From assembly GCF_001038505.1 (NCBI RefSeq), contig NZ_LDPY01000002.1, positions 62,001-126,000 of the forward strand: a stretch of 64,000 nt of DNA, given 5' to 3'. The translations under genes and the position numbers were made by a program. The notes beneath the pieces were generated by a model. It searched no databases and was not told the origin of the DNA. It saw only the letters and a list, made by a program, of their open reading frames with translations. Origin of the DNA: Puniceibacterium sp. IMCC21224 (GTDB lineage: Bacteria > Pseudomonadota > Alphaproteobacteria > Rhodobacterales > Rhodobacteraceae). This document shows positions 1 through 64,000 of this stretch, piece by piece (positions within the stretch are counted from its first letter, which is position 1; every line of letters begins with the position of its first letter).

Positions 1-1100
1 TCGCCGTGGATCGCGACGATCCTGCGTGGTTCTTTTTTACCTCTGGCACGACGGGCAAGCCCAAGGCAGCGGTACTGACCCACGGGCAGATGGCCTTTGT
101 CGTGACGAACCATCTATGTGATCTGATGCCCGGCACCGGGCCAGACGATGCGTCGATCGTGGTGGCGCCGTTGTCGCATGGCGCGGGCATTCACCAGCTG
201 GCGCAGGTGGCGCACGGGGTCAAGACAATCCTGCCGGGCGGAGCGCGCTTTGACCCCGACGACATCTGGCGGCTGGTCGCAAAATGGCAGGTCAGCAACA
301 TCTTTACCGTGCCCACAATCGTAAAAATGCTGGTCGAACACGAGTCGGTCCACGCCCACGACCACTCCAGCCTGCGCTATATGATCTACGCCGGCGCACC
401 GATGTACCGTGCCGATCAGGTGCGCGCACTCAACGTGCTGGGGCCGGTGTTGGTGCAGTATTTCGGGCTGGGTGAGGTGACGGGCAACATCACCGTGCTG
501 CCTCCCGCACATCACTCTGCCGACGATGACGTCATGCGCATCGGCACCTGTGGCTTTGCCCGAACGGGGATGCAGGTCCAGGTTCAGGACCCTGAGGGGC
601 AGGAATGCGCGCCGGGTGTGACCGGCGAAGTCGCCGTCATCGGCCCCGCCGTCTTTGCCGGTTACCACGACAACCCAAAGGCCAACGCCAGCAGCTTTCG
701 TGACGGCTGGTTCCTGACTGGCGATCTGGGCCATCTCGACGATCAGGGTTTTTTGTATCTGACTGGACGCGCGTCTGACATGTACATCTCGGGCGGGTCA
801 AACATCTACCCGCGCGAGATCGAGGAAAAGATCCTGCTGCATCCCGACATTTCCGAAACAGCCGTTCTGGGCATGCCAGACCCGACATGGGGCGAAGTCG
901 GAATCGCGGTCTGTGTGGCCCGCGGGTCGGCCCCAGATACCGCGGCGCTGCTTGACTGGCTGGGTACGCGCCTGCCGCGCTACAAGATGCCTAAACAAAT
1001 CGTCTTCTGGGACGAGATGCCGAAATCGGCCTATGGCAAAATCACCAAAAAACTGATCCGCGCCGAATTGGTCGCCCGAGGTGAGATTGTCGATGCCTGA
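1..1100 (+). CDS. Acyl-CoA synthetase / AMP-binding enzyme, 5' end cut off by the window
   Basis: C-terminal roughly two thirds of an ANL-superfamily adenylate-forming enzyme, which activates a carboxylic acid with ATP and usually transfers it to CoA. The P-loop TSGTTGKPK lies at the start of the visible part. It is followed by the conserved TGDLG and GRASDMYISGG segments and the C-terminal lysine motif AYGKITKK. The reading frame is open to the left edge, so the real start lies outside; the first in-window GTG at position 6 is not a credible start. The stop overlaps the next gene by 8 bp, so the two are probably co-transcribed and translationally coupled. The acid substrate cannot be deduced; medium- or long-chain fatty acids or aromatic acids are possible. 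Confidence 0.9.
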   Translation, partial: AVDRDDPAWFFFTSGTTGKPKAAVLTHGQMAFVVTNHLCDLMPGTGPDDASIVVAPLSHGAGIHQLAQVAHGVKTILPGGARFDPDDIWRLVAKWQVSNIFTVPTIVKMLVEHESVHAHDHSSLRYMIYAGAPMYRADQVRALNVLGPVLVQYFGLGEVTGNITVLPPAHHSADDDVMRIGTCGFARTGMQVQVQDPEGQECAPGVTGEVAVIGPAVFAGYHDNPKANASSFRDGWFLTGDLGHLDDQGFLYLTGRASDMYISGGSNIYPREIEEKILLHPDISETAVLGMPDPTWGEVGIAVCVARGSAPDTAALLDWLGTRLPRYKMPKQIVFWDEMPKSAYGKITKKLIRAELVARGEIVDA

Positions 1101-1920
1101 GGCGCGGCGGATCAATCACCCCGGTCCCCCCGCTGTGCAGCGCTGCGACGCCATACCCTGCCACGCAACCCAGAAAACGGTGATGCTGCGCGCCGGACTG
1201 CCGTTGCTGGATGCCATGGTCGAGGCCGTGGACGGTGCTGCGGCATGGTTCGATTTGTCGGGCGTCGACGCTGACACATTGTCGTTTGTCCGTCCGGCTC
1301 CGGCGCCCGGTGATGGTCATGTGGCGTGGTACAGCGCGACCGTGACGTTGGAACATGCCCGGATCGTCCAGGCCGGCGCGCATCTTGGGCGCCGCGACAG
1401 AGCACCCTTTGCACATATCCACGGGGTCTGGTCCGATCAGGCCGGAAACCTTTGCGCCGGGCACCTTTTGAGCGAAGTTACAGTGCTTGGCCGGGATGTT
1501 CAGGTTGATGTTCTCGTGCTGGATGGCGCGCGGATGGAAAGCGTTGAGGATCCTGAAACCCGCTTTACCCTCTTTCGCCCGATCAGTACCGCAGATATCA
1601 CGCATCCCAATGCCGTCCTCGCGACCGCGCGACCACATGAGCATATCCAAGAGATCATCGCCACAATTGCCCAAGAGTGCGGATTGGATCGCGCCACGGT
1701 CAAGGGGATCGGTAGTCTGGTCGGGACTCAATTCGCTGACGGCACCGGTATTGAAAGCTATGCGACCGAAGTGCTTTTGACCCAAGGAAGCGTGTCAGAT
1801 GCTGGTGTCGATCTCAACGCGGTATCGGTTGGGTTTGACGGCCCGCAGGCTCAAGGTCGCCTCGCGCGGTCAAAAAACACCGTCTGCGTCACGTTCGAGC
1901 TTGTGCTGGTTCGTGAGTGA
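1093..1920 (+). CDS. PPC (DUF296) domain protein, probably with two tandem domains
   Basis: 275-residue protein with features of the PPC/DUF296 fold, a small trimeric domain found in plant AT-hook proteins and in stand-alone bacterial proteins. The central segment FAHIHGVWSD followed by GHLLSEVTV matches the conserved HxHG and GGHL region. The segment after about residue 190 (RATVKGIGSLVGTQF) resembles the start of a second PPC copy. I chose the ATG at 1093 because GAGGTGAG lies 7 bases upstream; an in-frame GTG at 1081 is the alternative. It overlaps the synthetase gene by 8 bp, so a role tied to the acyl-CoA product is plausible. The biochemical function of bacterial PPC proteins is poorly known. 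Confidence 0.65.
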   Translation: MPEARRINHPGPPAVQRCDAIPCHATQKTVMLRAGLPLLDAMVEAVDGAAAWFDLSGVDADTLSFVRPAPAPGDGHVAWYSATVTLEHARIVQAGAHLGRRDRAPFAHIHGVWSDQAGNLCAGHLLSEVTVLGRDVQVDVLVLDGARMESVEDPETRFTLFRPISTADITHPNAVLATARPHEHIQEIIATIAQECGLDRATVKGIGSLVGTQFADGTGIESYATEVLLTQGSVSDAGVDLNAVSVGFDGPQAQGRLARSKNTVCVTFELVLVRE

Positions 1921-1929
1921 GCTTTTGAA

Positions 1930-2238
1930 TTGGAGCGTTTCAGCGCAGCGCGACACAAGAAAATCCATGAGACAACTGACCTTTAGCGTCAGTACGTTGG
2001 ATCATGGATAGATAAGCCAAAGCACCGAACTGTCGTTCAATTGCCAGCCGTGCATGAGGTACACCAATCGTCCGGCGACGATCTCATTTGCAACGCGCCA
2101 AATGGAGTTGATCGACAGCCCAGCCCCTGCCTGTGTCGCGATGTGTTGATCCATGACAGTCGAACTCTCACTCAGGCTCACCTGCGGCAGGAAAGTGGGC
2201 CCGTCATCGGCAAGCAGGTTTTGCCTGGCTTTGATCTT
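1930..2238 (-). pseudogene. C-terminal remnant of a LysR-type regulator
   Basis: Reading the minus strand from about 2238 downward gives a stretch resembling the end of a LysR substrate-binding domain. It contains a QAGAGLSIN segment, then EIVAGRLVYLMHGWQL (typical form: the xxLxxGxLVxVLxxW segment), and ends near LKVSCLMDFLV (typical form: KVRAFIDFL). A TGA at 2002-2004 interrupts this frame, one base change from an arginine codon, and a second TGA lies at 2239-2241 just upstream. The DNA-binding half is not visible. It fills the otherwise empty gap between the PPC gene and the glycosidase gene. The assignment rests on motif recognition only. Confidence 0.55.
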
Positions 2239-2353
2239 TCATTCCGCCAAAAAAAGGTGCGGCGAAACGGCTTGAGAGTTTCCTCTCTCTATCGCGTAGC
2301 ACAATCGGATTGTTCGCCAGAGATCTTTGTCATGTGCAGGATGCACCTGCCTT

Positions 2354-3631
2354 TCATGCCGCCTGTCTGTCGCGGATGAGGAATTCGATCACCATGGCTG
2401 CGGTCCAGGTAAAGCTGCTGCCGCCACAAGGTTCGCCGGTGATCGGGTCGTAGTATTCGGCAAATCCGCTTTGCTCAATCAGTCGCAGGCTGGTTGCTAT
2501 GATGCGTTCAACAACGGCCGTTTCGCCAGCCACAGCAAGACCGTCGGCAATCAAGTAGTTAACGATCAGCCAGACCGGACCACGCCAGTATCGCTTGCCG
2601 TCGTAGTCGGGCGCCGACGGATCGTGGCTCGGCACAAGGAAGGGCGCCTGTTCGCCGAGGCTGGCGATGCGCTGCGCAATGGCCCTGGCGCGGGGCTGCG
2701 GGATGGGGGCAAAGGTCGCCAGAAGACCGCCGATCGACCGGCTTTGGATCGACGCGCCGCTGGCGCGATCAAAGCACAGATACTGGCCATGCTCTGCACT
2801 CCAGAGCGTTTCCATCGCGGCGATGCCCTTGTCTGCCTGGGCGCGGGCGGCGCGGGCGATGGTCTCTTCGCCCAGAACCTCGGCAAGCCATGCCAGATCA
2901 GCGCAGGCGCGGATCAGGATGGCGTTGAAACCAGGATCGACCACGCGGAAGGGCGAGGCGTCGTGCAATTGCGCATTATCCCAGCCAAGATCGCGGAAAT
3001 GCTGAACCAGCCAAATGAAGCGCTGATACTGCGCGTCCGTAGGGCGGTGCGCAGGGTTGGCGTGTTGGGTGTCACGACGGACAAAAGGCATCACGCCTTC
3101 GGTCGGCACCCGGCCTAGCGCGGCGTCCCAGTCGACGGAATTGTCGCGGCCGGACTCCCACGGGTGGATGATCGCGACCAGCCCGGTGCCCTCGGGATCG
3201 CGGCACCGAAAGAACCAATCGTGCCACGCCGCGATCTTGGGCAGCAGCGCACGGGCGCGGGTCCGGGCCATGTCGCGGTCCTTGGCGCGTTCAAACAGAC
3301 GGCGCACAGCAAAGCCGGCCACTGCGGGCTGGGTGATGCCGGTGGTGGGCACTGCGCGTCCGGTCTGCCAAACATCAGGACCGGGGAAATACCCGTCGTC
3401 ATGCTTGTGAAAGATGATGTGCGGCACCATGCCGTCATCCCACTGATGGTCGAACAGCGTGTCGATTTCAGTCCAGGCGCGGGCTTCGTCGAAATGGCCA
3501 AAGCCAAGGGCGCTGAGGCAACTGTCCCAGTTCCACTGGAATGGATAGAGTCCCTTTGTCGGGACGGTGTAGGTGCCGCGATCATTCTGCGCGAGGATGG
3601 CGCGGGCGGCGGTGATCATCGTTTCTGACAT
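2354..3631 (-). CDS. GH63-like glycoside hydrolase (glucosyl/mannosylglycerate hydrolase type)
   Basis: 425-residue (alpha/alpha)6-barrel glycosidase. It has the N-terminal QWNWDS segment, HPWESGRDNSVDWD in the middle (probably carrying the acidic catalytic residue), and RYWRGPVWL followed by EYYDPITGEPCGG near the C terminus, all typical of GH63 enzymes. The length is close to bacterial mannosylglycerate and glucosylglycerate hydrolases and much shorter than eukaryotic glucosidase I. No signal peptide is seen, so it should act in the cytoplasm on an imported glycoside. The ATG at 3631 was chosen because the longer frame to 3778 runs inside the upstream ATPase gene. It is the last gene of the sugar ABC operon, 8 bp after the ATPase, which links it to the transported substrate. 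The exact sugar is inference. Confidence 0.8.
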   Translation of the reverse strand: MSETMITAARAILAQNDRGTYTVPTKGLYPFQWNWDSCLSALGFGHFDEARAWTEIDTLFDHQWDDGMVPHIIFHKHDDGYFPGPDVWQTGRAVPTTGITQPAVAGFAVRRLFERAKDRDMARTRARALLPKIAAWHDWFFRCRDPEGTGLVAIIHPWESGRDNSVDWDAALGRVPTEGVMPFVRRDTQHANPAHRPTDAQYQRFIWLVQHFRDLGWDNAQLHDASPFRVVDPGFNAILIRACADLAWLAEVLGEETIARAARAQADKGIAAMETLWSAEHGQYLCFDRASGASIQSRSIGGLLATFAPIPQPRARAIAQRIASLGEQAPFLVPSHDPSAPDYDGKRYWRGPVWLIVNYLIADGLAVAGETAVVERIIATSLRLIEQSGFAEYYDPITGEPCGGSSFTWTAAMVIEFLIRDRQAA

Positions 3632-3639
3632 GACAGACC

Positions 3640-4683
3640 TCAGGCAACAGCAAGGGTGGATTGGGGATCGAACCAGCGGACGCGGTCTGGCTGCGGCGCA
3701 AGGGTCAGGATTTCGCCGACATTGACCGTCAGGTCGCTGTCCAGCACGGCACGGATCATCGTGCCGCCGACGTCGCAAGTGACCAGCAGATGCGCGCCGA
3801 GCGGCTCGACCAGCTTTACCCGCGCCTTCAGCCCGTGATCGGCCAGGCGCATGTCCTCAGGGCGGATGGCGAATTGTAGCGGCGTGTTGATCGACATCGG
3901 CCCGTCAATGGTTTCACCCGCAACGCTCCATTTGCCGCTTCCGGCGGATTCGGCACGCAGGAAGTTCATCGGCGGGTTTCCGATAAAGGCCGCGACAAAT
4001 TCGGCAGCCGGGTTCCGGTAAACTTCGATAGGTGATGCCGCCTGAACGATTTTGCCCTTGTGCATGACGCTGATCCGGTCAGCCAGGCTCATCGCCTCGA
4101 CCTGATCGTGGGTGACGTAGATCGCGGTGGTTTTGCTGTCGGCCAGCACGCCCTTGAGTTCGGCGCGCATTTCCAGGCGCAGCAGCGCGTCGAGGTTGGA
4201 CAACGGTTCGTCCATCAGGATCACATCGGGTTCCATCGCCAGCGCACGCGCCACGGCGACCCGCTGACGCTGACCGCCCGAAAGTTCGCCAGAGTAACGC
4301 TTGAGCAACTGCTCGATATGCATCAGTGTTGCAACCCGTTCGACCCGGCGCGTGACCTCGTCATTTGCAACCTTCGCCATCCGAAGGCCAAAGCCGATGT
4401 TTTCAAACACGGTCAGGTGGGGAAAGACCGCGTAGTTCTGGAACACCATCGCGATGCCGCGATCCTTGGGAGCGAGATGGTCCACCCGACGTCCGCCGAT
4501 CCAGACTTCGCCCGTAGTGGCGGTTTCCAGCCCCGCGATGATGCGCAGCAGCGTGGTCTTTCCACAGCCCGAGGCACCAAGCAGAACCATGAATTCCTGG
4601 TCCGCAATCGTCAGGTTGATGTCTTGCAGGGCCTGGTATGCCCCAAAAGTCTTGGCGACGTTCTTGATCTGAATTTCGGCCAT
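3640..4683 (-). CDS. Sugar ABC transporter ATP-binding protein (UgpC/MalK type)
   Basis: 347-residue ATPase of a carbohydrate importer. Walker A GASGCGKTT is at about residues 36-44, the Q-loop near 82, the signature LSGGQRQR at 134-141, Walker B VILMDEP at 154-160 and the H-loop histidine near 192. A C-terminal TOBE-type regulatory region follows, with the FIGNPPMNFL segment that is hallmark of the UgpC/MalK/SmoK group. The single ATPase would form a homodimer on the two permeases encoded upstream. It sits between the permease gene (30 bp gap) and the glycosidase gene in one minus-strand operon. Confidence 0.95.
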   Translation of the reverse strand: MAEIQIKNVAKTFGAYQALQDINLTIADQEFMVLLGASGCGKTTLLRIIAGLETATTGEVWIGGRRVDHLAPKDRGIAMVFQNYAVFPHLTVFENIGFGLRMAKVANDEVTRRVERVATLMHIEQLLKRYSGELSGGQRQRVAVARALAMEPDVILMDEPLSNLDALLRLEMRAELKGVLADSKTTAIYVTHDQVEAMSLADRISVMHKGKIVQAASPIEVYRNPAAEFVAAFIGNPPMNFLRAESAGSGKWSVAGETIDGPMSINTPLQFAIRPEDMRLADHGLKARVKLVEPLGAHLLVTCDVGGTMIRAVLDSDLTVNVGEILTLAPQPDRVRWFDPQSTLAVA

Positions 4684-4713
4684 AGGTCTGGCTCCCTTTG
4701 AATACGCCCCGCT

Positions 4714-5553
4714 TCAGCGGTTGGCGATGCCCCACATTGCAAACAGGTACTTGCGGACGGCAAAGATGAAGATCAGCGCCGGCACGACCAGGATGAACCC
4801 GCCAGCGAATTTCAGATGCAGCGGGCTTTCCGCGAGGCTTTGCAGCAGAAAGGCCGGCAGGGTGCGGTTCTCGATGGTCAGGACCGCTGCGGCAAAGACT
4901 TCGTTCCACGAGATCACGAAGGCAAAGATCGCACTTGCCGTGATACCGGGCAGGATCAGCGGCAGCACAACCTTGGTAAAGGCGGTGAAGCGTGTGCACC
5001 CAAGGGTCCAGGCGGCCTCCTCTAATTCGATCGGGATGCCCGAAAAAAGCGAGAATGTGATCAGCACCGCAAAGGGGATGGCCAGTGTGGTATGGACCAA
5101 AGCCAGACCAAAGGCCGTGTCGTCAAGGCCAACCCGGATGAACAGCACGGCCAGCGGCAGCGCCAGAAGCGGCAGCGGAAAGGCACGGGTCAGCAGGATG
5201 AGCATGCGAAACAGCTCTTTGCCACGAAAGTCAAAGCGCGACAGGGCATAGCCGGCCGGGGCGCCAATCAGGATCGACATGATCATGGTCATCACCGCCA
5301 CCAGAATCGAATTATAGAGCGCGTCAATCATCCCCTGGAAACCGGCAAAGAACTTCATACTGCCAAAGTCGAACTCCGGCACGAAAGGCTTGGGAAAGGC
5401 GTTCACCGTTTCGGGCGAGGATAGGGTATTGATGAACAGAAAGTAGAGCGGAACCAAGACCCAGGCGCAAAGCAGGATGACAGAGGCGATATAGAGCGTG
5501 CGACCGCTGCGTCGGGTGTTGATCAGGGGTACGTCAGTGGCGGCAGCGGTCAT
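4714..5553 (-). CDS. Carbohydrate ABC transporter permease (MalG family)
   Basis: 279-residue inner-membrane protein with six predicted hydrophobic segments, the first at about residues 20-42. The EAA loop is visible as EEAAWTLGCTRFTAFTKVVLP, where the inner-membrane coupling helix contacts the ATPase. It pairs with the MalF-type permease, whose stop overlaps this start by 4 bp. It carries the MalG-type C-terminal membrane core and ends with a short cytoplasmic tail. Confidence 0.93.
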   Translation of the reverse strand: MTAAATDVPLINTRRSGRTLYIASVILLCAWVLVPLYFLFINTLSSPETVNAFPKPFVPEFDFGSMKFFAGFQGMIDALYNSILVAVMTMIMSILIGAPAGYALSRFDFRGKELFRMLILLTRAFPLPLLALPLAVLFIRVGLDDTAFGLALVHTTLAIPFAVLITFSLFSGIPIELEEAAWTLGCTRFTAFTKVVLPLILPGITASAIFAFVISWNEVFAAAVLTIENRTLPAFLLQSLAESPLHLKFAGGFILVVPALIFIFAVRKYLFAMWGIANR

Positions 5554-6395
5554 ATCGTGGCTCCTTTCGGGACGCGCAGGGCGCGCAGGATAACGAGCGT
5601 GGCGCCAATCGAGATGACGAGGATGATCAACGCCAGCGCCGCAGCGGCCCCACTATTCGAAAGGTCGAACTGGTAGGCATAGGTTTCCCCCATCAGTACC
5701 GGAAAGAGCGTACCACCAAGGGCTGCCACAACGGCGAACACCTCGAAGGCCAGGATCACACGCAACACCAGCGCGGTTTGCAGCGACGGGCGCAACAAGG
5801 GCAGCGTGATCTTGAGGAACCGTTTCCAGGGCGATGCACCAAAGACTTCGGCGGCTTCATAATATTCCTTGGGGATCAGGCCGATCCCCGCGACAAGGAT
5901 CACCAGCATGATCGCCGTGGCACGCCAGATTTCGGCCAGCGCAATGGCGATAAAGACCATCGTCATGTTCTGATACGAGATAAAGTTCATCGGCTCGTCG
6001 ATAAAGCCCAACCCATGCATCATCGAATTGAGGAAGCCGGACTGTTCGAAAATCGCGAGCCAGATGATCCCGGCGGCCAGATCCGAAATCCCCAGCGGGA
6101 TCGTCCAGACATACAGCACCAGATCGCGGCCCTTTTGCATCTTGCTGACCATGGTGGCCATCAGCAGTGACAGAGCGAGCTGGATCGGAACCACGACAGC
6201 GGCCAGCAACACCGTGTTCCACAGCGAGATCGAGAATTTCCAGTGGCCGACCACATCGCGGAAGTTGTCCAGCGACCACCCGGCGTCAGAACCAAACGCT
6301 TGCTGGGCGACGAGCACAAACGGGTAGAGAAAGAATATGCACAGGAACACTGTCACCGGAAGGATCAGGACATAGGGAAGCAGTCGCGCGTTCAT
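5550..6395 (-). CDS. Carbohydrate ABC transporter permease (MalF family)
   Basis: 281-residue membrane protein with a first transmembrane segment at residues 7-30 and an EAA loop seen as YYEAAEVFGASPWKRFLKITLP. It forms the permease heterodimer with the downstream MalG-type subunit, with which it overlaps by 4 bp. It lies 86 bp downstream of the binding-protein gene, and the gap holds a strong hairpin. The length is typical of short MalF/UgpA relatives without the large periplasmic loop of E. coli MalF. Confidence 0.93.
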   Translation of the reverse strand: MNARLLPYVLILPVTVFLCIFFLYPFVLVAQQAFGSDAGWSLDNFRDVVGHWKFSISLWNTVLLAAVVVPIQLALSLLMATMVSKMQKGRDLVLYVWTIPLGISDLAAGIIWLAIFEQSGFLNSMMHGLGFIDEPMNFISYQNMTMVFIAIALAEIWRATAIMLVILVAGIGLIPKEYYEAAEVFGASPWKRFLKITLPLLRPSLQTALVLRVILAFEVFAVVAALGGTLFPVLMGETYAYQFDLSNSGAAAALALIILVISIGATLVILRALRVPKGATI

Positions 6396-6428
6396 CGCAT
6401 CGCTCCGATATTATGGGGGTTTGGGGGT

Positions 6429-6452
6429 GCCCGGACCGCAAAGGGTCCGGGC
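6429..6452. terminator. Intercistronic hairpin between binding protein and permease genes
   Basis: A perfect 9-bp stem, GCCCGGACC at 6429-6437 pairing with GGTCCGGGC at 6444-6452, around a 6-base loop. There is no following T-run, so it is more likely a partial terminator or an mRNA-stabilising stem than a full terminator. Such stems after binding-protein genes typically let the binding protein be made in excess over the membrane subunits. Confidence 0.6.
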
Positions 6453-6481
6453 GAATCCGCGTCAAGCGCGAGCCGGGAGAG

Positions 6482-7750
6482 TTACTCGACCGGGCACGGA
6501 CCGTCAGAGGCGGCATCAGGTGCCCAGCACGGCGCGCCGGTTTCCTGCATGATGTCGTTCAGCCGCTTTTTCTGGTCGTCCAGCACGGCACGGATCGGCT
6601 GGCGGGCCAGAACGATACGCTCGAACGTGTCGACGAAAATGCGGTTGAACTCGCCTCCCTGATCGCCAAGACCGGCAGGCAGAAGCCCGGGGTTGGCATC
6701 GGCAGACGCGCTCATCTTGGCGATGGCGTCGCCTGCGGCCTTGACCGCGGGGGGCAGATCGTCGGGCAGATCCACATCAACCACCGGAAAGAAGTTGGTG
6801 GCGCGCAGCGTTGCGATCTGGGTTTCAGGCGTCATCATATAGGCGATGACGGCCTTGGACGCTTCCATGTCAGGCGCGGTCGACGGGATTGCCAGGCCGG
6901 CAAGCACTGGCATGAAACCACGCCCGGTGGGGCCTGCCGGGGCCGGGAACGCTACAAAATCATCCGGGCGGTCATTAAAGGCCTGCGCCAGACGCGACGT
7001 GTGGTCGAAGGCAACCCAGACATCGTCGGACAGAAGCTGTTCCTGCATGAACGAAAAGTTGGTCGAGGCCGGGTTGGTGTGTTCCCAAAGATCAAGGAAC
7101 GCTTGCCACGCGGTCTCGGCTTCGGCCGAGGCAAAGGTACGCACGACGCCGTTGGTGTAAGAGGGGTAGAGGTAGCCTTGGAAAAAGCGGTGCTTCAGTC
7201 CCTTGGGGCCGGCGGGGAAACCGAACAGCGGACGACCTTCGCCCTCCTGCATGTTGGCGGACCATTCGATCAGTTGGTCATAGGTCAGCGCATCGATGTC
7301 TGCCCCTTCAGGCAGATAAGGCAGCGCCTTCTTGTTGGCAGCCATGACATAGCTTGCCTGCATCCAGGGGATGTACTTCATCTCGCCGGTGCCGAGTTTA
7401 GCCAGCTCGTTGAATGTCTCGCTGGTGGCGGACAGGCCAAGCTCGTCGAGCGGAGCAAGCGACGCCGGATCAAGTGCGGCAAAATCGCCGTGCAAAGAAC
7501 CAAGCACGCCGATGGTGCCGGTGTTGGCCTGGATTTCCGCCTGCAGGCGGGTGAGCCAAGGGCCGGTCTCGTTCGGCTGGTAGTCGATCGCGGTGTCGGA
7601 TCCCGACAGAACGGTCTCGCGCATGGCCTGCGCCTCTTCGGCGGGGCGGGCTTGGGTCGACCAGAAAAGGACATCTGCCTGCGCGGCAACGGCAGAGCAG
7701 AGAATGGCAATACCGGACACAGCGCCAACAAGTTCGATACGTAGAGACAT
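6482..7750 (-). CDS. Extracellular solute-binding protein of a sugar ABC transporter
   Basis: 422-residue periplasmic binding protein. A Sec signal peptide is visible (hydrophobic core around VGAVSGIAIL, cleavage probably after the AQA near residue 25). The remainder shows the two-lobed family 1 pattern, with PWLTRLQAEIQANTG near the N terminus, PWMQASYVMAANKKALP in the middle, and a C-terminal KKRLNDIMQE helix. It is the first gene of the operon and captures the glycoside later cleaved by the GH63-like enzyme. It faces the divergent lacI-type gene across a 285-bp control region. Confidence 0.92.
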   Translation of the reverse strand: MSLRIELVGAVSGIAILCSAVAAQADVLFWSTQARPAEEAQAMRETVLSGSDTAIDYQPNETGPWLTRLQAEIQANTGTIGVLGSLHGDFAALDPASLAPLDELGLSATSETFNELAKLGTGEMKYIPWMQASYVMAANKKALPYLPEGADIDALTYDQLIEWSANMQEGEGRPLFGFPAGPKGLKHRFFQGYLYPSYTNGVVRTFASAEAETAWQAFLDLWEHTNPASTNFSFMQEQLLSDDVWVAFDHTSRLAQAFNDRPDDFVAFPAPAGPTGRGFMPVLAGLAIPSTAPDMEASKAVIAYMMTPETQIATLRATNFFPVVDVDLPDDLPPAVKAAGDAIAKMSASADANPGLLPAGLGDQGGEFNRIFVDTFERIVLARQPIRAVLDDQKKRLNDIMQETGAPCWAPDAASDGPCPVE

Positions 7751-7905
7751 GGTTTCCTCCCAGAATGGACAGTCGGGCCAGACCTCCTCGTCTGATCCCG
7801 TCGCAACGTTGCCGTGCCCTCGTTACGTCAGGGGCATAGACAATGGTGATCGAAGGGAGCGGCCTGGCAAATGGGGCGGCCGACTCGCTAGGAATGGCTC
7901 AAGTA

Positions 7906-7923
7906 TGATATAACGATATATCA
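7906..7923. promoter_or_regulatory. Candidate LacI-family operator
   Basis: The 18-base stretch TGATATAACGATATATCA has perfect 7-base arms (TGATATA and TATATCA) around ACGA. It lies in the 285-bp gap between the divergent sugar-operon and lacI-type genes, in an AT-rich patch unlike its surroundings. A related half, GGGATATATC, occurs near 7975. LacI regulators usually bind 14-20 bp palindromes next to their own genes, so this is the best candidate site for control of both directions. No DNA-binding evidence exists. Confidence 0.55.
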
Positions 7924-8035
7924 ATCGTCAAGGAAAATTTAGGTAGTAAAATCTTGGTCTTCATTACTGAGATGGGATATATCTTGGCAATAACTGTGCA
8001 TGCGAGCATAATCGTTTTATCCGCGGGGGAGTGCG

Positions 8036-9070
8036 ATGGCCCGAAAACCGACACTTGCCAGCGTCGCAAAGGCAGCCGGGGTTTCGATCCCGACCGTCAG
8101 CCAGGTCATGCGCAGCACCGGACGGATTTCGGCTGAGACCCGCGAAAAGGTTCTGAACGCCGCAAATGCGTTGCACTACATCCCCGATTCACGTGCCGCG
8201 TCGATGCGATCTGGCGTGAACCGGGAAATCGGATTTGTGATCAACCAGCTTGCCAACCCCTTCAATGCTGAGGTGATCGGGGGCGTGGTCGATTTGCTCG
8301 AAGCCGAAGGCTACCTGGTCTCGATTCTGGATACTCGGGACGATGCCGTCCGCCAGGGCCGCCATCTAGAGGCGTTCATCCGACACGGCCGCGGCGGGTT
8401 GCTTTGGGTGCCCGCCACCGATACACCCGACGCTACCTTTGACATTCTGGCCAAACACGGCATCCCAACCGTAACCTTCCTGCGCCGCGTGAGCGACAAG
8501 ATCGACCATGTCGGCATCCGCAACGCCGAGGCGATCGCCACAGCCACGACCTACCTCGCTGATATGGGCCACAAGTCTATTGCCTATCTCGGTGGGACGG
8601 ACATGGCTGCGGTACGCAGAGAACGCATCGCCGGGTATTGCGCCACTCTGGCCGGTCGTGGTCTCGGCCCCGCCATCGTCTGGGAATCCGCCGACAACAA
8701 ACCCGCCGCACTCGATGCGGTCATCAGGCTGCGCGCGGCGCATCCCAACGTCACCGCGATCGTGTGTAACGGTGACACGGTGGCGCTCGGGGCGTGCCTC
8801 GGCATTCTAAAAATGGGACTTCAGCCGGGCGTCGACATTTCGGTCATTGGATTTGACGACGTGCAGGAGGCGGCCGTGGCAACGCCACCGCTGACGACGA
8901 TGGCGGTGTCGCCACACCGGCTGGGCCGCAAGTTGGCGCGGGTTCTGCTGGATCGGATTCAGGATCCGGCCATGCCTGTGAGCGTGTCCGAGATCACGGC
9001 CGAACTGATCATTCGCGACAGCACCGGCGTTCCGATGCCGGACCACCAACAGAGCGTCCTGTCCAGATGA
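8036..9070 (+). CDS. LacI-family transcriptional regulator
   Basis: 344 residues. The N-terminal helix-turn-helix TLASVAKAAGVSIPTVSQVM is at about residues 6-25, followed by the hinge region. The ligand-binding domain of the periplasmic-binding-protein fold begins near REIGFVINQLANPFNAEV and runs to GFDDVQEAAVATPPLTTM and the C terminus. The ATG at 8036 is preceded by GGGGGAG. It is divergent from the glycoside operon and is expected to repress it until the imported glycoside or its product binds. Confidence 0.93.
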   Translation: MARKPTLASVAKAAGVSIPTVSQVMRSTGRISAETREKVLNAANALHYIPDSRAASMRSGVNREIGFVINQLANPFNAEVIGGVVDLLEAEGYLVSILDTRDDAVRQGRHLEAFIRHGRGGLLWVPATDTPDATFDILAKHGIPTVTFLRRVSDKIDHVGIRNAEAIATATTYLADMGHKSIAYLGGTDMAAVRRERIAGYCATLAGRGLGPAIVWESADNKPAALDAVIRLRAAHPNVTAIVCNGDTVALGACLGILKMGLQPGVDISVIGFDDVQEAAVATPPLTTMAVSPHRLGRKLARVLLDRIQDPAMPVSVSEITAELIIRDSTGVPMPDHQQSVLSR

Positions 9071-9136
9071 TTTGAACGCGCGGTCGGCGATCGAATGTGT
9101 GAAGTCACGCTGAAGCGCGATTTCTGTAGGTTCAGG

Positions 9137-9380
9137 TTATCTTGTTCTAGGCTTTCCTTCCAACAGTTTTGCGCGGAATACCTCGGCAGGGGTTTGATAG
9201 CCGGGGCACTTGGGCGGCGTCGCGTTGAGGCGGGCGCAAATCGACTTCAGATATCGATTTGTGAACGCAGTGGGATCGGCCTTGCGTGGCAGGTAGCGGC
9301 GCAGACGGTTGTTGGTGTTCTCGACCGTACCTTTCTGCCACGGTGACTGCGGATCACAGAACCACGGATCAACGCCCAAA
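9137..9380 (-). mobile_element. IS30-family transposase fragment (C-terminal part)
   Basis: The minus-strand frame ending at 9137 contains DPWFCDPQSPWQKGTVEN, the highly conserved region around the catalytic glutamate of IS30 transposases, followed by NNRLRRYLPR and the terminal PGYQTPAEVFRAKLL. Only about 80 residues remain; the DNA-binding part and first catalytic aspartates are gone. Its upstream edge, at about 9375-9381, abuts the truncated permease gene directly, so this side looks like an insertion followed by deletion. Confidence 0.85.
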
Positions 9381-9557
9381 CGGCCGATCAAAGCCCATGA
9401 GGTGACGAAACCGTACGATTTCTTCTACCGGGGAATCTGGCGGCAGGAACAGCGACGTCGGATCGCCGCCCATCCGGATAAGAAAGAACACCGCAAGCGA
9501 CACGCCAAAAACGACGACGATGGCGTAGAGAACGCGTGACAGGATAAAGGCGGCCAT
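9375..9557 (-). pseudogene. N-terminal remnant of a peptide ABC permease (DppB/OppB type)
   Basis: About 60 residues starting MAAFILSRVLYAIVVVFGVS, the typical first membrane helix of DppB-like permeases, then FFLIRMGGDP and RHLMGFDRP. After this the frame passes into the IS30 fragment and stops at 9369-9371. Full-length family members are about 300-340 residues, so four fifths of the gene is missing. The start is intact and follows the binding-protein remnant at about 85 bp, which keeps the usual dppA-dppB order. Confidence 0.85.
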
Positions 9558-9605
9558 GGCGGATTAGATCCTTTCTGGTGACGGTGAAACCGATGCCGTC
9601 GAGGC

Positions 9606-9632
9606 TGTCAGCCGGTAGATCACCGGCTGACA
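9606..9632. terminator. Intercistronic hairpin between decayed binding-protein and permease genes
   Basis: A perfect 11-bp stem: TGTCAGCCGGT at 9606-9616 pairs with ACCGGCTGACA at 9622-9632, leaving a 5-base loop. It lies between the ancestral stop of the dppA-like remnant at 9643-9645 and the dppB-like start at 9557. It resembles the stems after the other binding-protein genes of this window and has survived although both flanking genes are dead. Confidence 0.55.
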
Positions 9633-9642
9633 GAGGGTCAGG

Positions 9643-10373
9643 TCATTCGAAATGCGCGCCGCGCAAATCGATGATACCGTCGCTGCGGGGCGTCCAGCCC
9701 AAAAATAAGCGGCGGCTGGATCATCGGCAGGTGCGGCGCCTCTTCCTTGGTAATGACTGCGGCCTTGGCATAGATCGCCTTGCGCTCGTCGGCATCAATG
9801 GTTGCCGACCCGGCATCCAGCAGTGTGTCAAGCTCGGCGTTGCTGAAATAGCCTTGGTAAAGGCCCGATTTCAGCAGCGGATACCAGACCAGGTTGGGGT
9901 CGCGCCCGCTCCAGCCCGGAAAGATGATGCCTTCGCGGCCCTTCTTTTCGGAAACCTGACCCCAGACACCGGGTTCAAGATCCTCGATCTCGGCCTTGAT
10001 CCCGACCTGAGCAAGGAACCCGGCCGTGGCTTCGATGATTTCCGCATCCTTGAGGAAGCGGCCCTTGCGCGAAATCATCTTGACGGGAAATCCGTCGGGA
10101 TAACCGGTCTCGGCCAACAGCGCCTTGGCCTTTTCGGGGGCGTATGCATAGGGTTCCCATGCCGTTCAGCAAAGCCGCCTGAATCGCGTCGACATTGATC
10201 GCCTGACGCACTTTCTTGTTGGTCAGTGGCGTGTCGCGGGTGGTGTCGAAGACAAAGAAATACAGGAAATCGCTGGGCACCACGGCCACTTTGGTTTCGT
10301 CGGTGTCCAGTCCGTCAACGTCCTCGGGCGGTATATCCGCCGCGATATCAACACCGCCGCTTCTAAGTTCGGC
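9643..10373 (-). pseudogene. Remnant of a family 5 peptide/solute-binding protein (DppA/GsiB type)
   Basis: The minus strand from about 10373 reads [20 protein letters not shown], then [26 protein letters not shown], then [23 protein letters not shown], and finally DPNLVWYPLLKSGLYQGYF, all recognisable family 5 binding-protein segments. Two frameshifts are needed: one near 10150, where about 25 residues around LNGMG also appear missing, and one near 9675. After the second, the reading frame ends DGIIDLRGAHFE with a stop at 9643-9645. The N-terminal half is absent, replaced at about 10373 by an oppositely oriented ATPase fragment. Confidence 0.85.
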
Positions 10374-10939
10374 AACCCGATATTCACCGTCGGCGATCAG
10401 ATCATGGAGGCGGCGCTTGCCCTGATGGAAAAGGTGTGCATCCCGTCAGCTGCCTCGCGTCTAGACGAGTTTCCCCACCAGTTTTCCGGTGGAATGCGAC
10501 AGCGGATCTGCATCGCGCGCCTGCGCTTGATCCACAGCTGATTGTCGCGGATGAATCTGTGTCGGTCTTAGATGTTTCGGTCAAGGCGCAGGTGATCAAC
10601 CTGTTGCTTGACCTGCAGGAACGGCTGGGGCTGGCTTATCTCTTTATCTCGCACGACATGTCGGTGGTTGAAAGGGTCAGCCACCGTGTGGCGGTGATGT
10701 GCCGTGGCGAGATCGTCGAGATTGGCCACCGTAACGATGTGTTCGAGAACCCCCAGCCGCCCTACACCCACCGCCTTTTGGATGGGGTGCCGGTCCCCGA
10801 CCCTTCGCGCCGCCACGGGAAAAGAGAACTGGACAACAGCGAGATCCAGACGCCTATCAGGCGGCTGGATTACACCGTCCCTGAACGGATGTACCGCGAA
10901 GTTGCGGCAGGACACCACGTCATGATCAATGCGCAATGA
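10374..10939 (+). pseudogene. Remnant of a GsiA/DppDF-type peptide ABC ATPase
   Basis: From 10374 the plus strand reads [21 protein letters not shown] and [19 protein letters not shown] in one frame. A one-base frameshift near 10522 then leads to [42 protein letters not shown] and the C-terminal PPYTHRLLDGVPVPDPSRR. The first segment looks like the first ATPase of a dual-ATPase protein and the rest like the second, so an internal deletion joining the two halves is likely. Walker A is absent. The product cannot be functional. Confidence 0.85.
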
Positions 10940-11110
10940 ACCTGCTGGACTCGGGTTGGGACTGTCCCGCTGGATATCGGTCGCTAGCATACAGTCGTGC
11001 TAAGCATGGTCAGGGAATTTTATTTACGCTCGTGGATCGAGGCGCCTACGTTTTCAGAAGAAGTCGTTTGAACATAATCTTCATTATCTGATTCATCCGG
11101 GCCTCTGGGG

Positions 11111-11136
11111 TGTCCGTCGTCATATAAAATGGGACA
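11111..11136 (+). repeat. IS3 element left terminal inverted repeat
   Basis: Starts TGTCCGTCGTCA and ends TGGGACA. Compared with the reverse complement of 12595-12620, 10 of the first 12 and all of the last 7 bases agree, with an unmatched 7-base centre. The TG terminus is typical of IS3-family ends. Confidence 0.8.
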
Positions 11137-11183
11137 TCAGAGCGGCTTGAGCATTGGAGGCTCTGGCTCGTTTGTGTGATTGA

Positions 11184-12164
11184 TTATGCGGCTTGTTTTT
11201 GGTGTTGCAAGCGGCGTTCGCGGATTGTCAGTATCTTGATCTTCTTCCTTTCTCTGAGGATGGCTTTGTCGCGCCCAAAGTAGACGTCGGCGGGCGTGAC
11301 GTTGTTGAGACTCTCGTGGTATCGCGCGTTGTTGTAATACTCTACGAAGGCCCCGATCTGGCGTTCGAGATCGCCGGGCAGGTAGTAGTTTTCCAGCAGA
11401 ACCCGGTTCTTCATAGTTTGGTGCCAGCGCTCAATCTTGCCCTGGGTTTGCGGATGGAATGGTGCCCCGCGAACGTGGCCCATTTTTTGATTTCCCAACC
11501 ACTTGGCGAGGTCGCCAGAGATGTAGCAGGCCCCGTTGTCACTCAGCAGGCGCGGCTTGTGCCGGACGACGGCTTGGTCACAGCCCGATGCGCTCAGAGC
11601 CAGTTCAATCGTGTCCGTCACGTCCTCGGCCCGCATGTTTGTGCAAAGCTTCCAGGCGATGATGTAGCGGCTGTAGTCGTCGAGGATGGTGGACAGGTAA
11701 TACCAGCCCCAGCCGATGATCTTGAAGTAGGTGAAGTCGGTCTGCCAGAGCTGATGGATGGCCGTGGTCTTGTCCGTGAACTCGTCCGCGGCCTTGATCA
11801 CCACATAGTCCGGCGCCGTGATCAGATCAGCTGCTTTAAGAATGCGGTAAGCCGATGATTCCGAGATAAAATACCGGTTCTCATCGGTGTATTTGACCGC
11901 CAGTTCACGTGTCGTCAGCGCCTCATGTTCTAACGCAAACTCGATCAGGTCATCGCGCCGGTCTTGGGGTATTCGATTCCAGACCGACCCTGGTCGAGGA
12001 GACCGATCGGCCAGCGCATCGAACCCGCCCTCGACGTAGCGATCATACCAGCGGTAGAAAGCCGTGCGCGGAATGCCCAGCATATCCAGCGTCATTTTGG
12101 TGGGCAGATGCGAACCTTCAACGGTGCGGATGATCTCAAGCTTCTCGGTTGCAGGGTATCTCAT
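11184..12164 (-). CDS. IS3-family transposase OrfB (integrase core)
   Basis: About 326 residues from the ATG at 12164. An N-terminal HTH-like region (RTAFYRWYDRYVEGGFDAL) precedes the rve integrase core. The DDE triad is visible as LWQTDFTYF, RLLSDNGACYIS and HPQTQGKIERWHQ. The ATG overlaps the orfA stop (ATGA) and is preceded by GGAGGTGGAGG. The frame is also open upstream to 12236 and lies in the -1 frame of orfA, with a run of seven A (minus strand) near 12191-12197. Production of a fused OrfAB by -1 slippage is therefore possible as well as coupled re-initiation. Confidence 0.92.
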   Translation of the reverse strand: MRYPATEKLEIIRTVEGSHLPTKMTLDMLGIPRTAFYRWYDRYVEGGFDALADRSPRPGSVWNRIPQDRRDDLIEFALEHEALTTRELAVKYTDENRYFISESSAYRILKAADLITAPDYVVIKAADEFTDKTTAIHQLWQTDFTYFKIIGWGWYYLSTILDDYSRYIIAWKLCTNMRAEDVTDTIELALSASGCDQAVVRHKPRLLSDNGACYISGDLAKWLGNQKMGHVRGAPFHPQTQGKIERWHQTMKNRVLLENYYLPGDLERQIGAFVEYYNNARYHESLNNVTPADVYFGRDKAILRERKKIKILTIRERRLQHQKQAA

Positions 12165-12535
12165 TCCTCCACCTCCCCAGCCCCTGTCATACTTTTTTTG
12201 AGCAGACGGTTTTCCAGGGTGAGATCGGCCACGCATTCCTTCAGGGCCAAAGACTCAGAGCGAAGCTCCTTCACCTCCGGCGACGTGGCTTGGCGCGCCG
12301 TATCGCCAGACAAGCGACGCTTGCCAGCCTCCAGGAACTCCTTCGACCAGCTGTAATACAGGCTCTCGGCGATACCCTCCCGCCGACATAGCACCGAAAT
12401 GCTTTCCTCACCGCGCAGGCCAGCTAAGACGATGCGGATCTTCTCCTCTGCAGAATAGGTCTGCCGCGTCTTGCGGCGGATGTTCTTGACCAGCTTGTCA
12501 GCTGCGTCCTTCGACGTTCCGGATGTCTTGTTCAT
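12161..12535 (-). CDS. IS3-family transposase OrfA (HTH protein)
   Basis: 124 residues from the ATG at 12535, which has AAGGAG five bases upstream; the longer frame to 12583 has no such signal. The helix-turn-helix lies around EKIRIVLAGLRGEESISVLC and REGIAESLYYSWSKEFLEAG. A leucine-zipper-like C-terminal helix follows, with LALKECVADLTLENRLLKKS. OrfA binds the element ends and regulates transposition with OrfB. Confidence 0.92.
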   Translation of the reverse strand: MNKTSGTSKDAADKLVKNIRRKTRQTYSAEEKIRIVLAGLRGEESISVLCRREGIAESLYYSWSKEFLEAGKRRLSGDTARQATSPEVKELRSESLALKECVADLTLENRLLKKSMTGAGEVEE

Positions 12536-12587
12536 CTTCGCTCCTTGAAAGCTACGATGAACCAGAAATCCTCCGTTGTTCAAATCC

Positions 12588-14024
12588 TCAAATCTGTCCC
12601 AAAAGCGCTGACGTCAGACAGTTTACAGATGGCCGCCCGTCAGCCTCGGCTTCGAGAATTTCCAGTTCGGTAATGGACTGCTCAAAAATGCGTCCAAGCG
12701 TATAGAGGCCGATGCTCCGCTCTGGGTCGCGCTTCGCAGCGGGCGCATTTTCGTCATTGACCACACCCTCGCCCCAACTGGAGGCATAGTTGTAGTTGGC
12801 GGACAGGTAGAGCAGCGTCTGCTTGTTGACGGCAAGGCTCGCCTCGTTCTGGCCCTGCCCGCGTTCACAGAAGATGCTGTTGGGTATGTGCAGGTTTTCC
12901 AGCTCAGGGTCCGGTGCGATTAGACCACCGTTGAACTGGTTTATCTGGTGATCGCCAAAGGCTCGGCCATCGTTCATCGCAGTGAAAAGGCGGCGCAGCC
13001 ATTGCCAAATTTCCCCGCCCTTCGGGTCGAAGAATTGATCGTCGGCTTGCCTGATCAGGTAGTCGCGCAGGAGTTGCGGTGGGAAGCCCAAGGCGCGGCC
13101 CATATCCTCGCAGAAAAACACGAAGATCGCCCGGTCGAGGACTTTCTGAGCCAGCCGCACCAACCGACCCTTGGTGCCGGGGAAACGGTCCGTGTCTGGG
13201 CCGTTGTGTTTCAATAGGTTTCGGTAAAGGTGTTCACGGAAACCGCGATACTCTGCGTAGAAGCGGTTCTCTAACTCGCTTTGCCGGAACCGCTGCTGCT
13301 GCAACAGTGACAGCAACTCGGCCCGCCCGCTAGTGCCTCGGACGATCAGCGTGTCACTGTGGAACAAGCGCGAAAACAGGAACCGGTCGAAACGACCTTC
13401 GTCTGTTTCGCCCAAAAGGGTGGCATGCTGAAGCAGGTCTTTCTTCTCTAACGTAAAGCTAATGAATTGCCGCTCGCCGCGATCAGCCCAATATAGGCGG
13501 AACTCATTCATATCGGTGACAATGGCCCAGGTCGGAATGATCGGCTCATACCCGAACATACCTTTACGGCTGGCATAGAGGTAATCGAGGCCTTGCTTCA
13601 CGGGCGACCTGGAATTGCCCTTGCGTTTCTGGGGGGCGTCAAGGGCGCTCTTGATATCTTTGAATTCGACAAGCACCTGCGGGACCGGTGATGCTTCGTC
13701 ATGGGTAAAGTAACCTAGAGCAGCATCGGCCTCCCCCATACCGCCCCGCTGTCCGGCACCTGACACCGGAAAAGCAGGATAAAGTGTGTAGTTCGCTTCT
13801 CCGCCCTCTTGTCCCGCCTGGACGTAACCCCAAGTGGCGTTAAAGAACTCAGCTAGTAGAGCAGACTGAGCCGTAGTTTCTTTCTGTGCACCTCGAGCGG
13901 CCCAACGCCGAAGCCGGTTAACAAGCTCTGCTTCCTCGGTGCTATCCTTGAATGTTTCGTATTCATGCGCCCACACGGAGCGCAGAAATGATTTCGATAT
14001 AAAAGAATTTTGCATGTCGCTCAT
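12588..14024 (-). pseudogene. Type IIG restriction-modification enzyme, truncated by the IS3 element
   Basis: The open frame codes 478 residues. Residues 1 to about 468 are native; the last ten are read from the IS end. The N terminus holds a PD-(D/E)XK-type nuclease pattern, GEADAALGYF (D100) followed by VLVEFKD (E120, K122). Helical segments common to Eco57I-like and BREX PglX-like proteins follow, including LDRAIFVFFCEDMGRALGFP. The frame breaks at the point where a GVYYTP-type start of the methyltransferase domain is expected, so the whole methyltransferase and specificity part is missing. The nuclease half without methylase is probably silent. The gene begins 264 bp from the tRNA-Thr gene. 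Confidence 0.75.
12595..12620 (-). repeat. IS3 element right terminal inverted repeat
   Basis: Partner of 11111-11136; read on the minus strand it starts TGTCTGACGTCA and ends TGGGACA. It lies inside the open frame of the truncated restriction-modification gene and so marks the exact break in that gene, between 12620 and 12621. Confidence 0.8.
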
Positions 14025-14287
14025 GAACGGCGGCCTCTAACCGCGCTGCACGAAAACACCTGCTGCAAACGGCACCTCTATGATCACTTTTGTTACTAGT
14101 TGTAGATGAATTTCCGGACGTAAAACAAACGGAAGTTGGGCGAAAAACTGCGACTTTTAAGATTTCGCTGTTTTGACCAGCTCGCGTCGCGCTCCGCGAC
14201 CGATTGATCAAGGGTGGACGAAAAGGTGGGTGGGACACCGCATCTTTAGACTAAGTATCTAAGAATGTTATACTTAATGAAGAAAGA

Positions 14288-14363
14288 TGGTGCCCCCACA
14301 CGGACTCGAACCGCGGACCTACTGATTACAAATCAGTTGCTCTACCAGCTGAGCTATAGGGGC
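14288..14363 (-). tRNA. tRNA-Thr (anticodon UGU)
   Basis: On the minus strand, GCCCCTA at 14363-14357 opens the acceptor stem. It pairs with TGGGGGC near the 3' end, followed by discriminator A and an encoded CCA at 14288-14290. D-loop AGCTGGTAGA, anticodon stem ACTGA/TCAGT with loop TTTGTAA, and T-loop GGTTCGAATCC are all present. The anticodon TGT decodes ACA. A restriction-modification gene lies just beyond its 3' end, a common position for integrated DNA. I see no second copy of the tRNA 3' end in the window. Confidence 0.97.
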
Positions 14364-14567
14364 TAAGCGCCTTAGATGGCCCGAAGTTTCGAAAAAACAC
14401 TCGCTTCCGGCGAGCGATTAACACAGACTAAATGGTACTTCAATAGCACTTTCCATGGAATACTGAAACGCGCCAGGTCTTATGGAGATCATCCGCTTGA
14501 GCGTTTGATCCCAGGGCTTGATGATGAGCTGTTTTCTCAGCATAGGACGGACCTGAACAGAGCCCGG

Positions 14568-14717
14568 TCACTCCCTTCCGCCAAATTTCGCGCGCCACTT
14601 GTAGAAGCTCGCGCTGCTCATCCCATGTTCCCGGCAAAGCTCGGAGATCGGCACGCCGCGCTCCGCTTGCTTTAAGATCCCCATGATCTATGTGTTGCTA
14701 TATCGTGGTGTCTTCAC
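14568..14717 (-). mobile_element. IS3-family OrfA fragment
   Basis: From a GTG at 14717 with GAGGAG upstream, the minus strand reads VKTPRYSNT, a TAG, then IMGILKQAERGVPISELC and REHGMSSASFYKWRAKFGG before a stop at 14568. This is the helix-turn-helix start of an IS407/IS511-type OrfA. The TAG sits where the family has glutamine, and the coiled-coil half and all of OrfB are gone. It is unrelated to the complete IS3 element nearby. The rest of the gap from 14364 to 14914 shows no gene. Confidence 0.7.
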
Positions 14718-14914
14718 TAGAAATCTCCTCAGATATCCTGCCGACTTGCCGAAAAAATTCGGCTATTGAACAGCACTAATTTTAGGGAGAATTTGGGTTG
14801 GTGACCAGCGCCTGAACCCTACAGGGCGAATATATAGGCAGATATCATCACGTCTTACCCTTCGAACATGGTACTTTAGACCGTTAATGTGACTCTTCCG
14901 CCGGATGGCAAACT

Positions 14915-15937
14915 CTAGCCCTCTGCCAGCTTGCCCCGGCGCACGGCAAGATGTTGTGCCCTCATGGCGAGGTCACAGACTTTGAACGTGCGCGCTTGCG
15001 GGCAGGTGGTTTCGGTGCGGTTGCAGATATCGGTGATCAGGTTGTTGAAATAGGGCAGCGGCGCGTCTGCGCAGTGGATATGTTCGCACGTCGTGCCGTT
15101 GACCAGAAACAGATGGTCCGTTCCCGGCCGCCCCGCCACATCGACATATTTGCGCAGCTCAATCGTGCCTTCTGTTCCGGTGATGAACAACCGCCCGTCG
15201 CCCCAATTTGGCAGCGCATCAGCGGTGTACCAGTCCACGCGGATATAGCCTTGCGCATGGGGGGACCGCAGAGATACCTCGCCGAAATCCTCAAACCTTG
15301 GGTGATCCGGATTGGCGAAATTTCCGACTGAGGCGAGAGAGATTTCGGCATCCTCACTGCCGGTGAAATGCAGAAACTGTTCGATCTGATGCGACGCGAT
15401 ATCGGTCAGGATGCCGCCATAGGTCGCCGCGTCAAAGAACCAGTCCGGCCGCGTCGGCGCGTTCAGACGGTGTGGCCCCAGACCCACGGTCTGCACCACA
15501 TGCCCGATTGCGCCGTCGCGCACCAACCGGGTGGCTTCGCTGGTGGCGGGCACCTCGAAACGTTCTGAGAAATTGACTGACCAGATACGCCCCGTTTCGC
15601 GCACGGTTGTCTGCAAGCGGGTCAATTCGTCGGGCGTGATGCATCCGGGTTTGTCGACCATCACATCTTTGCCCCCCCGCATCGCGGCAATCGCCAGATC
15701 GGCCCGTCGATCCGGGCGGCAGGCGATCAGCACGAGTGCGATTTCAGGATCGTCCAGAATATCCTGAAGGTCGCGTTCCGGTGCCTTGGGGAACCGCTCG
15801 ATGAACCCGGCACGGGGCTGCGGATTGCCTTCGGTCCACCATCCGGCCAGCTCGGCTCCGGCCTGCTGCATGCCCTGCGTCATGCCATAGATATGGCGGT
15901 GATCCATCCCCAAGGCGGCGAATTTCAATTGATCCAT
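14915..15937 (-). CDS. Gfo/Idh/MocA-family oxidoreductase
   Basis: 340 residues. The N-terminal Rossmann domain starts LKFAALGMDHRHIYGM, with a nucleotide-binding ALG loop. The family motif with the catalytic lysine appears as VMVDKPGCITPDE (usual form EKP). The C-terminal alpha/beta domain carries DIASHQIEQFLHF, where the histidine is part of the usual substrate-binding helix. Such enzymes oxidise or reduce sugars, inositols or sugar acids with NAD(P). Its start overlaps the stop of the preceding paralogue by one base (TGATG), so both are co-translated behind the TRAP genes and probably process its solute. Confidence 0.88.
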   Translation of the reverse strand: MDQLKFAALGMDHRHIYGMTQGMQQAGAELAGWWTEGNPQPRAGFIERFPKAPERDLQDILDDPEIALVLIACRPDRRADLAIAAMRGGKDVMVDKPGCITPDELTRLQTTVRETGRIWSVNFSERFEVPATSEATRLVRDGAIGHVVQTVGLGPHRLNAPTRPDWFFDAATYGGILTDIASHQIEQFLHFTGSEDAEISLASVGNFANPDHPRFEDFGEVSLRSPHAQGYIRVDWYTADALPNWGDGRLFITGTEGTIELRKYVDVAGRPGTDHLFLVNGTTCEHIHCADAPLPYFNNLITDICNRTETTCPQARTFKVCDLAMRAQHLAVRRGKLAEG

Positions 15938-16974
15938 CAGACCACCTCTACGTCGGCCAGCTGCCCGTCTGCACCCGAGCGCACCATCGCGTCAATCAGC
16001 GCATGCACGCGCAGCGCCTCGCGCCCCGGAATGCGCGGCGAGGCGCCCGTAGTGATCGCACCAGCAAATTGTTCGATCAGGTCGCGGTGCCAGTCACAGG
16101 GGAAAGCCATCGGATCAGCGCCGCCGCCGGTTCCGGCGGTTTCACCCAGCTCCTCGGTGCGGCCGTCGCGCCATGTCACGCGCAGCTGACCACCGGTCAA
16201 TACGGCAGTGGCTTTGGTGCCGTCCAGCACCAGCCGCTCGACCTCGCCGGGATAGGTCGCAGTTGTCGCCACCACCGACCCCAGCGCACCGCTGGCAAAT
16301 TCGATCCCGGCAGTGGCGAAATCTTCGGCCTCCATCCGGTGTAGGGCAGTGGTGCCGGTCAAGGCCTGCACAGCGCGCGCAGGGCCGGTCAGGCTTAGCA
16401 TCAGGTCCAGAACGTGGATCGCTTGCGAAATCAGCACTCCGCCGCCGTCGCGCGCATAGGTGCCGCGCCCCGGTATGTCATAGTAATCCTGGCCGCGCCA
16501 CCACGGGATCTCGGCGCGAACCAGCGCCAGATCCCCCAACGCACCGTCATTGATCAGCGCCCGTAGCCGCCGCGCTCCGGCGCGAAACCGGTGCTGAAAC
16601 ACAATGCCAAGGGTGACGCCGGCAGCCTCGCAGACCCCAACGATGTCCTGCGCTGCTGCCAGACTGCGCTCGACCGGTTTTTCCATCAGGATATGTTTGC
16701 CCGCACCCGCCATCTGCGCCACGATATCCGCGCGCTGGTTCGGTGGTGTTGCGATGATCACGCCATCGGTGCCGGGATCAGCGGCAATCGCGTCCAGACT
16801 GTCGAACAGCGGGAAACCGTAAGTCTCCTGCACTGCCTCGGCCTTGGCCCGAGTGCGGTTGAACACGCCGGACACCGCGACGCGACCCCGCAATTCGGTC
16901 AGTGCCTCGAGATGCGGTTTTGTCGCCATGCCAAGGCCGATAACCGCCAGGCGGGCAATGGGTTTGTCTGTCAT
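15937..16974 (-). CDS. Gfo/Idh/MocA-family oxidoreductase
   Basis: 345 residues with the Rossmann start LAVIGLGMATKPH, the lysine motif HILMEKPVERSL and the second-domain helix GGVLISQAIHVLDLML, in which the histidine normally helps bind substrate. It follows the fused TRAP permease gene by 9 bp and overlaps the second oxidoreductase gene by one base. Two different Gfo/Idh enzymes together often perform a two-step oxidation and reduction of a sugar-like compound, as in inositol or 3-ketoglycoside pathways. Which one applies here cannot be told. Confidence 0.9.
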   Translation of the reverse strand: MTDKPIARLAVIGLGMATKPHLEALTELRGRVAVSGVFNRTRAKAEAVQETYGFPLFDSLDAIAADPGTDGVIIATPPNQRADIVAQMAGAGKHILMEKPVERSLAAAQDIVGVCEAAGVTLGIVFQHRFRAGARRLRALINDGALGDLALVRAEIPWWRGQDYYDIPGRGTYARDGGGVLISQAIHVLDLMLSLTGPARAVQALTGTTALHRMEAEDFATAGIEFASGALGSVVATTATYPGEVERLVLDGTKATAVLTGGQLRVTWRDGRTEELGETAGTGGGADPMAFPCDWHRDLIEQFAGAITTGASPRIPGREALRVHALIDAMVRSGADGQLADVEVV

Positions 16975-16983
16975 GTCATATCC

Positions 16984-18840
16984 TCAGGGTCCGAACCACC
17001 GGATCGGCAGCAATGTGATTTGCGGGATCATCGTCACAAGGACAAGGACCACCAGTTGCATCCCGATAAACGGTAAAATGGCCCGGAACACCGCCGTGGA
17101 CGGCGCGCCGCCGACCCGGGCCGTGGTGAACACCAAGACACCCAGTGGCGGCGTCAACGCGCCAATCACCAGATTCATCACCATCACGATGCCGAATTGC
17201 AGCGGGTCGACCCCGGCGGCGACCACCACGGGCACAAGGATCGGCACAAGGATCACCAATGCGGCGATCATTTCGATGAATAATCCGACAAAGATCAGAA
17301 ACAGGTTGATCAGCAGCAGCAGATAGAAGGCATTTCCAGTGAGGGCCCCGAGCCACGCAGCGATCTTTTGCGGGGCCTGTTCAAAGGTCAGGATCCAGGC
17401 AAACGGTGACGCCGCTGCGATGATCACGGCCACGGCCACGGTATCCTCAACCGCCTCGCGAAACGCCTCGGACAGGTTGTCGATGGTCAGGCCGCGATAG
17501 ATCAACGCACCGCAAAACAACGCAAAGACAAAGGCAATGGCCCCCGCCTCGGTCGCCGTGAAGATACCGAAACGCACGCCGCCAACAATGATCACCGGCA
17601 GGCAAAGTGCCGGGGTCGCCAGCCAAAAGGCACGCCAGCGCACCGCCCCGGTTGACCGATCCGTATGCCCGCCATAGCCGCGCCGGACCGAAATTAGCCA
17701 AACCACCAGCGACAGCGCTAACGCCACCATCAGCCCCGGCACAATTGTGCCGACGAACAGCGCCCCCACCGACACCGACGCCAGCGCCGCATAGATGATC
17801 AGCCCCAGCCCGGGCGGGATCATGTTGGCCAGCGTCGACGCCGCGGCGGTCAGCGCGCAGCTAAAGGCGCGGTCATAGCCGTGCTTCTCCATCTGTGGGA
17901 CCAGAAGTTTCGCCGTGGCCGATGCGTCGGCAGTCGACGATCCCGACACCCCTGCCAGCATCACGTTGGTGACAATGTTGGCCTGCCCTAGCCCGCCGCG
18001 GAAATGTCCGACCAAATGATAGGCCAGATCGACGATCCGCACCGTGATGCCGCCCGCGTTCATCACAGCGGCGGCAAGGATGAAGAATGGGATCGCCAAC
18101 AGGGTGAACGAGTTCAGCGCCCCCGACATGTTCTGCGTGATCGTCACCAGCATCAGCGGCGGCAGCGGCGTCAGCCCCGCGAACGACCCCAGCACCAGCG
18201 CATAGACAATTGGCACCTCGGCAAAGATCAGGCCCAGCGTGACCACCATCAGGATCGTCGTGCTGCTCGCCTCGCCGAACAGGGCGCCGCCCCCGGCCTT
18301 GAGAATGAAATAACCGGCGATCCCGGCGGCTAGCGCGGCAAGCCCGCTCCACCAGGCCCGCCCCTTTAGCGGCGCGGTCATAAAGATCAGCGCCACTGCA
18401 CCGCCGACCGGCACCGCCATGAAAAGATATTTCAGCGGAATGCGCAGCGCGGGCAGCACCTGCAGCGCCCGGTTCATGAAATCAATGCCGTGGATCACAA
18501 GGATCACACAGGCAATCACGTTCATAACCCGCAGAAACGCCGCATGATGATGTTGCCAGACCGCGCCCATTTTCGGCACAAACAGCGAAATCGCGATATG
18601 CCGGTCGCGAAATGTCAGCAATGCCATGCCAAGAAACACCGCCCAGACAAACAGGAACTGTGCCGCCTCTTCGGGCCAGGGCAGGGACGCGTTCAGCACG
18701 TAGCGGCAGAAAACCTGTAGCACGACAACGCTGGTCGCGCCCAGCATCAGGAGCACGCAGATCCAGTCCAGCGCCCTGTCGAGCCTGCGATAGCCCTGCG
18801 CGGGTGGGCGCGCCACGGCGCTGGTCGTCGGATCTGTCAT
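16984..18840 (-). CDS. TRAP transporter fused small-large permease (DctQM)
   Basis: About 618 residues. The first roughly 165 form the four-helix DctQ domain (YRRLDRALDWICVLLMLG, then FCRYVLNASLPWPEEAAQ). The rest is the DctM membrane domain, with the SGSSTADASATAKLLVPQM and LTPPLGVLVFTTARV segments typical of DctM. The ATG at 18840 is preferred (GAAAGAAG upstream); the frame also opens at a TTG at 18867. It would use the Na+ gradient to import a solute delivered by the DctP protein encoded directly upstream. Confidence 0.92.
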   Translation of the reverse strand: MTDPTTSAVARPPAQGYRRLDRALDWICVLLMLGATSVVVLQVFCRYVLNASLPWPEEAAQFLFVWAVFLGMALLTFRDRHIAISLFVPKMGAVWQHHHAAFLRVMNVIACVILVIHGIDFMNRALQVLPALRIPLKYLFMAVPVGGAVALIFMTAPLKGRAWWSGLAALAAGIAGYFILKAGGGALFGEASSTTILMVVTLGLIFAEVPIVYALVLGSFAGLTPLPPLMLVTITQNMSGALNSFTLLAIPFFILAAAVMNAGGITVRIVDLAYHLVGHFRGGLGQANIVTNVMLAGVSGSSTADASATAKLLVPQMEKHGYDRAFSCALTAAASTLANMIPPGLGLIIYAALASVSVGALFVGTIVPGLMVALALSLVVWLISVRRGYGGHTDRSTGAVRWRAFWLATPALCLPVIIVGGVRFGIFTATEAGAIAFVFALFCGALIYRGLTIDNLSEAFREAVEDTVAVAVIIAAASPFAWILTFEQAPQKIAAWLGALTGNAFYLLLLINLFLIFVGLFIEMIAALVILVPILVPVVVAAGVDPLQFGIVMVMNLVIGALTPPLGVLVFTTARVGGAPSTAVFRAILPFIGMQLVVLVLVTMIPQITLLPIRWFGP

Positions 18841-18871
18841 CAAGGCTTCTTTCACCATATCCCCCAAGGGT

Positions 18872-18908
18872 TTTCCGGCTCTTGCAGAGCATGCCGCAAG
18901 GCCGGAAA
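18872..18908. terminator. Intercistronic hairpin between dctP and dctQM
   Basis: TTTCCGGC at 18872-18879 pairs with GCCGGAAA at 18901-18908, and CTTGC at 18881-18885 with GCAAG at 18896-18900, leaving one bulged T and a 10-base loop. It lies between the binding-protein stop and the permease start and has no T-run, so it fits partial termination or mRNA protection. Confidence 0.6.
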
Positions 18909-18914
18909 GGTCGT

Positions 18915-19940
18915 TTAGGCCAGCGCCTGAATCTTGGCGATCATCGCGGCGGTTGCTGGGCTTGTCTCACCAAAGGTGTCATACAGGCTGGCGGACTTTT
19001 CCTCCCATTTGGCCTTTTCCTCGGCGGCAAAGGGATGGACGGTGCAGCCAACAGCCTTGAGATCCTCAAGCGCCTGATCCGCCCCGGCGCGATTGACGGT
19101 GCGCTGTTCGGCAAACACTTCTTTGGCGGAACTGCGGCACAGCTCTTGCAGGTCATCCGGCAGCGAATCGAGCCAGGCGGCGTTCATGCGGATCGCTTTG
19201 GGCAGGAACCAGTGATAGGTCGGCAGGATGTTGGTCGCCTGTTCGTGCCACTTGAACCCAAGGACCGAAAAATAGTCCGAATCCAGCCCGTCGATGACCC
19301 CGGTGGACAGCGCCGAATACTGTTCCGAATAGGGCAGCGGCGTCGGATTGGCGCCCAGAAGTTTCCAGAAATCGACCCAGATGCGCACCTCGGGCACCCG
19401 CAGCTTGACGCCTTGCAGGCTGGCCAGATCGGTCACCGGTTCTTTGGTCAGCAGGTGACGAAAGCCGACCTCGCCGTAGGCCACGAATTCGACGCCGGTC
19501 TTTTCGCGCGCGATGCGGCTGATTTCCTGCCCGATGTCGCCCTGCAGGACGGCGTCGACATGCGCCTCGTTTTTGTAGATGAATCCGGGGGCGCCGGCGG
19601 TGGCAGCAATCTCAGGGGCGATGGCCTCTTCGCTATCGGGGCCGGCGGCGGTGACCTGAATGGTGCCGATCCGGCTCATTTCGAGCAGTTGCGCCAAACC
19701 GCCGAGCTGGCTTGCCGGGAAATGCTGCGCGTCAATGCGCCCCTCGCTGCGCTCGTTCAGGATGGTGGTCCAGGCGTCAAAGGCGTTGGTGAACGGTGAT
19801 CCGATCGCCTCGGAATGGGCAATCTTGCAGACAAATTTGTCTTGTGCCCAGGCGCTGCGCATCAGCATCGGCGTGGCCAGAGCCGCCCCGCCCAACTGCA
19901 ACAACGTGCGGCGTGGCAGACTTTGGGTTAATTTGGTCAT
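18915..19940 (-). CDS. TRAP transporter solute-binding protein (DctP family)
   Basis: 341 residues. The N terminus SLPRRTLLQLGGAALATPML has twin arginines and a hydrophobic stretch ending in AWA, so Tat-type or Sec export is likely. The mature part shows DctP features: the SQLGG segment near residue 80, GVKLRVPEVRIWVDFW with the conserved arginine that binds carboxylate ligands, and NPTPLPYSEQYSALSTGVIDGLD. It is the first gene of the TRAP-oxidoreductase operon. Confidence 0.92.
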   Translation of the reverse strand: MTKLTQSLPRRTLLQLGGAALATPMLMRSAWAQDKFVCKIAHSEAIGSPFTNAFDAWTTILNERSEGRIDAQHFPASQLGGLAQLLEMSRIGTIQVTAAGPDSEEAIAPEIAATAGAPGFIYKNEAHVDAVLQGDIGQEISRIAREKTGVEFVAYGEVGFRHLLTKEPVTDLASLQGVKLRVPEVRIWVDFWKLLGANPTPLPYSEQYSALSTGVIDGLDSDYFSVLGFKWHEQATNILPTYHWFLPKAIRMNAAWLDSLPDDLQELCRSSAKEVFAEQRTVNRAGADQALEDLKAVGCTVHPFAAEEKAKWEEKSASLYDTFGETSPATAAMIAKIQALA

Positions 19941-20081
19941 TTCTCTCTCCCCTTTGGTGTTGCCCGCACTGGCATCTGTTTGTCAGTGGGGCTCTTGATG
20001 ATCCCGATTGCCGGGACGGTGGTTGCCAAAATTTGCGGGCCTCCCCTGCCCGCCTCGGTTGCTAAATAACTGTGGCCGGAG

Positions 20082-20795
20082 TCATATTCGTTCCGGTTCA
20101 AAAAATTCCGGGCGTGCGGCAGCGACAACCGGCACATCCTCGAGGATCTGGCGCAGGTGTCGGCGCATCGTCTGTTCCGCCATATCGGCGTCACCGGACC
20201 GGATGGCATCGACAATGTGGCGGTGCTGTTGCACCAACACCCGGCGCGGAAACTGTTGCGCGCTCAGATGGCGAACCCGGTCCATCTGCGATTTGATGGG
20301 CTGCAGAAAATCCCAACCAGCCCCCTGCCCGGCAAGATCGGCGAGTTTGCGGTGAAACGCCTCGTCCAGTGCCATGAAAGGTTGCGGATCGTCCTGGATG
20401 GCCGCATCGGTTTGCGCCGCCAGCATGTCATCCAGGTCACGCACAGCGTCCGGGGTCATCTGGTGCGCCACACGCCGCACAATGTCGGCCTCGACTGCCT
20501 CGCGGACAAACTGTGCGGCCAGAACGGCGGCGACGTTGATCCGGCTGACATAGCTGCCCCGCTGTGGGCGGACCTCAACCAACGAGACCTCCGCCAGCTT
20601 GATAAAGGCCTCTCGCACTGGCTGACGGCTGGTGCCGTAAGAGGCGGCCACTTCAACTTCGGACAAACGCATCCCGGGCGTCAAATCGCCCCGAACGATG
20701 CGCCCGCGCAACAGCCGGAACAACTGTGGACCCACCGGTGCTGTGGCGTCAAGCCGCTCAGGTTTAGATATGATTGCGCCTGACATGAATGACAT
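20082..20795 (-). CDS. GntR-family regulator (FadR subfamily)
   Basis: 237 residues from the ATG at 20795; GGGGGAG lies just two bases upstream, so the ATG at 20786 is an equally plausible start. The winged helix contains LSEVEVAASYGTSRQPVREAFIKL. The C-terminal FCD ligand domain has the metal-binding histidine pattern with DEAFHRKL and HRHIVDAIRSGD. It lies 141 bp upstream of dctP in the same direction and is expected to control the TRAP-oxidoreductase operon, opening when the imported acid or sugar acid binds. Confidence 0.88.
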   Translation of the reverse strand: MSFMSGAIISKPERLDATAPVGPQLFRLLRGRIVRGDLTPGMRLSEVEVAASYGTSRQPVREAFIKLAEVSLVEVRPQRGSYVSRINVAAVLAAQFVREAVEADIVRRVAHQMTPDAVRDLDDMLAAQTDAAIQDDPQPFMALDEAFHRKLADLAGQGAGWDFLQPIKSQMDRVRHLSAQQFPRRVLVQQHRHIVDAIRSGDADMAEQTMRRHLRQILEDVPVVAAARPEFFEPERI

Positions 20796-20928
20796 TGCTC
20801 CCCCAGTCGCATCCTGCACAAATCGTGCCATACTAGTCAACAGGTTGTTTTTGATAAAAGTTCTGATAGCGCAAAACCGCACCGCGCCCTGTAGCTGTTA
20901 CATGTGGCGATCGGGGGTGATCGGGATG

Positions 20929-21615
20929 TCAGGCGCCGCTTTCGGGGCCGACATCACCCCGTTGGTAGGCCGCCATGAACAAGGCAACAGCACTGGCAAC
21001 GGCGACCTCAATCTCGGCAGGCAAGGGCGCGTCAGTCCTCTGGCCAAACAGCCGCGGTTTCCAGAGTGACGCGGTCGACAGCTCAAGGAACTGAACCGCC
21101 GCATGCGAAACGTCCGTAATAACGAGGCGTCCCGCCTTCACCTCGCGGTGCAAAAAGGCCGCAAGGTCGGTCTGAGAGCGCAGCGGCCCACCGGCAAAGA
21201 ATCGTGCGCCCAGCGTCGGCATCCGTTCGGCAATCCCGATGATGATGCGCTGCGCCTGCACCACCTCGTCCGAGCAGACGATGGATGCGATGGCACAGCC
21301 ATAGCGATGCAGCACCTCGGTCGGCGGCGCATCGCTGGTCAGGATCTCTGTCACCGTTTCAAACCGCCGGTCGCGTTCGAGCTCGACCATCGACTCGAAC
21401 AGGTCTTCCTTGTTGTCAAAGTAGATATACAGCGTACTTTTCGAGACGCCCGCTGCGCGGCAGATGTCATTTACGCCCGCTGCGTCAAATCCACGCTCAA
21501 GAAATACCCGCTTGGCCCCGGCCAGGATCTGGCCGCGTTTCGCCGGATCGGCGCCGGCCGCATGACGTGCGTTGCACTTTTTTTCGTTTAATTCGCGGGC
21601 ATTCTTGCTGGACAT
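20929..21615 (-). CDS. TetR-family transcriptional repressor of the efflux operon
   Basis: 228 residues from the ATG at 21615, chosen because AGAGGAG lies five bases upstream; the longer frame to 21639 has no such signal. The helix-turn-helix is DICRAAGVSKSTLYIYFDNK, preceded by RGQILAGAKRVFLERGFDAAG. The larger C-terminal domain binds the inducer and has a region with resemblance to AcrR-type C-terminal domains. It is divergent from emrAB-like genes across a 126-bp gap that contains two matching palindromes. Confidence 0.92.
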   Translation of the reverse strand: MSSKNARELNEKKCNARHAAGADPAKRGQILAGAKRVFLERGFDAAGVNDICRAAGVSKSTLYIYFDNKEDLFESMVELERDRRFETVTEILTSDAPPTEVLHRYGCAIASIVCSDEVVQAQRIIIGIAERMPTLGARFFAGGPLRSQTDLAAFLHREVKAGRLVITDVSHAAVQFLELSTASLWKPRLFGQRTDAPLPAEIEVAVASAVALFMAAYQRGDVGPESGA

Positions 21616-21642
21616 GACGACTCCTCTTGTGGATGTCATTTA

Positions 21643-21662
21643 ATCGAACCGATCGGTTCGAT
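21643..21662. promoter_or_regulatory. TetR operator 1
   Basis: ATCGAACCGATCGGTTCGAT is a perfect 20-base palindrome 27 bp upstream of the tetR-type start. The core CGAACCGATCGGTTCG is repeated almost unchanged at the second site. TetR repressors typically bind such palindromes between divergent genes, so this should mediate autoregulation. Confidence 0.8.
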
Positions 21663-21699
21663 AAAGCCTTGAACAGACCGAAAGGGTGACCTATGTGCC

Positions 21700-21721
21700 A
21701 ATCGAACCGATCAGTTCGATT
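21700..21721. promoter_or_regulatory. TetR operator 2
   Basis: A 22-base palindrome, AATCGAACCG followed by ATCAGTTCGATT, with a single mismatched pair compared with operator 1. It lies 20 bp upstream of the HlyD-type start, over the place where the efflux promoter or its ribosome-binding region must be. The centres of the two sites are 58 bp apart, so both can be occupied separately. Confidence 0.8.
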
Positions 21722-21741
21722 AACCGCAGGAGAGCGGGACC

Positions 21742-22890
21742 ATGTCCAGACACGAACGACCTACCGCTGAACCTGCCGCCACTGACCTACCCGCGACAGC
21801 TATCGCCGCCCCCCGCAAGGGCAACCGCAAGAAGGTGATCCTTGGGTTGATTGCACTGGTCGTCCTTGGCATCGGCGGCTGGCAGGGTGAGCAATACTGG
21901 ACCACCGGGCGGTTCATGGAAACCACCGATGATGCCTATGTCGCAGCAAATGTGACGCTGGTGAGCAGTCGTGTGCAAGGCTATGTCGCGGCGGTCGAGG
22001 TGGGGTCAAACGATCATGTTTCCGCCGGCGATGTTCTGGTCCGCTTGGATGACGGCGATTATCGCAACGCGTTGGCCACGTCCCAAAGCCGGTTTGACAC
22101 CGCGGGCGAGACATTGGCGCGGATCGACGCCCAGATTGCAGCCGCCCGCGCGGGCGTCACGCAGGCCGAGGCCGCGCGCGACACGGCAGCAGCGCAACTG
22201 CGCACCGCGAAAACCAATGCCGACCGCACCGAGCGCCTCGCCAAGGAAAAAGTAACCAGCCAGGCGGCACTCGACACCGCGACCGAAGATCTTGACGTGG
22301 CCCGTGCAGGCGTGGCCAGCGCCGAGGCCGCCATTTCAAGCGCCAAAGCGCAGGTTGCCGTGCTACAGGCGCAGCGGGCCGAGTCCGAAGGCCAGCGCCG
22401 CGAACTTGAGATCGCCGTCGACCAGGCGGGTCGCGATCTGGATCTGACGGTCTTGCGCGCGCCCGCTGATGGCATCGTGGCTAACATGACGCTTGAGGTT
22501 GGCGATATGGTTGCACCGGGCGCGCGGCTGGCGGCGCTGATCCCCGACGGCAGCCTGTATGTTGAGGCAAACCTGAAGGAAACGCAGATGGCGGGCGTCG
22601 GGCCGGGTGCATCGGTCGAAATGTCCTTTGACGCCCTGCCCGGACAGACGTTTGCAGGGCGCGTCGCATCGGTCGCGCCGGCGACGGGGGCGGTCTTTTC
22701 GCTGTTGCCAGCGGACAATGCGACCGGCAACTTTACCAAGATCGTGCAGCGCGTCCCGGTCCGAATTGCACTGTCCGAGGCCGCGTTGGCCACCGGCCAG
22801 CTGCGGGCTGGGTTGTCGACCGAGATTGCCATAGACATCCGCACGACGCCGACCCCCGGCACCGCGACGGTTGCCGCCGCGTCGGAGTAA
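21742..22890 (+). CDS. HlyD-family periplasmic adaptor of a multidrug efflux pump (EmrA type)
   Basis: 382 residues with one N-terminal membrane helix (about residues 33-50). The biotinyl-lipoyl domain follows, with TTDDAYVAANVTLVSSRVQGYV, then a long coiled-coil hairpin rich in alanine (about residues 120-225) and the second lipoyl half DLDLTVLRAPADGIV. The adaptor links the inner-membrane MFS pump to an outer-membrane channel. The start has CGCAGGAGAG upstream. It lies 5 bp before the pump gene and is controlled by the two TetR palindromes. The TDDAYV start is EmrA-like and not the type I secretion adaptor type. Confidence 0.9.
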   Translation: MSRHERPTAEPAATDLPATAIAAPRKGNRKKVILGLIALVVLGIGGWQGEQYWTTGRFMETTDDAYVAANVTLVSSRVQGYVAAVEVGSNDHVSAGDVLVRLDDGDYRNALATSQSRFDTAGETLARIDAQIAAARAGVTQAEAARDTAAAQLRTAKTNADRTERLAKEKVTSQAALDTATEDLDVARAGVASAEAAISSAKAQVAVLQAQRAESEGQRRELEIAVDQAGRDLDLTVLRAPADGIVANMTLEVGDMVAPGARLAALIPDGSLYVEANLKETQMAGVGPGASVEMSFDALPGQTFAGRVASVAPATGAVFSLLPADNATGNFTKIVQRVPVRIALSEAALATGQLRAGLSTEIAIDIRTTPTPGTATVAAASE

Positions 22891-22895
22891 GATCA

Positions 22896-24479
22896 GTGGC
22901 CGCAACAGCCCGCCCGACGCCGACGGCACCCCGTGTCACCGATGAGACAGAACTGACGCCGCGCCGCATCGCCGCCTTTATGGTGATGGTCGTGGGCATG
23001 TTCATGGCGATCCTCGATATTCAGATCGTCTCGGCCTCGCTGCCGGATATTCAGGCCGGGCTTGGTGCCTCACCCGACGAGATCAGCTGGGTTCAGACCT
23101 CATACCTGATCGCCGAAGTTATCATGATCCCCCTGTCCGGCTTTCTCGCGCGGATGATGTCGACGCGGCTGCTGTTCGCATTGTCCGCCGCCGGGTTCAC
23201 AGCCGCGTCGTTCATGTGCGCCACCTCGGGGTCGATTTCCGAGATGATCCTGTGGCGTGCGCTACAGGGGTTCCTTGGCGGTGGGATGATCCCTGCGGTC
23301 TTTGCCGCAGCTTTCACCATCTTTCCGCCGTCCAAGCGTAACATCGTCTCACCGATTATCGGGTTGATCGCCACCCTAGCCCCCACCGTCGGGCCAACGG
23401 TTGGCGGCTATCTCAGTCACGCGATGTCGTGGCACTGGCTGTTCCTTGTCAACGTGATCCCTGGCATCCTCGTCGCCGTGGGGGCCTGGAACCTGATTGA
23501 TTTCGACCGCCCGGACTGGAAGCTGTTCGACCGCTTCGATTGGTGGGGTCTGCTGGCGCTGGCTGCATTCCTCGGCGGGCTGGAATTTGTGCTTGAGGAA
23601 GGGCCGTCAAACGACTGGCTGTCAGATCATGCGGTTGCTGTGATGGCGGTGGTGATGATCGTTGGCTGCATCGTCACATTCTGGCGCGCGTTCACACGGG
23701 ACGAGCCGATTGTCGATCTGTCGGCGTTTGGTGATGTCAATTTTGCCGTGGGATCGTTGTTTTCCTTTGTGATGGGCGTGGGCCTATATGGGCTGACCTA
23801 TCTTTATCCGCTCTACCTTGGGTCGGTGCGCGGGTATGACAGCCTGATGATTGGCGAGACGGTCTTTGTCTCGGGCCTCGCCATGTTCTTTAGCGCGCCG
23901 CTTGCCGGTATCCTGTCGTCGAAAATCGACCTGCGGCTGATGCTGTTGATCGGTTTCATGGGGTTTGGCACGTCGACCTGGATGCTGACCGGCATGACCG
24001 CCGACTGGGATTTTTCCGAACTGCTGCTACCGCAGATCCTGCGTGGCATGTCGCTGATGCTGTGCATGGTGCCGATCAACAACCTCGCACTCGGAACGCT
24101 GCCGCGCGACAAGATGAAGGGCGCGTCGGGCCTGTATAATCTGACGCGCAACCTTGGTGGTGCCCTGGGCCTTGCGGTGATCAACACGTTGCTCACCGAC
24201 CGTGGCGCGCTGCACTACGAACGTCTGTCCGAGTCCGTGTCTTGGACCAACCCCGAGGCGGTCAGCCAGTTGGCGGGCATGGCCAGCACCCTGACGGCGC
24301 GTGGGTTGGACGGTCAAACCGGCGCGCTGGCACAGATGGCGGCACGGGTCCACGGACAGGCAACGGTGATGTCTTTCATCGACATCTTCACGATCATCAC
24401 CGTGATTTTCGCAAGCCTCGCGCTCGGGGCGCTGCTGATGCGTCCGGCAGCCAAGGCCCCGGCAGGGGCGGGACACTGA
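22896..24479 (+). CDS. DHA2-family MFS efflux permease (EmrB type)
   Basis: 527 residues with about 14 hydrophobic segments. Motifs seen are LDIQIVSASLPDIQ in helix 1 (the DHA2 motif D1 form), SYLIAEVIMIPLSGFLARMM around the first loop and GPTVGGYLSHAMSWHWLF (antiporter motif C). It starts at a GTG with GGAG eight bases upstream, right after the emrA stop. It should export hydrophobic compounds in exchange for protons. The substrate is unknown, though TetR control suggests that an exported toxic compound is the inducer. Confidence 0.92.
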   Translation: MAATARPTPTAPRVTDETELTPRRIAAFMVMVVGMFMAILDIQIVSASLPDIQAGLGASPDEISWVQTSYLIAEVIMIPLSGFLARMMSTRLLFALSAAGFTAASFMCATSGSISEMILWRALQGFLGGGMIPAVFAAAFTIFPPSKRNIVSPIIGLIATLAPTVGPTVGGYLSHAMSWHWLFLVNVIPGILVAVGAWNLIDFDRPDWKLFDRFDWWGLLALAAFLGGLEFVLEEGPSNDWLSDHAVAVMAVVMIVGCIVTFWRAFTRDEPIVDLSAFGDVNFAVGSLFSFVMGVGLYGLTYLYPLYLGSVRGYDSLMIGETVFVSGLAMFFSAPLAGILSSKIDLRLMLLIGFMGFGTSTWMLTGMTADWDFSELLLPQILRGMSLMLCMVPINNLALGTLPRDKMKGASGLYNLTRNLGGALGLAVINTLLTDRGALHYERLSESVSWTNPEAVSQLAGMASTLTARGLDGQTGALAQMAARVHGQATVMSFIDIFTIITVIFASLALGALLMRPAAKAPAGAGH

Positions 24480-24677
24480 TCCGGGCTGGCCGATGATACG
24501 TGGAAATCTAGTGCCTCTTCGCCGCGTTGACTATAGCTACGCGACCAGAGACCCCTCACCGGATGAGGCGCGTCACACCCTAACCCTGCGCAGGTATGCG
24601 CAATCTGCGAGCTATGGCTTGGCTGTTGGGTTACGACGTTGTCCTTTCCCCCGTCATACAGCCGGGATTCTCTGTTG

Positions 24678-27134
24678 TCAGACGAACAGGAAATCCGCGA
24701 CGCTCAGGTCCGTCGCAGTGACGCCGAGCACCTGGATAACGTGGCCGTCGTAGGTCATTGTCACGCTTTGCTGTCCGTCGATGACAGCGTCGGTGATGTT
24801 CAGCGCGTCAACCCTGCCTTGCAGACCGGTGCCCGGCGCGTTGGCGATTCCTGTCATCCGGAACATATCGGCCCCGTCCTGAAAATCGGTGATCAGATCC
24901 AGTTCAGAGGCGTTAAAGCTGTTGAAAATAAACTGATCGGCACCTGCCCCTCCGGCCATCGTGTCATCGCCGGCACCGCCGTTGATCAGATCGTTCCCCT
25001 GCCCGCCAAAAATAAGGTCGTGACGTCCCCCCCCGGCAAGGAAATCGTCGCCGAGTCCGCCGCGGATAATGTCATCGCCTTCACCGCCGCCGATATCGTC
25101 GTTGCCGTCGCCGCCGATCAGGCTGTCACGGCCAGTGCCACCGCCCAGGCTGTCATCCCCCGCACCACCATTGACGGTATCATTGCCAAAGCTGGCACCC
25201 ATCGTGTCGTTACCGTCGCCGCCAGCCGTGGAATCATCCCCCGGGCCACCGTTTACAATGTCATTGCCGGTGCCCCCATCCATGACATCGTCATCCTGAC
25301 CGCCGCCCATGGTGTCATTGCCCGCGCCACCGTTCATGGTATCGTTGCCGGTGCCCCCGCCCATATTGTCATTGCCCCCGCCCCCCGTCACGACATCGTT
25401 GCCATCCGACCCGGACAGCCTGTCATCGCCCAGCCCGCCATCAAGAGTGTCGTCACCAACGCCGCCCGCCGCAATGTCATCACCCGCGCCAGCGTTGATG
25501 ACATCAGCCCCCTCAAGGCCGTCAATCGTGTCCGCGCCGTCCGAGCCTGTGATTGTGTCCGCTGCCGTTGTGCCCGCAGTCGAAACTGCTGCGGCGATGA
25601 TCCCCTCCAGGCCCCCTGCCGCTGGCGTTCCTGTGAACAGCTCCATGGCATAATCAGCGATGATCGCCTTTAAAACGGTGGCCTGCTGCGTGATCAGAGG
25701 CAGCGAACGGTTTTCCAGCCGCTGCTCGGCCTGGATCTGGATGTTCAGGGTGCCATCACCAGACAGTGTTTCAAGCACAAGATCAGGTTCATTCGCGCCA
25801 ATCTGGGCCGCGTTGCCATTTTCGGCCACGGCATTGATGCGCTCAACATTCACACCCAGCGCTACCGCTACGCTGTCGGTGTCCGCGACGGCTGTCGCGT
25901 CGCTGCCGTTATCCGCAACAGAAACCGAGGTCGAGGTGGTCTCGGCCGTCGCTGTCGCTGATCCACTGTCGCTCGACGCGGCAGACGCCGAGGACAGAGA
26001 CAGTGCCGTGGCCAGGGCACTCGCTCCGTTGCTGGCAATCGCCAGCGTGTCGGATGTGTCCACCGCAGTGGCCGCAGCGGCACTGCCATTTTCAGCCAGA
26101 GCGTTGGCGATGGAATTGTCCTGACTGCTCGCAGAGGCGTTGCCGCCCGCTCGGCCAAGACTGGTCGCGGAACTTGTATCCTCGGATGTACTGACGGAGG
26201 TCGCACCAGACTCGGCGCGGGCCGTCGCAACCGAAGCCGTCTGGGCCGACGCGGTTGCATTGCTGCCGGAAACGGCGTCAGCGTCCGCGGCGCTTTGCCC
26301 AAGTGCCGAGGCGACTGCGCCAGAACCGGTTGTCGAAGTTGCGGACGCGGCAGACCCATCAGCCGCAACCGCGTCCGACGTCGCGCCGGTTTCTGCGACG
26401 GCGTTTGCAACGGAATCTGTGGTCGCAGTCGCTGTCGCGGTGCCATCGAACGTCGCCACTGCCGCTGTTGTGGAATTGTCCGCCGCCGTCGACAGCGCGT
26501 ATCCCAAAGTGGCGCGCGCCGTGGCCGTGCTGTTATCCACTGCTGTGGCCGAAACAAGGGTCGCCGCAGGACTGCTGCCATCATCAAAGAACGCCGTCAG
26601 TGCGACATACGTTGTGGTCGCGAAATTGAACCCCTCCAGAACTGTAGCAAGTCCGCCGTCGACGCTGATCCTGGTCAGGGACACTTCTGCTGCGTCTTCG
26701 CCCACCTCGACTTGGGCCGCCAGTTGATCCGGCGCGCCTGCTGTCGGCATCAACTCGATGGTGATGTCTCGTGGTGCTTCACCTGCATCTGCCGCCTCTA
26801 CCTGATAGGTCAGCATACCCGTGCCGCCGCCGTCTCCGATGCTATAATCGATCTCGATGGTGACCGGGCTGTCACCGCTGCCTAGCCCGTCAAACGGTGC
26901 CGTGTCGATCTGGAATGTGCCCTGTGTGCCCGCGCCGCTGACATAGGAAAACCCGGCGGCGTCGGGCGTGACGACCGAGCCATTTACGCGTGCGCCGGTC
27001 AGCGTGAATTGGTCCGCGTTCTGCGTGGCCGCCGCCCCTTGAACACGCTCGACCACATCCGCAAATACAAAGGTGACATCGGTGCCGCGATACAGCGCGC
27101 CAAAATTCAGAATGGTGCCATCTACTAAAATCAC
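24678..27134 (-). CDS. RTX calcium-binding repeat protein with a decapeptide-repeat section
   Basis: 818 residues, acidic. Residues 1-195 form an N-terminal part of unknown fold (a DVVERVQG segment and a beta-rich domain). Residues 240-449 are an unbroken decapeptide repeat rich in Ala, Ser and Thr. Residues about 525-735 hold some two dozen GGxGxDxxx nonapeptides, the calcium-binding beta-roll of type I-secreted proteins. The C terminus, with the FLFV end, would carry the uncleaved secretion signal. The start is a GTG at 27134 with AGGAGAAGATT before it. No T1SS genes are adjacent. No catalytic domain is recognised, so an adhesin, surface-layer or ice/surface-binding role is possible. Confidence 0.85.
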   Translation of the reverse strand: MILVDGTILNFGALYRGTDVTFVFADVVERVQGAAATQNADQFTLTGARVNGSVVTPDAAGFSYVSGAGTQGTFQIDTAPFDGLGSGDSPVTIEIDYSIGDGGGTGMLTYQVEAADAGEAPRDITIELMPTAGAPDQLAAQVEVGEDAAEVSLTRISVDGGLATVLEGFNFATTTYVALTAFFDDGSSPAATLVSATAVDNSTATARATLGYALSTAADNSTTAAVATFDGTATATATTDSVANAVAETGATSDAVAADGSAASATSTTGSGAVASALGQSAADADAVSGSNATASAQTASVATARAESGATSVSTSEDTSSATSLGRAGGNASASSQDNSIANALAENGSAAAATAVDTSDTLAIASNGASALATALSLSSASAASSDSGSATATAETTSTSVSVADNGSDATAVADTDSVAVALGVNVERINAVAENGNAAQIGANEPDLVLETLSGDGTLNIQIQAEQRLENRSLPLITQQATVLKAIIADYAMELFTGTPAAGGLEGIIAAAVSTAGTTAADTITGSDGADTIDGLEGADVINAGAGDDIAAGGVGDDTLDGGLGDDRLSGSDGNDVVTGGGGNDNMGGGTGNDTMNGGAGNDTMGGGQDDDVMDGGTGNDIVNGGPGDDSTAGGDGNDTMGASFGNDTVNGGAGDDSLGGGTGRDSLIGGDGNDDIGGGEGDDIIRGGLGDDFLAGGGRHDLIFGGQGNDLINGGAGDDTMAGGAGADQFIFNSFNASELDLITDFQDGADMFRMTGIANAPGTGLQGRVDALNITDAVIDGQQSVTMTYDGHVIQVLGVTATDLSVADFLFV
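25788..26417 (-). repeat. Coding decapeptide repeat, 21 units of 30 bp
   Basis: When residues 240-449 of the RTX protein are written ten per row, every row fits one pattern. A turn pair (G, D, N or T, then S, A or G) is followed by small residues at every second place. Examples are SNATASAQTA, SVATARAESG, SIANALAENG and SDATAVADTD. Positions 1, 3, 5 and 7 are almost always Ser, Ala, Thr or Gly. No unit is longer or shorter. The DNA has diverged, so the repeat is held at protein level. Confidence 0.85.
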
Positions 27135-27577
27135 AATCTTCTCCTAATATGAGATTGACGGAAAATCATCATGTAGAGCGGGCTGTATTTCATGCCCGGT
27201 GAACTCAATTTACGAATTTTTCGACACGAAACGCTTTTGACATCGGCACGGAAATTTTCGATGCGAAACTCCACTGTCAGCCTGCCAACTTCCGGCAGTC
27301 CGATCAAGGTTTTCTTCAAGGCGGTGTTGAGTTCGGACGACATCAGGATTGGCGATGGACGTTGGCAATTGGGCAGCCCGCACTGGATCTCTGATGTCTC
27401 GAGGGGATCCCATCGCCGGGTATCCTGTGCAGGCCGGTCGCCACATGTGTCATCCGCGCCTGCCAACGCCCGCTCGGCGCATTTCATCGGAAAACTGGTC
27501 CGATGTTACTGGTCCAAGTCGCCAAGCTCTTCTAAGCTGATCGCGCATACATCAGACAATCATACGGATTGACCAAT
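27135..27577. other. Intergenic region between divergent RTX and hydrolase genes
   Basis: 443 bp without a credible gene: the open frames on either strand match no family I know and lack start signals. It should hold the promoters of both flanking genes. The ribosome-binding site of the RTX gene (AGGAGAAGATT) is at its left edge. I see no strong palindrome or RNA element in it. Confidence 0.5.
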
Positions 27578-28396
27578 ATGAACACCACTCTGGCACCAGG
27601 CGCAATCGAACCCTTTGAGCTGTTTGCGATCAGCTATGCGCGTCATTCCCAGCGCACCAACAAGGATAATTTTATCGGCGGAGATTTCCACGAATCGTCA
27701 GACCTCGCTTATTATGTGTGGGTCGCGCGGCGCGGGGATCGCCTGTTCCTGATTGACACCGGCTTTGGCCCGGATGCGGCGGCAGCGCGTGGGCGTGAAC
27801 TGTTTCAGACGCCAGCGCAACGCTTGCGCGGTTTCGGCATAGACCCGGCGCAGATCGACGATGTCATTCTCACCCACCTTCATTATGATCATGCCGGCAC
27901 GCTTGCGGATTTTCCCAAGGCCACCTTTCATGTTCAGGATTCCGAGGCGGCCTATGCGACGGGACGCTGCATGTGCCACGGCTACCTGCGGCAGCCGTTT
28001 GATGTCGAGGATATCGTTTCTTACGTTCGCCACCTGTATGGCGGACGCGTCGCGTTTCACGACGGCATCAGCCAGTTGGCGGACGGTCTGTCGCTACACC
28101 GTATCGGTGGCCATTCCGCGGGGCTACAGGTGGTGCGGGTCTGGACCCGGCGTGGCTGGGTGGTCATCGCGTCGGACGCCTCGCACCTTTATGCCAATCT
28201 GAACGACGCAAACCCGTTTCCTGTTGTCTACGACGTTGCCTCAATGTTGGAGGGGTTCCGAACAGTGGTGCGCCTTGCCGATTCTGAGGATCACGTCATT
28301 CCCGGGCACGATCCAATGGTCATGACCCTTTACCCGCCGGTCGCTGCGGATCTGGAGGGACAGGTTTTTCGCCTGGATGTGCCGCCAAAAGTCTGA
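27578..28396 (+). CDS. Metallo-beta-lactamase-fold hydrolase (lactonase-like)
   Basis: 272 residues from the ATG at 27578 (an in-frame TTG at 27569 is possible). The zinc motif THLHYDHAG is at about residues 99-107 (H100, H102, D104, H105). Further ligands are in RIGGHSAGLQ, ASDASHLY and IPGHDP. The order and spacing resemble the AHL-lactonase and 4-pyridoxolactonase group of the superfamily. It is cytoplasmic, with no signal peptide. Its stop is three bases from the stop of the convergent TRAP permease gene. It may open a lactone in a catabolic pathway or degrade acyl-homoserine lactones; sequence alone does not decide. Confidence 0.85.
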   Translation: MNTTLAPGAIEPFELFAISYARHSQRTNKDNFIGGDFHESSDLAYYVWVARRGDRLFLIDTGFGPDAAAARGRELFQTPAQRLRGFGIDPAQIDDVILTHLHYDHAGTLADFPKATFHVQDSEAAYATGRCMCHGYLRQPFDVEDIVSYVRHLYGGRVAFHDGISQLADGLSLHRIGGHSAGLQVVRVWTRRGWVVIASDASHLYANLNDANPFPVVYDVASMLEGFRTVVRLADSEDHVIPGHDPMVMTLYPPVAADLEGQVFRLDVPPKV

Positions 28397-28399
28397 GAC

Positions 28400-30448
28400 C
28401 TATTCGAGCTGATGCGGCAACCAAAGAACAATCTCGGGCACCGTATAGATCAGGGCCAGGAATGCTACGATCACAGCGACAAAGGGCATGACGCCATAGA
28501 CGATTTCCCTCATCGGGGGGGAGTCGCTGGACACACCGCGCAGGATGAACAGGATGATCCCCACCGGTGGCGTCACCAGCCCGAGTTCGATCATGATGAC
28601 CAGAAACACCCCGAACCAAAGGGGATCAACCCCGATCGACATCATCAAGGGAAAGGTCACCGGCAGGGTCATCAGCATCATCGAAATCGATTCGATGAAC
28701 ATGCCCAGCAGGACATAGATCGCGGCGATGATCGTCACCACCAGCCACGGCGAAAGCTCGGCCGCGGAAAAGACCGATACAAGCGTCTTGGGGATGCGCA
28801 TGAAATCAAAGACCCAGCTCATGATCGCGGCCCCGACCACGATGAGCAGCAGAAACGACGTGATGCGCACAGTCTCAATCGCGGTGTCATAGAGCGCGCG
28901 CCATGTCAGCATCCCGCGCGCAAGGCAGATCACCAGTGACGCAGCTACGCCCACTCCGCCGGCTTCGCTGGGCGTGGCAACACCAGCATAGAGCGACCCC
29001 AGGACGGCCACGATCACCAGGATGAACGGCAGGACCGACAGTGAACCGCGAAGCTTTTCTTTCATCGAATAGGAATCGCCGCGCGGCGTGGCTGCAGGCT
29101 GAAAAAACGACCATGCGGTGACGCAGGCCATGAACCCCAGGCTCAGAAGAAGCCCCGGCACAACACCGGCCACAAAAAGCTGCGTGACCGGCACGCCCAC
29201 GGTCGTCCCGTAGATGATCATCGCGATGCTGGGTGGGATCAGAATCCCGAGCGTCGCCCCCGCAGCAACAACGCCGTAGGTCAGACGCGTGCTGTACCCA
29301 CGCGATATCATCTCGGGGCAGGCAACCTTGCCCATGGTTGCGGCAGTTGCAAGGCTCGACCCAGAAACGGCGGCAAAAACCGCCGAGGCACCGACCGTGG
29401 CGTGGGCGATACCGCCCGGTGTCCGCCCGAACCAGCGGGTCAGTGAATCAAACAGCTCTCGGGTCACGCCGCTGCGGATCAGCAACGCCCCCATCAGCAC
29501 GAACATCGGCACAGCGGTCAGGGTGAAGGTGTTCACACTATTCCAGGACCGCTCAGCCAAAAGCGATAGCTGTGGACGAGGCATCAGAAATATCAGTCCA
29601 AGCAGACCCACAAGTCCCAGTGTCAGGGCCACCCGGACCCCGAGGATAAGCAGCGCAAAAAGACACCCGACAAGGAGCAGGCTTTGAACCAGCAACCCGG
29701 CACCGCTCGCCAGCCAGAAAACTGTACCCGAGCCTACGATGATCGCGGCAAGCACGCCACAAAGCCGGGGACCGTTTAGCAACAGACAGGCGCCAAGTAC
29801 GGCGGTCACGATCGCGGCAGAGCCGAGGTCGACACGCAGCTTTGCGATTGCAACCGGGCGGTCCCCCAACGCCAGCAGCAGCAAGAACAGCGCCAGAAAG
29901 AGCAGCACGACACCGATTTCGCGGGCGCGGGATGCGATACTGTCACGGAAAATGTCGGCGAGGATGGACCAGAAGAACGCGATATAGCCCAAGGTCACGA
30001 ACAGCTCGGGGATCCATTGCGGCGTGCCAAGCAGACCCCAATCCCGTGTTCCATTGACGTATTCGGACCAGTTGAACGCCGCCATCTGCCAGCCCGTGAA
30101 CAGAACAAACGTCAGACCCAGCCAGTTTGTCAAATGTTCGAGGCCGCGACGCGACTCCCCGTTGATATTGGTGATGAGCAGCTCAACTTGTACATGATCG
30201 CCGCTGCGCTGTGCCTTGGCGAGACCCAGAAAGGTCATCCCGACAAGCAGATAGGTCGCAATGTCGCTGCCCCAGTAGGTGGGTTCGTTCAGCACGTATC
30301 TTGAGAAGATTTCGAAACAGACGATGCAGGTCATAACCAAAAGCGCCAGGGCGCTAAGTACGCCGGTGGCCTCGGTGATCCTGTCGATTGTGGTTACAAT
30401 AGCCGATGGCTTTGGCTGACCTGTGTCGGCCACATCTTCAGTGAACAC
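28400..30448 (-). CDS. TRAP transporter fused small-large permease (DctQM)
   Basis: About 682 residues. The DctQ half (ATGVLSALALLVMTCIVCFE and FSRYVLNEPTYWG) is followed by several extra helices and then the DctM half, with GSSLATAATMGKVACPEM, TLGILIPPSIAMIIYG and GLVTPPVGIILFILRGV. I chose the GTG at 30448, which has GGGGAGAG four bases upstream, over the TTG at 30466. It is divergent from a dctP gene, an arrangement less common than a dctPQM operon; the two probably form one transporter controlled from the shared gap. Confidence 0.9.
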   Translation of the reverse strand: MFTEDVADTGQPKPSAIVTTIDRITEATGVLSALALLVMTCIVCFEIFSRYVLNEPTYWGSDIATYLLVGMTFLGLAKAQRSGDHVQVELLITNINGESRRGLEHLTNWLGLTFVLFTGWQMAAFNWSEYVNGTRDWGLLGTPQWIPELFVTLGYIAFFWSILADIFRDSIASRAREIGVVLLFLALFLLLLALGDRPVAIAKLRVDLGSAAIVTAVLGACLLLNGPRLCGVLAAIIVGSGTVFWLASGAGLLVQSLLLVGCLFALLILGVRVALTLGLVGLLGLIFLMPRPQLSLLAERSWNSVNTFTLTAVPMFVLMGALLIRSGVTRELFDSLTRWFGRTPGGIAHATVGASAVFAAVSGSSLATAATMGKVACPEMISRGYSTRLTYGVVAAGATLGILIPPSIAMIIYGTTVGVPVTQLFVAGVVPGLLLSLGFMACVTAWSFFQPAATPRGDSYSMKEKLRGSLSVLPFILVIVAVLGSLYAGVATPSEAGGVGVAASLVICLARGMLTWRALYDTAIETVRITSFLLLIVVGAAIMSWVFDFMRIPKTLVSVFSAAELSPWLVVTIIAAIYVLLGMFIESISMMLMTLPVTFPLMMSIGVDPLWFGVFLVIMIELGLVTPPVGIILFILRGVSSDSPPMREIVYGVMPFVAVIVAFLALIYTVPEIVLWLPHQLE

Positions 30449-30524
30449 GCTTCTCTCCCCAGTCAATGGACCACGACCCCGGCACTGAGGGTCGGGATAT
30501 CAAATGGGCTTGCCTATTGCAATG

Positions 30525-30560
30525 TTATGTATGATCGTAAGACAATGTTAGTCATACAAT
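30525..30560. promoter_or_regulatory. Candidate GntR-type operators between divergent TRAP genes
   Basis: GTCATACAAT at 30551-30560 is the reverse complement of ATTGTATGAC, also found at 33627-33636. A near match, ATGTATGATC, is at 30527-30536. The pair lies in the AT-rich gap between dctQM and dctP. The same core recurs in other promoter regions up to 43.5 kb, so a shared FadR-type regulator, probably the one encoded at 40.4-41.1 kb, may act here. Confidence 0.45.
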
Positions 30561-30643
30561 CACAAAAAATTTGAAACTAGCATCCTGCCCCCACTCACGA
30601 CAGGGCTTAGCAGAATCTGAACCGAAAGAGGAGGAGAACCGAA

Positions 30644-31705
30644 ATGCTTTCAAGACTCTCAAATAGGAATCGCCGACACAGGGCTTCGAACAGGCTAACA
30701 AGCGCCTGCGCATCCATACTTGTTGCTGCAGGCATGCAGTTGGGCGTGGTCGGCGCTGCCGCTGCGCAGGACATGGACCTGACCATGGGCATCCTGTCCA
30801 CCCCGAATTCGCTTTACCTCAAGATGATGGAAGAGGTGCCCGGGCGGTTTGAGCGCGCCACTGGTGGTAAGGTCAAGGTGACGCTGAACGATTCGCTTGT
30901 CGGCGGAACGCAGATCACGGCCTCTGTGCGCGACGGGCGCGTGCCCATGTCCGGCGCGCTGCACACCTATCTCGCTGCCGAAGAGCCGCGTCTTGGTGTG
31001 TTCAACCTGCCCGGACTTATCAACAATATGGCCGAGTATGCCTATCTCTGTAACGCCTTCTGGTGTGGCGACGTTGAGAACCTCTGGGCCGAAAAGTGGA
31101 ACTCGGTGGTGTTGGCAGAGGGGGCCTGGTGCAGCCAGGCGCTATTCTCGACCGAGCCGATTCGCACGCTCGAGGATTTCAAGGGCAAGAAACTGCGCGT
31201 TCACAATCCGCAGACCGCGTCACTGATGGAGGCGCTTGGCGCAAAGCCGTCGCCACTGCCCCTGTCCGAAGTTGCCCCGGCATTGCAACGTGGCGTGATC
31301 GACGGTGTATTCACGTCGACCTGCTATGGCAACGGGCAGGAATACTGGCGCGTCGCCCCCAACGTGCAGAACTGGAAAATCGGCCCGATCACCGGCTGGG
31401 TCGTCATTATGAACAAAGATATCTGGGACGAAATCCCCGAAGACCAGCAGACCGCGATCCGCGCCGAAATGAAGAGCCTTGAGAACGAAGCGCTCTATAA
31501 TTTCTATAGCGTCGTGAATGCCGCTGTGGACGAGATGAAAGCCGAGGGCATCGAGCTGTGGACCGCACCGCAATCCGAGGTGGACCGCGTCACCGCACCG
31601 GAATACTCGGACGCGGCATATCAATCCTTTTATGATCGCGCCAAGGAAGTTGGATTTGACGGCGAAGCCTATGTCGAGAAAGCGCGTCGCGTCCTGGGCA
31701 AGTGA
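30644..31705 (+). CDS. TRAP transporter solute-binding protein (DctP family)
   Basis: 353 residues with a long basic N terminus and a signal peptide ending in GAAAAQD near residue 42. The mature part shows DctP features: SLVGGTQITASVRDGRVPM, LEDFKGKKLRVHNPQTASLM with the conserved arginine, and KPSPLPLSEVAPALQRGVIDG. The start has GAGGAGGAG upstream. It pairs with the divergent fused permease. Several cysteines (YLCNAFWCGDV and GAWCSQ) are unusual for this family and may form a disulphide in the periplasm. It is followed by a strong terminator. Confidence 0.9.
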   Translation: MLSRLSNRNRRHRASNRLTSACASILVAAGMQLGVVGAAAAQDMDLTMGILSTPNSLYLKMMEEVPGRFERATGGKVKVTLNDSLVGGTQITASVRDGRVPMSGALHTYLAAEEPRLGVFNLPGLINNMAEYAYLCNAFWCGDVENLWAEKWNSVVLAEGAWCSQALFSTEPIRTLEDFKGKKLRVHNPQTASLMEALGAKPSPLPLSEVAPALQRGVIDGVFTSTCYGNGQEYWRVAPNVQNWKIGPITGWVVIMNKDIWDEIPEDQQTAIRAEMKSLENEALYNFYSVVNAAVDEMKAEGIELWTAPQSEVDRVTAPEYSDAAYQSFYDRAKEVGFDGEAYVEKARRVLGK

Positions 31706-31707
31706 AT

Positions 31708-31743
31708 AAAAATGGCCCGCCCTTTGCAAGGCGGGCCATTTTT
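31708..31743. terminator. Strong bidirectional terminator
   Basis: A perfect 14-bp stem: AAAAATGGCCCGCC at 31708-31721 pairs with GGCGGGCCATTTTT at 31730-31743 around an 8-base loop. With A-run on one side and T-run on the other it can work as an intrinsic terminator in both directions. It sits exactly between the convergent dctP and SDR genes. Confidence 0.92.
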
Positions 31744-31762
31744 CCATAGACATTCGTTGGGG

Positions 31763-32539
31763 TCAGATACCCTGAGTCGCGCCGCCATCCACGATAAACG
31801 TCGCACCGGTGATATACCCGGCCTCAGCCGAGCAGAGATATCGCACCATCGAGGCAATATCGCCGGGCGTGCCATAGGCTCCGATACCCAGATCGTCGCG
31901 CATCTGCTGCATTGCATCCTCACGCGTCAGTCCGGCCTGAGCGGCGAAAGTGTCAATGCGTCGCGCCAGACGGTCGGTTTCGATATGTCCGGGGCAGACC
32001 ACGTTGACCCGTGGTGCCCTTGGCCGCTTGGACACTGCCTTGGAAAAGTTGATCAAAGCGGCATTCACGGGCCCGCCGATACTGAACTGCGGCTCTGGCG
32101 TCTGCGCACCAATGCCGGAAATGTTGACGACGCAGCCCCGGCTGTCCTCAAGGGATGTCCACGCCGCACGACAAAATCGCACCGTCGCATGATATTTCAG
32201 GGCAAAGCCTGACAGGTGCAAATCGTCCTCAAGGTCCAGAAAATCGCCACGCTGGGTGTCCCCGGCATTGTTGACCAGAATGTCGATACGCCCAAAGGCT
32301 TCGATCACCTGGGCGATGACGGCGCCCGGGGCCTCGGGCTGGCTCAGATCGGCAGGCAGCACGAGGCTGCCCCCGGCGCCACGCTCTTTCGCCTCGGTCG
32401 CAACCTCGGCCAGTGCTTTTGGGTCGCGTGCCGTGAGGGCAAGGATGCAACCCTCTTCGGCCAGGGCCAATGCGATGGCGCGGCCAAGGCCGCGACTGGC
32501 GCCTGTTACGACGGCGACGCGTGGACGTGTCTCAGTCAT
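31763..32539 (-). CDS. Short-chain dehydrogenase/reductase family protein lacking the YxxxK motif
   Basis: 258 residues with the Rossmann nucleotide loop TGASRGLGRAIA, the NNAG motif, a NISG serine strand and the C-terminal GATFIVDGG. At the place of the catalytic tyrosine-lysine pair the sequence reads QFSIGGPVNAALINF, with no YxxxK. It may use other residues or have another reaction. It lies 32 bp downstream of the hydroxyisobutyrate-dehydrogenase-type gene in the same direction and is closed by the shared terminator. Confidence 0.85.
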   Translation of the reverse strand: MTETRPRVAVVTGASRGLGRAIALALAEEGCILALTARDPKALAEVATEAKERGAGGSLVLPADLSQPEAPGAVIAQVIEAFGRIDILVNNAGDTQRGDFLDLEDDLHLSGFALKYHATVRFCRAAWTSLEDSRGCVVNISGIGAQTPEPQFSIGGPVNAALINFSKAVSKRPRAPRVNVVCPGHIETDRLARRIDTFAAQAGLTREDAMQQMRDDLGIGAYGTPGDIASMVRYLCSAEAGYITGATFIVDGGATQGI

Positions 32540-32571
32540 GGTCTATTCCCTTTCGAAAACATGTCCGGACC

Positions 32572-33477
32572 TCAGCTATTGGTCACTGCCGGTACTTCGT
32601 GCTTGGCCCATTCCTCGATCACACACATGATCCGCGTCATGTCGACGTCATAGCCCAGATGATCGCGCGTCAGGTTCAGCATCTGACGCACAGCGGTGCC
32701 GACGGGCATCGGCACACCCATCCTGTCAGCCTCTTCAAGGCATAGACGTGCGTCCTTGGCCGATAGGCCGATGGCCATGCCGAAATCGAACTTGCGCGAC
32801 AGCATGTGCTTGGGAAACTTGTCTGTCGTCGTGGTGTTGCGGCCCGAGCCGGCGTTGAACACACTGAGCATTGCCTCCGGGTCAAGCCCGGACTTGGCGC
32901 CCAGCACCATCGCCTCGGAGGTGATTGCCAGTGCGGCTGTGGACATGAGGTTGTTGAGCACCTTCATGGTCTGGCCCTGCCCCGCGGCGGTTCCGACGGC
33001 GAAAACCTTGCCAAGGTTTTCAAGCGCCGGGACAAGTGGCTTTGTCACATCCTCGGGGCCCGCAAGCATCAGCGCCAGGGTGCCGGCCTGCGCCCCCTCG
33101 GCCCCGCCGCTGACCGGACAATCGACGAACGTACGCCCCGCCTGCATGACGTTGGCGGCGATATCCTTGGCAGCTTGGGGTCCGGTGGTCGAAAGATCGA
33201 CGATCACCTTGGCGCCGTCCGCCGACAACAGGCCATTCGGCCCGCAAACCACAGCAGTCACCACATCCGGCGTCGGCAGTGACAACAGCACGACAGGCGC
33301 CTGTGCGGCCCCCTCGGGTCCCGATCCGGCCAGCGCCGCACCTGCTTTGCTGATCGCCTTGCAGGCGGCATCACTCGGGTCGAATGCAATGACGGAATAT
33401 CCCGCCTGTATGAGACGGGCCGCCATTGGCCGCCCCATCGTTCCGAGTCCGATAAAGCAAAAGTCGTAGGTGTTCAC
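32572..33477 (-). CDS. 3-hydroxyisobutyrate dehydrogenase family NAD(P)-dependent oxidoreductase
   Basis: 301 residues. The dinucleotide loop is FIGLGTMGRPMAARL, the substrate-binding DCPVSGGAEGAQAGTLALML segment is at about residue 120, and the catalytic lysine is in GQTMKVLNNL. The family oxidises beta-hydroxy acids such as 3-hydroxyisobutyrate, tartronate semialdehyde or sulfolactaldehyde-type compounds. It heads the short minus-strand operon with the SDR and faces the TAXI transporter operon across a gap containing the GntR-type motif. Confidence 0.9.
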   Translation of the reverse strand: MNTYDFCFIGLGTMGRPMAARLIQAGYSVIAFDPSDAACKAISKAGAALAGSGPEGAAQAPVVLLSLPTPDVVTAVVCGPNGLLSADGAKVIVDLSTTGPQAAKDIAANVMQAGRTFVDCPVSGGAEGAQAGTLALMLAGPEDVTKPLVPALENLGKVFAVGTAAGQGQTMKVLNNLMSTAALAITSEAMVLGAKSGLDPEAMLSVFNAGSGRNTTTTDKFPKHMLSRKFDFGMAIGLSAKDARLCLEEADRMGVPMPVGTAVRQMLNLTRDHLGYDVDMTRIMCVIEEWAKHEVPAVTNS

Positions 33478-33547
33478 GTCGATATCCCGTCATTGTGGTT
33501 TGGCCATGGAAGTAAAGTAATGCACGCGCCTGGCCAGTTGCATATGT

Positions 33548-33636
33548 TTGTATAATCATCATACAATTTTTTGAGTGTCAATGATTGACCTTCCCCTGAA
33601 ACCCGGTATGAATCGGCTAGTGCTAGATTGTATGAC
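33548..33636. promoter_or_regulatory. Candidate GntR-type operators before the TAXI-TRAP operon
   Basis: TTGTATAATCATCATACAA at 33548-33566 is a 19-base inverted repeat with arms TTGTAT/ATACAA. ATTGTATGAC at 33627-33636 repeats the same core. Both lie in the gap between the divergent dehydrogenase and TAXI-binding-protein genes and match motifs near 30.5 and 41.2 kb. Confidence 0.5.
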
Positions 33637-33720
33637 TGGATGATTGACTTCTTCACAGCCGATGCGCGATCCGCACTTCGCCCGGCCAACAAAAGGCCCG
33701 TATTCTGGGAGGAATATCAG

Positions 33721-34752
33721 ATGATTGATCAGACTAGGCGCAAACTTATTTTGCACAGCACGGCAACTGCACTTGTCGGTTTCACCGCATTTCCGGCGAT
33801 CGCTCAGGATACGCTGGGCAGCCCTGACTGGAATTATGAGATCGTCCTTGGCGGCGGGTCAGCGACTGGGAATTCGCGTGTTCTGGCGGGCGCGCTTGGC
33901 AAAATCATCACCGAAAACGTACAGGGTGTCCGTGCCAGCGGCGCGGTATCGCCAGGGTTCGACGCCGAAAGCGCCATTCATACCCATGAGGGCGCCTGGC
34001 ACGGTGGCGTGGGTACGCCGCTGACCATCCAGAACGCGGTCAAAGGTGTCGCCCCCTTCCCCAGCGAGGGCATCGGCCTGAACCTGTGGTTCTACCACAA
34101 TGAAGTTCCCCTGAACGTCCTGGCGCGAACAGATACCGGCTTTACCAGCATTGCCGACCTGAAGGGGGCGACGGTTGCGTTGGCACCCAAGGGGACGTCA
34201 AACTATCAACTGAGCGAAATTGTGTTCGCCGACAATGGCGTATCGATTGATGACATCACCGTTCGGTATATGGATACGTCAGAGGCCATTTCGCAGCTTC
34301 AGAACGGCAATATCGACGCGATGTCCTATGTCCGCGACTTCTCTGGCGCGGTCCTCGAACTGACAACGTCGCGCGAGGTGACGCTGCTGCAACCAACCGA
34401 GGAAGCGTCGGCCAAGATCGCAGAGCAACTGCCGTGGTCCGGGCCGGTAGACTGGCCGTTTGTCAAGGAATATCCGGGCATGAACGTGCCGGCGCCGGGG
34501 CAGGTCTTTGTCTCGCCCGAGTTCATGTTCCTTGATTCTGATCTGCCCAACGATCTGGTCTACGCGATGACACGGGCGGTCTGGGAAAACATCGAAACGG
34601 TGAACCGCAGTTCGAAAGTATTCGAGAACGTCAACCTTCAGGAAGCCCTGAAACGTGTGCCGATCCCGCCGCATCCGGGTGCTCTGAAATACTACAAGGA
34701 AATGGATGTCCCCGGCTGGGAGGAATACCAGGATCTCTTGCCCAGCGAGTGA
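33721..34752 (+). CDS. TAXI-family TRAP solute-binding protein
   Basis: 343 residues from the ATG at 33721, which has GGGAGGAA six bases upstream. The signal peptide is RRKLILHSTATALVGFTAFP ending in AIAQD. The mature part starts YEIVLGGGSATGNSRVLAGA, typical of TAXI proteins, and contains GTPLTIQNAVKG and DLKGATVALAPKGTSNYQL. TAXI proteins deliver substrate to fused TRAP permeases such as the one encoded next. Known ligands are glutamate or other carboxylates; here the substrate is open. Confidence 0.9.
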   Translation: MIDQTRRKLILHSTATALVGFTAFPAIAQDTLGSPDWNYEIVLGGGSATGNSRVLAGALGKIITENVQGVRASGAVSPGFDAESAIHTHEGAWHGGVGTPLTIQNAVKGVAPFPSEGIGLNLWFYHNEVPLNVLARTDTGFTSIADLKGATVALAPKGTSNYQLSEIVFADNGVSIDDITVRYMDTSEAISQLQNGNIDAMSYVRDFSGAVLELTTSREVTLLQPTEEASAKIAEQLPWSGPVDWPFVKEYPGMNVPAPGQVFVSPEFMFLDSDLPNDLVYAMTRAVWENIETVNRSSKVFENVNLQEALKRVPIPPHPGALKYYKEMDVPGWEEYQDLLPSE

Positions 34753-34759
34753 TCCGTAC

Positions 34760-34785
34760 CGGCACGGGGCATCGTTCCCGTGCCG
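34760..34785. terminator. Intercistronic hairpin between TAXI binding protein and permease genes
   Basis: CGGCACGGG at 34760-34768 pairs with CCCGTGCCG at 34777-34785 around an 8-base loop, a perfect 9-bp stem without a T-run. It lies just after the binding-protein stop at 34752 and before the permease start at 34825, so it could reduce permease expression relative to the binding protein. Confidence 0.6.
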
Positions 34786-34824
34786 CCCGACATCCCGGCC
34801 CTTCGCTCCAGTGGATACTTTCGA

Positions 34825-36789
34825 ATGAACACCCAAGACACGAGCACTTCACAGGCATCTGACACCGCCGCGCCGTTGGTGGCAGATAGCCTTGACCTGA
34901 CGCAAAAGCGCGGGCCACTCTGGAACTTTGCGACGGGCGCCATTTCGCTCGTGCTGTTCCTGTATCCGATGTACTGCGGCTTTTTCGGCGGACCTCCGTC
35001 GCTTGAATACCGGCCAACCTACCTGCTGCTGATCATGGTGCTTACGGTGGTGATCCTGCCGTCAAAGATCTTTCCGCGGCATTCCGTAGGTGAATGGGCG
35101 CTGAACGCGGTGATCCTTGCCGGTGCCGCTGCCTGCGTTTGGGTGGCGATGAGCTGGCTGGACTTCGCTCTCGTCTTTTCGTTGTCCCTGGCGGAAAAGC
35201 TGGGCTGCGCGCTGCTGATCCTTGGCGCGATGGAGATGACGCGGCGAACGGCAGTGAAGCCGATGAATTATGTGGCCGTCGTTGCCATTCTTTATGCTCT
35301 GTTCGGCTATATGCTGCCCAATCTGTTCGGGCACGCGGGGCTGAGCGTAGACCGCCTGCTCTGGAGCCAGATCTTTTCGACCGACGGACTCTTTGGCACG
35401 CCGCTGGCCATCGGTGCGAACTACATCGGCCTCTTTGTCTTTTTCGCGGCGCTGCTGGATTGCAGCGGTGGCGGGCAGAAGTTCATGAACTTCACCCTCG
35501 CCATCGCCGGGCGTTTCCAGGGGGGACCGGCAAAGGTCGCGATTCTTGCCAGTGCGCTCATGGGGATGATGTCAGGCAGTGCCGTAACCAACATCGTCAC
35601 AACAGGTGTCATCACCATTCCGATGATGAAACGCGTGGGCTATCGGAAATCCTTTGCCGCTGCGGTCGAAGCGACGGCATCTCTCGGCAGTCAGATCACC
35701 CCGCCGATCCTGGGTGCGACGGCGTTTCTGATGAGCGAAATCACCGGTTATCCGCTGATCACCATCATGGGCCTGACGCTGGTGCCCTGCCTGCTGTTCT
35801 ATTTCTGTATCTTCGCTCAGGTGCACCTCGCGTCGCTCAAGTATGATATTGAACGACTCGATCCGGTCGAACTGCCCAATCTGCGCCGGGCGAGCCTTGA
35901 GGTTATTCCGTTCTTTGTGCCGATCATCGTGCTGATCGTACTGCTGTGGAAGCGCTATTCAGCCGACTACGCGGTATCGTTGTCGATCATCGCATTCCTC
36001 GCTGTGTGCCTTTTGACCCGCGAGACGCGCAACAGCCTGATCGCCAACTTTATGAATGGTCTGCGGCAGGGCGCGGCCACCTGCATCCCGCTTGTCGGTT
36101 CGCTGGCGATTGCCGGTGTGATCATCGGTGTTCTGACCATGACCGGTCTTGGCGATCGGCTGTCCTACCTGATCGAGATCGTGTCGGGCGGCAACCTGCA
36201 CATCATGATCGTGATGACAGCAATCACCTGCATGCTTCTTGGCATGGGTATGGTCACCGTCGGTGCCTATGTGCTGGTTGCCGTGACAGTGGCACCGCTG
36301 ATGGTCGATCTGGGCGTTGAACTGATCGTGGCACACCTCTTTATCTTTTACTTCGCGGTGATGAGTGCGATCAGTCCACCCGTGATGGTCGGGGTCTTTG
36401 CCGCCGCATCCATCGCCGGTGCCGATCCGATCCGCACCGCAATCCATGCGCTGCGCCTGTCCATTGTCGGTTTCGTGGTGCCGTTCATCTTTATCTACGA
36501 TCCGCAGATTCTGATGATCGGCGGCGTGACGCTGCATGGGCTTTATATGTTGGCATCGGTCTTTGTCGGGGTTCTGGCGCTGGCCATCGGGTTTGAGCGT
36601 TATACCTTCTACCGCCGAATCCCGGTGTGGCACGCCTGCCTTTTTATCGCGGCAGCAGTGATCACCATGATCCCGACCATCTTTCTAAGCACGATGGGCC
36701 TGCTCGCAATCGCCGCCATGCTCGGCTTTGAATACGCAATCCGGGGGCGCCAAACCACAGCACATGACGCAAGCGGAACACACAATTGA
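34825..36789 (+). CDS. TRAP transporter 4TM/12TM fused permease
   Basis: 654 residues from the ATG at 34825; the frame opens at 34780 but overlaps the hairpin. Numerous membrane segments are visible. The DctM-like core contains GPAKVAILASALMGMMSGSA and ASLGSQITPPILGATAFLM, and in the second half VMSAISPPVMVGVFAAASIAG. This arrangement belongs to the TAXI-associated fused permeases. It works with the preceding binding protein. The downstream enzymes are in the same direction with short gaps, so they likely degrade its solute. Confidence 0.92.
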   Translation: MNTQDTSTSQASDTAAPLVADSLDLTQKRGPLWNFATGAISLVLFLYPMYCGFFGGPPSLEYRPTYLLLIMVLTVVILPSKIFPRHSVGEWALNAVILAGAAACVWVAMSWLDFALVFSLSLAEKLGCALLILGAMEMTRRTAVKPMNYVAVVAILYALFGYMLPNLFGHAGLSVDRLLWSQIFSTDGLFGTPLAIGANYIGLFVFFAALLDCSGGGQKFMNFTLAIAGRFQGGPAKVAILASALMGMMSGSAVTNIVTTGVITIPMMKRVGYRKSFAAAVEATASLGSQITPPILGATAFLMSEITGYPLITIMGLTLVPCLLFYFCIFAQVHLASLKYDIERLDPVELPNLRRASLEVIPFFVPIIVLIVLLWKRYSADYAVSLSIIAFLAVCLLTRETRNSLIANFMNGLRQGAATCIPLVGSLAIAGVIIGVLTMTGLGDRLSYLIEIVSGGNLHIMIVMTAITCMLLGMGMVTVGAYVLVAVTVAPLMVDLGVELIVAHLFIFYFAVMSAISPPVMVGVFAAASIAGADPIRTAIHALRLSIVGFVVPFIFIYDPQILMIGGVTLHGLYMLASVFVGVLALAIGFERYTFYRRIPVWHACLFIAAAVITMIPTIFLSTMGLLAIAAMLGFEYAIRGRQTTAHDASGTHN

Positions 36790-36808
36790 GACCTGGGAGT
36801 TATACGAT

Positions 36809-37726
36809 ATGAGCAAGAAAAGCGTCGGCCTGATCGGCATCGGTATGATGGGCGATCCGATGGCCCGAAACATGATCAACGCCGGATTTGACGTAGTGTT
36901 GTGCGATACAAACGCCGCCAAAGCCAAAGGGTTGGCCGATGAAATCGGGGCGCGGGTCAGTGCAACGCCTGCGGATCTGGCGAAAGAGGTTTCGACGATC
37001 ATCACCATGCTGCCCAACAGCGCCATCGTGGGCGATGTGCTGTTTGGTCAGACCGGCTTTGCTGATGTGGCCAGCGCTGGCAGCCTTGTCATCGACATGA
37101 GCTCGGGCGACCCGCACGCCACCATAGGTTTCGGCGAACGCCTCGCGACTTTGGGCCTGCGGTTGATAGACGCGCCGGTCTCGGGTGGTGTCCCTCGCGC
37201 GAAATCCGGGTCCCTGACCATCATGGTCGGCGGCGACCTGGCCGCCTTCGGCGAAGTCGAGGAGCTGCTGAATTCAATGGGCACCCCGACCCATGTTGGG
37301 ATCCTCGGTGCGGGTCAGGCGATGAAGGCGCTCAACAACCTCGTCTCGGCAGGTGGCTTCCTCATCGGGATCGAAGCCCTGCTGATCGGGCAAAAGTTTG
37401 GTCTGGCACCTGACCTGATGGTGGACATCATCAACAGCTCGTCCGGCATGAACAACTCGACCAAAAACAAGTTCAAGCAATATGTGCTGTCACGTGATTT
37501 CGATGCCGGCGGCTTTGCGTTGTCCCTGATGGCGAAGGACGTGGGTATCGCAATGAGCGTCGCCCACGCGACCAAGACCCCCGCCCCGTTTTCAGCCATG
37601 TGCGCCGAGGTTTGGGGCGCGGCGTCTAACATGCTGGGCTCAAAGGCGGACCATACCGCAATCACCCAGATGTGCGAGACATTCGCCGGGCTGGAGCTTG
37701 AGAAGACCGAGGGAGGCAAGGGATGA
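36809..37726 (+). CDS. 3-hydroxyisobutyrate dehydrogenase family NAD(P)-dependent oxidoreductase
   Basis: 305 residues from the ATG at 36809 (GGGAG upstream). The Rossmann loop is GLIGIGMMGDPMARNM, the substrate segment DAPVSGGVPRAKSGSLTIMV, and the catalytic lysine is in GQAMKALNNLVSAGG. It is a paralogue of the enzyme at 32.6-33.5 kb but in the transport operon. Its stop overlaps the lyase start (ATGA), so product channelling from a beta-hydroxy acid step to the lyase step is plausible. Confidence 0.9.
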   Translation: MSKKSVGLIGIGMMGDPMARNMINAGFDVVLCDTNAAKAKGLADEIGARVSATPADLAKEVSTIITMLPNSAIVGDVLFGQTGFADVASAGSLVIDMSSGDPHATIGFGERLATLGLRLIDAPVSGGVPRAKSGSLTIMVGGDLAAFGEVEELLNSMGTPTHVGILGAGQAMKALNNLVSAGGFLIGIEALLIGQKFGLAPDLMVDIINSSSGMNNSTKNKFKQYVLSRDFDAGGFALSLMAKDVGIAMSVAHATKTPAPFSAMCAEVWGAASNMLGSKADHTAITQMCETFAGLELEKTEGGKG

Positions 37727-38571
37727 CCAACCGTTCGGCCCAATTCCGGGCGCTCTTTCAGCAGGGTCCGTTTGTCTGCATGGGGGCGCATGACGCCCTG
37801 ACCGCCAAATTGGCCGAAGAGGCCGGAGCCAAGGCGATCTATGTCAGCGGTTTTGCCGCCTCCGCCATTGTCGCGGCGGCGCCGGACACTGGTGTGTTGA
37901 CGCGGGACGAGATGTTCGACCACATCCGCCGCGTCCACCGTGGCACTTCGCTGCCGATCTTTGCCGATGCGGACACGGGGTATGGCAGCATCGCGGACGC
38001 GGTGAAAACCATGCAAATGTGGGAGGATGCAGGCGCCTCGGTTCTTCACCTCGAAGATCAGCAGATGCCCAAGAAATGTGGGCATTTCCCAGGCAAAGAA
38101 CTGATCCCCAAAGAGGAGATGGCCGAAAAGATTGCTGCCATGCTGGCCGTGCGGCAAGACCCGGATTTCTTTTTTGTCGCTCGCACCGACGCGATCGCCG
38201 TAACCGGACTCGAGGATGCCATCGCGCGGCTTAAAACCTATGCCGCCGCAGGGGCCGATGGGCTATACGCGGACGCCCCCGAAGATATTGGCCAGATGAA
38301 GGAGTTGGCGCAGGAAATCAGACCCCTGGGCAAACCCCTGCTGTTCAACATGGCCCGATCCGGTAAGAGCCCGGTCCTGACCATGGACGAAGCCTATGCG
38401 CTTGGGTTCGACTATTGCCTTTGCCCCATCGAGCCGATGCTGACGGTCCACAAGGCTGTGGGCGACATGATGCGCAGGTTCATGGCCTCACCCAGCACCG
38501 ATACGATCGCATCCGGCATGACGGACTTTCACGATTTCAACCGCTTTGTCGGCGAACCCACCGAACCTTGA
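37723..38571 (+). CDS. Isocitrate lyase/PEP mutase family lyase (PrpB-like)
   Basis: 282 residues, TIM-barrel. The metal-binding ADADTGYGS and HLEDQQ segments are present, and the lyase loop PKKCGH with its catalytic cysteine is as in 2-methylisocitrate lyase (PKRCGH), where phosphonate-type members differ. It probably cleaves a 2-hydroxy di- or tricarboxylate into pyruvate, oxaloacetate or glyoxylate plus a second acid. 2,3-Dimethylmalate lyase and methylisocitrate lyase are the closest known activities. It is translationally coupled to the dehydrogenase and followed by CMD and PrpD genes. Confidence 0.88.
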   Translation: MTNRSAQFRALFQQGPFVCMGAHDALTAKLAEEAGAKAIYVSGFAASAIVAAAPDTGVLTRDEMFDHIRRVHRGTSLPIFADADTGYGSIADAVKTMQMWEDAGASVLHLEDQQMPKKCGHFPGKELIPKEEMAEKIAAMLAVRQDPDFFFVARTDAIAVTGLEDAIARLKTYAAAGADGLYADAPEDIGQMKELAQEIRPLGKPLLFNMARSGKSPVLTMDEAYALGFDYCLCPIEPMLTVHKAVGDMMRRFMASPSTDTIASGMTDFHDFNRFVGEPTEP

Positions 38572-38621
38572 ACTGATCCACACGACCCGGACAGCAAAGA
38601 CCCCAAAAAAGGAGTTAACCC

Positions 38622-39035
38622 ATGAGTATCGATCCTAACAACGAGAGCGAACTGTTCAACAAGGGCCTTGGCATCCGGCGCGAAGTGCTGGGGACCGCAC
38701 ATGTGGACCGTTCGCTGGCCGCCGCCGACGATTTCACTGCACCGATCCAGCGCCTCGTGACCGAATATTGCTGGGGAGAGATCTGGGGACGCCCCGGTCT
38801 GCCGCGTGAAATGCGCAGCGTCATCAATCTGGCGATGCTGTCGGCGCTGAACCGGCCCCATGAGGTGCGCCTGCATGTCCGCGGCGCGATCAACAACGGC
38901 GTCAGCCGCGAGACCATACAGGAAATCCTGCTTCAGGTCGCGATCTATTGCGGCGTGCCTGCGTCGCTCGACAGCATGAAGGTCTGCGCTGAGGTCTTCA
39001 AAGAGATGGACGAAGAGGCCGCAGCTTCAAGCTGA
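38622..39035 (+). CDS. Carboxymuconolactone decarboxylase (CMD) family protein
   Basis: 137 residues with the CMD helical fold: PIQRLVTEYCWGEIWGRPGL and RSVINLAMLSALNRPHEVRLHVRG match the PcaC-type pattern, and ISRETIQEILLQVAIYCGVP-like spacing follows. It lacks the CxxC of AhpD, so it is not a peroxidase. It starts with AAGGAG upstream, 50 bp after the lyase gene. In this setting it could decarboxylate or isomerise an unsaturated acid; genuine protocatechuate genes are not nearby, so pcaC is not assigned. Confidence 0.87.
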   Translation: MSIDPNNESELFNKGLGIRREVLGTAHVDRSLAAADDFTAPIQRLVTEYCWGEIWGRPGLPREMRSVINLAMLSALNRPHEVRLHVRGAINNGVSRETIQEILLQVAIYCGVPASLDSMKVCAEVFKEMDEEAAASS

Positions 39036-39060
39036 AGCGCGGTTCAGGGAAGGAACGGAC

Positions 39061-40395
39061 ATGAACGATCTCAGCAGGATGCTGGCACACAGCATTGTGA
39101 CCAGCCAAGCCGCATCGGTAGGACCCGAGACGTCGAAAGAGGCGCATCGTGCCCTCGTCAACTATATCGGCTGTGCCCTTGGCGGCGCCGATCACCCGGC
39201 GATGGACATCACATTCGATGCCCTTGGTGGCTTTTCGGGCCCCGGCGCAGCGGGGGTCATTGGGCGGCCAGAAAAGGTGGATGTACCTTTCGCAGCGCTG
39301 CTCAACGGTCTGAGCTCGCATATCCACGATTTCGACGACACGACGCCCAGCAACTACATTCACCCGACCTCTCCCGTTGCCTCGGCGTTGTTCGCCTGGG
39401 CGGCGGCGACGCCGGTGTCGGGCCGCGACTTTCTGCACGCCTTTGCCTTGGGATTCGACACTGTCACGCGGATCGGAGACGCAACCTATCCGAACCACTA
39501 CAAGGCGGGGTGGCACAGCACGAGTTCGATCGGGGTCTTCGGCGCCGCCGTGGCGATCGGCAAGCTGATGGGACTGAATGAACAACAGATGCTCTGGGCC
39601 ATTGGTCTGGCGGCGACCCAGGCCTCGGGTTTGCGGGACAATTTCGGATCAATGGCAAAGGGCTTTCACCCTGGTCACGCCGCACGTTGCGGTATCGAGG
39701 CAGCCTGCCTGGCGCGGGCCGGATTTACCACAGGAACGACACCCCTGGAGGGCCCGCGCGGTTTCGCGGCAGTTACGTCCGGGGGGCTGCTGGACGCCGC
39801 GAACTTTACCGATGGGCTGGGAACCTCCTACCGGTTCGAGGGCAATACCTACAAACCCTACCCATGCGGGATCGTTATCCATCCCACGATCGAGGTCTGC
39901 AGCACATTCCACGACGAGGGACTGGTTCCGGACAAGATCAAGGCGGTCGAGGTGAAAGTCGCGCCGCTGGTGCGGGATTTATGCGACCTACGCCCCAGCA
40001 GTGGCCTGCAAGGCAAGTTTTCCATCTATCATGCGGCGGCTATTGGCCTGGTTCGCGGACAGGGTCGCCTTTCGGAATTCACCGACGAAGCTGTGTCTGA
40101 TCCCCGGATCGCAGCGATGCGGGACAAGGTAACCGCCGTGGCGGACAGCACCGTCGGTGAGGATTCGGTTCGGGTTATCATCACTATGGACGACGGACAG
40201 AAGATCGAAAAATTCCTCGGTGCTTCGCTCGGAAATCTGGTGAGACCTCTGAGCGACGCACAGCTTGATGAGAAGTTCCTGAACCAGGTCGGCGTTGTCT
40301 CTGGCGATCAGGCCCGCAAGGTTCTGGAACGCTGTTGGGCCATTGGCGATATGAAAAACGTTGGCGATCTTGTGCAGGCCTGTGTCACAGGCTGA
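39061..40395 (+). CDS. MmgE/PrpD family protein (methylcitrate dehydratase-like)
   Basis: 444 residues. The typical N-terminal helical domain has HRALVNYIGCALGGADHP and the conserved HIHDFDDTTPSNYIHPTSPV, followed by HYKAGWHSTSSIGVFGAA and KPYPCGIVIHPTIE. Members dehydrate 2-methylcitrate or decarboxylate cis-aconitate, among other reactions on tri- and dicarboxylates. It is shorter than classical PrpD (about 480) and belongs to the broad MmgE group. It lies 25 bp after the CMD gene as the last gene of the operon. Confidence 0.88.
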   Translation: MNDLSRMLAHSIVTSQAASVGPETSKEAHRALVNYIGCALGGADHPAMDITFDALGGFSGPGAAGVIGRPEKVDVPFAALLNGLSSHIHDFDDTTPSNYIHPTSPVASALFAWAAATPVSGRDFLHAFALGFDTVTRIGDATYPNHYKAGWHSTSSIGVFGAAVAIGKLMGLNEQQMLWAIGLAATQASGLRDNFGSMAKGFHPGHAARCGIEAACLARAGFTTGTTPLEGPRGFAAVTSGGLLDAANFTDGLGTSYRFEGNTYKPYPCGIVIHPTIEVCSTFHDEGLVPDKIKAVEVKVAPLVRDLCDLRPSSGLQGKFSIYHAAAIGLVRGQGRLSEFTDEAVSDPRIAAMRDKVTAVADSTVGEDSVRVIITMDDGQKIEKFLGASLGNLVRPLSDAQLDEKFLNQVGVVSGDQARKVLERCWAIGDMKNVGDLVQACVTG

Positions 40396-40429
40396 GCCGG
40401 GATCGGACGGAAACCGCTGCGGTCGCCAT

Positions 40430-41119
40430 TCAACTTTCGCTGTCCTCGATAAGCGGAATGGCGGCGGCGGCGGCATTTCTGACATGAAGCAGAGCCAGCT
40501 CATTTGCCTTTTCAATATCCCGCGCTGTCAGGGCATCCACAAGGGCGGTCAGCTCCTTGATGCTTTCCTTGATCCGCCCCGGCGCCTTGAGCGAGGTCGC
40601 CCGCAGCAGAGTGATGCGCGAATTCAGCATATATATGCATTTTCCAAGCGCTTCGTTGTTCGCCCCCTCAACCAGGCAATCATAGAACCTGTTCTTGGCG
40701 GCCAGACGCGCCTGCGGATCGGGCTTGCGTGATACGGTCCTTAGGTTCGACAGCGCGGCTTTTAACGCTTTGCGCTGCTCTTCGGTCGCGTTCTCTACGA
40801 ACAGGCGGCAGGCCAGACTCTCCAGCTGCTGTCGCACCTCATAGATGCCCTCGGCCTGTTCGCGCGTGATCCGGGCGACAAAGGGGCCGCGATGCGGCTC
40901 TACGATTACCAGTCCTTCGGATTCAAGCTGACGCATGGCTTCCCTGACCAATGTCCGGCTGACCCCTGTCATCTCGCACAGTTCGCGCTCGGGCAGGTGA
41001 TCGCCCGCCTTGAACCGCCCAACGGCTATGGCGTTGCGGATGCTTTCGGTCACACTAAAGCGCAGGGGCGCAGCAATGCGATCGACACGGAACATACTGT
41101 CTGAATTGGTCATGAACAT
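40430..41119 (-). CDS. GntR-family regulator (FadR subfamily) of the carboxylate cluster
   Basis: 229 residues from the ATG at 41119 (AAAGGA upstream; the ATG at 41113 is also possible). The winged helix has LPERELCEMTGVSRTLVREAMRQLE. The FCD domain contains YDCLVEGANNEALGKCI and LTALVDALTARDIEKANELALLHV, with the last histidine as likely metal ligand. It lies between the two oppositely oriented halves of the cluster. A TTGYATNATACAA-type site occurs just upstream of its own gene, so autoregulation and control of the neighbouring operons are likely. Confidence 0.88.
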   Translation of the reverse strand: MFMTNSDSMFRVDRIAAPLRFSVTESIRNAIAVGRFKAGDHLPERELCEMTGVSRTLVREAMRQLESEGLVIVEPHRGPFVARITREQAEGIYEVRQQLESLACRLFVENATEEQRKALKAALSNLRTVSRKPDPQARLAAKNRFYDCLVEGANNEALGKCIYMLNSRITLLRATSLKAPGRIKESIKELTALVDALTARDIEKANELALLHVRNAAAAAIPLIEDSES

Positions 41120-41203
41120 GCCATCCTTTCTGCGGTGGTCGTTCTGAATGTTGAGCGGCCGTTTCGCCGAGAGTCGGCTATCATGAATTTCCCCTGTGCC
41201 GGT

Positions 41204-41217
41204 TTGCATCATACAAT
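41204..41217. promoter_or_regulatory. Candidate GntR autoregulatory operator
   Basis: TTGCATCATACAA at 41204-41216 is a 13-base inverted repeat with one mismatched pair, and ATCATACAAT at 41208-41217 equals a 10-mer found at 33558-33567. It lies 85 bp upstream of the gntR start, in the 133-bp gap before the convergent end of the SDR gene. Confidence 0.5.
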
Positions 41218-41252
41218 ATTAGACCGGATTGCAATCAGGAAGCGAGCCTCTT

Positions 41253-42059
41253 CTACGCGGCAAGCCATCCGCCATCGATCGGAAAGACAGTTCCGGTAAT
41301 ATCGGCCCCGGCTGGGCCGCACAAAAATACCAGCGCCGCCCCGATGCTGTCTTCGGACACAAAGCGCCCTGTTGGGCTGCGCTCTTCGGCATAACGGCGT
41401 GCAAGGTCGTCGAAATCCTCACCGGATTGTTCGGCCATTCCTCGGATGCGGTCTAGGATCGCCTTGGTTCCGACAGAGCCGGGGCAGATCGCGTTGCAGG
41501 TCACACCTGACTTTGCCGTCTCGATCGCAATGGCGCGGGCCATACCGATAAGTGCCGTCTTTGTCGTGACATAGTCGATCCGGTTCTCGGCACCCCGCCA
41601 GCCATAGTAAGAAGAAATGTTAAAGATGCGCCCCCACTTGGAAGCCGTCATCCACGGCAGACACAGACGGCTGGCATTGAAGGCACCGGTGAGGTTGACG
41701 CTGATAGATCGATCCCAATGATCGGGATCAAACGCCTCTAGGGGTCCAAAGTGACGCACCACAGCGTTGTTGACCAGGATGTCGATACCGCCAAAGTGCT
41801 CCTTGGCGGTATCGACCATCCGCTCTACCTCGGCGCGCTGCCCCACATCCGCCGGGACGTAGATTGCAGATATACCGTAGTCCTCAGCGAGTTTCTGCGC
41901 CAGCGGCTGCTTTTCTTCGACGCAAGCGAGCCCGTTCAGTACCAGATTCGCGCCAGCAGCGGCGAGGTTCTCGGCCATGGCAAGCCCGAGTCCGCCTTCG
42001 GACCCGGTCACAAGCGCCGTCTTTCCCCGCAACGTCCCGGTCATTTCAAGTCGCGCCAT
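41253..42059 (-). CDS. Short-chain dehydrogenase (3-hydroxybutyrate dehydrogenase-like)
   Basis: 268 residues from the ATG at 42059, one base after the stop of the upstream PrpD-type gene; the longer frame lies within that gene. The nucleotide loop is TGSEGGLGLAMA, then NNAV, the serine strand NISSYY, the catalytic DYVTTKTAL (YxxxK) and the C-terminal GTVFPIDGG. The overall pattern is like NAD-dependent 3-hydroxybutyrate dehydrogenases, but the substrate here probably follows the PrpD product. Confidence 0.9.
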   Translation of the reverse strand: MARLEMTGTLRGKTALVTGSEGGLGLAMAENLAAAGANLVLNGLACVEEKQPLAQKLAEDYGISAIYVPADVGQRAEVERMVDTAKEHFGGIDILVNNAVVRHFGPLEAFDPDHWDRSISVNLTGAFNASRLCLPWMTASKWGRIFNISSYYGWRGAENRIDYVTTKTALIGMARAIAIETAKSGVTCNAICPGSVGTKAILDRIRGMAEQSGEDFDDLARRYAEERSPTGRFVSEDSIGAALVFLCGPAGADITGTVFPIDGGWLAA

Positions 42060-42060
42060 A

Positions 42061-43425
42061 TCAGTGCCCCGCCATTCGAATGATATCCCCGGCGTCTGCC
42101 GCATCGTCGATCGACCAAAGCGCATCCAGCAAGCCGCGCATATCACCCGCAAAGTCTGCTCGTTCTGCGGCTGCCACAAACTTTGCTTCGATCTGCGCGT
42201 CACTCAGGGGGCGACCGCGCGACCCCGCAGCCTGCGCAATTTCACGGGTGAGGGTCCGACCGTCGACCAAATGCACGACCAGACGAACCGAAGCCACTTC
42301 GCGCCCGGAGTCATCGTCGAACTGCACGTCAGGGCGTCCGGCCGCGATGGTTCTGTGTGCCGCAGCATCGGAAAACTCATCTAGTCCAGCCTGACCCGTC
42401 AGCAGGGCGATCGCAATGGCATGCTGGGCACTGACCTGGGTTTCCCGCCCGGTGGCAGCCAAAGGCCGGTCGGTCCGCTGCTGCAACAACGGATGCCCGC
42501 TAAGTTCGATTCGCGCCACCTGCTCTAGCCGCAGTCCTTCGGCTTCGCGCAGGTCCAGAATACCTTCAAGTACCGGGTTCAGAACGACGCCAACCGGATA
42601 GGGCTTGTAGGTGTTCGCCGCAAATTCCCACGTCTGACCAAGAGCGTCGGTCAGCCGTTCGGCAACCGGATCTTTGCCATATACGTTCAGGTAACCGCGC
42701 GGAGCGCTCAGCGGGCGGGCGGATCCGCCGCATCCCTCGGCGGCCAACTGGGCCGAGATGTATCCGTTGCGCGCGGCCCCACCCATGCTGACACTTTTCG
42801 CGCCGGTGCCGAGCGTCTCGACCATTCCCGAGGATTGCGCCGCAGCGCACGAAAAGGCGTCTATCATCTGCTCGTCTGTCAATCCGATCAACCGTCCGCT
42901 TGCGGCTGCGGCACCAAAGATTCCGCAGGTCGAGGTGATGTGCCAGCCATGGGCATAGTGATAGGGTGAAACCGCGTTGCCGACCCGACATTCCACCTCG
43001 CACCCCAGAACAAAGGACTTCAGCACATCGCGACCAGTCGCGCCGTGGAGTTCGGCATGGGCAAAGAGGCCAGAATATACCGCTGCGGCCGGGTGAATGA
43101 TTGTCGCTTCGTGGGTGTCATCGAAGTCAAAGATATTCGCACCTGCGGTGTTGATAGAGGCCGCCAGCGGCAAATCCACACGCTCGGACCGCCCGATCAG
43201 GGTGCAGGCAACTCCACTTGAGAACCGCATGCCCGCGCGCAACATCGCCTCGACAGGCTGCTCTCGACAGCCGGTGAATGCGGTTGCGAAGATGTTGACG
43301 AGGGCGCGCCGACCTTCGTGAAGTACAGCGTCCGGGATTTCGTGAAACCCACTGGCAAAGGCGGCCAAGGCCCGCTCAGGGGTAGCACCGGACCGTTCAA
43401 CCGCCGCGCTCACAGGCCAACCCAA
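42061..43425 (-). CDS. MmgE/PrpD family protein, second copy
   Basis: 454 residues with the same conserved places as the copy at 39.1-40.4 kb: NIFDFDDTHEATIIHPAA, HYAHGWHITSTCGIFGAA and KPYPVGVVLNPVLEG. The best start in frame is a TTG at 43425. The nearest strong ribosome-binding sequence (GGGGAGGG) precedes an ATG at 43442 in another frame, which ends after ten codons. This points either to a start-region frameshift or to a short leader. It is followed directly by the SDR gene, and it is divergent from tctBAC. Confidence 0.85.
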   Translation of the reverse strand: MGWPVSAAVERSGATPERALAAFASGFHEIPDAVLHEGRRALVNIFATAFTGCREQPVEAMLRAGMRFSSGVACTLIGRSERVDLPLAASINTAGANIFDFDDTHEATIIHPAAAVYSGLFAHAELHGATGRDVLKSFVLGCEVECRVGNAVSPYHYAHGWHITSTCGIFGAAAASGRLIGLTDEQMIDAFSCAAAQSSGMVETLGTGAKSVSMGGAARNGYISAQLAAEGCGGSARPLSAPRGYLNVYGKDPVAERLTDALGQTWEFAANTYKPYPVGVVLNPVLEGILDLREAEGLRLEQVARIELSGHPLLQQRTDRPLAATGRETQVSAQHAIAIALLTGQAGLDEFSDAAAHRTIAAGRPDVQFDDDSGREVASVRLVVHLVDGRTLTREIAQAAGSRGRPLSDAQIEAKFVAAAERADFAGDMRGLLDALWSIDDAADAGDIIRMAGH

Positions 43426-43469
43426 CTGTGTTCCATACCCATCTCGTACGCCCTCCCCGATATGATAAG

Positions 43470-43484
43470 ATTGTAGTATGCAAT
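43470..43484. promoter_or_regulatory. Degenerate GntR-type motif between prpD-like and tctBAC genes
   Basis: ATTGTAGTATGCAAT is an inverted repeat with two mismatched pairs and shares the ATTGTA and CAAT edges with the motifs at 30.5, 33.6 and 41.2 kb. It lies in the divergent gap 43426-43607. It is the weakest of the series. Confidence 0.35.
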
Positions 43485-43607
43485 TATTGACATACTGCTA
43501 TTTCCGTCTAACCTGTAGGCAATTCCGACGCAAGTGCAGCGTCGATCCGAACCAGCAGTGACTGGCGGAAATCAAGCCTCGAAACAGGGGCAACGGGAGG
43601 AAGAAAC

Positions 43608-44057
43608 GTGACAAGACTGGATCTCTTCGGGGGGGTGTTCCTCACTACCTTCGGATTGTTCATGATCTTCGTGGCCATTCCAATGGGCACCGAGGATGGC
43701 ATGTACTACGGATTGCCGCCCACCTTTTTTCCGACATTGCTTGCGTCAGGGCTGACGCTCTGCGCGGCAGGTCTGACAGTTCAGTCGGTTTTTCGTATGA
43801 TGGCAGGGCGCACCGGTGATGCGGTGCCGATCAGCCGCTGGAATCTGCTGATGTTCGCTCTGCTGGTCGCAGTGATCTTCGCCGGCGTCGTTCTGTTGGA
43901 CATCTTCGGCCTGGTGATCGGCGCGCCGCTTCTTATTGCGACGCTGATGGTGATTTTAGGTGACCGTAGCCCACTTCGAATCGTGCTGACCTCAGTTCTG
44001 CCGGTTGCTGCGTTCTACTACCTGGCGCTTCACATCCTGCATACGCCTGTGCCCTAA
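43608..44057 (+). CDS. tctB: Tripartite tricarboxylate transporter small membrane protein (TctB)
   Basis: 149 residues with four hydrophobic segments, starting DLFGGVFLTTFGLFMIFVAI, and YGLPPTFFPTLLASGLTL near residue 45, a typical TctB pattern. It is the small subunit of a TTT-type secondary importer and lies 9 bp before tctA. The start at 43608 has GGAGGAAGA before it. Confidence 0.88.
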   Translation: MTRLDLFGGVFLTTFGLFMIFVAIPMGTEDGMYYGLPPTFFPTLLASGLTLCAAGLTVQSVFRMMAGRTGDAVPISRWNLLMFALLVAVIFAGVVLLDIFGLVIGAPLLIATLMVILGDRSPLRIVLTSVLPVAAFYYLALHILHTPVP

Positions 44058-44066
44058 GGAAACGTC

Positions 44067-45608
44067 ATGTTAGAAAACCTCACCGCTGCGGCGAGTGAAA
44101 TTTTTACGCCACTCACGCTTGCCTACATCGTTATCGGCGTGCTGATCGGCTATGTTGTGGGCGCTCTGCCGGGCATGAACCGGACGACGGCCATTGCGAT
44201 CTCGCTGCCCTTTACCTTTGCGATGTCGCCAGCGGCTGCGCTGTCCTTTCTCATTGGTATTAACAAAGGGGGTGCCGCCGGTTCAGCGGTGTCCGCCATC
44301 CTCCTGAATATTCCGGGCGAGCCGTCGTCCGTCGTCACGACCTACGACGGGTATCCGATGACGCAACAGGGCAAGGCGCAGAAGGCGCTCAAGATTGCTC
44401 TGATCGCTTCGGTTGCGGGCGACGTCCTGGCAACGCTTGCTCTGATCCTTCTTGCCCGCCCCATCGCCAAATTCGCTATCGGCCTCGGCCCGGTCGAGCT
44501 TGCTTCGATCCTGATCTTTTCCATGACCTTTATCGCGGCCGTCTCGGGCGATAATTTCTTCAAGGCTCTGATCGCGGGCTTTCTGGGCCTGCTGCTCTCT
44601 GCCCCTGGCATTGATTCCGAAACCGGACTGCCGCGGCTGACCTTTGGCCTGCTGCAACTTTACGACGGCGTGCCGCTTCTTGCCGTCGCTATCGGCACCC
44701 TCGCCCTGTCAGAAATCCTGTCGCAGATCGACGGGGGGTGGCGCGGTGGCTATCACATTGCCCGGACCGTCGATGACACGACAAACGAAGCGGACTCGCA
44801 ACTGTCGCGCGCAGAGCTAAAGCAGGTCTCGCCTGCGATCCTGAAGGGATCACTTGTTGGCACTGCGGTCGGCCTGCTGCCCGGGCTTGGCGCGACGCTC
44901 GCTTCGTTCCTGTCTTACAATTGGGTGCGCCGCAGTTCGCCAAACTCGGAACGGTTTGGCAAAGGTGCCCCGGAAGGCGTCGCCGCTTCGGAAGCGGCGG
45001 ACAACGCTACGGTCCCGGCTTCGCTGATCCCGGTCTTTGCCATCGGCGTGCCCGGCAGCCTGTCCACCGCCCTCCTCATGGGGGCTTTCATGATGCACGG
45101 GTTGACGCCCGGCCCATTCCTGTTCCGCGAAAGCGGCGATGTTGTCTTTGCGATCTACCTTGGGATGATCCTGGCCTCGGTCGCGCTGCTGATGGTCGGT
45201 ATGTTCGGCCAAAAGCTGTTTACCCTTGCGGTGCGGATCCGCGCGTCCGTCATCATGCCGGTGATCGTGTTCCTGTGCATCATCGGCGCGTATATGGAGG
45301 GCGGCGGCATGTTCGGCGTCTACCTCATGCTGATCTTTGGGATCGTTGGCTATTTCATGAAGAAACTGGACTATTCGTTCGTGACCTTCGTGGTTGGTTA
45401 TGTGCTCGGCCCCATGGCCGAACTGACCATCCGCCAGTCGTTGATCCTGTCGAATTCTGATCCGGCAATTCTGCTGGATCATCCGATCGCGATCCTGTTC
45501 CTGCTGCTCGCCGTATTCTCGATCTGGCGTTTCAGCATCGCCGGGGTGCGATCCCCCGACGCGGATCAATCGCGCACTACATCAAAAGAGGGAGGAACCA
45601 AACCATGA
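44067..45608 (+). CDS. tctA: Tripartite tricarboxylate transporter large permease (TctA)
   Basis: 513 residues with about twelve hydrophobic segments. Family motifs seen are VGALPGMNRTTAIAISLPFT near residue 30, GSAVSAILLNIPGEPSSVVT near residue 75 and VGLLPGLGATLASFLSYN near residue 270, the repeated GxxPG elements of TctA. It forms the proton- or sodium-driven channel with TctB. The stop overlaps the tctC start by 4 bp. Confidence 0.95.
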   Translation: MLENLTAAASEIFTPLTLAYIVIGVLIGYVVGALPGMNRTTAIAISLPFTFAMSPAAALSFLIGINKGGAAGSAVSAILLNIPGEPSSVVTTYDGYPMTQQGKAQKALKIALIASVAGDVLATLALILLARPIAKFAIGLGPVELASILIFSMTFIAAVSGDNFFKALIAGFLGLLLSAPGIDSETGLPRLTFGLLQLYDGVPLLAVAIGTLALSEILSQIDGGWRGGYHIARTVDDTTNEADSQLSRAELKQVSPAILKGSLVGTAVGLLPGLGATLASFLSYNWVRRSSPNSERFGKGAPEGVAASEAADNATVPASLIPVFAIGVPGSLSTALLMGAFMMHGLTPGPFLFRESGDVVFAIYLGMILASVALLMVGMFGQKLFTLAVRIRASVIMPVIVFLCIIGAYMEGGGMFGVYLMLIFGIVGYFMKKLDYSFVTFVVGYVLGPMAELTIRQSLILSNSDPAILLDHPIAILFLLLAVFSIWRFSIAGVRSPDADQSRTTSKEGGTKP

Positions 45609-46582
45609 CACTCAAGAGACGAGAATTCGGAAGGCTGGCCGCTGCGCTGGCATGTCTGGGCCTATATTCGGCGCCGGCGGTGGCCCAGGACAACTGGCCC
45701 GAAGATGCCATCACCATCGTGGTCGCCTATCCGGCAGGCGGCGGGACGGATTCGGCCATCCGGGCAATGACCCAGATCGTGAGCGAGGAACTGGGCCAGC
45801 CCATTCTGGTGCAGAATGTTGGCGGTGCCGGTGGCGGTGTTGCCGCCAGCCAGGTCGCCAGAGAAGAGGCCGACGGCTATACGCTGCTTGCCACCAACTC
45901 GACCTCGATCACTCTTGCTCCGCTGGTGCAAAAAGCGCTCTATGATATCGACAGCTTCGATCACATCGCGATCCTCGGAGACTTCCAGAACGCGATTTTC
46001 ACCGGCCCCGACCAGCCTTACAACAGCCTTGATGAGCTGATCGACACCGTAAAATCGGACAACAGGGCCATGACCTATGCAAGTCAGCTGGCCATCGACC
46101 GGCTGCTCATGGCGTACATTGCCAAAGAACGCGGGTTCGAATTGCGCCCGGTGCCGGTGAACGGCGGCAGCGGCGCGGTGCAGGCGGTTTTGTCGGGCGA
46201 TGTGGACGTTGCTTTCTCGGGCGGCTCGTGGCGTCCGATCGTGGCCGCGGGGGATGCAAAGTCGCTGTTCGCGGCATCCTTTGATCGTCTCAAGGTCGCG
46301 CCGGATCTGCCGTCCATGAAGGATATGGGTTTTGAGTTCGGTGTGACCAGTCGCATCTCGCTGCACGCCCCGGCGGGCGTGCCCGCTGACAGACTCGAAA
46401 AGATCTCGGCAGCGTTTGATAAGGCCGTGAACAGCGAGCTGGCACAATCCGTCGGTGAAAAGCGCTCTATGGACATGACATTTCGCGGGTATGACAAAGC
46501 CCAAGATCTGATGCAGCAGGAACGGGAAACCTACGAAAAGATTCTGGCAAATGTCGGCCCGGAAACGCTCAAGGGGAACTAA
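45605..46582 (+). CDS. tctC: Tripartite tricarboxylate transporter solute-binding protein (TctC/Bug)
   Basis: 325 residues with a signal peptide ending in AVAQD near residue 28. Bug-family motifs are seen: ITIVVAYPAGGGTDSAIRAM in the N-terminal lobe and NVGGAGGGVAASQVAREEAD, whose loop holds the ligand carboxylate. The C-terminal lobe has LHAPAGVPADRLEKISAAF. Bug proteins bind citrate, glutamate, nicotinate and various dicarboxylates; the ligand here is likely the substrate of the PrpD and lyase genes. Confidence 0.93.
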   Translation: MTLKRREFGRLAAALACLGLYSAPAVAQDNWPEDAITIVVAYPAGGGTDSAIRAMTQIVSEELGQPILVQNVGGAGGGVAASQVAREEADGYTLLATNSTSITLAPLVQKALYDIDSFDHIAILGDFQNAIFTGPDQPYNSLDELIDTVKSDNRAMTYASQLAIDRLLMAYIAKERGFELRPVPVNGGSGAVQAVLSGDVDVAFSGGSWRPIVAAGDAKSLFAASFDRLKVAPDLPSMKDMGFEFGVTSRISLHAPAGVPADRLEKISAAFDKAVNSELAQSVGEKRSMDMTFRGYDKAQDLMQQERETYEKILANVGPETLKGN

Positions 46583-46590
46583 GGTCCGTA

Positions 46591-46631
46591 ATCAGGCCGC
46601 CACGGCAGATTCCATGGCGTGGCGGCCTGAT
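46591..46631. terminator. Terminator-like hairpin between convergent tctC and leuD-like genes
   Basis: ATCAGGCCGCCACG at 46591-46604 pairs perfectly over 14 bp with CGTGGCGGCCTGAT at 46618-46631, with a 13-base loop. It begins 8 bases after the tctC stop. No T-run follows. The remaining part of the gap to 46764 shows nothing clear. Confidence 0.7.
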
Positions 46632-46764
46632 CACATCAGCATAGATCATCGCACAAAGAATGGGACCCGACCCAAGATGACAGTTGCGCCGGGTCCTGGC
46701 TTTGGCCGTTGTCATTTACTTGTGTTTTAGACGTGGTGAGAATGTGGACCCTGCCACCCCGGGT

Positions 46765-47352
46765 TCAAGTATGCGGCCAGGCCCAAGCAGACTGCGCGTG
46801 GCGCGCAGTACGATAGGCAGAAATCGCTTCAGCGTGTTGCGCGGTCAGGTCGATATCGTCCCACCCATTGCGCAGCTTTTCCCGCCAGACCGGATCCAGC
46901 TCGAATTGAACATTGCGCCCGGCGATCAGGGCAGTCCCGGTTGTCAGGTCGACATGTGCAGTAGCGGTCCTGCTGCCCAGTTCGGTCAGCAGCTCTTCGA
47001 TAACCGTGTCGTCGAGACGCGCCGGGAGCAGGCCGTTATTCACCGCGTTGCCAGAAAAGATATCGCCGAAACTTGGGGCAAATACGGCGCGGATGCCAAA
47101 ATCCACCAGCGCGTAAACTGCGGCCTCGCGACTCGAGCCGCTGCCAAAGTTGCGCCGCGTGACCAATACCTTGGGCGCGGTTCGGTTCAGGATGTGATCG
47201 GGGTCGTCCTGCCTGATGTCATGCAGCAGGTAGCCGCCATAACCGGCGCTGCGCGGCGTTGACATAAATCGCGCCGGAATCAGCTGATCGGTGTCCACAT
47301 TTTCGGCAGGTAGGGCGGCAACGTCACCCTCAAGGATTTGCCAGCCGCTCAT
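46765..47352 (-). CDS. LeuD-like aconitase-family hydro-lyase, small subunit
   Basis: 195 residues from the ATG at 47352, which overlaps the leuC-like stop (ATGA). The swivel domain shows ENVDTDQLIPARFMSTPR and the active-site loop NFGSGSSREAAVYAL. In biosynthetic LeuD this loop reads NFGCGSSREHAPWAL, so the serine and arginine that bind substrate are kept while the HAPW part differs. This hints at a substrate other than isopropylmalate. It acts as a heterodimer with the large subunit. The context is catabolic, with a GntR regulator and no other leucine genes, which supports a paralogue. Confidence 0.82.
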   Translation of the reverse strand: MSGWQILEGDVAALPAENVDTDQLIPARFMSTPRSAGYGGYLLHDIRQDDPDHILNRTAPKVLVTRRNFGSGSSREAAVYALVDFGIRAVFAPSFGDIFSGNAVNNGLLPARLDDTVIEELLTELGSRTATAHVDLTTGTALIAGRNVQFELDPVWREKLRNGWDDIDLTAQHAEAISAYRTARHAQSAWAWPHT

Positions 47353-48746
47353 GACCGCCCCTCCAGCAGCGGGCGCACATCCGCGAGATGGCCAGTCACG
47401 GCGGCGGCCGCGACCATCGCCGGACTCATCAGATGGGTGCGCGATCCGCGCCCTTGCCGGCCCTTGAAATTCCGGTTGGTCGAAGACGCGCAGCGTTTGC
47501 CCGCCTCGACCCGGTCGCCATTCATCCCGACACACATCGAGCAACCGGACTCAGCCCATTCCAGCCCTGCTTCGGTAAATATCTGCGCCAGCCCCTCGGC
47601 TTCGGCCTGCCGTTTGACCGCCGCCGAGCCGGGCGATACCAGCCCCGGCACACGCGCACGTCGCCCGGCAAGAACCTGCGCCGCCATGCGCAGATCCTCG
47701 ATCCGGCCATTGGTACAGGACCCGATAAAGACCTGATCCACCGAAATCGACGTCAGCGGGGTACCTGGCGACAGCGCCATGTAATCAAGTGACGCACGTA
47801 TCGCTACGCTCTTGCCGGCTTCGAACTGCGCCGGGTCCGGCACGATGCCGGTGATTGGCAGTGCCTCTTCGGGTGACGTACCCCATGTAACCGTCGGCGC
47901 GATGTCCGCCGCGTCGATCCGGTCTTCACGGACGAATGCAGCGTCGGGATCGCTGTTAAGCAGCGCCCAGTCATCAACGGCGCGGGCCCAATCGTCGCCT
48001 TTGGGGGCATAGCGGCGCCCATCGAGATAGGCAAATGTCACCTCGTCCGGGGCGACAAGGCCCAGTCGCGCGCCACCTTCAATCGACAGGTTGCACAGGG
48101 TCATACGACCCTGCATGCTGAGATTGTGCACCGCAGAGCCAGCGTATTCGATTGCATGACCGCGCGCGCCATCCGCGCCCAGCCGCGCAATCCAGTGCAG
48201 CGCCATATCCTTGGCCGTGACGCCGGGGCCAAGCGTGCCGTCGATGGTGATTCGCATTGCGCGCGGTTGCGATTGCCAGACTGTCTGCGTCGCCAGAATA
48301 TGCGCGACCTGGGTTGCACCGACACCAAAGGCCAGCGCGCCGAACGCGCCATGTGTCGAGGTGTGACTGTCACCGCAATTCACCTGCACTCCGGGCAGCG
48401 TCAGACCCAGTTCCGGCCCGATCACATGCACAATGCCCTGTGCCGGATCCTTGAGATCAAACAGCCGGACCCCGTGTGCGCGGGCATTGTCACCCAATGT
48501 ACGGATCATTCGGGCAATGTCGGGATCCATCTGGCCGGACCGCGTCGGGGCGTAATGATCCACCATGGCAAAGGTCAGTCCCGGCTCAGCCACCTTTTGA
48601 CCACGCGCCTCAAGCTTGGCAAAAGCGTGGTGCGACCCTTCGTGGACCAGATGCCGATCAACCCATAGCAGGGCCGAACCCCCCTCGCCTTTCAGCACGG
48701 TATGCGCCTGCCACAGTTTTTCCAACAAAGTCTGCGGTGCGTTCAT
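47349..48746 (-). CDS. LeuC-like aconitase-family hydro-lyase, large subunit
   Basis: 465 residues with the [4Fe-4S] cysteines visible in VFIGSCTNGRIEDL and SGCSMCVGMN. Substrate and catalytic segments are GDSHTSTHGAFGALAFGVG and TNRNFKGRQGRG. Length and motifs match bacterial LeuC closely. With the small subunit it would hydrate or dehydrate a 2- or 3-substituted malate/maleate-type acid. Its start overlaps the stop of the GntR gene by 4 bp. Activities known for this subfamily include isopropylmalate, citraconate/methylmalate and dimethylmaleate hydration. Confidence 0.85.
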   Translation of the reverse strand: MNAPQTLLEKLWQAHTVLKGEGGSALLWVDRHLVHEGSHHAFAKLEARGQKVAEPGLTFAMVDHYAPTRSGQMDPDIARMIRTLGDNARAHGVRLFDLKDPAQGIVHVIGPELGLTLPGVQVNCGDSHTSTHGAFGALAFGVGATQVAHILATQTVWQSQPRAMRITIDGTLGPGVTAKDMALHWIARLGADGARGHAIEYAGSAVHNLSMQGRMTLCNLSIEGGARLGLVAPDEVTFAYLDGRRYAPKGDDWARAVDDWALLNSDPDAAFVREDRIDAADIAPTVTWGTSPEEALPITGIVPDPAQFEAGKSVAIRASLDYMALSPGTPLTSISVDQVFIGSCTNGRIEDLRMAAQVLAGRRARVPGLVSPGSAAVKRQAEAEGLAQIFTEAGLEWAESGCSMCVGMNGDRVEAGKRCASSTNRNFKGRQGRGSRTHLMSPAMVAAAAVTGHLADVRPLLEGRS

Positions 48747-49558
48747 TCGGCTGCCTCGGACCGTGGGACGTCAATAACCGGCTCCCAGTGGCGGGTATCG
48801 TCTGTACCAACGCGGTTCAACGACATTTCAAGCCGGAACAGGTCGGGCCGATAGAGCGCAGAAAGATATTCCACACCCTTTCCGTCGGCATCCAGTACAA
48901 CCCGGCGCAGTGACAGAACTGGCGCACCAACGCTGAGACCTAGAACCTCTGCTACATCTGGGGTGGCAAGCGTGGCACTAACGCTTTGATGTGCGCGTTC
49001 GATACAGACACCCGAGCGTTCAAGCAGACGGAACAGCGGTGTCGTCGCCAGATCGGCCTCGGTATAGTTGGCGGCGACGTCTTCGGGTACATAGGTGGTG
49101 AGGTGCGAAAACGCCCGCCCCTGTGCCAGACGCACCCGCACAGCCGTCTGAACCCGACCGTCGCCGGGCAGACCCATCGCTTCGGCCACAACAGATGGCG
49201 CGACGCCGTAAGAAAACGACAGCAGACGCGCCGTAGTTTTTTGATCCATCTCGACAAGTTGCGGAATCAGCGTGGTAAAATCGGCCAGCACAGGCGGATA
49301 CGAGGTCTGCGCCTGCACCACTGTACCCGACCCCGCGCGCCGTGCGATCATGCCGTCTTGCGATAGCGCATCCAGCGCCCGGCGCACCGTCACTCGTGAC
49401 ACACCCAGCCGCAGCGCCAGCTTTTGTTCTCCCTCAAGCGCCGCGCCTGGCGCGTGCACTCCGCGCAGGATTTCTTCCTGCAACAACAGATAGACCCGCC
49501 GGGCCTTGCCCCCTTCGGGAAGGCCAGATCCTTTTCCCGCTGCTCCAACTTGCGCCAT
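48743..49558 (-). CDS. GntR-family regulator (HutC subfamily, UTRA domain)
   Basis: 271 residues from the ATG at 49558 with GGAGG five bases upstream (an in-frame GTG is at 49570). The winged helix reads EQKLALRLGVSRVTVRRALDALS. The ligand-binding UTRA domain follows, with FSHLTTYVPEDVAANY and VEYLSALYRPDLFRLEM. It is the first gene of the gntR-leuC-leuD operon and is divergent from the hyu operon. A perfect inverted repeat lies between the two directions. Confidence 0.9.
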   Translation of the reverse strand: MAQVGAAGKGSGLPEGGKARRVYLLLQEEILRGVHAPGAALEGEQKLALRLGVSRVTVRRALDALSQDGMIARRAGSGTVVQAQTSYPPVLADFTTLIPQLVEMDQKTTARLLSFSYGVAPSVVAEAMGLPGDGRVQTAVRVRLAQGRAFSHLTTYVPEDVAANYTEADLATTPLFRLLERSGVCIERAHQSVSATLATPDVAEVLGLSVGAPVLSLRRVVLDADGKGVEYLSALYRPDLFRLEMSLNRVGTDDTRHWEPVIDVPRSEAAE

Positions 49559-49655
49559 GCATTCCTCCACTCGTTACTGGATTCTAACGTCCTGTCTGCC
49601 AAACACAAGAAATCTAACTTGCAAAGATGAAAATAATTACGCTTTGCGAAGACGA

Positions 49656-49683
49656 CAATCTGTATTACAAAAAATACAGATTG
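49656..49683. promoter_or_regulatory. Operator candidate of the leuCD/hyu module
   Basis: CAATCTGTATT at 49656-49666 and AATACAGATTG at 49673-49683 are perfect 11-base arms around ACAAAA. It lies in the AT-rich gap between the divergent HutC-type regulator and the NTF2-hyuBA operon. A second inverted pair, GCAAAG at 49621-49626 with CTTTGC at 49642-49647, is nearby. The symmetry and place fit a GntR-type operator controlling both operons. Confidence 0.65.
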
Positions 49684-49775
49684 AACGGAGGTGCTGTAGT
49701 GATCGGCAAAAACATGACGGGTATGGGGCGGTATTTCGGAAAAGATCGCAGTGCAAGTGAAAAGCGGCGCTGCGT

Positions 49776-50162
49776 ATGATCGATTCAGGCGACCCGACCA
49801 ACATCGTGCAACGATTCCTGGCGGCTCTGGAGGCCCGGGATATCGATTCTGCCCGGGGCCTGATCGCGCCCGGGTTCACAATGATATTTCCCGGCACCGC
49901 CCCCATGACATCTCTGGATGCACTGATTGCGTGGGCGACACTGCGTTACAGGTTTGTGCGCAAGACTTTCGCAGGCTTTGATCCGGTCCCCGGACAGGGG
50001 GACACCGCAACAGTCTATTGCCGTGGCACGCTTTCAGGCGAATGGCCCGACGGCAGCGCGTTCATCGGCATTCGTTTCATCGACCGGTTTGAACTGGTCG
50101 CAGGACAGATAACCAGACAGGACGTCTGGAACGACATTGCAGAAACAAAGGCGGCTCCATGA
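49776..50162 (+). CDS. NTF2/SnoaL-like fold protein
   Basis: 128 residues in the usual order of a cone-shaped NTF2-like domain: helix IVQRFLAALEARDID, then GLIAPGFTMIFPGTAPMTSL, and three beta strands ending DRFELVAGQITRQDVWND. Family members are isomerases, dehydratases or binding proteins with a deep hydrophobic pocket. It is the first gene of the plus-strand hyu operon and overlaps hyuB by 4 bp (ATGA). It may isomerise or hold the cyclic substrate; its function is not known. Confidence 0.7.
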   Translation: MIDSGDPTNIVQRFLAALEARDIDSARGLIAPGFTMIFPGTAPMTSLDALIAWATLRYRFVRKTFAGFDPVPGQGDTATVYCRGTLSGEWPDGSAFIGIRFIDRFELVAGQITRQDVWNDIAETKAAP

Positions 50163-51853
50163 CAGAACCCATCGACCCGATCACCCTGGCCGTTCTGGCC
50201 GGACGGATGGAACAGATCGCAGACGAAATGGACGCGACCCTGTTCCGCGCGGCCTTTAATCCGATCATCGCCGAGGCGCATGATGCATCACACGGGCTGT
50301 ATCATCCAGCGACCGGCGACACATTGGTACAGGGGAAATCGGGGCTGCCGATCTTTGTCGGGGTGATGTCCTTTGCCGTTCGCGCCGTCATCGACAAGGC
50401 CGAAGAACACGGTGATCTGGCAGACGGTGATATCTACATCTTCAACGATGCCCACATTGGCGGCACTCACCTGAACGACATGCGCCTTGTCCGGCCCTAT
50501 TTCCGCGACGGCAAGCCGTTCTGTTTTCTGGCCTCGGTCGGTCATTGGCACGATCTGGGCGGCGGAGTACCGGGCAACTACAACCCCGCCGCAACGGATG
50601 TGTTTCAAGAGGCATTTGTGCTGCCGCCGGTACGGCTGGCTCGCGCCGGTGTGGTGCAGACCGACGTTATTGACATCCTGATGCGCAACACCCGGCTGCC
50701 ACAATCCGCCGAGGGTGACCTGAATGGACAGCTGGGCGCGCTGGATCTGGGCGTCAAGCGGATGGACGAGCTGCTGGACGAATACGGTGCCGACACGGTG
50801 CGGGCGGCGCTCGATTCGCTGCAAGATCGGGCCGAGATGCTGATGCGTGCCGAACTGACGGATTTGCCCGATGGTCGCTGGGAGGCCGAGGATTTCCTCG
50901 ACAATGACGGGATCACCGACACGCCGCTGGCCATTCGCGTTGCCCTTGAAATCAAGGGGGACACCATGACGCTTGATTTCACCGGAACCGCAGATCGCTG
51001 CGCCGGTCCGGTCAACATCGCACTGCCGACGGCGGTGGCGACGGCCTATGTGGCGATCAAGCACATCTTTCCGGCGCTGCCGGCCAATGCGGGCGTGATG
51101 CGCCCGATTGACGTGAAAATTCCCGAAACTTCGTTGTTGTCTGCCCCGTTCCCCGCCCCCGTTGGCGGCTATACAGAGACGATTCTACGCATGATCGACG
51201 TGATCTTTTCCGCCGCCTCGCAGGCCGCTCCTGACCGCGTGGTCGCGAACGCCTATGGCACGATCAACGCGCTGTCGATTGCGGGCAAACGCGAAAACGG
51301 TCAGCCGTGGGTCATGTTCAGCTTTTACGGTGGCGGGCATGGCGGATCGCCAGAAGGTGACGGGCTGAACCACGGCAACGCGCCGATTTCAACCGCGACG
51401 ATTCCCCCGATGGAGATCCTGGAGGCCGCCTATCCGGTGATGTTCCGGCAGTGGGCGCTGCGACCCGACAGCGCGGGTGCAGGCACCCATCGGGGCGGCA
51501 TGGGCGCTGTCTACGAGATCGAAGTGCTGGAAAAGGACGCAACGGCGTTCTTGTTCGGAGAACGCGGGCGCTTTGCACCGCAGGGTGTCGCGGGCGGCGG
51601 TTCGGCGGCGCTGAACGTGTTTTCCTATGAACAGGCCGACGGCTGGCACAGCCCGCCGATGGCCTCAAAAATGGTGGGTATAAAACTGGAACAGGGGCAG
51701 GCCGTCAGGCTCGAAACACCTGGGGGCGGCGGCTTTGGTCCGGCGTCAGGCCGCGATCCGGCAGCCGTCGCGCGGGATGTTGCGATGGGGCTGATGTCGT
51801 CCGACACGGCAACCGACGCCTATGGCGAAGCCTGGAAGGAGGCACAATCATGA
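50159..51853 (+). CDS. Hydantoinase/oxoprolinase family subunit B (HyuB)
   Basis: 564 residues of the hydantoinase B type, starting DPITLAVLAGRMEQIADEMD. Characteristic segments are IYIFNDAHIGGTHLNDMRLV, DFTGTADRCAGPVNIALPTA and YGGGHGGSPEGDG. Together with HyuA it forms an ATP-dependent enzyme that opens cyclic amides such as hydantoins or 5-oxoproline; acetone carboxylase subunits are also related. It overlaps both neighbours by 4 bp. The downstream genes suggest that the ring-opened product is further hydrolysed and cleaved. Confidence 0.9.
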   Translation: MTEPIDPITLAVLAGRMEQIADEMDATLFRAAFNPIIAEAHDASHGLYHPATGDTLVQGKSGLPIFVGVMSFAVRAVIDKAEEHGDLADGDIYIFNDAHIGGTHLNDMRLVRPYFRDGKPFCFLASVGHWHDLGGGVPGNYNPAATDVFQEAFVLPPVRLARAGVVQTDVIDILMRNTRLPQSAEGDLNGQLGALDLGVKRMDELLDEYGADTVRAALDSLQDRAEMLMRAELTDLPDGRWEAEDFLDNDGITDTPLAIRVALEIKGDTMTLDFTGTADRCAGPVNIALPTAVATAYVAIKHIFPALPANAGVMRPIDVKIPETSLLSAPFPAPVGGYTETILRMIDVIFSAASQAAPDRVVANAYGTINALSIAGKRENGQPWVMFSFYGGGHGGSPEGDGLNHGNAPISTATIPPMEILEAAYPVMFRQWALRPDSAGAGTHRGGMGAVYEIEVLEKDATAFLFGERGRFAPQGVAGGGSAALNVFSYEQADGWHSPPMASKMVGIKLEQGQAVRLETPGGGGFGPASGRDPAAVARDVAMGLMSSDTATDAYGEAWKEAQS

Positions 51854-53913
51854 TACGCCCCCTTATGATCGGCGTCGATGTTGGCGGGACATTCACCGAT
51901 GTCTTTGTTCTGGACGAATCTAGCGGCACGGCGCAGGTCGCCAAGGTGGCAACTTCGCGGCCGGACCAATCCGGCGGCTTTCTTGATGGGATTCGCACGC
52001 GGGTTGATGATCTCGATTCAGTGTCCGTCATCGTGCATGGCACCACCGCCGGCACCAACGCCCTGCTGGAACGCAAGGGCGCGCGGATCGGCATCATTAC
52101 GACCGAAGGTTTGCGGGACGTTCTGGAAATGCGCCGCCGCGACCGGCCCCGCACCTGGGGTCTGCGCGGTGACTTTGTGCCCGTCGTGCCGCGCGATCTG
52201 CGCCTCGAAGTGCCCGAGCGGACGCTGGCCGATGGCTGTATCCGCACTCCGGTCGACCTCGATGCCGTGACCGCCGCTGCCCGTGCGCTGATCGAGGACG
52301 GATGTCTGGCCTGCGCCGTGATGTTCGCCAACAGCTATGCCAACCCCGAAAATGAGCGGGCCGCCGTGGCGGCGGTGCGCGCGGTCTGGCCAAACGCGCA
52401 TGTCTCGGCCTCGTCCGAGATCCTGCCGGAAATCCGCGAATTTGAACGGTTTTCGACCACTGCGCTGAACGCCTACCTGCAACCCGAAGTGTCCGGCTAT
52501 ATCGACCGACTGGAAACCGCGCTGAAATCTGACGGCTTCGCCGGTGAATTCATGATCGTGCAGTCAAACGGTGGCGTGATGGATGTGGCGACGGCAGCCA
52601 AGGTACCGGTGCGCACCGCCCTGTCGGGGCCAGCGGCGGGCGTGATCGCGGCAGGCTACATCGCAGAGGCGGCAGGCTTTCCGAACGTCATCACTGGTGA
52701 CATGGGCGGTACCAGCTTTGACGTGTCGCTGATCGCTGCGGGTCAGTCGATGCTGACGCCGCAAACCTCGATTGATTTTGGCATGGTCATCCGGTCGCCG
52801 ATGATCGAGATTGCCACCATCGGTGCCGGGGGCGGCTCGATCGCTTGGGTTGATCGTGGCGGCCTGCTGAATATCGGACCCGAAAGCGCGGGATCAACGC
52901 CGGGACCAGTCGCCTATGGTCAGGGCAATACGCGCCCAACGGTGACGGATGCCAACGTGGTTCTGGGCCGGATCGACCCGGACAGCCCGATCGGCGGCAA
53001 ACTCAAACGCCTGGATGTGGACGCCGCCCGCGCCGCGATTCTGGAACATGTGGGCAAGCCACTGAACCTTGATGCGCTACAGGCGGCCGAAGCGATCCTG
53101 ACGGTTGCCAACAGCCGGATGGCGGGCGCACTGCGGTTGGTGTCCATCGAACGCGGGTTTGATCCCAAAAACTTTGCGTTCATGCCGTTTGGCGGCGGCG
53201 GCGCCCTGCATGCAGGAGCGATGCTGGCGGATGTCGGACTCGCTCGGGCCATTGTGCCGCGCTATCCCGGCGTTCTGTCGGCCATGGGCTGCGTGATCGC
53301 TGACATGCGGCAGGATTTTGTTCAGACCATCAATGCACCGCTGGCCGGGCTGGATATAACGGCGCTGACGCGCTTTATGCAGGGCCATATCGACAGTGGG
53401 CATGCGACTCTGGACGCGGCGCAGACCCGCTTTGAATCGCGTGATGTGACCTTTACCCTCGACATGTCCTATCTGGGGCAGACGCATACGGTGTCGGTGC
53501 CGCTGGTCGTCACCGTAAGCGATGGCACGGTGCGGCAGGTGACGCCGGATCAGATCGCCGCTGCCTTTGACGACGCCTATCTGGCCACCTATGACCGCGT
53601 CCTGAAAAACGGCACGCGCCGGGTGATCAACCTGCGGTCGGCGGTGACTGGGCGCAGACCACGGTTTGATCTGAGCTCGCTTGCGCCCAAAGGCGGCAGT
53701 GTCGAGGCGGCGCATGTCGCCACACGCCAGGTGCATTTCGGCGACACCTGGTACAATACAGCCATATATAAACGTCTGGACCTACCTGTCGGGGCCAGAA
53801 TCCCGGGGCCTGCAATCCTTGAGCAGCCCGACACCACCGTGTTGATCGAACCCGGCCTGACCGGCCTGATCGACGCATTGGGCAACACCATCATCGAAAG
53901 GTCCGGCGGATGA
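51850..53913 (+). CDS. Hydantoinase/oxoprolinase family subunit A (HyuA)
   Basis: 687 residues. The N-terminal phosphate-binding loop of the actin-like ATPase fold is IGVDVGGTFTDVFVLDE, followed by VIVHGTTAGTNALLERKGAR and the second ATPase part with VITGDMGGTSFDVSLIA and GAGGGSIAWVDRGGLLNIGP. It phosphorylates the amide carbonyl so that the ring can be hydrolysed by HyuB. The length is typical. It is coupled by ATGA overlaps to hyuB and to the isochorismatase-like gene. Its paralogue on the minus strand is at 59.6-61.7 kb. Confidence 0.92.
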   Translation: MIRPLMIGVDVGGTFTDVFVLDESSGTAQVAKVATSRPDQSGGFLDGIRTRVDDLDSVSVIVHGTTAGTNALLERKGARIGIITTEGLRDVLEMRRRDRPRTWGLRGDFVPVVPRDLRLEVPERTLADGCIRTPVDLDAVTAAARALIEDGCLACAVMFANSYANPENERAAVAAVRAVWPNAHVSASSEILPEIREFERFSTTALNAYLQPEVSGYIDRLETALKSDGFAGEFMIVQSNGGVMDVATAAKVPVRTALSGPAAGVIAAGYIAEAAGFPNVITGDMGGTSFDVSLIAAGQSMLTPQTSIDFGMVIRSPMIEIATIGAGGGSIAWVDRGGLLNIGPESAGSTPGPVAYGQGNTRPTVTDANVVLGRIDPDSPIGGKLKRLDVDAARAAILEHVGKPLNLDALQAAEAILTVANSRMAGALRLVSIERGFDPKNFAFMPFGGGGALHAGAMLADVGLARAIVPRYPGVLSAMGCVIADMRQDFVQTINAPLAGLDITALTRFMQGHIDSGHATLDAAQTRFESRDVTFTLDMSYLGQTHTVSVPLVVTVSDGTVRQVTPDQIAAAFDDAYLATYDRVLKNGTRRVINLRSAVTGRRPRFDLSSLAPKGGSVEAAHVATRQVHFGDTWYNTAIYKRLDLPVGARIPGPAILEQPDTTVLIEPGLTGLIDALGNTIIERSGG

Positions 53914-54512
53914 TCCCCTCACGCACAGCATTGCTGACGATTGATCTTCAGAACGACTTTCTGCATCCCGAAGGCGCCTATGGCCGCGCCGGTCAGAGGG
54001 CAGACAGCATCGCCGCCCTTCCCGCGCGGATCGCGCCGTTGCGCGACGCCTTGCGCGACCAGGGGGGAACGTACGTTTCGGCGCAGTTCACCCTGGTGCC
54101 GAAACCGGACGGCGAACCGCTGATCGCACCGCATCTCAAGGCGCTGAGGCCGTTCCTGACCAAAGGCGATTTTGCCCCCGGCGGGTTTGGTCACACATTG
54201 GTGGATGAATTGGCACCGGCGGATTATACGGTGGAAAAGGTCAACTATTCCGCGTTTTTCCAGACACGGCTGGAATATGTGCTGCGCGCATTGAACATCG
54301 ACACGCTGATCATCGGCGGGATCGTGACCAACGGCGGCGTCGCCAGCACCGTGCGCGACGCCCATCTGCGCGAGATTCACACAATCCTGCTGTCGGATGG
54401 CTGCGCTGCCTTCCGCGACGAGGTACATCAGGCGACGTTGGTGTCGCTGGGGTCGGTGTCCGATGTCGTCACCTGCCAAGAGGCACTTGCCATGATTGGG
54501 GGTGTATCATGA
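53910..54512 (+). CDS. Isochorismatase-fold hydrolase without the usual catalytic cysteine
   Basis: 200 residues with the family's aspartate in LLTIDLQNDFLHP (near residue 11) and the lysine in TVEKVNYSAFFQT. The third triad position, normally cysteine in TNxCVxST, reads TNGGVAST, so the nucleophile is glycine. Amidases of this fold (nicotinamidase, N-carbamoylsarcosine and maleamate amidases) need the cysteine. Isochorismatases such as PhzD work without it. The protein therefore may cleave an enol ether or do a different reaction, although its place after hyuBA would suit an amidase. It overlaps both neighbours by 4 bp. Confidence 0.82.
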   Translation: MIPSRTALLTIDLQNDFLHPEGAYGRAGQRADSIAALPARIAPLRDALRDQGGTYVSAQFTLVPKPDGEPLIAPHLKALRPFLTKGDFAPGGFGHTLVDELAPADYTVEKVNYSAFFQTRLEYVLRALNIDTLIIGGIVTNGGVASTVRDAHLREIHTILLSDGCAAFRDEVHQATLVSLGSVSDVVTCQEALAMIGGVS

Positions 54513-55369
54513 CCCTGCGCAACCTTATCTCGCAATCGGAAATTCTGGTGGCCCCCGGCGTCTATGACGGTCTGACCGCCGCTCTGGCCACGCAGGCGGG
54601 GTTTCAGGCGCTGTATCTTTCGGGTGCCGCAGTGGCCTATACCCGGCTCGGGCGTCCCGATATCGGACTATCGACCTCTAGCGAAATGACCGAAACAATG
54701 GCCCTGATTGCCGACCGAACCGATCTGCCGGTGATCATTGATGCCGACACCGGCTTTGGGAATGCGTTGAATGCGCGCCGCACAATGCAGAGCTATGAAC
54801 GCGCCGGCGCGGCGGCCCTTCAGGTCGAGGATCAGACTTATCCCAAACGCTGCGGGCATCTGTCCGACAAATCGCTGATCCCAAAGGAAGAGATGGCGGG
54901 CAAGCTGGCCGCCATGGCGGATGCCCGCCGCCATGACACGCTGATCATCGCGCGCACCGATGCGATTGCCGTCGAAGGGTTTGAGGCGGCGATGGACCGC
55001 GCCGAAGCCTATACCGAAGCGGGCGCCGATGTGCTGTTTGTTGAGGCACCGCGCAATAAGGACGAGTTGACCCGTATTACCGAGCGTTTCCAGGGCCGTG
55101 TGCCGCTGTTGGCCAACATGGTCGAAGGTGGGGCGACGCCGATTACTCAGGCAAGAGATCTTGAGACGATGGGCTTTGACATCGTGATTTTCCCGGGCGG
55201 CATCGTGCGCGCGCTGGCCCATGCGGCGCGGGATTACTACGGATCGCTACAGGAAAACGGGTCGAACCAGCCGTTTTCGCACCGGATGTTCAATCTGGAC
55301 GGGCTGAACGAGGTCATTGGAACGCCTGAGATGCTGGCCTTAGGGCGCCGTTTTGACGGCAAAGCATAA
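54509..55369 (+). CDS. Isocitrate lyase/PEP mutase family lyase (dimethylmalate/methylisocitrate lyase-like)
   Basis: 286 residues. It has an N-terminal APGVYDGLTAALATQAGF, the metal-binding IDADTGFGN and QVEDQTYPKRCGH with the catalytic cysteine of C-C lyases, then RTDAIAVEGFEAAMDRAEAY. It probably splits a 2-hydroxy-diacid into pyruvate (or oxaloacetate) and a second acid. As the last gene of the hyu operon, with an aconitase-family hydro-lyase encoded divergently, a hydratase-then-lyase sequence as in the dimethylmaleate branch of nicotinate fermentation is possible. It is a paralogue of the lyase at 37.7 kb. Confidence 0.88.
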   Translation: MTLRNLISQSEILVAPGVYDGLTAALATQAGFQALYLSGAAVAYTRLGRPDIGLSTSSEMTETMALIADRTDLPVIIDADTGFGNALNARRTMQSYERAGAAALQVEDQTYPKRCGHLSDKSLIPKEEMAGKLAAMADARRHDTLIIARTDAIAVEGFEAAMDRAEAYTEAGADVLFVEAPRNKDELTRITERFQGRVPLLANMVEGGATPITQARDLETMGFDIVIFPGGIVRALAHAARDYYGSLQENGSNQPFSHRMFNLDGLNEVIGTPEMLALGRRFDGKA

Positions 55370-55371
55370 GA

Positions 55372-55392
55372 TCAGGGCGGCGCGCGCCCTGA
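55372..55392. terminator. Hairpin between convergent lyase and aldehyde dehydrogenase genes
   Basis: TCAGGGCG at 55372-55379 pairs with CGCCCTGA at 55385-55392, an 8-bp GC-rich stem with a 5-base loop. It fills the 28-base gap between the two stops and can serve both directions, although a T-run is missing. Confidence 0.6.
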
Positions 55393-55397
55393 CCTCA

Positions 55398-56873
55398 TTA
55401 ACGCCGGATAAACGGGTTGGCGACGACTGTCGGTTCTGCCAGCCACACAGATTTCGGTTGCAGGTATTCCTTGATCGCCTCGAGACCGTTTTCACGCCCC
55501 AGTCCGCTGTTCTTGGTGCCGCCGAACGGCGTCGTGTAGCTTGTCGAGCGGTAGGTGTTGACCCAGACTGTGCCGGCCTGAAGACGGCGTGACATCCGCA
55601 ACGCGCGGCTCAGATTGTTGGTCCAGACCCCGGCGGCAAGCCCGTAGGCTGAATCGTTGGCGATATGCACGGCTTCGTCCTCGTCGGCAAAGCGCAGGAT
55701 CGACAGCACCGGGCCGAACACCTCTTCCTGTGCGATGCGCATATCGTTGCGTACATCGGTAAAGATAGTGGGTTCGACGAAATATCCACCCGCTCCTTCG
55801 GGCTGCGCCGCCCGTCCGCCCAGAATGCAGTTGGCGCCTTCGGCCTTGGCGATGTCGATATAGGACAGGATTTTCTGATGCTGCGCCTGCGTCGCCACGG
55901 GTGAGATATTGGTTGCCGGATCCATCGGATCCCCCAGAACGGCCGCCCCTGCCATTTCGGTCAGCCGTTCGACAAAGCTGTCATAGATCCCATCCTGCAA
56001 CAACAGCCGCGATCCCGCGATGCAGGTTTGTCCCGACGCCGCAAAGATCCCCGAAATCGCGCCGGGGACGGCGGCGTCCAGATCAGCGTCGTCAAAGACA
56101 ATGTTTGGCGATTTGCCACCCAGTTCAAGAGTGACCTTCTTGAAATCGCGCGCGGCAGCTTCGTTGATCGCGCGCCCCGCGGCTTCGCCGCCGGTAAAGG
56201 CGATCTTGCGCACCAGAGGATGGGTGACCAGCGGCATTCCCGCCTCTGCCCCAAAGCCGGTGATCACATTGACCACACCGGGGGGAATGTCGGCCTGTTC
56301 GACAAAATGCATCAGTTCCAGTGTCGAGGCCGAGGTGAATTCGGACGGTTTGATCACCACCGTGTTCCCTGCCGCCAGCGCGGGTGCCAGTTTCCATGCC
56401 AGCAGCAACAGCGGCGAATTCCAGGGGGTGATCAGGGCGCAGACGCCCAGTGGCTCATGGGTCACCATGTTGACCACACCCGGTTTGTCGATTGGCGGGA
56501 CGCTGCCTTCGACCTTGTCGGCAAGCCCGCCGTAGTAGGCATACCAGTTCGCCATATAGCGGCACTGGTTAGACATTTCCGCCAGCAGTTTGCCATTGTC
56601 GCGGACCTCGGTTTTCGCCAGAAAATCCGAATTGTCGGTGATCAGCCCAGCCAGCCGCACCAGCGCCGCGCCGCGCGCACTGGCGGTCCAGCGGGGCCAG
56701 TCTCCCGTCGTGAACGCCCGTTGTGCGGCCTGCACTGCGCGATCCACATCCGTGGTTCCGGCCTTGGGTATCCGCGCCCAGTCTTGCCCGGTATAGGGGT
56801 TCTTCGAGGCAAAGGTTTCGCCACTGTCGGCTCCACACCAGGCGCCATCGATATACATCTGATAGTCTTGCAT
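55398..56873 (-). CDS. NAD(P)-dependent aldehyde dehydrogenase
   Basis: 491 residues. Family segments: ITPWNSPLLLLAWKLAPALA, the glutamate in VTLELGGKSPNIVF, the catalytic cysteine in ASGQTCIAGSRLLL and the C-terminal PFGGTKNSGLGRENG. This is the betaine/5-carboxymethyl-2-hydroxymuconate semialdehyde dehydrogenase-like group of the superfamily. It oxidises an aldehyde to the acid. It is the last gene of a minus-strand operon of CoA and hydantoinase enzymes, 11 bp after the hydroxyacyl-CoA dehydrogenase gene. Confidence 0.93.
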   Translation of the reverse strand: MQDYQMYIDGAWCGADSGETFASKNPYTGQDWARIPKAGTTDVDRAVQAAQRAFTTGDWPRWTASARGAALVRLAGLITDNSDFLAKTEVRDNGKLLAEMSNQCRYMANWYAYYGGLADKVEGSVPPIDKPGVVNMVTHEPLGVCALITPWNSPLLLLAWKLAPALAAGNTVVIKPSEFTSASTLELMHFVEQADIPPGVVNVITGFGAEAGMPLVTHPLVRKIAFTGGEAAGRAINEAAARDFKKVTLELGGKSPNIVFDDADLDAAVPGAISGIFAASGQTCIAGSRLLLQDGIYDSFVERLTEMAGAAVLGDPMDPATNISPVATQAQHQKILSYIDIAKAEGANCILGGRAAQPEGAGGYFVEPTIFTDVRNDMRIAQEEVFGPVLSILRFADEDEAVHIANDSAYGLAAGVWTNNLSRALRMSRRLQAGTVWVNTYRSTSYTTPFGGTKNSGLGRENGLEAIKEYLQPKSVWLAEPTVVANPFIRR

Positions 56874-56884
56874 CGCGGTTCCCT

Positions 56885-58381
56885 CTATGTGGCCAGCGGC
56901 AGACCAAGGCGCGCACGCTGGCGCAGATACTGGCTGGGTCGATACCGCGGATCGCCAGTCTGGCGTTGCAGCGCCTCCAAAATCCCCAGCACCCGCTGCG
57001 GCCCGAGCGTATCGCCAAGCGCCAGCGGCCCGTGCGGATACCCCAGCCCTAGCCGCACACCGTCATCAATGTCGGCAGGCGCCGCGATTTGCATCTGTGA
57101 AATCTCGCAGCCGGTGTTGACGACCATTGCCAGAATCCGCTGGGCGACAAACCCGGGACTGTCGGCGATGCGCGTCACCTTTTTACCGGCCAGCAGCAGG
57201 GCGCGGTGCAGCTGGTCGCACAGATCTGGCACTGTCGCGGGGGTCGGCATGATCGTCACGCGGGGGCTGTCAACCGTCAGCGGGTCGATGGCCATGACGC
57301 ACGCAGGGTCAAGTTCCAGTTTTAGCGCCGCCTCGGTCGCGTCTAGGCCATAGGGTGCCAGCAGGCAAACCGCGCCCTGCGCTGTGTCAGACATTTCGAC
57401 TCCTGCACCAACAAGCGCGGGCAGGATCTGCGCAAGGTCGGCGCGCATTTCCGGCGGCACCCAAAGACGGGGCAGCGTGCCATCAGGCGGCAACTTCTCT
57501 GGTGGATCAACGCGGCGACCCGCGGCGTAGCGGTAGAACCCTTCGCCCGTCTTGCGCCCATGCAGGCCGGCTGCCACGCGGGCCGCCAGATGAACACCGG
57601 GACGATAGCGCGGTTCTTGATGGAACTGGCCATAAATCAGCTGCAGCACCGGATAGGACACATCCAGCCCGGTCAGATCCAGCAGTTCGAACGGACCCAT
57701 GCGAAAGCCGGCAGCGTCACGCATCACACGATCCACATCAGCCTCGGAGGCAAGGCAATCCTGCACAATCCGGCTGCCTTCGGTCAACAACCCGCGCCCC
57801 GCGTGGTTGATCAGGAATCCCGGCGCATCCCGGCACAAGATCGCGCGATAGCCGATCTTGTGCGCGACCGACAGCGCCGCATCTGTCGCCGCAGGATCAG
57901 TGCGCAATCCGGGAATAACCTCGACCATTTTCATCAGCGGCACCGGGTTAAAGAAATGCAGCCCGACGACGCGGCCCGGCGCAGAGACCCCAGCCGCTAT
58001 GGCCGATACTGACAACGACGACGTATTGGTGGCCAGCACCGCATCCGCGCCCAATATCTGTTCAAGCTGGGCAAACAGCGCCTGCTTGGCATCGAGTGAT
58101 TCCGCGATTGCCTCGATCGCCATCTGTGCGGGCGCCAGCTCTGACAGGGCGTTTACGACCAGTAGCCGGTCTTTGGCTGCCTGTGCATCCTCGCGTGTCA
58201 TCCGGGCCTTGTCGGTCGCGCGGTCCAGCATCTGTCCGGCGAAATCCACCGCGGCCTGCGCAGCCTCGGCACGCTGATCAAACACCAGTACGTTGTATCC
58301 CGCCACGGCAAGCGTCTGGGCAATGCCCCGACCCATCGTGCCAGAGCCAATCACCGCGATGGTGTCAATCATGCCGTTCAT
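56885..58381 (-). CDS. 3-hydroxyacyl-CoA dehydrogenase with duplicated C-terminal domain (PaaH-like)
   Basis: 498 residues. NAD-binding Rossmann start IAVIGSGTMGRGIAQTLA, the signature HFFNPVPLMKMVEV with the catalytic histidine, and a first C-terminal domain up to about residue 290. A second 3HCDH C-terminal domain follows (FVAQRILAMVVNTGCEISQM and LGLGYPHGPLALGD). This doubled layout is found in 3-hydroxyadipyl-CoA and related dehydrogenases. It overlaps the acyl-CoA dehydrogenase gene by 4 bp, so successive oxidation of an acyl-CoA is the likely job. Confidence 0.92.
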   Translation of the reverse strand: MNGMIDTIAVIGSGTMGRGIAQTLAVAGYNVLVFDQRAEAAQAAVDFAGQMLDRATDKARMTREDAQAAKDRLLVVNALSELAPAQMAIEAIAESLDAKQALFAQLEQILGADAVLATNTSSLSVSAIAAGVSAPGRVVGLHFFNPVPLMKMVEVIPGLRTDPAATDAALSVAHKIGYRAILCRDAPGFLINHAGRGLLTEGSRIVQDCLASEADVDRVMRDAAGFRMGPFELLDLTGLDVSYPVLQLIYGQFHQEPRYRPGVHLAARVAAGLHGRKTGEGFYRYAAGRRVDPPEKLPPDGTLPRLWVPPEMRADLAQILPALVGAGVEMSDTAQGAVCLLAPYGLDATEAALKLELDPACVMAIDPLTVDSPRVTIMPTPATVPDLCDQLHRALLLAGKKVTRIADSPGFVAQRILAMVVNTGCEISQMQIAAPADIDDGVRLGLGYPHGPLALGDTLGPQRVLGILEALQRQTGDPRYRPSQYLRQRARLGLPLAT

Positions 58382-59535
58382 TCCTGCCGCTCCGGCCGCT
58401 GGGAAAAGCGGCGATCAAAGATCCCCTCGGCGATCCGGTTGCGCATCATTTCCAGCGATCCGCCGGCGATCTGCCAGCCACGCGATTTTCGAAAACAGTA
58501 TTCCACAAGGGATTCGTCGCAATAGCCCATGCCACCCATCGCCTGCATTGCCTGATTGCACGCCTCGAAACCGGCAGTATTGCACGCCAGCTTGGCCAGC
58601 GCAGTCTGCTGCCCGTCTGGCAACCCGCGGTCGGCACTGACGACGGCGCGATACAACAACAACTGCGCCGCTTCGAGCTGCATCAGCATGTCGGCGAACT
58701 TCCATTGCAGGCCCTGGAATTCGGCCAGCGGGCGCCCGAATTGGGTTCGGTCCATGACATAGTTGCGCGCCGTGTCGAACGCAAAGCGCCCCAGCGCCTG
58801 CGCCCGCGCCGCATTGCCGATGCGTTCTGCGTTGAAACCGCTGATCTGTTTTTTGAACCCGCCCGGCCCCAGCAGGACGTTTTCGGCAGGCACATAGACA
58901 TTGTCGAAATAAAGCGCGCACCATTGTTCGCCGTTCATATAGGTGCTGGGTTCGCCAAAGGAAAAGCCGTCCATACCCCGCTCAAGGATCACTGACCCGA
59001 TACCGCCGATGCCGGGACCAAACCGCAGGTAGACAAGGAAGGTATCTGCCTCGACCGAATGCGAGGTAAACACCTTGCCCCCCGTCACGCGGAACCCATC
59101 GCCATCCGGTTTCGCCGTGGTGATCAGGTCGGTCACGGCCGAGCCCGCGCCCGCCTCGGTCATGCCCAGACCAATGACCTTTTCCCCCTTCAACAGTGGC
59201 TGAAGGTAGCGCTCCTTTTGTGCGGCATTGGCATATTCCGCGAGTGTGCGGATCGCCCCGAAATTGCCTGCCTGCACCACATCCGCGCTTTTGGGGCAGA
59301 CGCTGGCAACGGCCTGAATGGCGATGACTGCATCCAGAAGTGTGCCGCCAACGCCGCCTTCGGATTCGGGGACTGTGATGCCCATCAACCCATTTTTAGC
59401 CATAATACGCGCCACATCAAAGGGGAAATGCGCCTCGCGCGCCCGCACAAGCGCACCGTTGGCCAGATGTCGCTGGGCCAGCTTGCCCACCGAATCCTGA
59501 AAAATCTGCTGTTCCGAATCGAGCGTGAAATCCAC
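58378..59535 (-). CDS. Acyl-CoA dehydrogenase
   Basis: 385 residues with the three-domain ACAD fold: LGMTEAGAGSAVTDLITTA and VTGGKVFTSHSVEADTFLV around the FAD, and GRPLAEFQGLQWKFADM with RKSRGWQIAGGSLEMMRN near the C terminus, where the glutamate of GGSLE is a candidate catalytic base. It introduces a double bond into an acyl-CoA and passes electrons to ETF. It lies 38 bp after the hyuA-like gene in the same operon; no enoyl-CoA hydratase or thiolase is visible beside it. Confidence 0.92.
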   Translation of the reverse strand: MDFTLDSEQQIFQDSVGKLAQRHLANGALVRAREAHFPFDVARIMAKNGLMGITVPESEGGVGGTLLDAVIAIQAVASVCPKSADVVQAGNFGAIRTLAEYANAAQKERYLQPLLKGEKVIGLGMTEAGAGSAVTDLITTAKPDGDGFRVTGGKVFTSHSVEADTFLVYLRFGPGIGGIGSVILERGMDGFSFGEPSTYMNGEQWCALYFDNVYVPAENVLLGPGGFKKQISGFNAERIGNAARAQALGRFAFDTARNYVMDRTQFGRPLAEFQGLQWKFADMLMQLEAAQLLLYRAVVSADRGLPDGQQTALAKLACNTAGFEACNQAMQAMGGMGYCDESLVEYCFRKSRGWQIAGGSLEMMRNRIAEGIFDRRFSQRPERQE

Positions 59536-59573
59536 GTTTGTTTCCTTGTCTTGTCTGCGCCGGGACTGGCTGT

Positions 59574-61658
59574 TTAAAGGTCGAGGTCGATGATAAGATT
59601 GCCGTGCTGATCCGCCCGTGCTCTGGCAGACGGGGGCATGACGATGGTTGATTCGCGTTCTTCAAACACCGCCGGGCCGGGAATTCTTTGGTTCGGCGGC
59701 AGGCAGTAGCGATCATAGACCGGGGTATCGATGAAATCGCCGGCCTCGCCAAAATAGACCGGGCGCTGCCCAATCCGGGCGGTGCCGGGGCGCAGTGCCG
59801 CCTGCGGTTCCAGCACCGGCTTTGGTCCGGCAACAACGACACGCCAGGACATGATTTCGGCCGCCATAGCTTCGGTCCGACCAAAGAGGGTCAGGTAGCG
59901 CTGTTCGAACAGCTTCTGGATGGCGGCGGTATCGCCCGCGATGATCACGTCACGCGGGATCGCCACATCGACCTGATACCCTTGACCGGAATACCGCATC
60001 AGCACGCTGACAGCGGTTTGCGCATCCGTCGCGGCAATTCCAGCAGACGTGACCAGATCTATGCCTTCGCGTTCCAGTTCTGCCACCATCGTGTCGATCC
60101 GGGCCAGATCCAACCCGGTCAGCGGTTCGATCGCTGCACGGGCAAATTCGAACGAGATCGGCGAGGCCAGGAACCCAAACGCCGACGCCACGCCGGCCCC
60201 CAGCGGGCAGATCACCCGCCGCACACCCAAACGCCGCGCAAGATTGGCGGCATGAACCGGGCCGGCGCCCCCTATAGCGAGCACGGTGAAATCCTGCACC
60301 TTGCGTCCGCTTTCCAGCGCGTGGATCGTTGCGGCCTGCGCCATACTTTCGTTGACTGTCTCGTAGATGCCCCAGGCCGCCTCGACCACGGACAGACCCA
60401 GCGGTTCGGCCAGCGTCTGACGGATCGCGTCCTCGGCGGCGGCTTTGTCCAGCGCCATGTCCCCGCCAAGAAAGGACGCGGCATCCAGATATCCCAGCAC
60501 CAGATCCGCATCGGTCACCGTCGGCTGACGCCCACCCAGACCGTAGCAGGCCGGGCCGGGTTTGGAACTGGCGCTTTCGGGGCCGACACGCACCAGTCCC
60601 AGCTTGTCGACCTGCGCGATGGATCCGCCGCCTGCGCCAATCTCGATCATGTCGATCACCGGGACTTGCAACGGCAAACCGCTGCCCTTGGCAAACCGAA
60701 AGACCCGGGCGACTTCGAAACTGTCGGTGCGCAGGGGTTCGCCGTTCTGAATCAGACACGCCTTGGCGGTGGTGCCGCCCATGTCGAAACACAGCAGATT
60801 GTCTTCTTGGGCCAGACGACCAAAGACCGCCGCCGCCTGCGCGCCACCCGCAGGACCGGATTGAACCAGCCGGATGGGGAATTGCACGGCGGTTTCGTGT
60901 CGCACGGTGCCGCCATCGGCCAGCATCAGGTACAGATCCTGCGGCAGCTTTAGCCGACCAAGCTCTTGCACCAGCCGCTGCACGTAATTGCGAAAGATCG
61001 GCTGGACAAAGGCGTTGGCGACGGCGGTCGAGGTCCGTTCGTATTCGCCGATCTGCGGCATGACCTCGAACGAGGTGCAAATGGTGATACCGGGCAGTTC
61101 CTGCGCCAGGATCTCTTTGACCACGCGTTCGTTTTCGTCGTTGCGAAAGGAGTGGAGGAAGACGATCGCCACCGCCTCGACCTTTGCGTCGCGCAGTTGG
61201 GCGGCCAGCGCGCGTATGGCGTCCGGGTCCGGAGATTGCAGCACGGTGCCATCGTTGCGCATCCTCTCATCCACCTCAAACCGCAGGACGCGGGGGACCA
61301 GCGGTTCCGGCATGTCGATGAACAGGTCATAGATCGAATAGCGCAGCTCGCGCCCGATCTCTAACACATCGCGAAAGCCTTGGGTTGTGACAAGCGCGGT
61401 GCGCACGCCCTTGCGTTCGATCAGGGCATTGGCGACCAGCGTGGTTCCGTGAATGATCGACTGTACGTCGCCGGGGGCCGCCTGCTCGTTCGCAAGGATG
61501 CGTTGCACTCCGTTCAGCACGCCCTCGGCGGGATCGTCGGGCGTGGTCAGCACCTTTTCATTGGCCAGCCGCCCGCTGCGCGGGTCCAGCATCACGACAT
61601 CGGTGAAGGTGCCGCCGATATCGACGCCTATGCGAAAGCCGGGTGTTGCGTCAGTCAT
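59574..61658 (-). CDS. Hydantoinase/oxoprolinase family subunit A (HyuA), second copy
   Basis: 694 residues with the ATPase loop IGVDIGGTFTDVVMLDP, then IIHGTTLVANALIERKGVRT, LLCFDMGGTTAKACLIQNG and IGAGGGSIAQVDKLGLVRVG. It includes the C-terminal domain with PGPAVFEERESTIVMPP. It differs clearly from the first copy at 51.9-53.9 kb, so the two pairs are probably for different substrates. It overlaps the hyuB-like gene by 4 bp. Confidence 0.92.
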   Translation of the reverse strand: MTDATPGFRIGVDIGGTFTDVVMLDPRSGRLANEKVLTTPDDPAEGVLNGVQRILANEQAAPGDVQSIIHGTTLVANALIERKGVRTALVTTQGFRDVLEIGRELRYSIYDLFIDMPEPLVPRVLRFEVDERMRNDGTVLQSPDPDAIRALAAQLRDAKVEAVAIVFLHSFRNDENERVVKEILAQELPGITICTSFEVMPQIGEYERTSTAVANAFVQPIFRNYVQRLVQELGRLKLPQDLYLMLADGGTVRHETAVQFPIRLVQSGPAGGAQAAAVFGRLAQEDNLLCFDMGGTTAKACLIQNGEPLRTDSFEVARVFRFAKGSGLPLQVPVIDMIEIGAGGGSIAQVDKLGLVRVGPESASSKPGPACYGLGGRQPTVTDADLVLGYLDAASFLGGDMALDKAAAEDAIRQTLAEPLGLSVVEAAWGIYETVNESMAQAATIHALESGRKVQDFTVLAIGGAGPVHAANLARRLGVRRVICPLGAGVASAFGFLASPISFEFARAAIEPLTGLDLARIDTMVAELEREGIDLVTSAGIAATDAQTAVSVLMRYSGQGYQVDVAIPRDVIIAGDTAAIQKLFEQRYLTLFGRTEAMAAEIMSWRVVVAGPKPVLEPQAALRPGTARIGQRPVYFGEAGDFIDTPVYDRYCLPPNQRIPGPAVFEERESTIVMPPSARARADQHGNLIIDLDL

Positions 61659-63289
61659 GAGGTGTATCCGTAATCCTGTTTTGCACGACCTGCTGTCACC
61701 AGACCGCTGTCGATGTCCGCGCGGATCGTCGCCGCGTCGCGTTTGTCGGGCGCGCCCATGCCACCGCCACCGGGGGTCTGAAAGGTCACGCGGTCGCCCT
61801 TGGCCAGTCGCGTCTGGCTTTTCGCGGCGATGCGTTTACCGTTGACCAGATCCAGCCCGCCACTGCCGTTTCCGCCGCCCAGCAATCCGCGCGGCGGGTT
61901 GTCGACCCGTTCGTGGCGGATGGTGACGGTCACTGGTGCCTCTCCGATGTTGAGGAAGGTCAGCCGCTGCGCGTTGCCGCCGCGAAACTGGCCAATGCCG
62001 CCGGTGTCGGGGATCAGCGCCTTTTCCTCGATCAGCAGGGGTGTCTGGTTCTCGAACTGCTCGATTGCTTGATTGGACACGTTTGAGGGGAACGACAGGC
62101 ACCCCGGCCCGTCCTGTGTCGGCCGTGCGCCGTGGCCGCCGTTCATGAAGAACATCTTGACAAAGTTGCGATCCTCGCCTTCGCGCCGTCCCTTGAAATA
62201 GACGTTCCACAGCGGCGATCCGCAGTCGGCGATGATCTTGTCCGGGGCGATCTGCGACAGTGCGCCGTAGATCGCGGGGGGCATGTAGTGGCCCGATAGG
62301 TGTCGCCCCCAGACCGGCGCCGGGCGACGCGGGTTGACCAACGTACCCTCGGGCGCGGTCACGGTGATGGGCCGGAACGCACCGTCGTTGATCGGCGTGC
62401 CGGGGTCGAGCGCGCATTTGATCGCGTAGCAGCTATAGGCGGTGGTAAAGGTCATCGGCGAATTGACCGGGAATTCGATCTGTTCCGCCGTGCCCGCAAA
62501 ATCGACAGTGATGTCCGAGCCGGAAATCGTGACCTTACAGTGGATGTCCAGCGGGTGATCAAAGCCGTCCGCCGTCAGCATATCTGTATAGGTGCCGTCG
62601 GGAATGGCGCTGATGGCGCGGCGCAGACTGGCCTCCGACCGATCTAGCACGTCGTCGGAAAAGGCTTCGAGATCGTCAAGTTCCTCTTCGTCCAGCAGGC
62701 GGAACAGGCGGTCGCGGCAGGCGTGATAGGCCGAAAATTGCGACCGGATATCGCCTAGGGTTTCCTCGGGTTCGCGCAGGTTCGCGGTCAGGATATCGAC
62801 CAGCAGATCGTGTTCCTCACCCTCCAGCAGGATCTTGGCGACCGGGATGTTCAGCCCTTCTTCAAAGCAGTCCTTGGCGGCGGGTGACGGGGCGCCGCCA
62901 ATATCGACGGTGTGAAAGATCGACCCGACAAAGCCCAGATGCCGCCCGTCGCGAAAGATCGGCTTGATCATCGTGATGTCGTTCAGATGGCCGGTGCCAA
63001 GCCAGCCATCGTTGGTGATCAGCACGTCACCGTCGCGCAGGGTCTGCACCGGATATTTGTCCAGCATCGCGGTCAGGGTGCGGGACATGGTGCCGATGAA
63101 GGATGGTACCGACCGGCGGCTCTGCGCGATCTGACGGCCACGGGCATCCAGCAGACCGATGGCAAAGTCGTAGTTTTCGCGTACCACCGACGAAAACGAG
63201 GTCCGCACACAGGTTTCCGCAACCTGATCCATCAATCCGTTAAGCCGCTCCCAGACGACGCCGATCTTGACCGGGCTGAGTTGTGTCAT
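61655..63289 (-). CDS. Hydantoinase/oxoprolinase family subunit B (HyuB), second copy
   Basis: 544 residues starting SPVKIGVVWERLNGLMDQVA. Conserved parts are VLITNDGWLGTGHLNDITMI, DFAGTAEQIEFPVNSPMTFT, FFMNGGHGARPTQDGPGCLS and the C-terminal TFQTPGGGGMGAPDKRD. It forms the ATP-dependent ring-opening enzyme with the following HyuA. It overlaps both the hyuA-like and the aminotransferase genes by 4 bp. Confidence 0.9.
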   Translation of the reverse strand: MTQLSPVKIGVVWERLNGLMDQVAETCVRTSFSSVVRENYDFAIGLLDARGRQIAQSRRSVPSFIGTMSRTLTAMLDKYPVQTLRDGDVLITNDGWLGTGHLNDITMIKPIFRDGRHLGFVGSIFHTVDIGGAPSPAAKDCFEEGLNIPVAKILLEGEEHDLLVDILTANLREPEETLGDIRSQFSAYHACRDRLFRLLDEEELDDLEAFSDDVLDRSEASLRRAISAIPDGTYTDMLTADGFDHPLDIHCKVTISGSDITVDFAGTAEQIEFPVNSPMTFTTAYSCYAIKCALDPGTPINDGAFRPITVTAPEGTLVNPRRPAPVWGRHLSGHYMPPAIYGALSQIAPDKIIADCGSPLWNVYFKGRREGEDRNFVKMFFMNGGHGARPTQDGPGCLSFPSNVSNQAIEQFENQTPLLIEEKALIPDTGGIGQFRGGNAQRLTFLNIGEAPVTVTIRHERVDNPPRGLLGGGNGSGGLDLVNGKRIAAKSQTRLAKGDRVTFQTPGGGGMGAPDKRDAATIRADIDSGLVTAGRAKQDYGYTS

Positions 63290-64000
63290 GTTCCGGACTC
63301 CTTTGTTTGGGGAATGTGGGTAAGCCAGCCGTCAGGGGCCGCTGCGGCACCCCGGACGGTCGAGAAAAAGGCAGTCTGGAGCGCCTGCGTCACCGGACCC
63401 CTGACGCCGGCGCCCACGGCAAAGCGATCGATTCCGACAACCGGCGTCACCTCCATCCCAGTACCGACAAGCAGCACTTCGGAGGCGGCGTACAATTCGG
63501 TTCGATCGACCGGGCGCTCGATCACCCGCGCGGTCACACCCAGATCGCGGGCCTGTTTCAGAACCGTATCGCGGGTCAGACTTTCGAGGATGCCAGCCGT
63601 CACCGGCGGCGCCACAAGCATACCGTCACGCACCAGCAGGACGCAGGCGCCGGGGGCCTCGGCGACCTGACCATCTTCGGTCAGCAGCAGCGCGGTGTCG
63701 TAGCCATCGGCGCGGGCCTGCAGCCCGGCCAGACGACCGTTAAGGTAGTTGGCGGCCGCCTTGACGCGCGGTGGGCTGGCATTGTCGCCGATCCGCCGCC
63801 AGCTAGACACCTGACAGCGCACACCGTTTTCCAGTCGCGCGGTCAGCTGTGGGCGTGGGCGGGCCAGCATGGCGACACCGGTGGGCCCCCGCGCCGTCAT
63901 TTCGCCGTCACCGTCGACATAGACCTGAAGGCGGATATAGGTGTCCTCGGTCACGCCATTGCGCGCCATCAGATCCACCATCGTGCGCGCCATTTCAGCC
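63286..64000 (-). CDS. Class IV aminotransferase (branched-chain type), 5' end beyond the window
   Basis: At least 235 residues of a fold-type IV PLP enzyme. Visible are the lysine segment RVKAAANYLNGRLAGLQARADG, ALLLTEDGQVAEAPGACVLLV around the PLP phosphate, GILESLTRDTVLKQARDLGV and VLLVGTGMEVTPVVGID. The frame continues to the right edge; the first in-window ATG at 63993 is unlikely to be the start because the N-terminal domain is incomplete. It would interconvert an amino acid and a 2-oxo acid. It is coupled to the second hyuBA pair. Confidence 0.87.
   Translation of the reverse strand, partial: AEMARTMVDLMARNGVTEDTYIRLQVYVDGDGEMTARGPTGVAMLARPRPQLTARLENGVRCQVSSWRRIGDNASPPRVKAAANYLNGRLAGLQARADGYDTALLLTEDGQVAEAPGACVLLVRDGMLVAPPVTAGILESLTRDTVLKQARDLGVTARVIERPVDRTELYAASEVLLVGTGMEVTPVVGIDRFAVGAGVRGPVTQALQTAFFSTVRGAAAAPDGWLTHIPQTKESGT

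Follow-up and report, generated by a model that had tools for sequence, protein, structure and literature searches.

The end steps of several described pathways contain parts of the reaction sequence considered here. In nicotinate fermentation by Eubacterium barkeri, the dimethylmaleate hydratase DmdAB is followed by 2,3-dimethylmalate lyase, which yields propionate and pyruvate; release of pyruvate is a feature of PrpB/dimethylmalate-lyase-like enzymes. In the cyclic imide pathway, an imidase and a half-amidase open a five-membered imide and deamidate it to a dicarboxylate, and in anaerobic indoleacetate degradation a lactam is opened by a HyuAB pair. The methylcitrate cycle employs PrpB, PrpD and AcnD.

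The locus described here resembles each of these systems in part. As in the E. barkeri end steps, a LeuCD-family hydratase and a lyase of the PEP-mutase/ICL superfamily would act on a disubstituted maleate; however, the hydratase is LeuC-type rather than DmdA-type, the proposed product is glutarate rather than propionate, and HyuAB, the isochorismatase-fold protein (Iso) and the flavoprotein of relatives (FADox) have, to our knowledge, no counterpart in that route. With the cyclic imide pathway the module would share opening of a five-membered imide and subsequent deamidation, whereas its opener belongs to the HyuAB family, its hydrolase lacks the cysteine, and the resulting acid would be hydrated and cleaved rather than fed directly into the citrate cycle. 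The combination of a hydratase with a PrpB-like lyase that would release pyruvate is shared with the methylcitrate cycle, as is MmgE/PrpD in some relatives' clusters, yet the lyase falls below the prpB cutoff, HyuAB and Iso are additional, and PrpC is not among the genes identified.

Organization of the Locus

The window, a stretch of 64,000 nucleotides from Puniceibacterium sp. IMCC21224 (contig NZ_LDPY01000002.1), contains eight genes in two divergent operons at 46765..55369, as identified by ORF and profile analysis, with a 4-bp overlap (TCAT/ATGA) at all six within-operon junctions; this confirms the architecture given in the initial annotation, including its one perfect inverted repeat. 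Pfam and NCBIfam models assign the minus-strand operon to a LeuD-type hydratase small subunit (46765..47352, 195 aa; Aconitase_C, 6.8e-20; NF002458, 186 bits, cutoff 167), which overlaps leuC by 4 bp, a LeuC-type large subunit (47349..48746, 465 aa; Aconitase, PF00330, 514 bits), and a GntR/HutC-type regulator with a UTRA ligand domain (48743..49558; PF00392, PF07702), the start of which is read as ATG at 49558 instead of the GTG at 49570 given in the ORF list. The plus-strand operon encodes a SnoaL_2/NTF2-fold protein of 128 aa (49776..50162; PF12680, 6.2e-9), HyuB (Hydantoinase_B), HyuA (Hydantoinase_A), Iso (Isochorismatase) and a C-C lyase (PEP_mutase/ICL). The SnoaL-fold protein, matched in 53 of the named loci (80, themselves the best of 386) and in three of the 26 class-level loci described below, has no place in the proposed pathway. 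A downstream operon, HyuAB2-ACAD-3HCDH-ALDH, was set aside as a module part, its 3HCDH and ALDH each being found in three, and its ACAD in one, of the best 80 of 386 loci.

Between the two operons lies the inverted repeat (49656..49683; CAATCTGTATT-N6-AATACAGATTG), which has 11-bp arms with zero mismatches and is presumed to be the operator of the GntR regulator. The pattern TGTAT-N3..9-ATACA is present in 20 of 53 divergent intergenic regions between GntR and SnoaL or HyuB, compared with a mean of 0.08 and a maximum of one in 50 dinucleotide shuffles, and the stricter CTGTAT-N4..9-ATACAG is present in eight, although the 53 regions come from related sequences and are therefore not independent. 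The shuffled control covered the operator motif.

Conservation of the Module

Through the isochorismatase-fold gene, 112 loci were gathered (80 named, 26 class-level and six further). The named ones, which are the best 80 among 386 stretches in which a relative is encoded (E of 1e-3 or lower), lean toward close kin. Gene presence was scored by tblastn with identity cutoffs; contig ends cut some loci, and the collections may contain one species twice, genome G231 having contributed two loci. Among the 112 loci, the best 80 of 386 included, HyuB-HyuA-Iso are contiguous in 101, which argues that the module is not due to chance, a lyase is found in 102, a hydratase in 93 (19 show none and six show more than one type) and FADox, which the window lacks, in 89; all four occur together in 79. 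The neighborhood is thus kept, as the initial annotation had suggested should be checked, and the conserved gene set almost certainly forms one module. Many alphaproteobacteria from the sea and from soil share it, and Sulfitobacter marinus, Puniceibacterium sediminis, Marivita lacus, Bosea and Bradyrhizobium are among the named bacteria that carry it.

Presumed Ring-Opening and Isochorismatase-Fold Proteins

HyuB (50159..51853, plus strand; PF02538, 564 bits) and HyuA (51850..53913, plus strand) are encoded by adjacent genes with a 4-bp overlap, contiguous with Iso; the domains of the pair are complete (PF05378, PF01968, PF19278 and PF02538), and it is presumed to be an ATP-dependent opener of a cyclic amide or imide. 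Both subunits, with the same domains, are found in N-methylhydantoinase and caprolactamase; the closest solved protein to HyuA is the N-methylhydantoinase 7hk5 (461 bits), and the best NCBIfam models for the pair are CapA and CapB. Membership in caprolactamase CapAB was nevertheless rejected, because the scores of 504 and 309 bits lie below the equivalog cutoff of 1000, and the gene partners also differ.

Iso (53910..54512, plus strand) is assigned to its fold by Pfam, alignment and fold match, and among named proteins it is closest to biuret, triuret and RutB hydrolases, by both sequence and fold. Its Gly143 stands opposite the second Cys of the TNCCV sequence of 3kl2 and opposite the Ser of TEVSV in the structure 6xj4, a triuret hydrolase titled a C162S mutant; we take these two positions to be that of the catalytic Cys. 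The absence of this Cys had been correctly observed from the sequence but regarded as the weak point of a degradation module. It can be explained as a family trait rather than gene decay, since Gly is shared by 112 of 113 aligned sequences and Ala occurs in one; decay was therefore rejected. Asp12 and Lys110 are kept in all 113, and Iso thus represents a natural isochorismatase-fold family without the catalytic cysteine. A Cys-less amidase is unusual, a point that counts against hematinic acid as the substrate (see below), and Gly-bearing isochorismatases hydrolyze vinyl ethers. Like PhzD and EntB, Iso has an active-site Gly and retains Asp and Lys, with a fold match to 1nf9; in contrast to them, it shares only 26% identity in that match, is seen in no isochorismate context, and is scored equally or better by ureido-hydrolases. 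Gly156 of SmEntB presumably occupies the place of the Cys. It is an active-site residue close to the pyruvyl carboxylate (PMC12210187).

Hydratases and Lyase

LeuC and LeuD of the window score above the cutoffs of the NCBIfam leuC and leuD models, and the GSCTN and GCSMC motifs of LeuC presumably have an iron-sulfur role. In the tree, this LeuC and 12 LeuCs from other clusters form a group of 13 rows (support 100/99) that excludes the three other LeuC copies of the window genome. One of these, part of a LeuCD pair, lies about 3 kb from leuB (L008:1816-2925, 466 bits, cutoff 353), and the window LeuC does not group with it; the possibility raised beforehand, that the LeuCD-like proteins are those of isopropylmalate biosynthesis, is thus not borne out. 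The cluster LeuCs are nevertheless not a single clade, since those of L044, L046, L050 and L155 fall into neither group.

The hydratase near Iso belongs to one of three families, LeuCD, DmdAB/HacA-like or MmgE/PrpD, and the occurrence of three alternative, apparently interchangeable families at one place supports a hydration step. LeuC2 and LeuD2 of relatives' clusters pass the cutoffs of the homoaconitase-family and LeuD/DmdB subfamily models. The Fe-S cysteine pattern was found in 58 of 60 LeuCs and in none of 26 LeuC2s, a looser second motif being present in 12 of the latter; in the LeuC2 of L051, three Cys residues were located by eye within ligand-like motifs.

The lyase (54509..55369, plus strand; PF13714, 156 bits) carries CGHL, as do all 101 cluster lyases examined, within the KxCGH sequence that we take to be the gating loop with the catalytic Cys. 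Its matches to PrpB/dimethylmalate-lyase-like proteins score about 179-202 bits and those to isocitrate lyases at most 62 bits, which places it nearer to the former; membership in PrpB (methylisocitrate lyase) itself was rejected, because its score of 302.2 bits is below the prpB equivalog cutoff of 354.4. In the two genomes examined from the genus of L044, L050 and L052, the lyase is encoded at a separate locus, which also carries PrpD, FADox, two racemases and a tautomerase; this arrangement counts against the hematinic acid reading.

Genes That Join the Module in Relatives

Genes found in relatives outside the window encode a flavoprotein dehydrogenase, TRAP or LIV transporters, GCDH and CaiB. 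The flavoprotein FADox can be aligned with fumarate reductases, but where these have the Arg of AVRG, 85 of its 86 rows show Ile, Met or Val. It also has no conserved Arg matching that of GANRLGGN: 11 of the 86 rows contain an Arg anywhere in columns 431-435, the column resting on a gapped pairwise alignment. These residues of fumarate reductases are presumably the proton-donor Arg and the substrate Arg, respectively, and because neither is conserved, FADox is not an ordinary fumarate reductase. No close FADox was found in the window genome, where the best match has 29% identity.

A TctB-TctA-TctC tripartite carboxylate transporter (TTT; 43608..46582, plus strand) adjoins the module in the window, and TRAP transporters lie beside many Roseobacter clusters; we assume both to be of carboxylate-uptake kinds. 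Membership of TTT in the module is uncertain, because TctA/TctC matches are rare beside Iso loci (none of the 80 named loci, the best 80 of 386; two of 26 class-level loci; two of six further loci). The solved proteins closest to DctP and TctC gave no clear hint of a ligand.

A CoA-transferase (CaiB) and an acyl-CoA dehydrogenase (GCDH) adjoin the module in 12 and 13, respectively, of the 112 loci, the best 80 of 386 included. A hematinic acid route would require both to be glutarate enzymes, an expectation set before function matching, yet after the Pfam families were known. The 13 GCDH genes (at least 60% identity to the L050 protein) lie on the same strand, 59-110 bp from a module gene, in three layouts, and the other 99 of these loci, which again include the best 80 of 386, have no adjacent GCDH; since a single Roseobacter-type layout accounts for nine of the 13 and a single genus for three, they represent few independent events. 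Judged from genome size, the adjacency probably exceeds chance. By coordinate comparison, GCDH lies within the cluster in seven of eight genomes checked, five of these seven (G162, G260, G033, G746 and G747) have a second copy elsewhere, and the GCDH of the window genome is located away from the module.

The dehydrogenase L050:8421-9608 matches solved glutaryl-CoA dehydrogenases best (up to 620 bits, 1sir); 4w9u, named only "acyl-CoA dehydrogenase", gave 600 bits, and the first enzyme of another name, acyl-CoA oxidase 4, gave 243. None of 11 NCBIfam models exceeded its cutoff for this protein, and GlutCoADH_Des (glutaryl-CoA dehydrogenase Acd) ranked fourth with 215 of 470 bits; this model, we presume, may describe a different GCDH type from the cluster-linked gene. 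For the transferase L050:7118-8356, the best of six models was that of succinate-glutarate CoA-transferase (NF052585, 533 bits; next 295), the cutoff of which, 750 bits, it misses; its closest solved protein is 4ed9, a CaiB of unnamed function (422 bits), and a human-type succinate-hydroxymethylglutarate transferase gave 342.

Proposed Pathway and Alternative Explanations

Ring opening by HyuAB, hydration by LeuCD and C-C cleavage by the PrpB-like lyase, as envisaged in the initial annotation, find support in the gene families and their conservation. The module may degrade an imide or lactam acid whose side chain is 2-carboxyethyl (propionate). Hematinic acid is the most likely candidate, together with its dihydro form where FADox is present; we hold this tentatively, at somewhat less than an even chance. 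Against it stand the lack of a close FADox in the window genome and the position of its GCDH away from the module, the many loci with no adjacent GCDH, the scores of GCDH and CaiB below model cutoffs, the loci with no hydratase or with several types, the SnoaL-fold protein, and racemase-like genes of some relatives that could point to hydantoins. Hematinic acid is 3-methyl-4-(2-carboxyethyl)maleimide and derives from heme, bilins or chlorophyll. The acid would be taken up through TTT, TRAP or LIV transporters, and in most relatives, though not in the window genome, the FAD_binding_2 dehydrogenase would desaturate the saturated ring. HyuAB would then spend ATP on ring opening, and Iso may free ammonia from the half-amide by Asp/Lys acid-base catalysis, with the neighboring carboxylate replacing the Cys. 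LeuCD, or elsewhere a DmdAB-like or MmgE/PrpD enzyme, would hydrate 2-methyl-3-(2-carboxyethyl)maleate to a methyl-homoisocitrate, which the PrpB-like lyase would split into pyruvate and glutarate. Finally, the CaiB-type transferase would activate glutarate for oxidation by glutaryl-CoA dehydrogenase. Release of glutarate is likely. The sequences show the gene families and their conservation, the exchange of hydratases, the loss of the Cys and, in some relatives, linkage of GCDH and CaiB to the cluster; the individual reactions, their order, and hematinic acid or its dihydro form as the substrate are what we infer from them.

Hematinic acid has been found in leaves (PMC7318184), and the chlorophyll D ring is given as its source (PMC12860425). 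Chlorophyll is made and degraded at a scale of 10^12 kg a year (PMC7318184). Among the matches listed from the open-access literature, no description was found of such a pathway, in agreement with the earlier surmise, or of gene-level bacterial use of the last one-ring fragments of chlorophyll, and no paper on dihydrohematinic acid was found there. Conceivably, although with less assurance than the substrate itself, the module is the first recognized bacterial route by which those rings of chlorophyll and heme that bear a propionate are mineralized once the macrocycle has been broken down, hematinic and dihydrohematinic acid yielding pyruvate, glutarate and ammonia. Such a route would be widespread among marine Roseobacters and would extend to Rhizobiales, and its Iso would represent a new class of Cys-free isochorismatase-fold amide hydrolase that uses the substrate's own carboxylate for catalysis. 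With a concrete set of genes in named bacteria of the sea and soil, use of these fragments would become directly testable.

The earlier suggestion of substituted maleimides from tetrapyrroles is in our view the best fit, and the glutarate-type genes in the clusters of some relatives allow it to be sharpened to the propionate-bearing hematinic acid; as main substrates, citraconimide or dimethylmaleimide are a poorer match. The same enzyme order would be chemically workable on these and methylethylmaleimide, or on simple alkyl succinimides, and maleimides are known from sediments and senescent leaves (PMC12860425), but no glutarate would result, uptake by TTT and TRAP points to a substrate that itself bears a carboxylate, and one leaf study reports hematinic acid but no maleimides (PMC7318184). 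We therefore consider simple alkyl compounds quite unlikely, slightly more so than a homoaconitate-type imide or tricarboxylate. The latter, with H in place of methyl, would be cleaved to glyoxylate and glutarate, so that GCDH/CaiB linkage is accounted for equally well, and the scores of LeuC2 and LeuD2 are consistent with it; the affinity of the lyase to PrpB/dimethylmalate-lyase-like proteins rather than isocitrate lyases speaks against it, and we know of no abundant natural imide of this type. Unlikely too, but ranked first among the alternatives, is a hydantoin-type route, in which HyuAB would open a hydantoin, Iso would act on the N-carbamoyl acid, and the remainder would handle the carbon skeleton. 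The nearest relatives of HyuA and Iso favor it, as do hydantoin/allantoin-racemase-like genes in some relatives; however, the ureido-hydrolase Cys is missing from Iso in 113 of 113, the hydratase, lyase and GCDH are left without explanation, and racemase matches of at least 50% occur in only seven of the 80 named loci (best 80 of 386), none of 26 and none of six, plus L170 and L171.

An oxindole-acetate or aryl-succinate route resembling anaerobic indoleacetate degradation would account for HyuAB, CaiB and an acyl-CoA dehydrogenase together in some loci, but the dehydrogenase is nearest to glutaryl-CoA dehydrogenases and no aromatic-degradation family was found among the neighbor-cluster representatives scanned, which makes this route very improbable; indoleacetate degradation was accordingly left as a weak candidate. 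Nicotinate degradation via dimethylmaleate was also left weak, the required mutase and isomerase not being among the module genes identified, as was riboflavin/lumichrome catabolism, the accessible part of the source mentioning neither hydantoinase nor isochorismatase (PMC12746152). Least probable is that ordinary leucine biosynthesis or methylcitrate-cycle genes have come together by chance: LeuC and LeuD do exceed the leuC and leuD cutoffs, but a LeuCD pair lies near leuB elsewhere in the genome, the lyase is below the prpB cutoff and the neighborhood is conserved. Plain leucine biosynthesis was rejected, because the window LeuC stands in a separate tree group, apart from the other LeuC copies of its genome.

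Organization and Conservation of the Module

The eight genes assigned in the initial annotation to divergent leuD-leuC-gntR and SnoaL-hyuB-hyuA-iso-lyase operons (46765..55369) were found at those positions, with Pfam and NCBIfam searches used to verify the family of each. The 4-bp overlaps that it described are present at all six within-operon junctions, and the perfect inverted repeat between the operons is CAATCTGTATT-N6-AATACAGATTG at 49656-49683. This repeat is a plausible candidate for the GntR operator, because 20 of the 53 divergent intergenic regions compared among relatives contain a related motif, TGTAT-N3..9-ATACA, for which shuffled sequences give a mean of 0.08. A tripartite transporter, TctB-TctA-TctC, lies directly past leuD.

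The isochorismatase-fold protein (Iso) served as the marker for module loci. A class search (385 genomes, the window's own included) gave 26 other matches in 25 genomes at 52-71% identity, after which identity falls to 39%, a clear gap. Scanning a single genome for each species yielded at least 386 stretches encoding an Iso relative at E 1e-3 or better, of which the best 80, mostly from Roseobacters and then Rhizobiales, were retained. In a phylum search (398 genomes), Iso was found in seven genomes besides the window's own, one of the seven outside the class, and six new neighbourhoods were fetched. Conservation of the neighbourhood, on which the proposal of a module depended, is borne out by these 112 loci: HyuB-HyuA-Iso is contiguous in 101, the PrpB/dimethylmalate-lyase-like lyase is present in 102, a hydratase of any type in 93, and an FAD_binding_2 flavoprotein (FADox) in 89, and all four features coincide in 79. 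Roseobacter loci share the layout of the window, usually with FADox 3′ of the lyase; the order in Allorhizobium, Hoeflea and Stappia is Liv-LeuC2-LeuD2-Lyase-HyuB-HyuA-Iso-FADox, and in Bosea, Bradyrhizobium and Chelatococcus MmgE/PrpD replaces LeuCD. The nearby transporter varies among the 80 named loci (the best 80 of at least 386), being TRAP in 46 and LIV-ABC in 12; TctA/TctC, present in the window, occurs in none of these 80. The module is very likely a real, conserved and apparently undescribed catabolic unit; searches of an open-access library, which lacks most subscription papers, turned up no comparable gene cluster.

The Proposed Hydratase Step

Among the 112 loci, LeuC is the only hydratase in 59, LeuC2 (DmdAB/HacA-like) in 22 and PrpD in six; six loci have more than one type and 19 have none. 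Because three hydratase types alternate in one module, which is otherwise hard to account for, the step that they share presumably adds water to a maleate-like or citrate-like acid. The possibility that the window LeuCD is simply the biosynthetic isopropylmalate enzyme is opposed by the tree, in which the window LeuC groups with cluster LeuCs (13 in all, 100/99), apart from the three other LeuCs of the genome, one of which lies about 3 kb from leuB and is likely the biosynthetic copy. Against this simple picture, the cluster LeuCs of L044, L046, L050 and L155 fall in neither group, and the node uniting them is weakly supported (84/60). The window genome has five Aconitase-family genes in total. 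Two more of its LeuCs (in C2:184000-196000 and C1:4127500-4140000) lie beside transport genes, for DctM (TRAP) and TctA, which suggests that they are further catabolic aconitase-type hydratases.

Substrate and Product

The best single reading of the substrate, held tentatively and at slightly less than even confidence, is a hematinic-type acid. Hematinic acid occurs in leaves (PMC7318184, PMC12860425) but was undetected in a fresh modern leaf (PMC12860425), and maleimides are listed among tetrapyrrole breakdown products in a bacterial porphyrin study (PMC8669743).

Were hematinic acid the substrate, the products would be pyruvate and glutarate, and the CoA-transferase and acyl-CoA dehydrogenase that Pfam places beside some clusters should then be glutarate enzymes; this expectation postdates the Pfam assignments and predates the comparison with solved glutaryl-CoA dehydrogenases (GCDHs). 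The cluster-linked dehydrogenase matches solved GCDHs at up to 620 bits, an entry named only acyl-CoA dehydrogenase at 600 bits and the first otherwise-named enzyme at 243 bits; no NCBIfam model exceeds its cutoff, the GCDH Acd model ranking fourth (215/470 bits). For the transferase, the best NCBIfam model is succinate-glutarate CoA-transferase (533 bits, next 295; cutoff 750 missed), and among solved proteins it is closest to a CaiB/BaiF protein of unnamed function (422 bits).

In 13 of the 112 loci, GCDH and a module gene share a strand and are separated by 59-110 bp. Three layouts occur: GCDH is flanked by CaiB and Iso in L044, L050 and L052; it is 3′ of FADox in nine Roseobacter-type loci; and in the third layout, that of L127, it is likewise 3′ of FADox. 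GCDH is absent from the vicinity of the other 99, and the 13 loci may rest on few events. By coordinate comparison, GCDH is inside the cluster in seven of eight genomes checked, five of these seven having a second copy elsewhere; G247 has a single GCDH, outside the cluster. This adjacency is the strongest clue to the substrate side chain, and glutarate is likely to be released by the module.

Two genomes from the genus that includes L044, L050 and L052 carry the lyase away from HyuAB, in an accessory cluster with Liv transport, PrpD and FADox (L170:4473-13935; L171:4683-14174), ordered LivMGF-PrpD-lyase-FADox-two Asp/Glu/hydantoin racemases-second PrpD. The racemases are hydantoin/allantoin-racemase-like, and a tautomerase is also present in the cluster of L170, the one of the two genomes scanned for it. 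Racemases and a tautomerase would suit the stereo- and double-bond isomers of a succinimide, but are also compatible with hydantoins.

FADox is kin to fumarate reductases, but their AVRG Arg is Ile, Met or Val in 85 of 86 FADox rows, and the GANRLGGN Arg has no conserved counterpart in the FADox alignment; FADox is therefore probably not a fumarate reductase, and it may act on the uncharged ring. Ring D of chlorophyll is saturated and carries a methyl and a propionate. Hematinic acid recovered from fossil leaves has been attributed to the D ring (PMC12860425). A close FADox is missing from the window genome, which may therefore be limited to the unsaturated acid.

Iso Without the Catalytic Cysteine

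Gly143 of Iso aligns with the position of the nucleophilic Cys and is Gly in 112 of 113 sequences, and Asp12 and Lys110 are retained in all 113. The only relative with Ala at this place is that of L064 (G231 C45), where no further gene of the module was found within the 12.5 kb fetched. The predicted Iso structure (pLDDT 81.6, pTM 0.81) has comparable matches among biuret, triuret, RutB and PhzD structures. The active-site Gly of the isochorismatase SmEntB presumably occupies the Cys place of the fold. This residue, Gly156, is near the pyruvyl carboxylate (PMC12210187). By analogy, Iso may bind a half-amide or carboxylate at its Gly site. In dialkylmaleamic acids the molecule's own carboxylate drives rapid hydrolysis, and so the Cys of Iso may not be needed: amide hydrolysis would be aided by the carboxylate of the substrate, although such a Cys-free mechanism is speculative.

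Adjoining Genes

A second, separate HyuAB catabolic operon adjoins the module on the minus strand, from 55398 to 64000 of the window and on to about C2:134400. It encodes an aldehyde dehydrogenase, a PaaH-like 3-hydroxyacyl-CoA dehydrogenase, an acyl-CoA dehydrogenase, the second HyuA and HyuB, a class IV aminotransferase, TctA-TctB-TctC, a TPP enzyme and an amidase. Three further PrpB-like lyases are encoded on the same contig (C2:137312-138148, C2:138262-139101 and C2:99765-100559, the last being window 37765-38559), with 38-45% identity to the module lyase.
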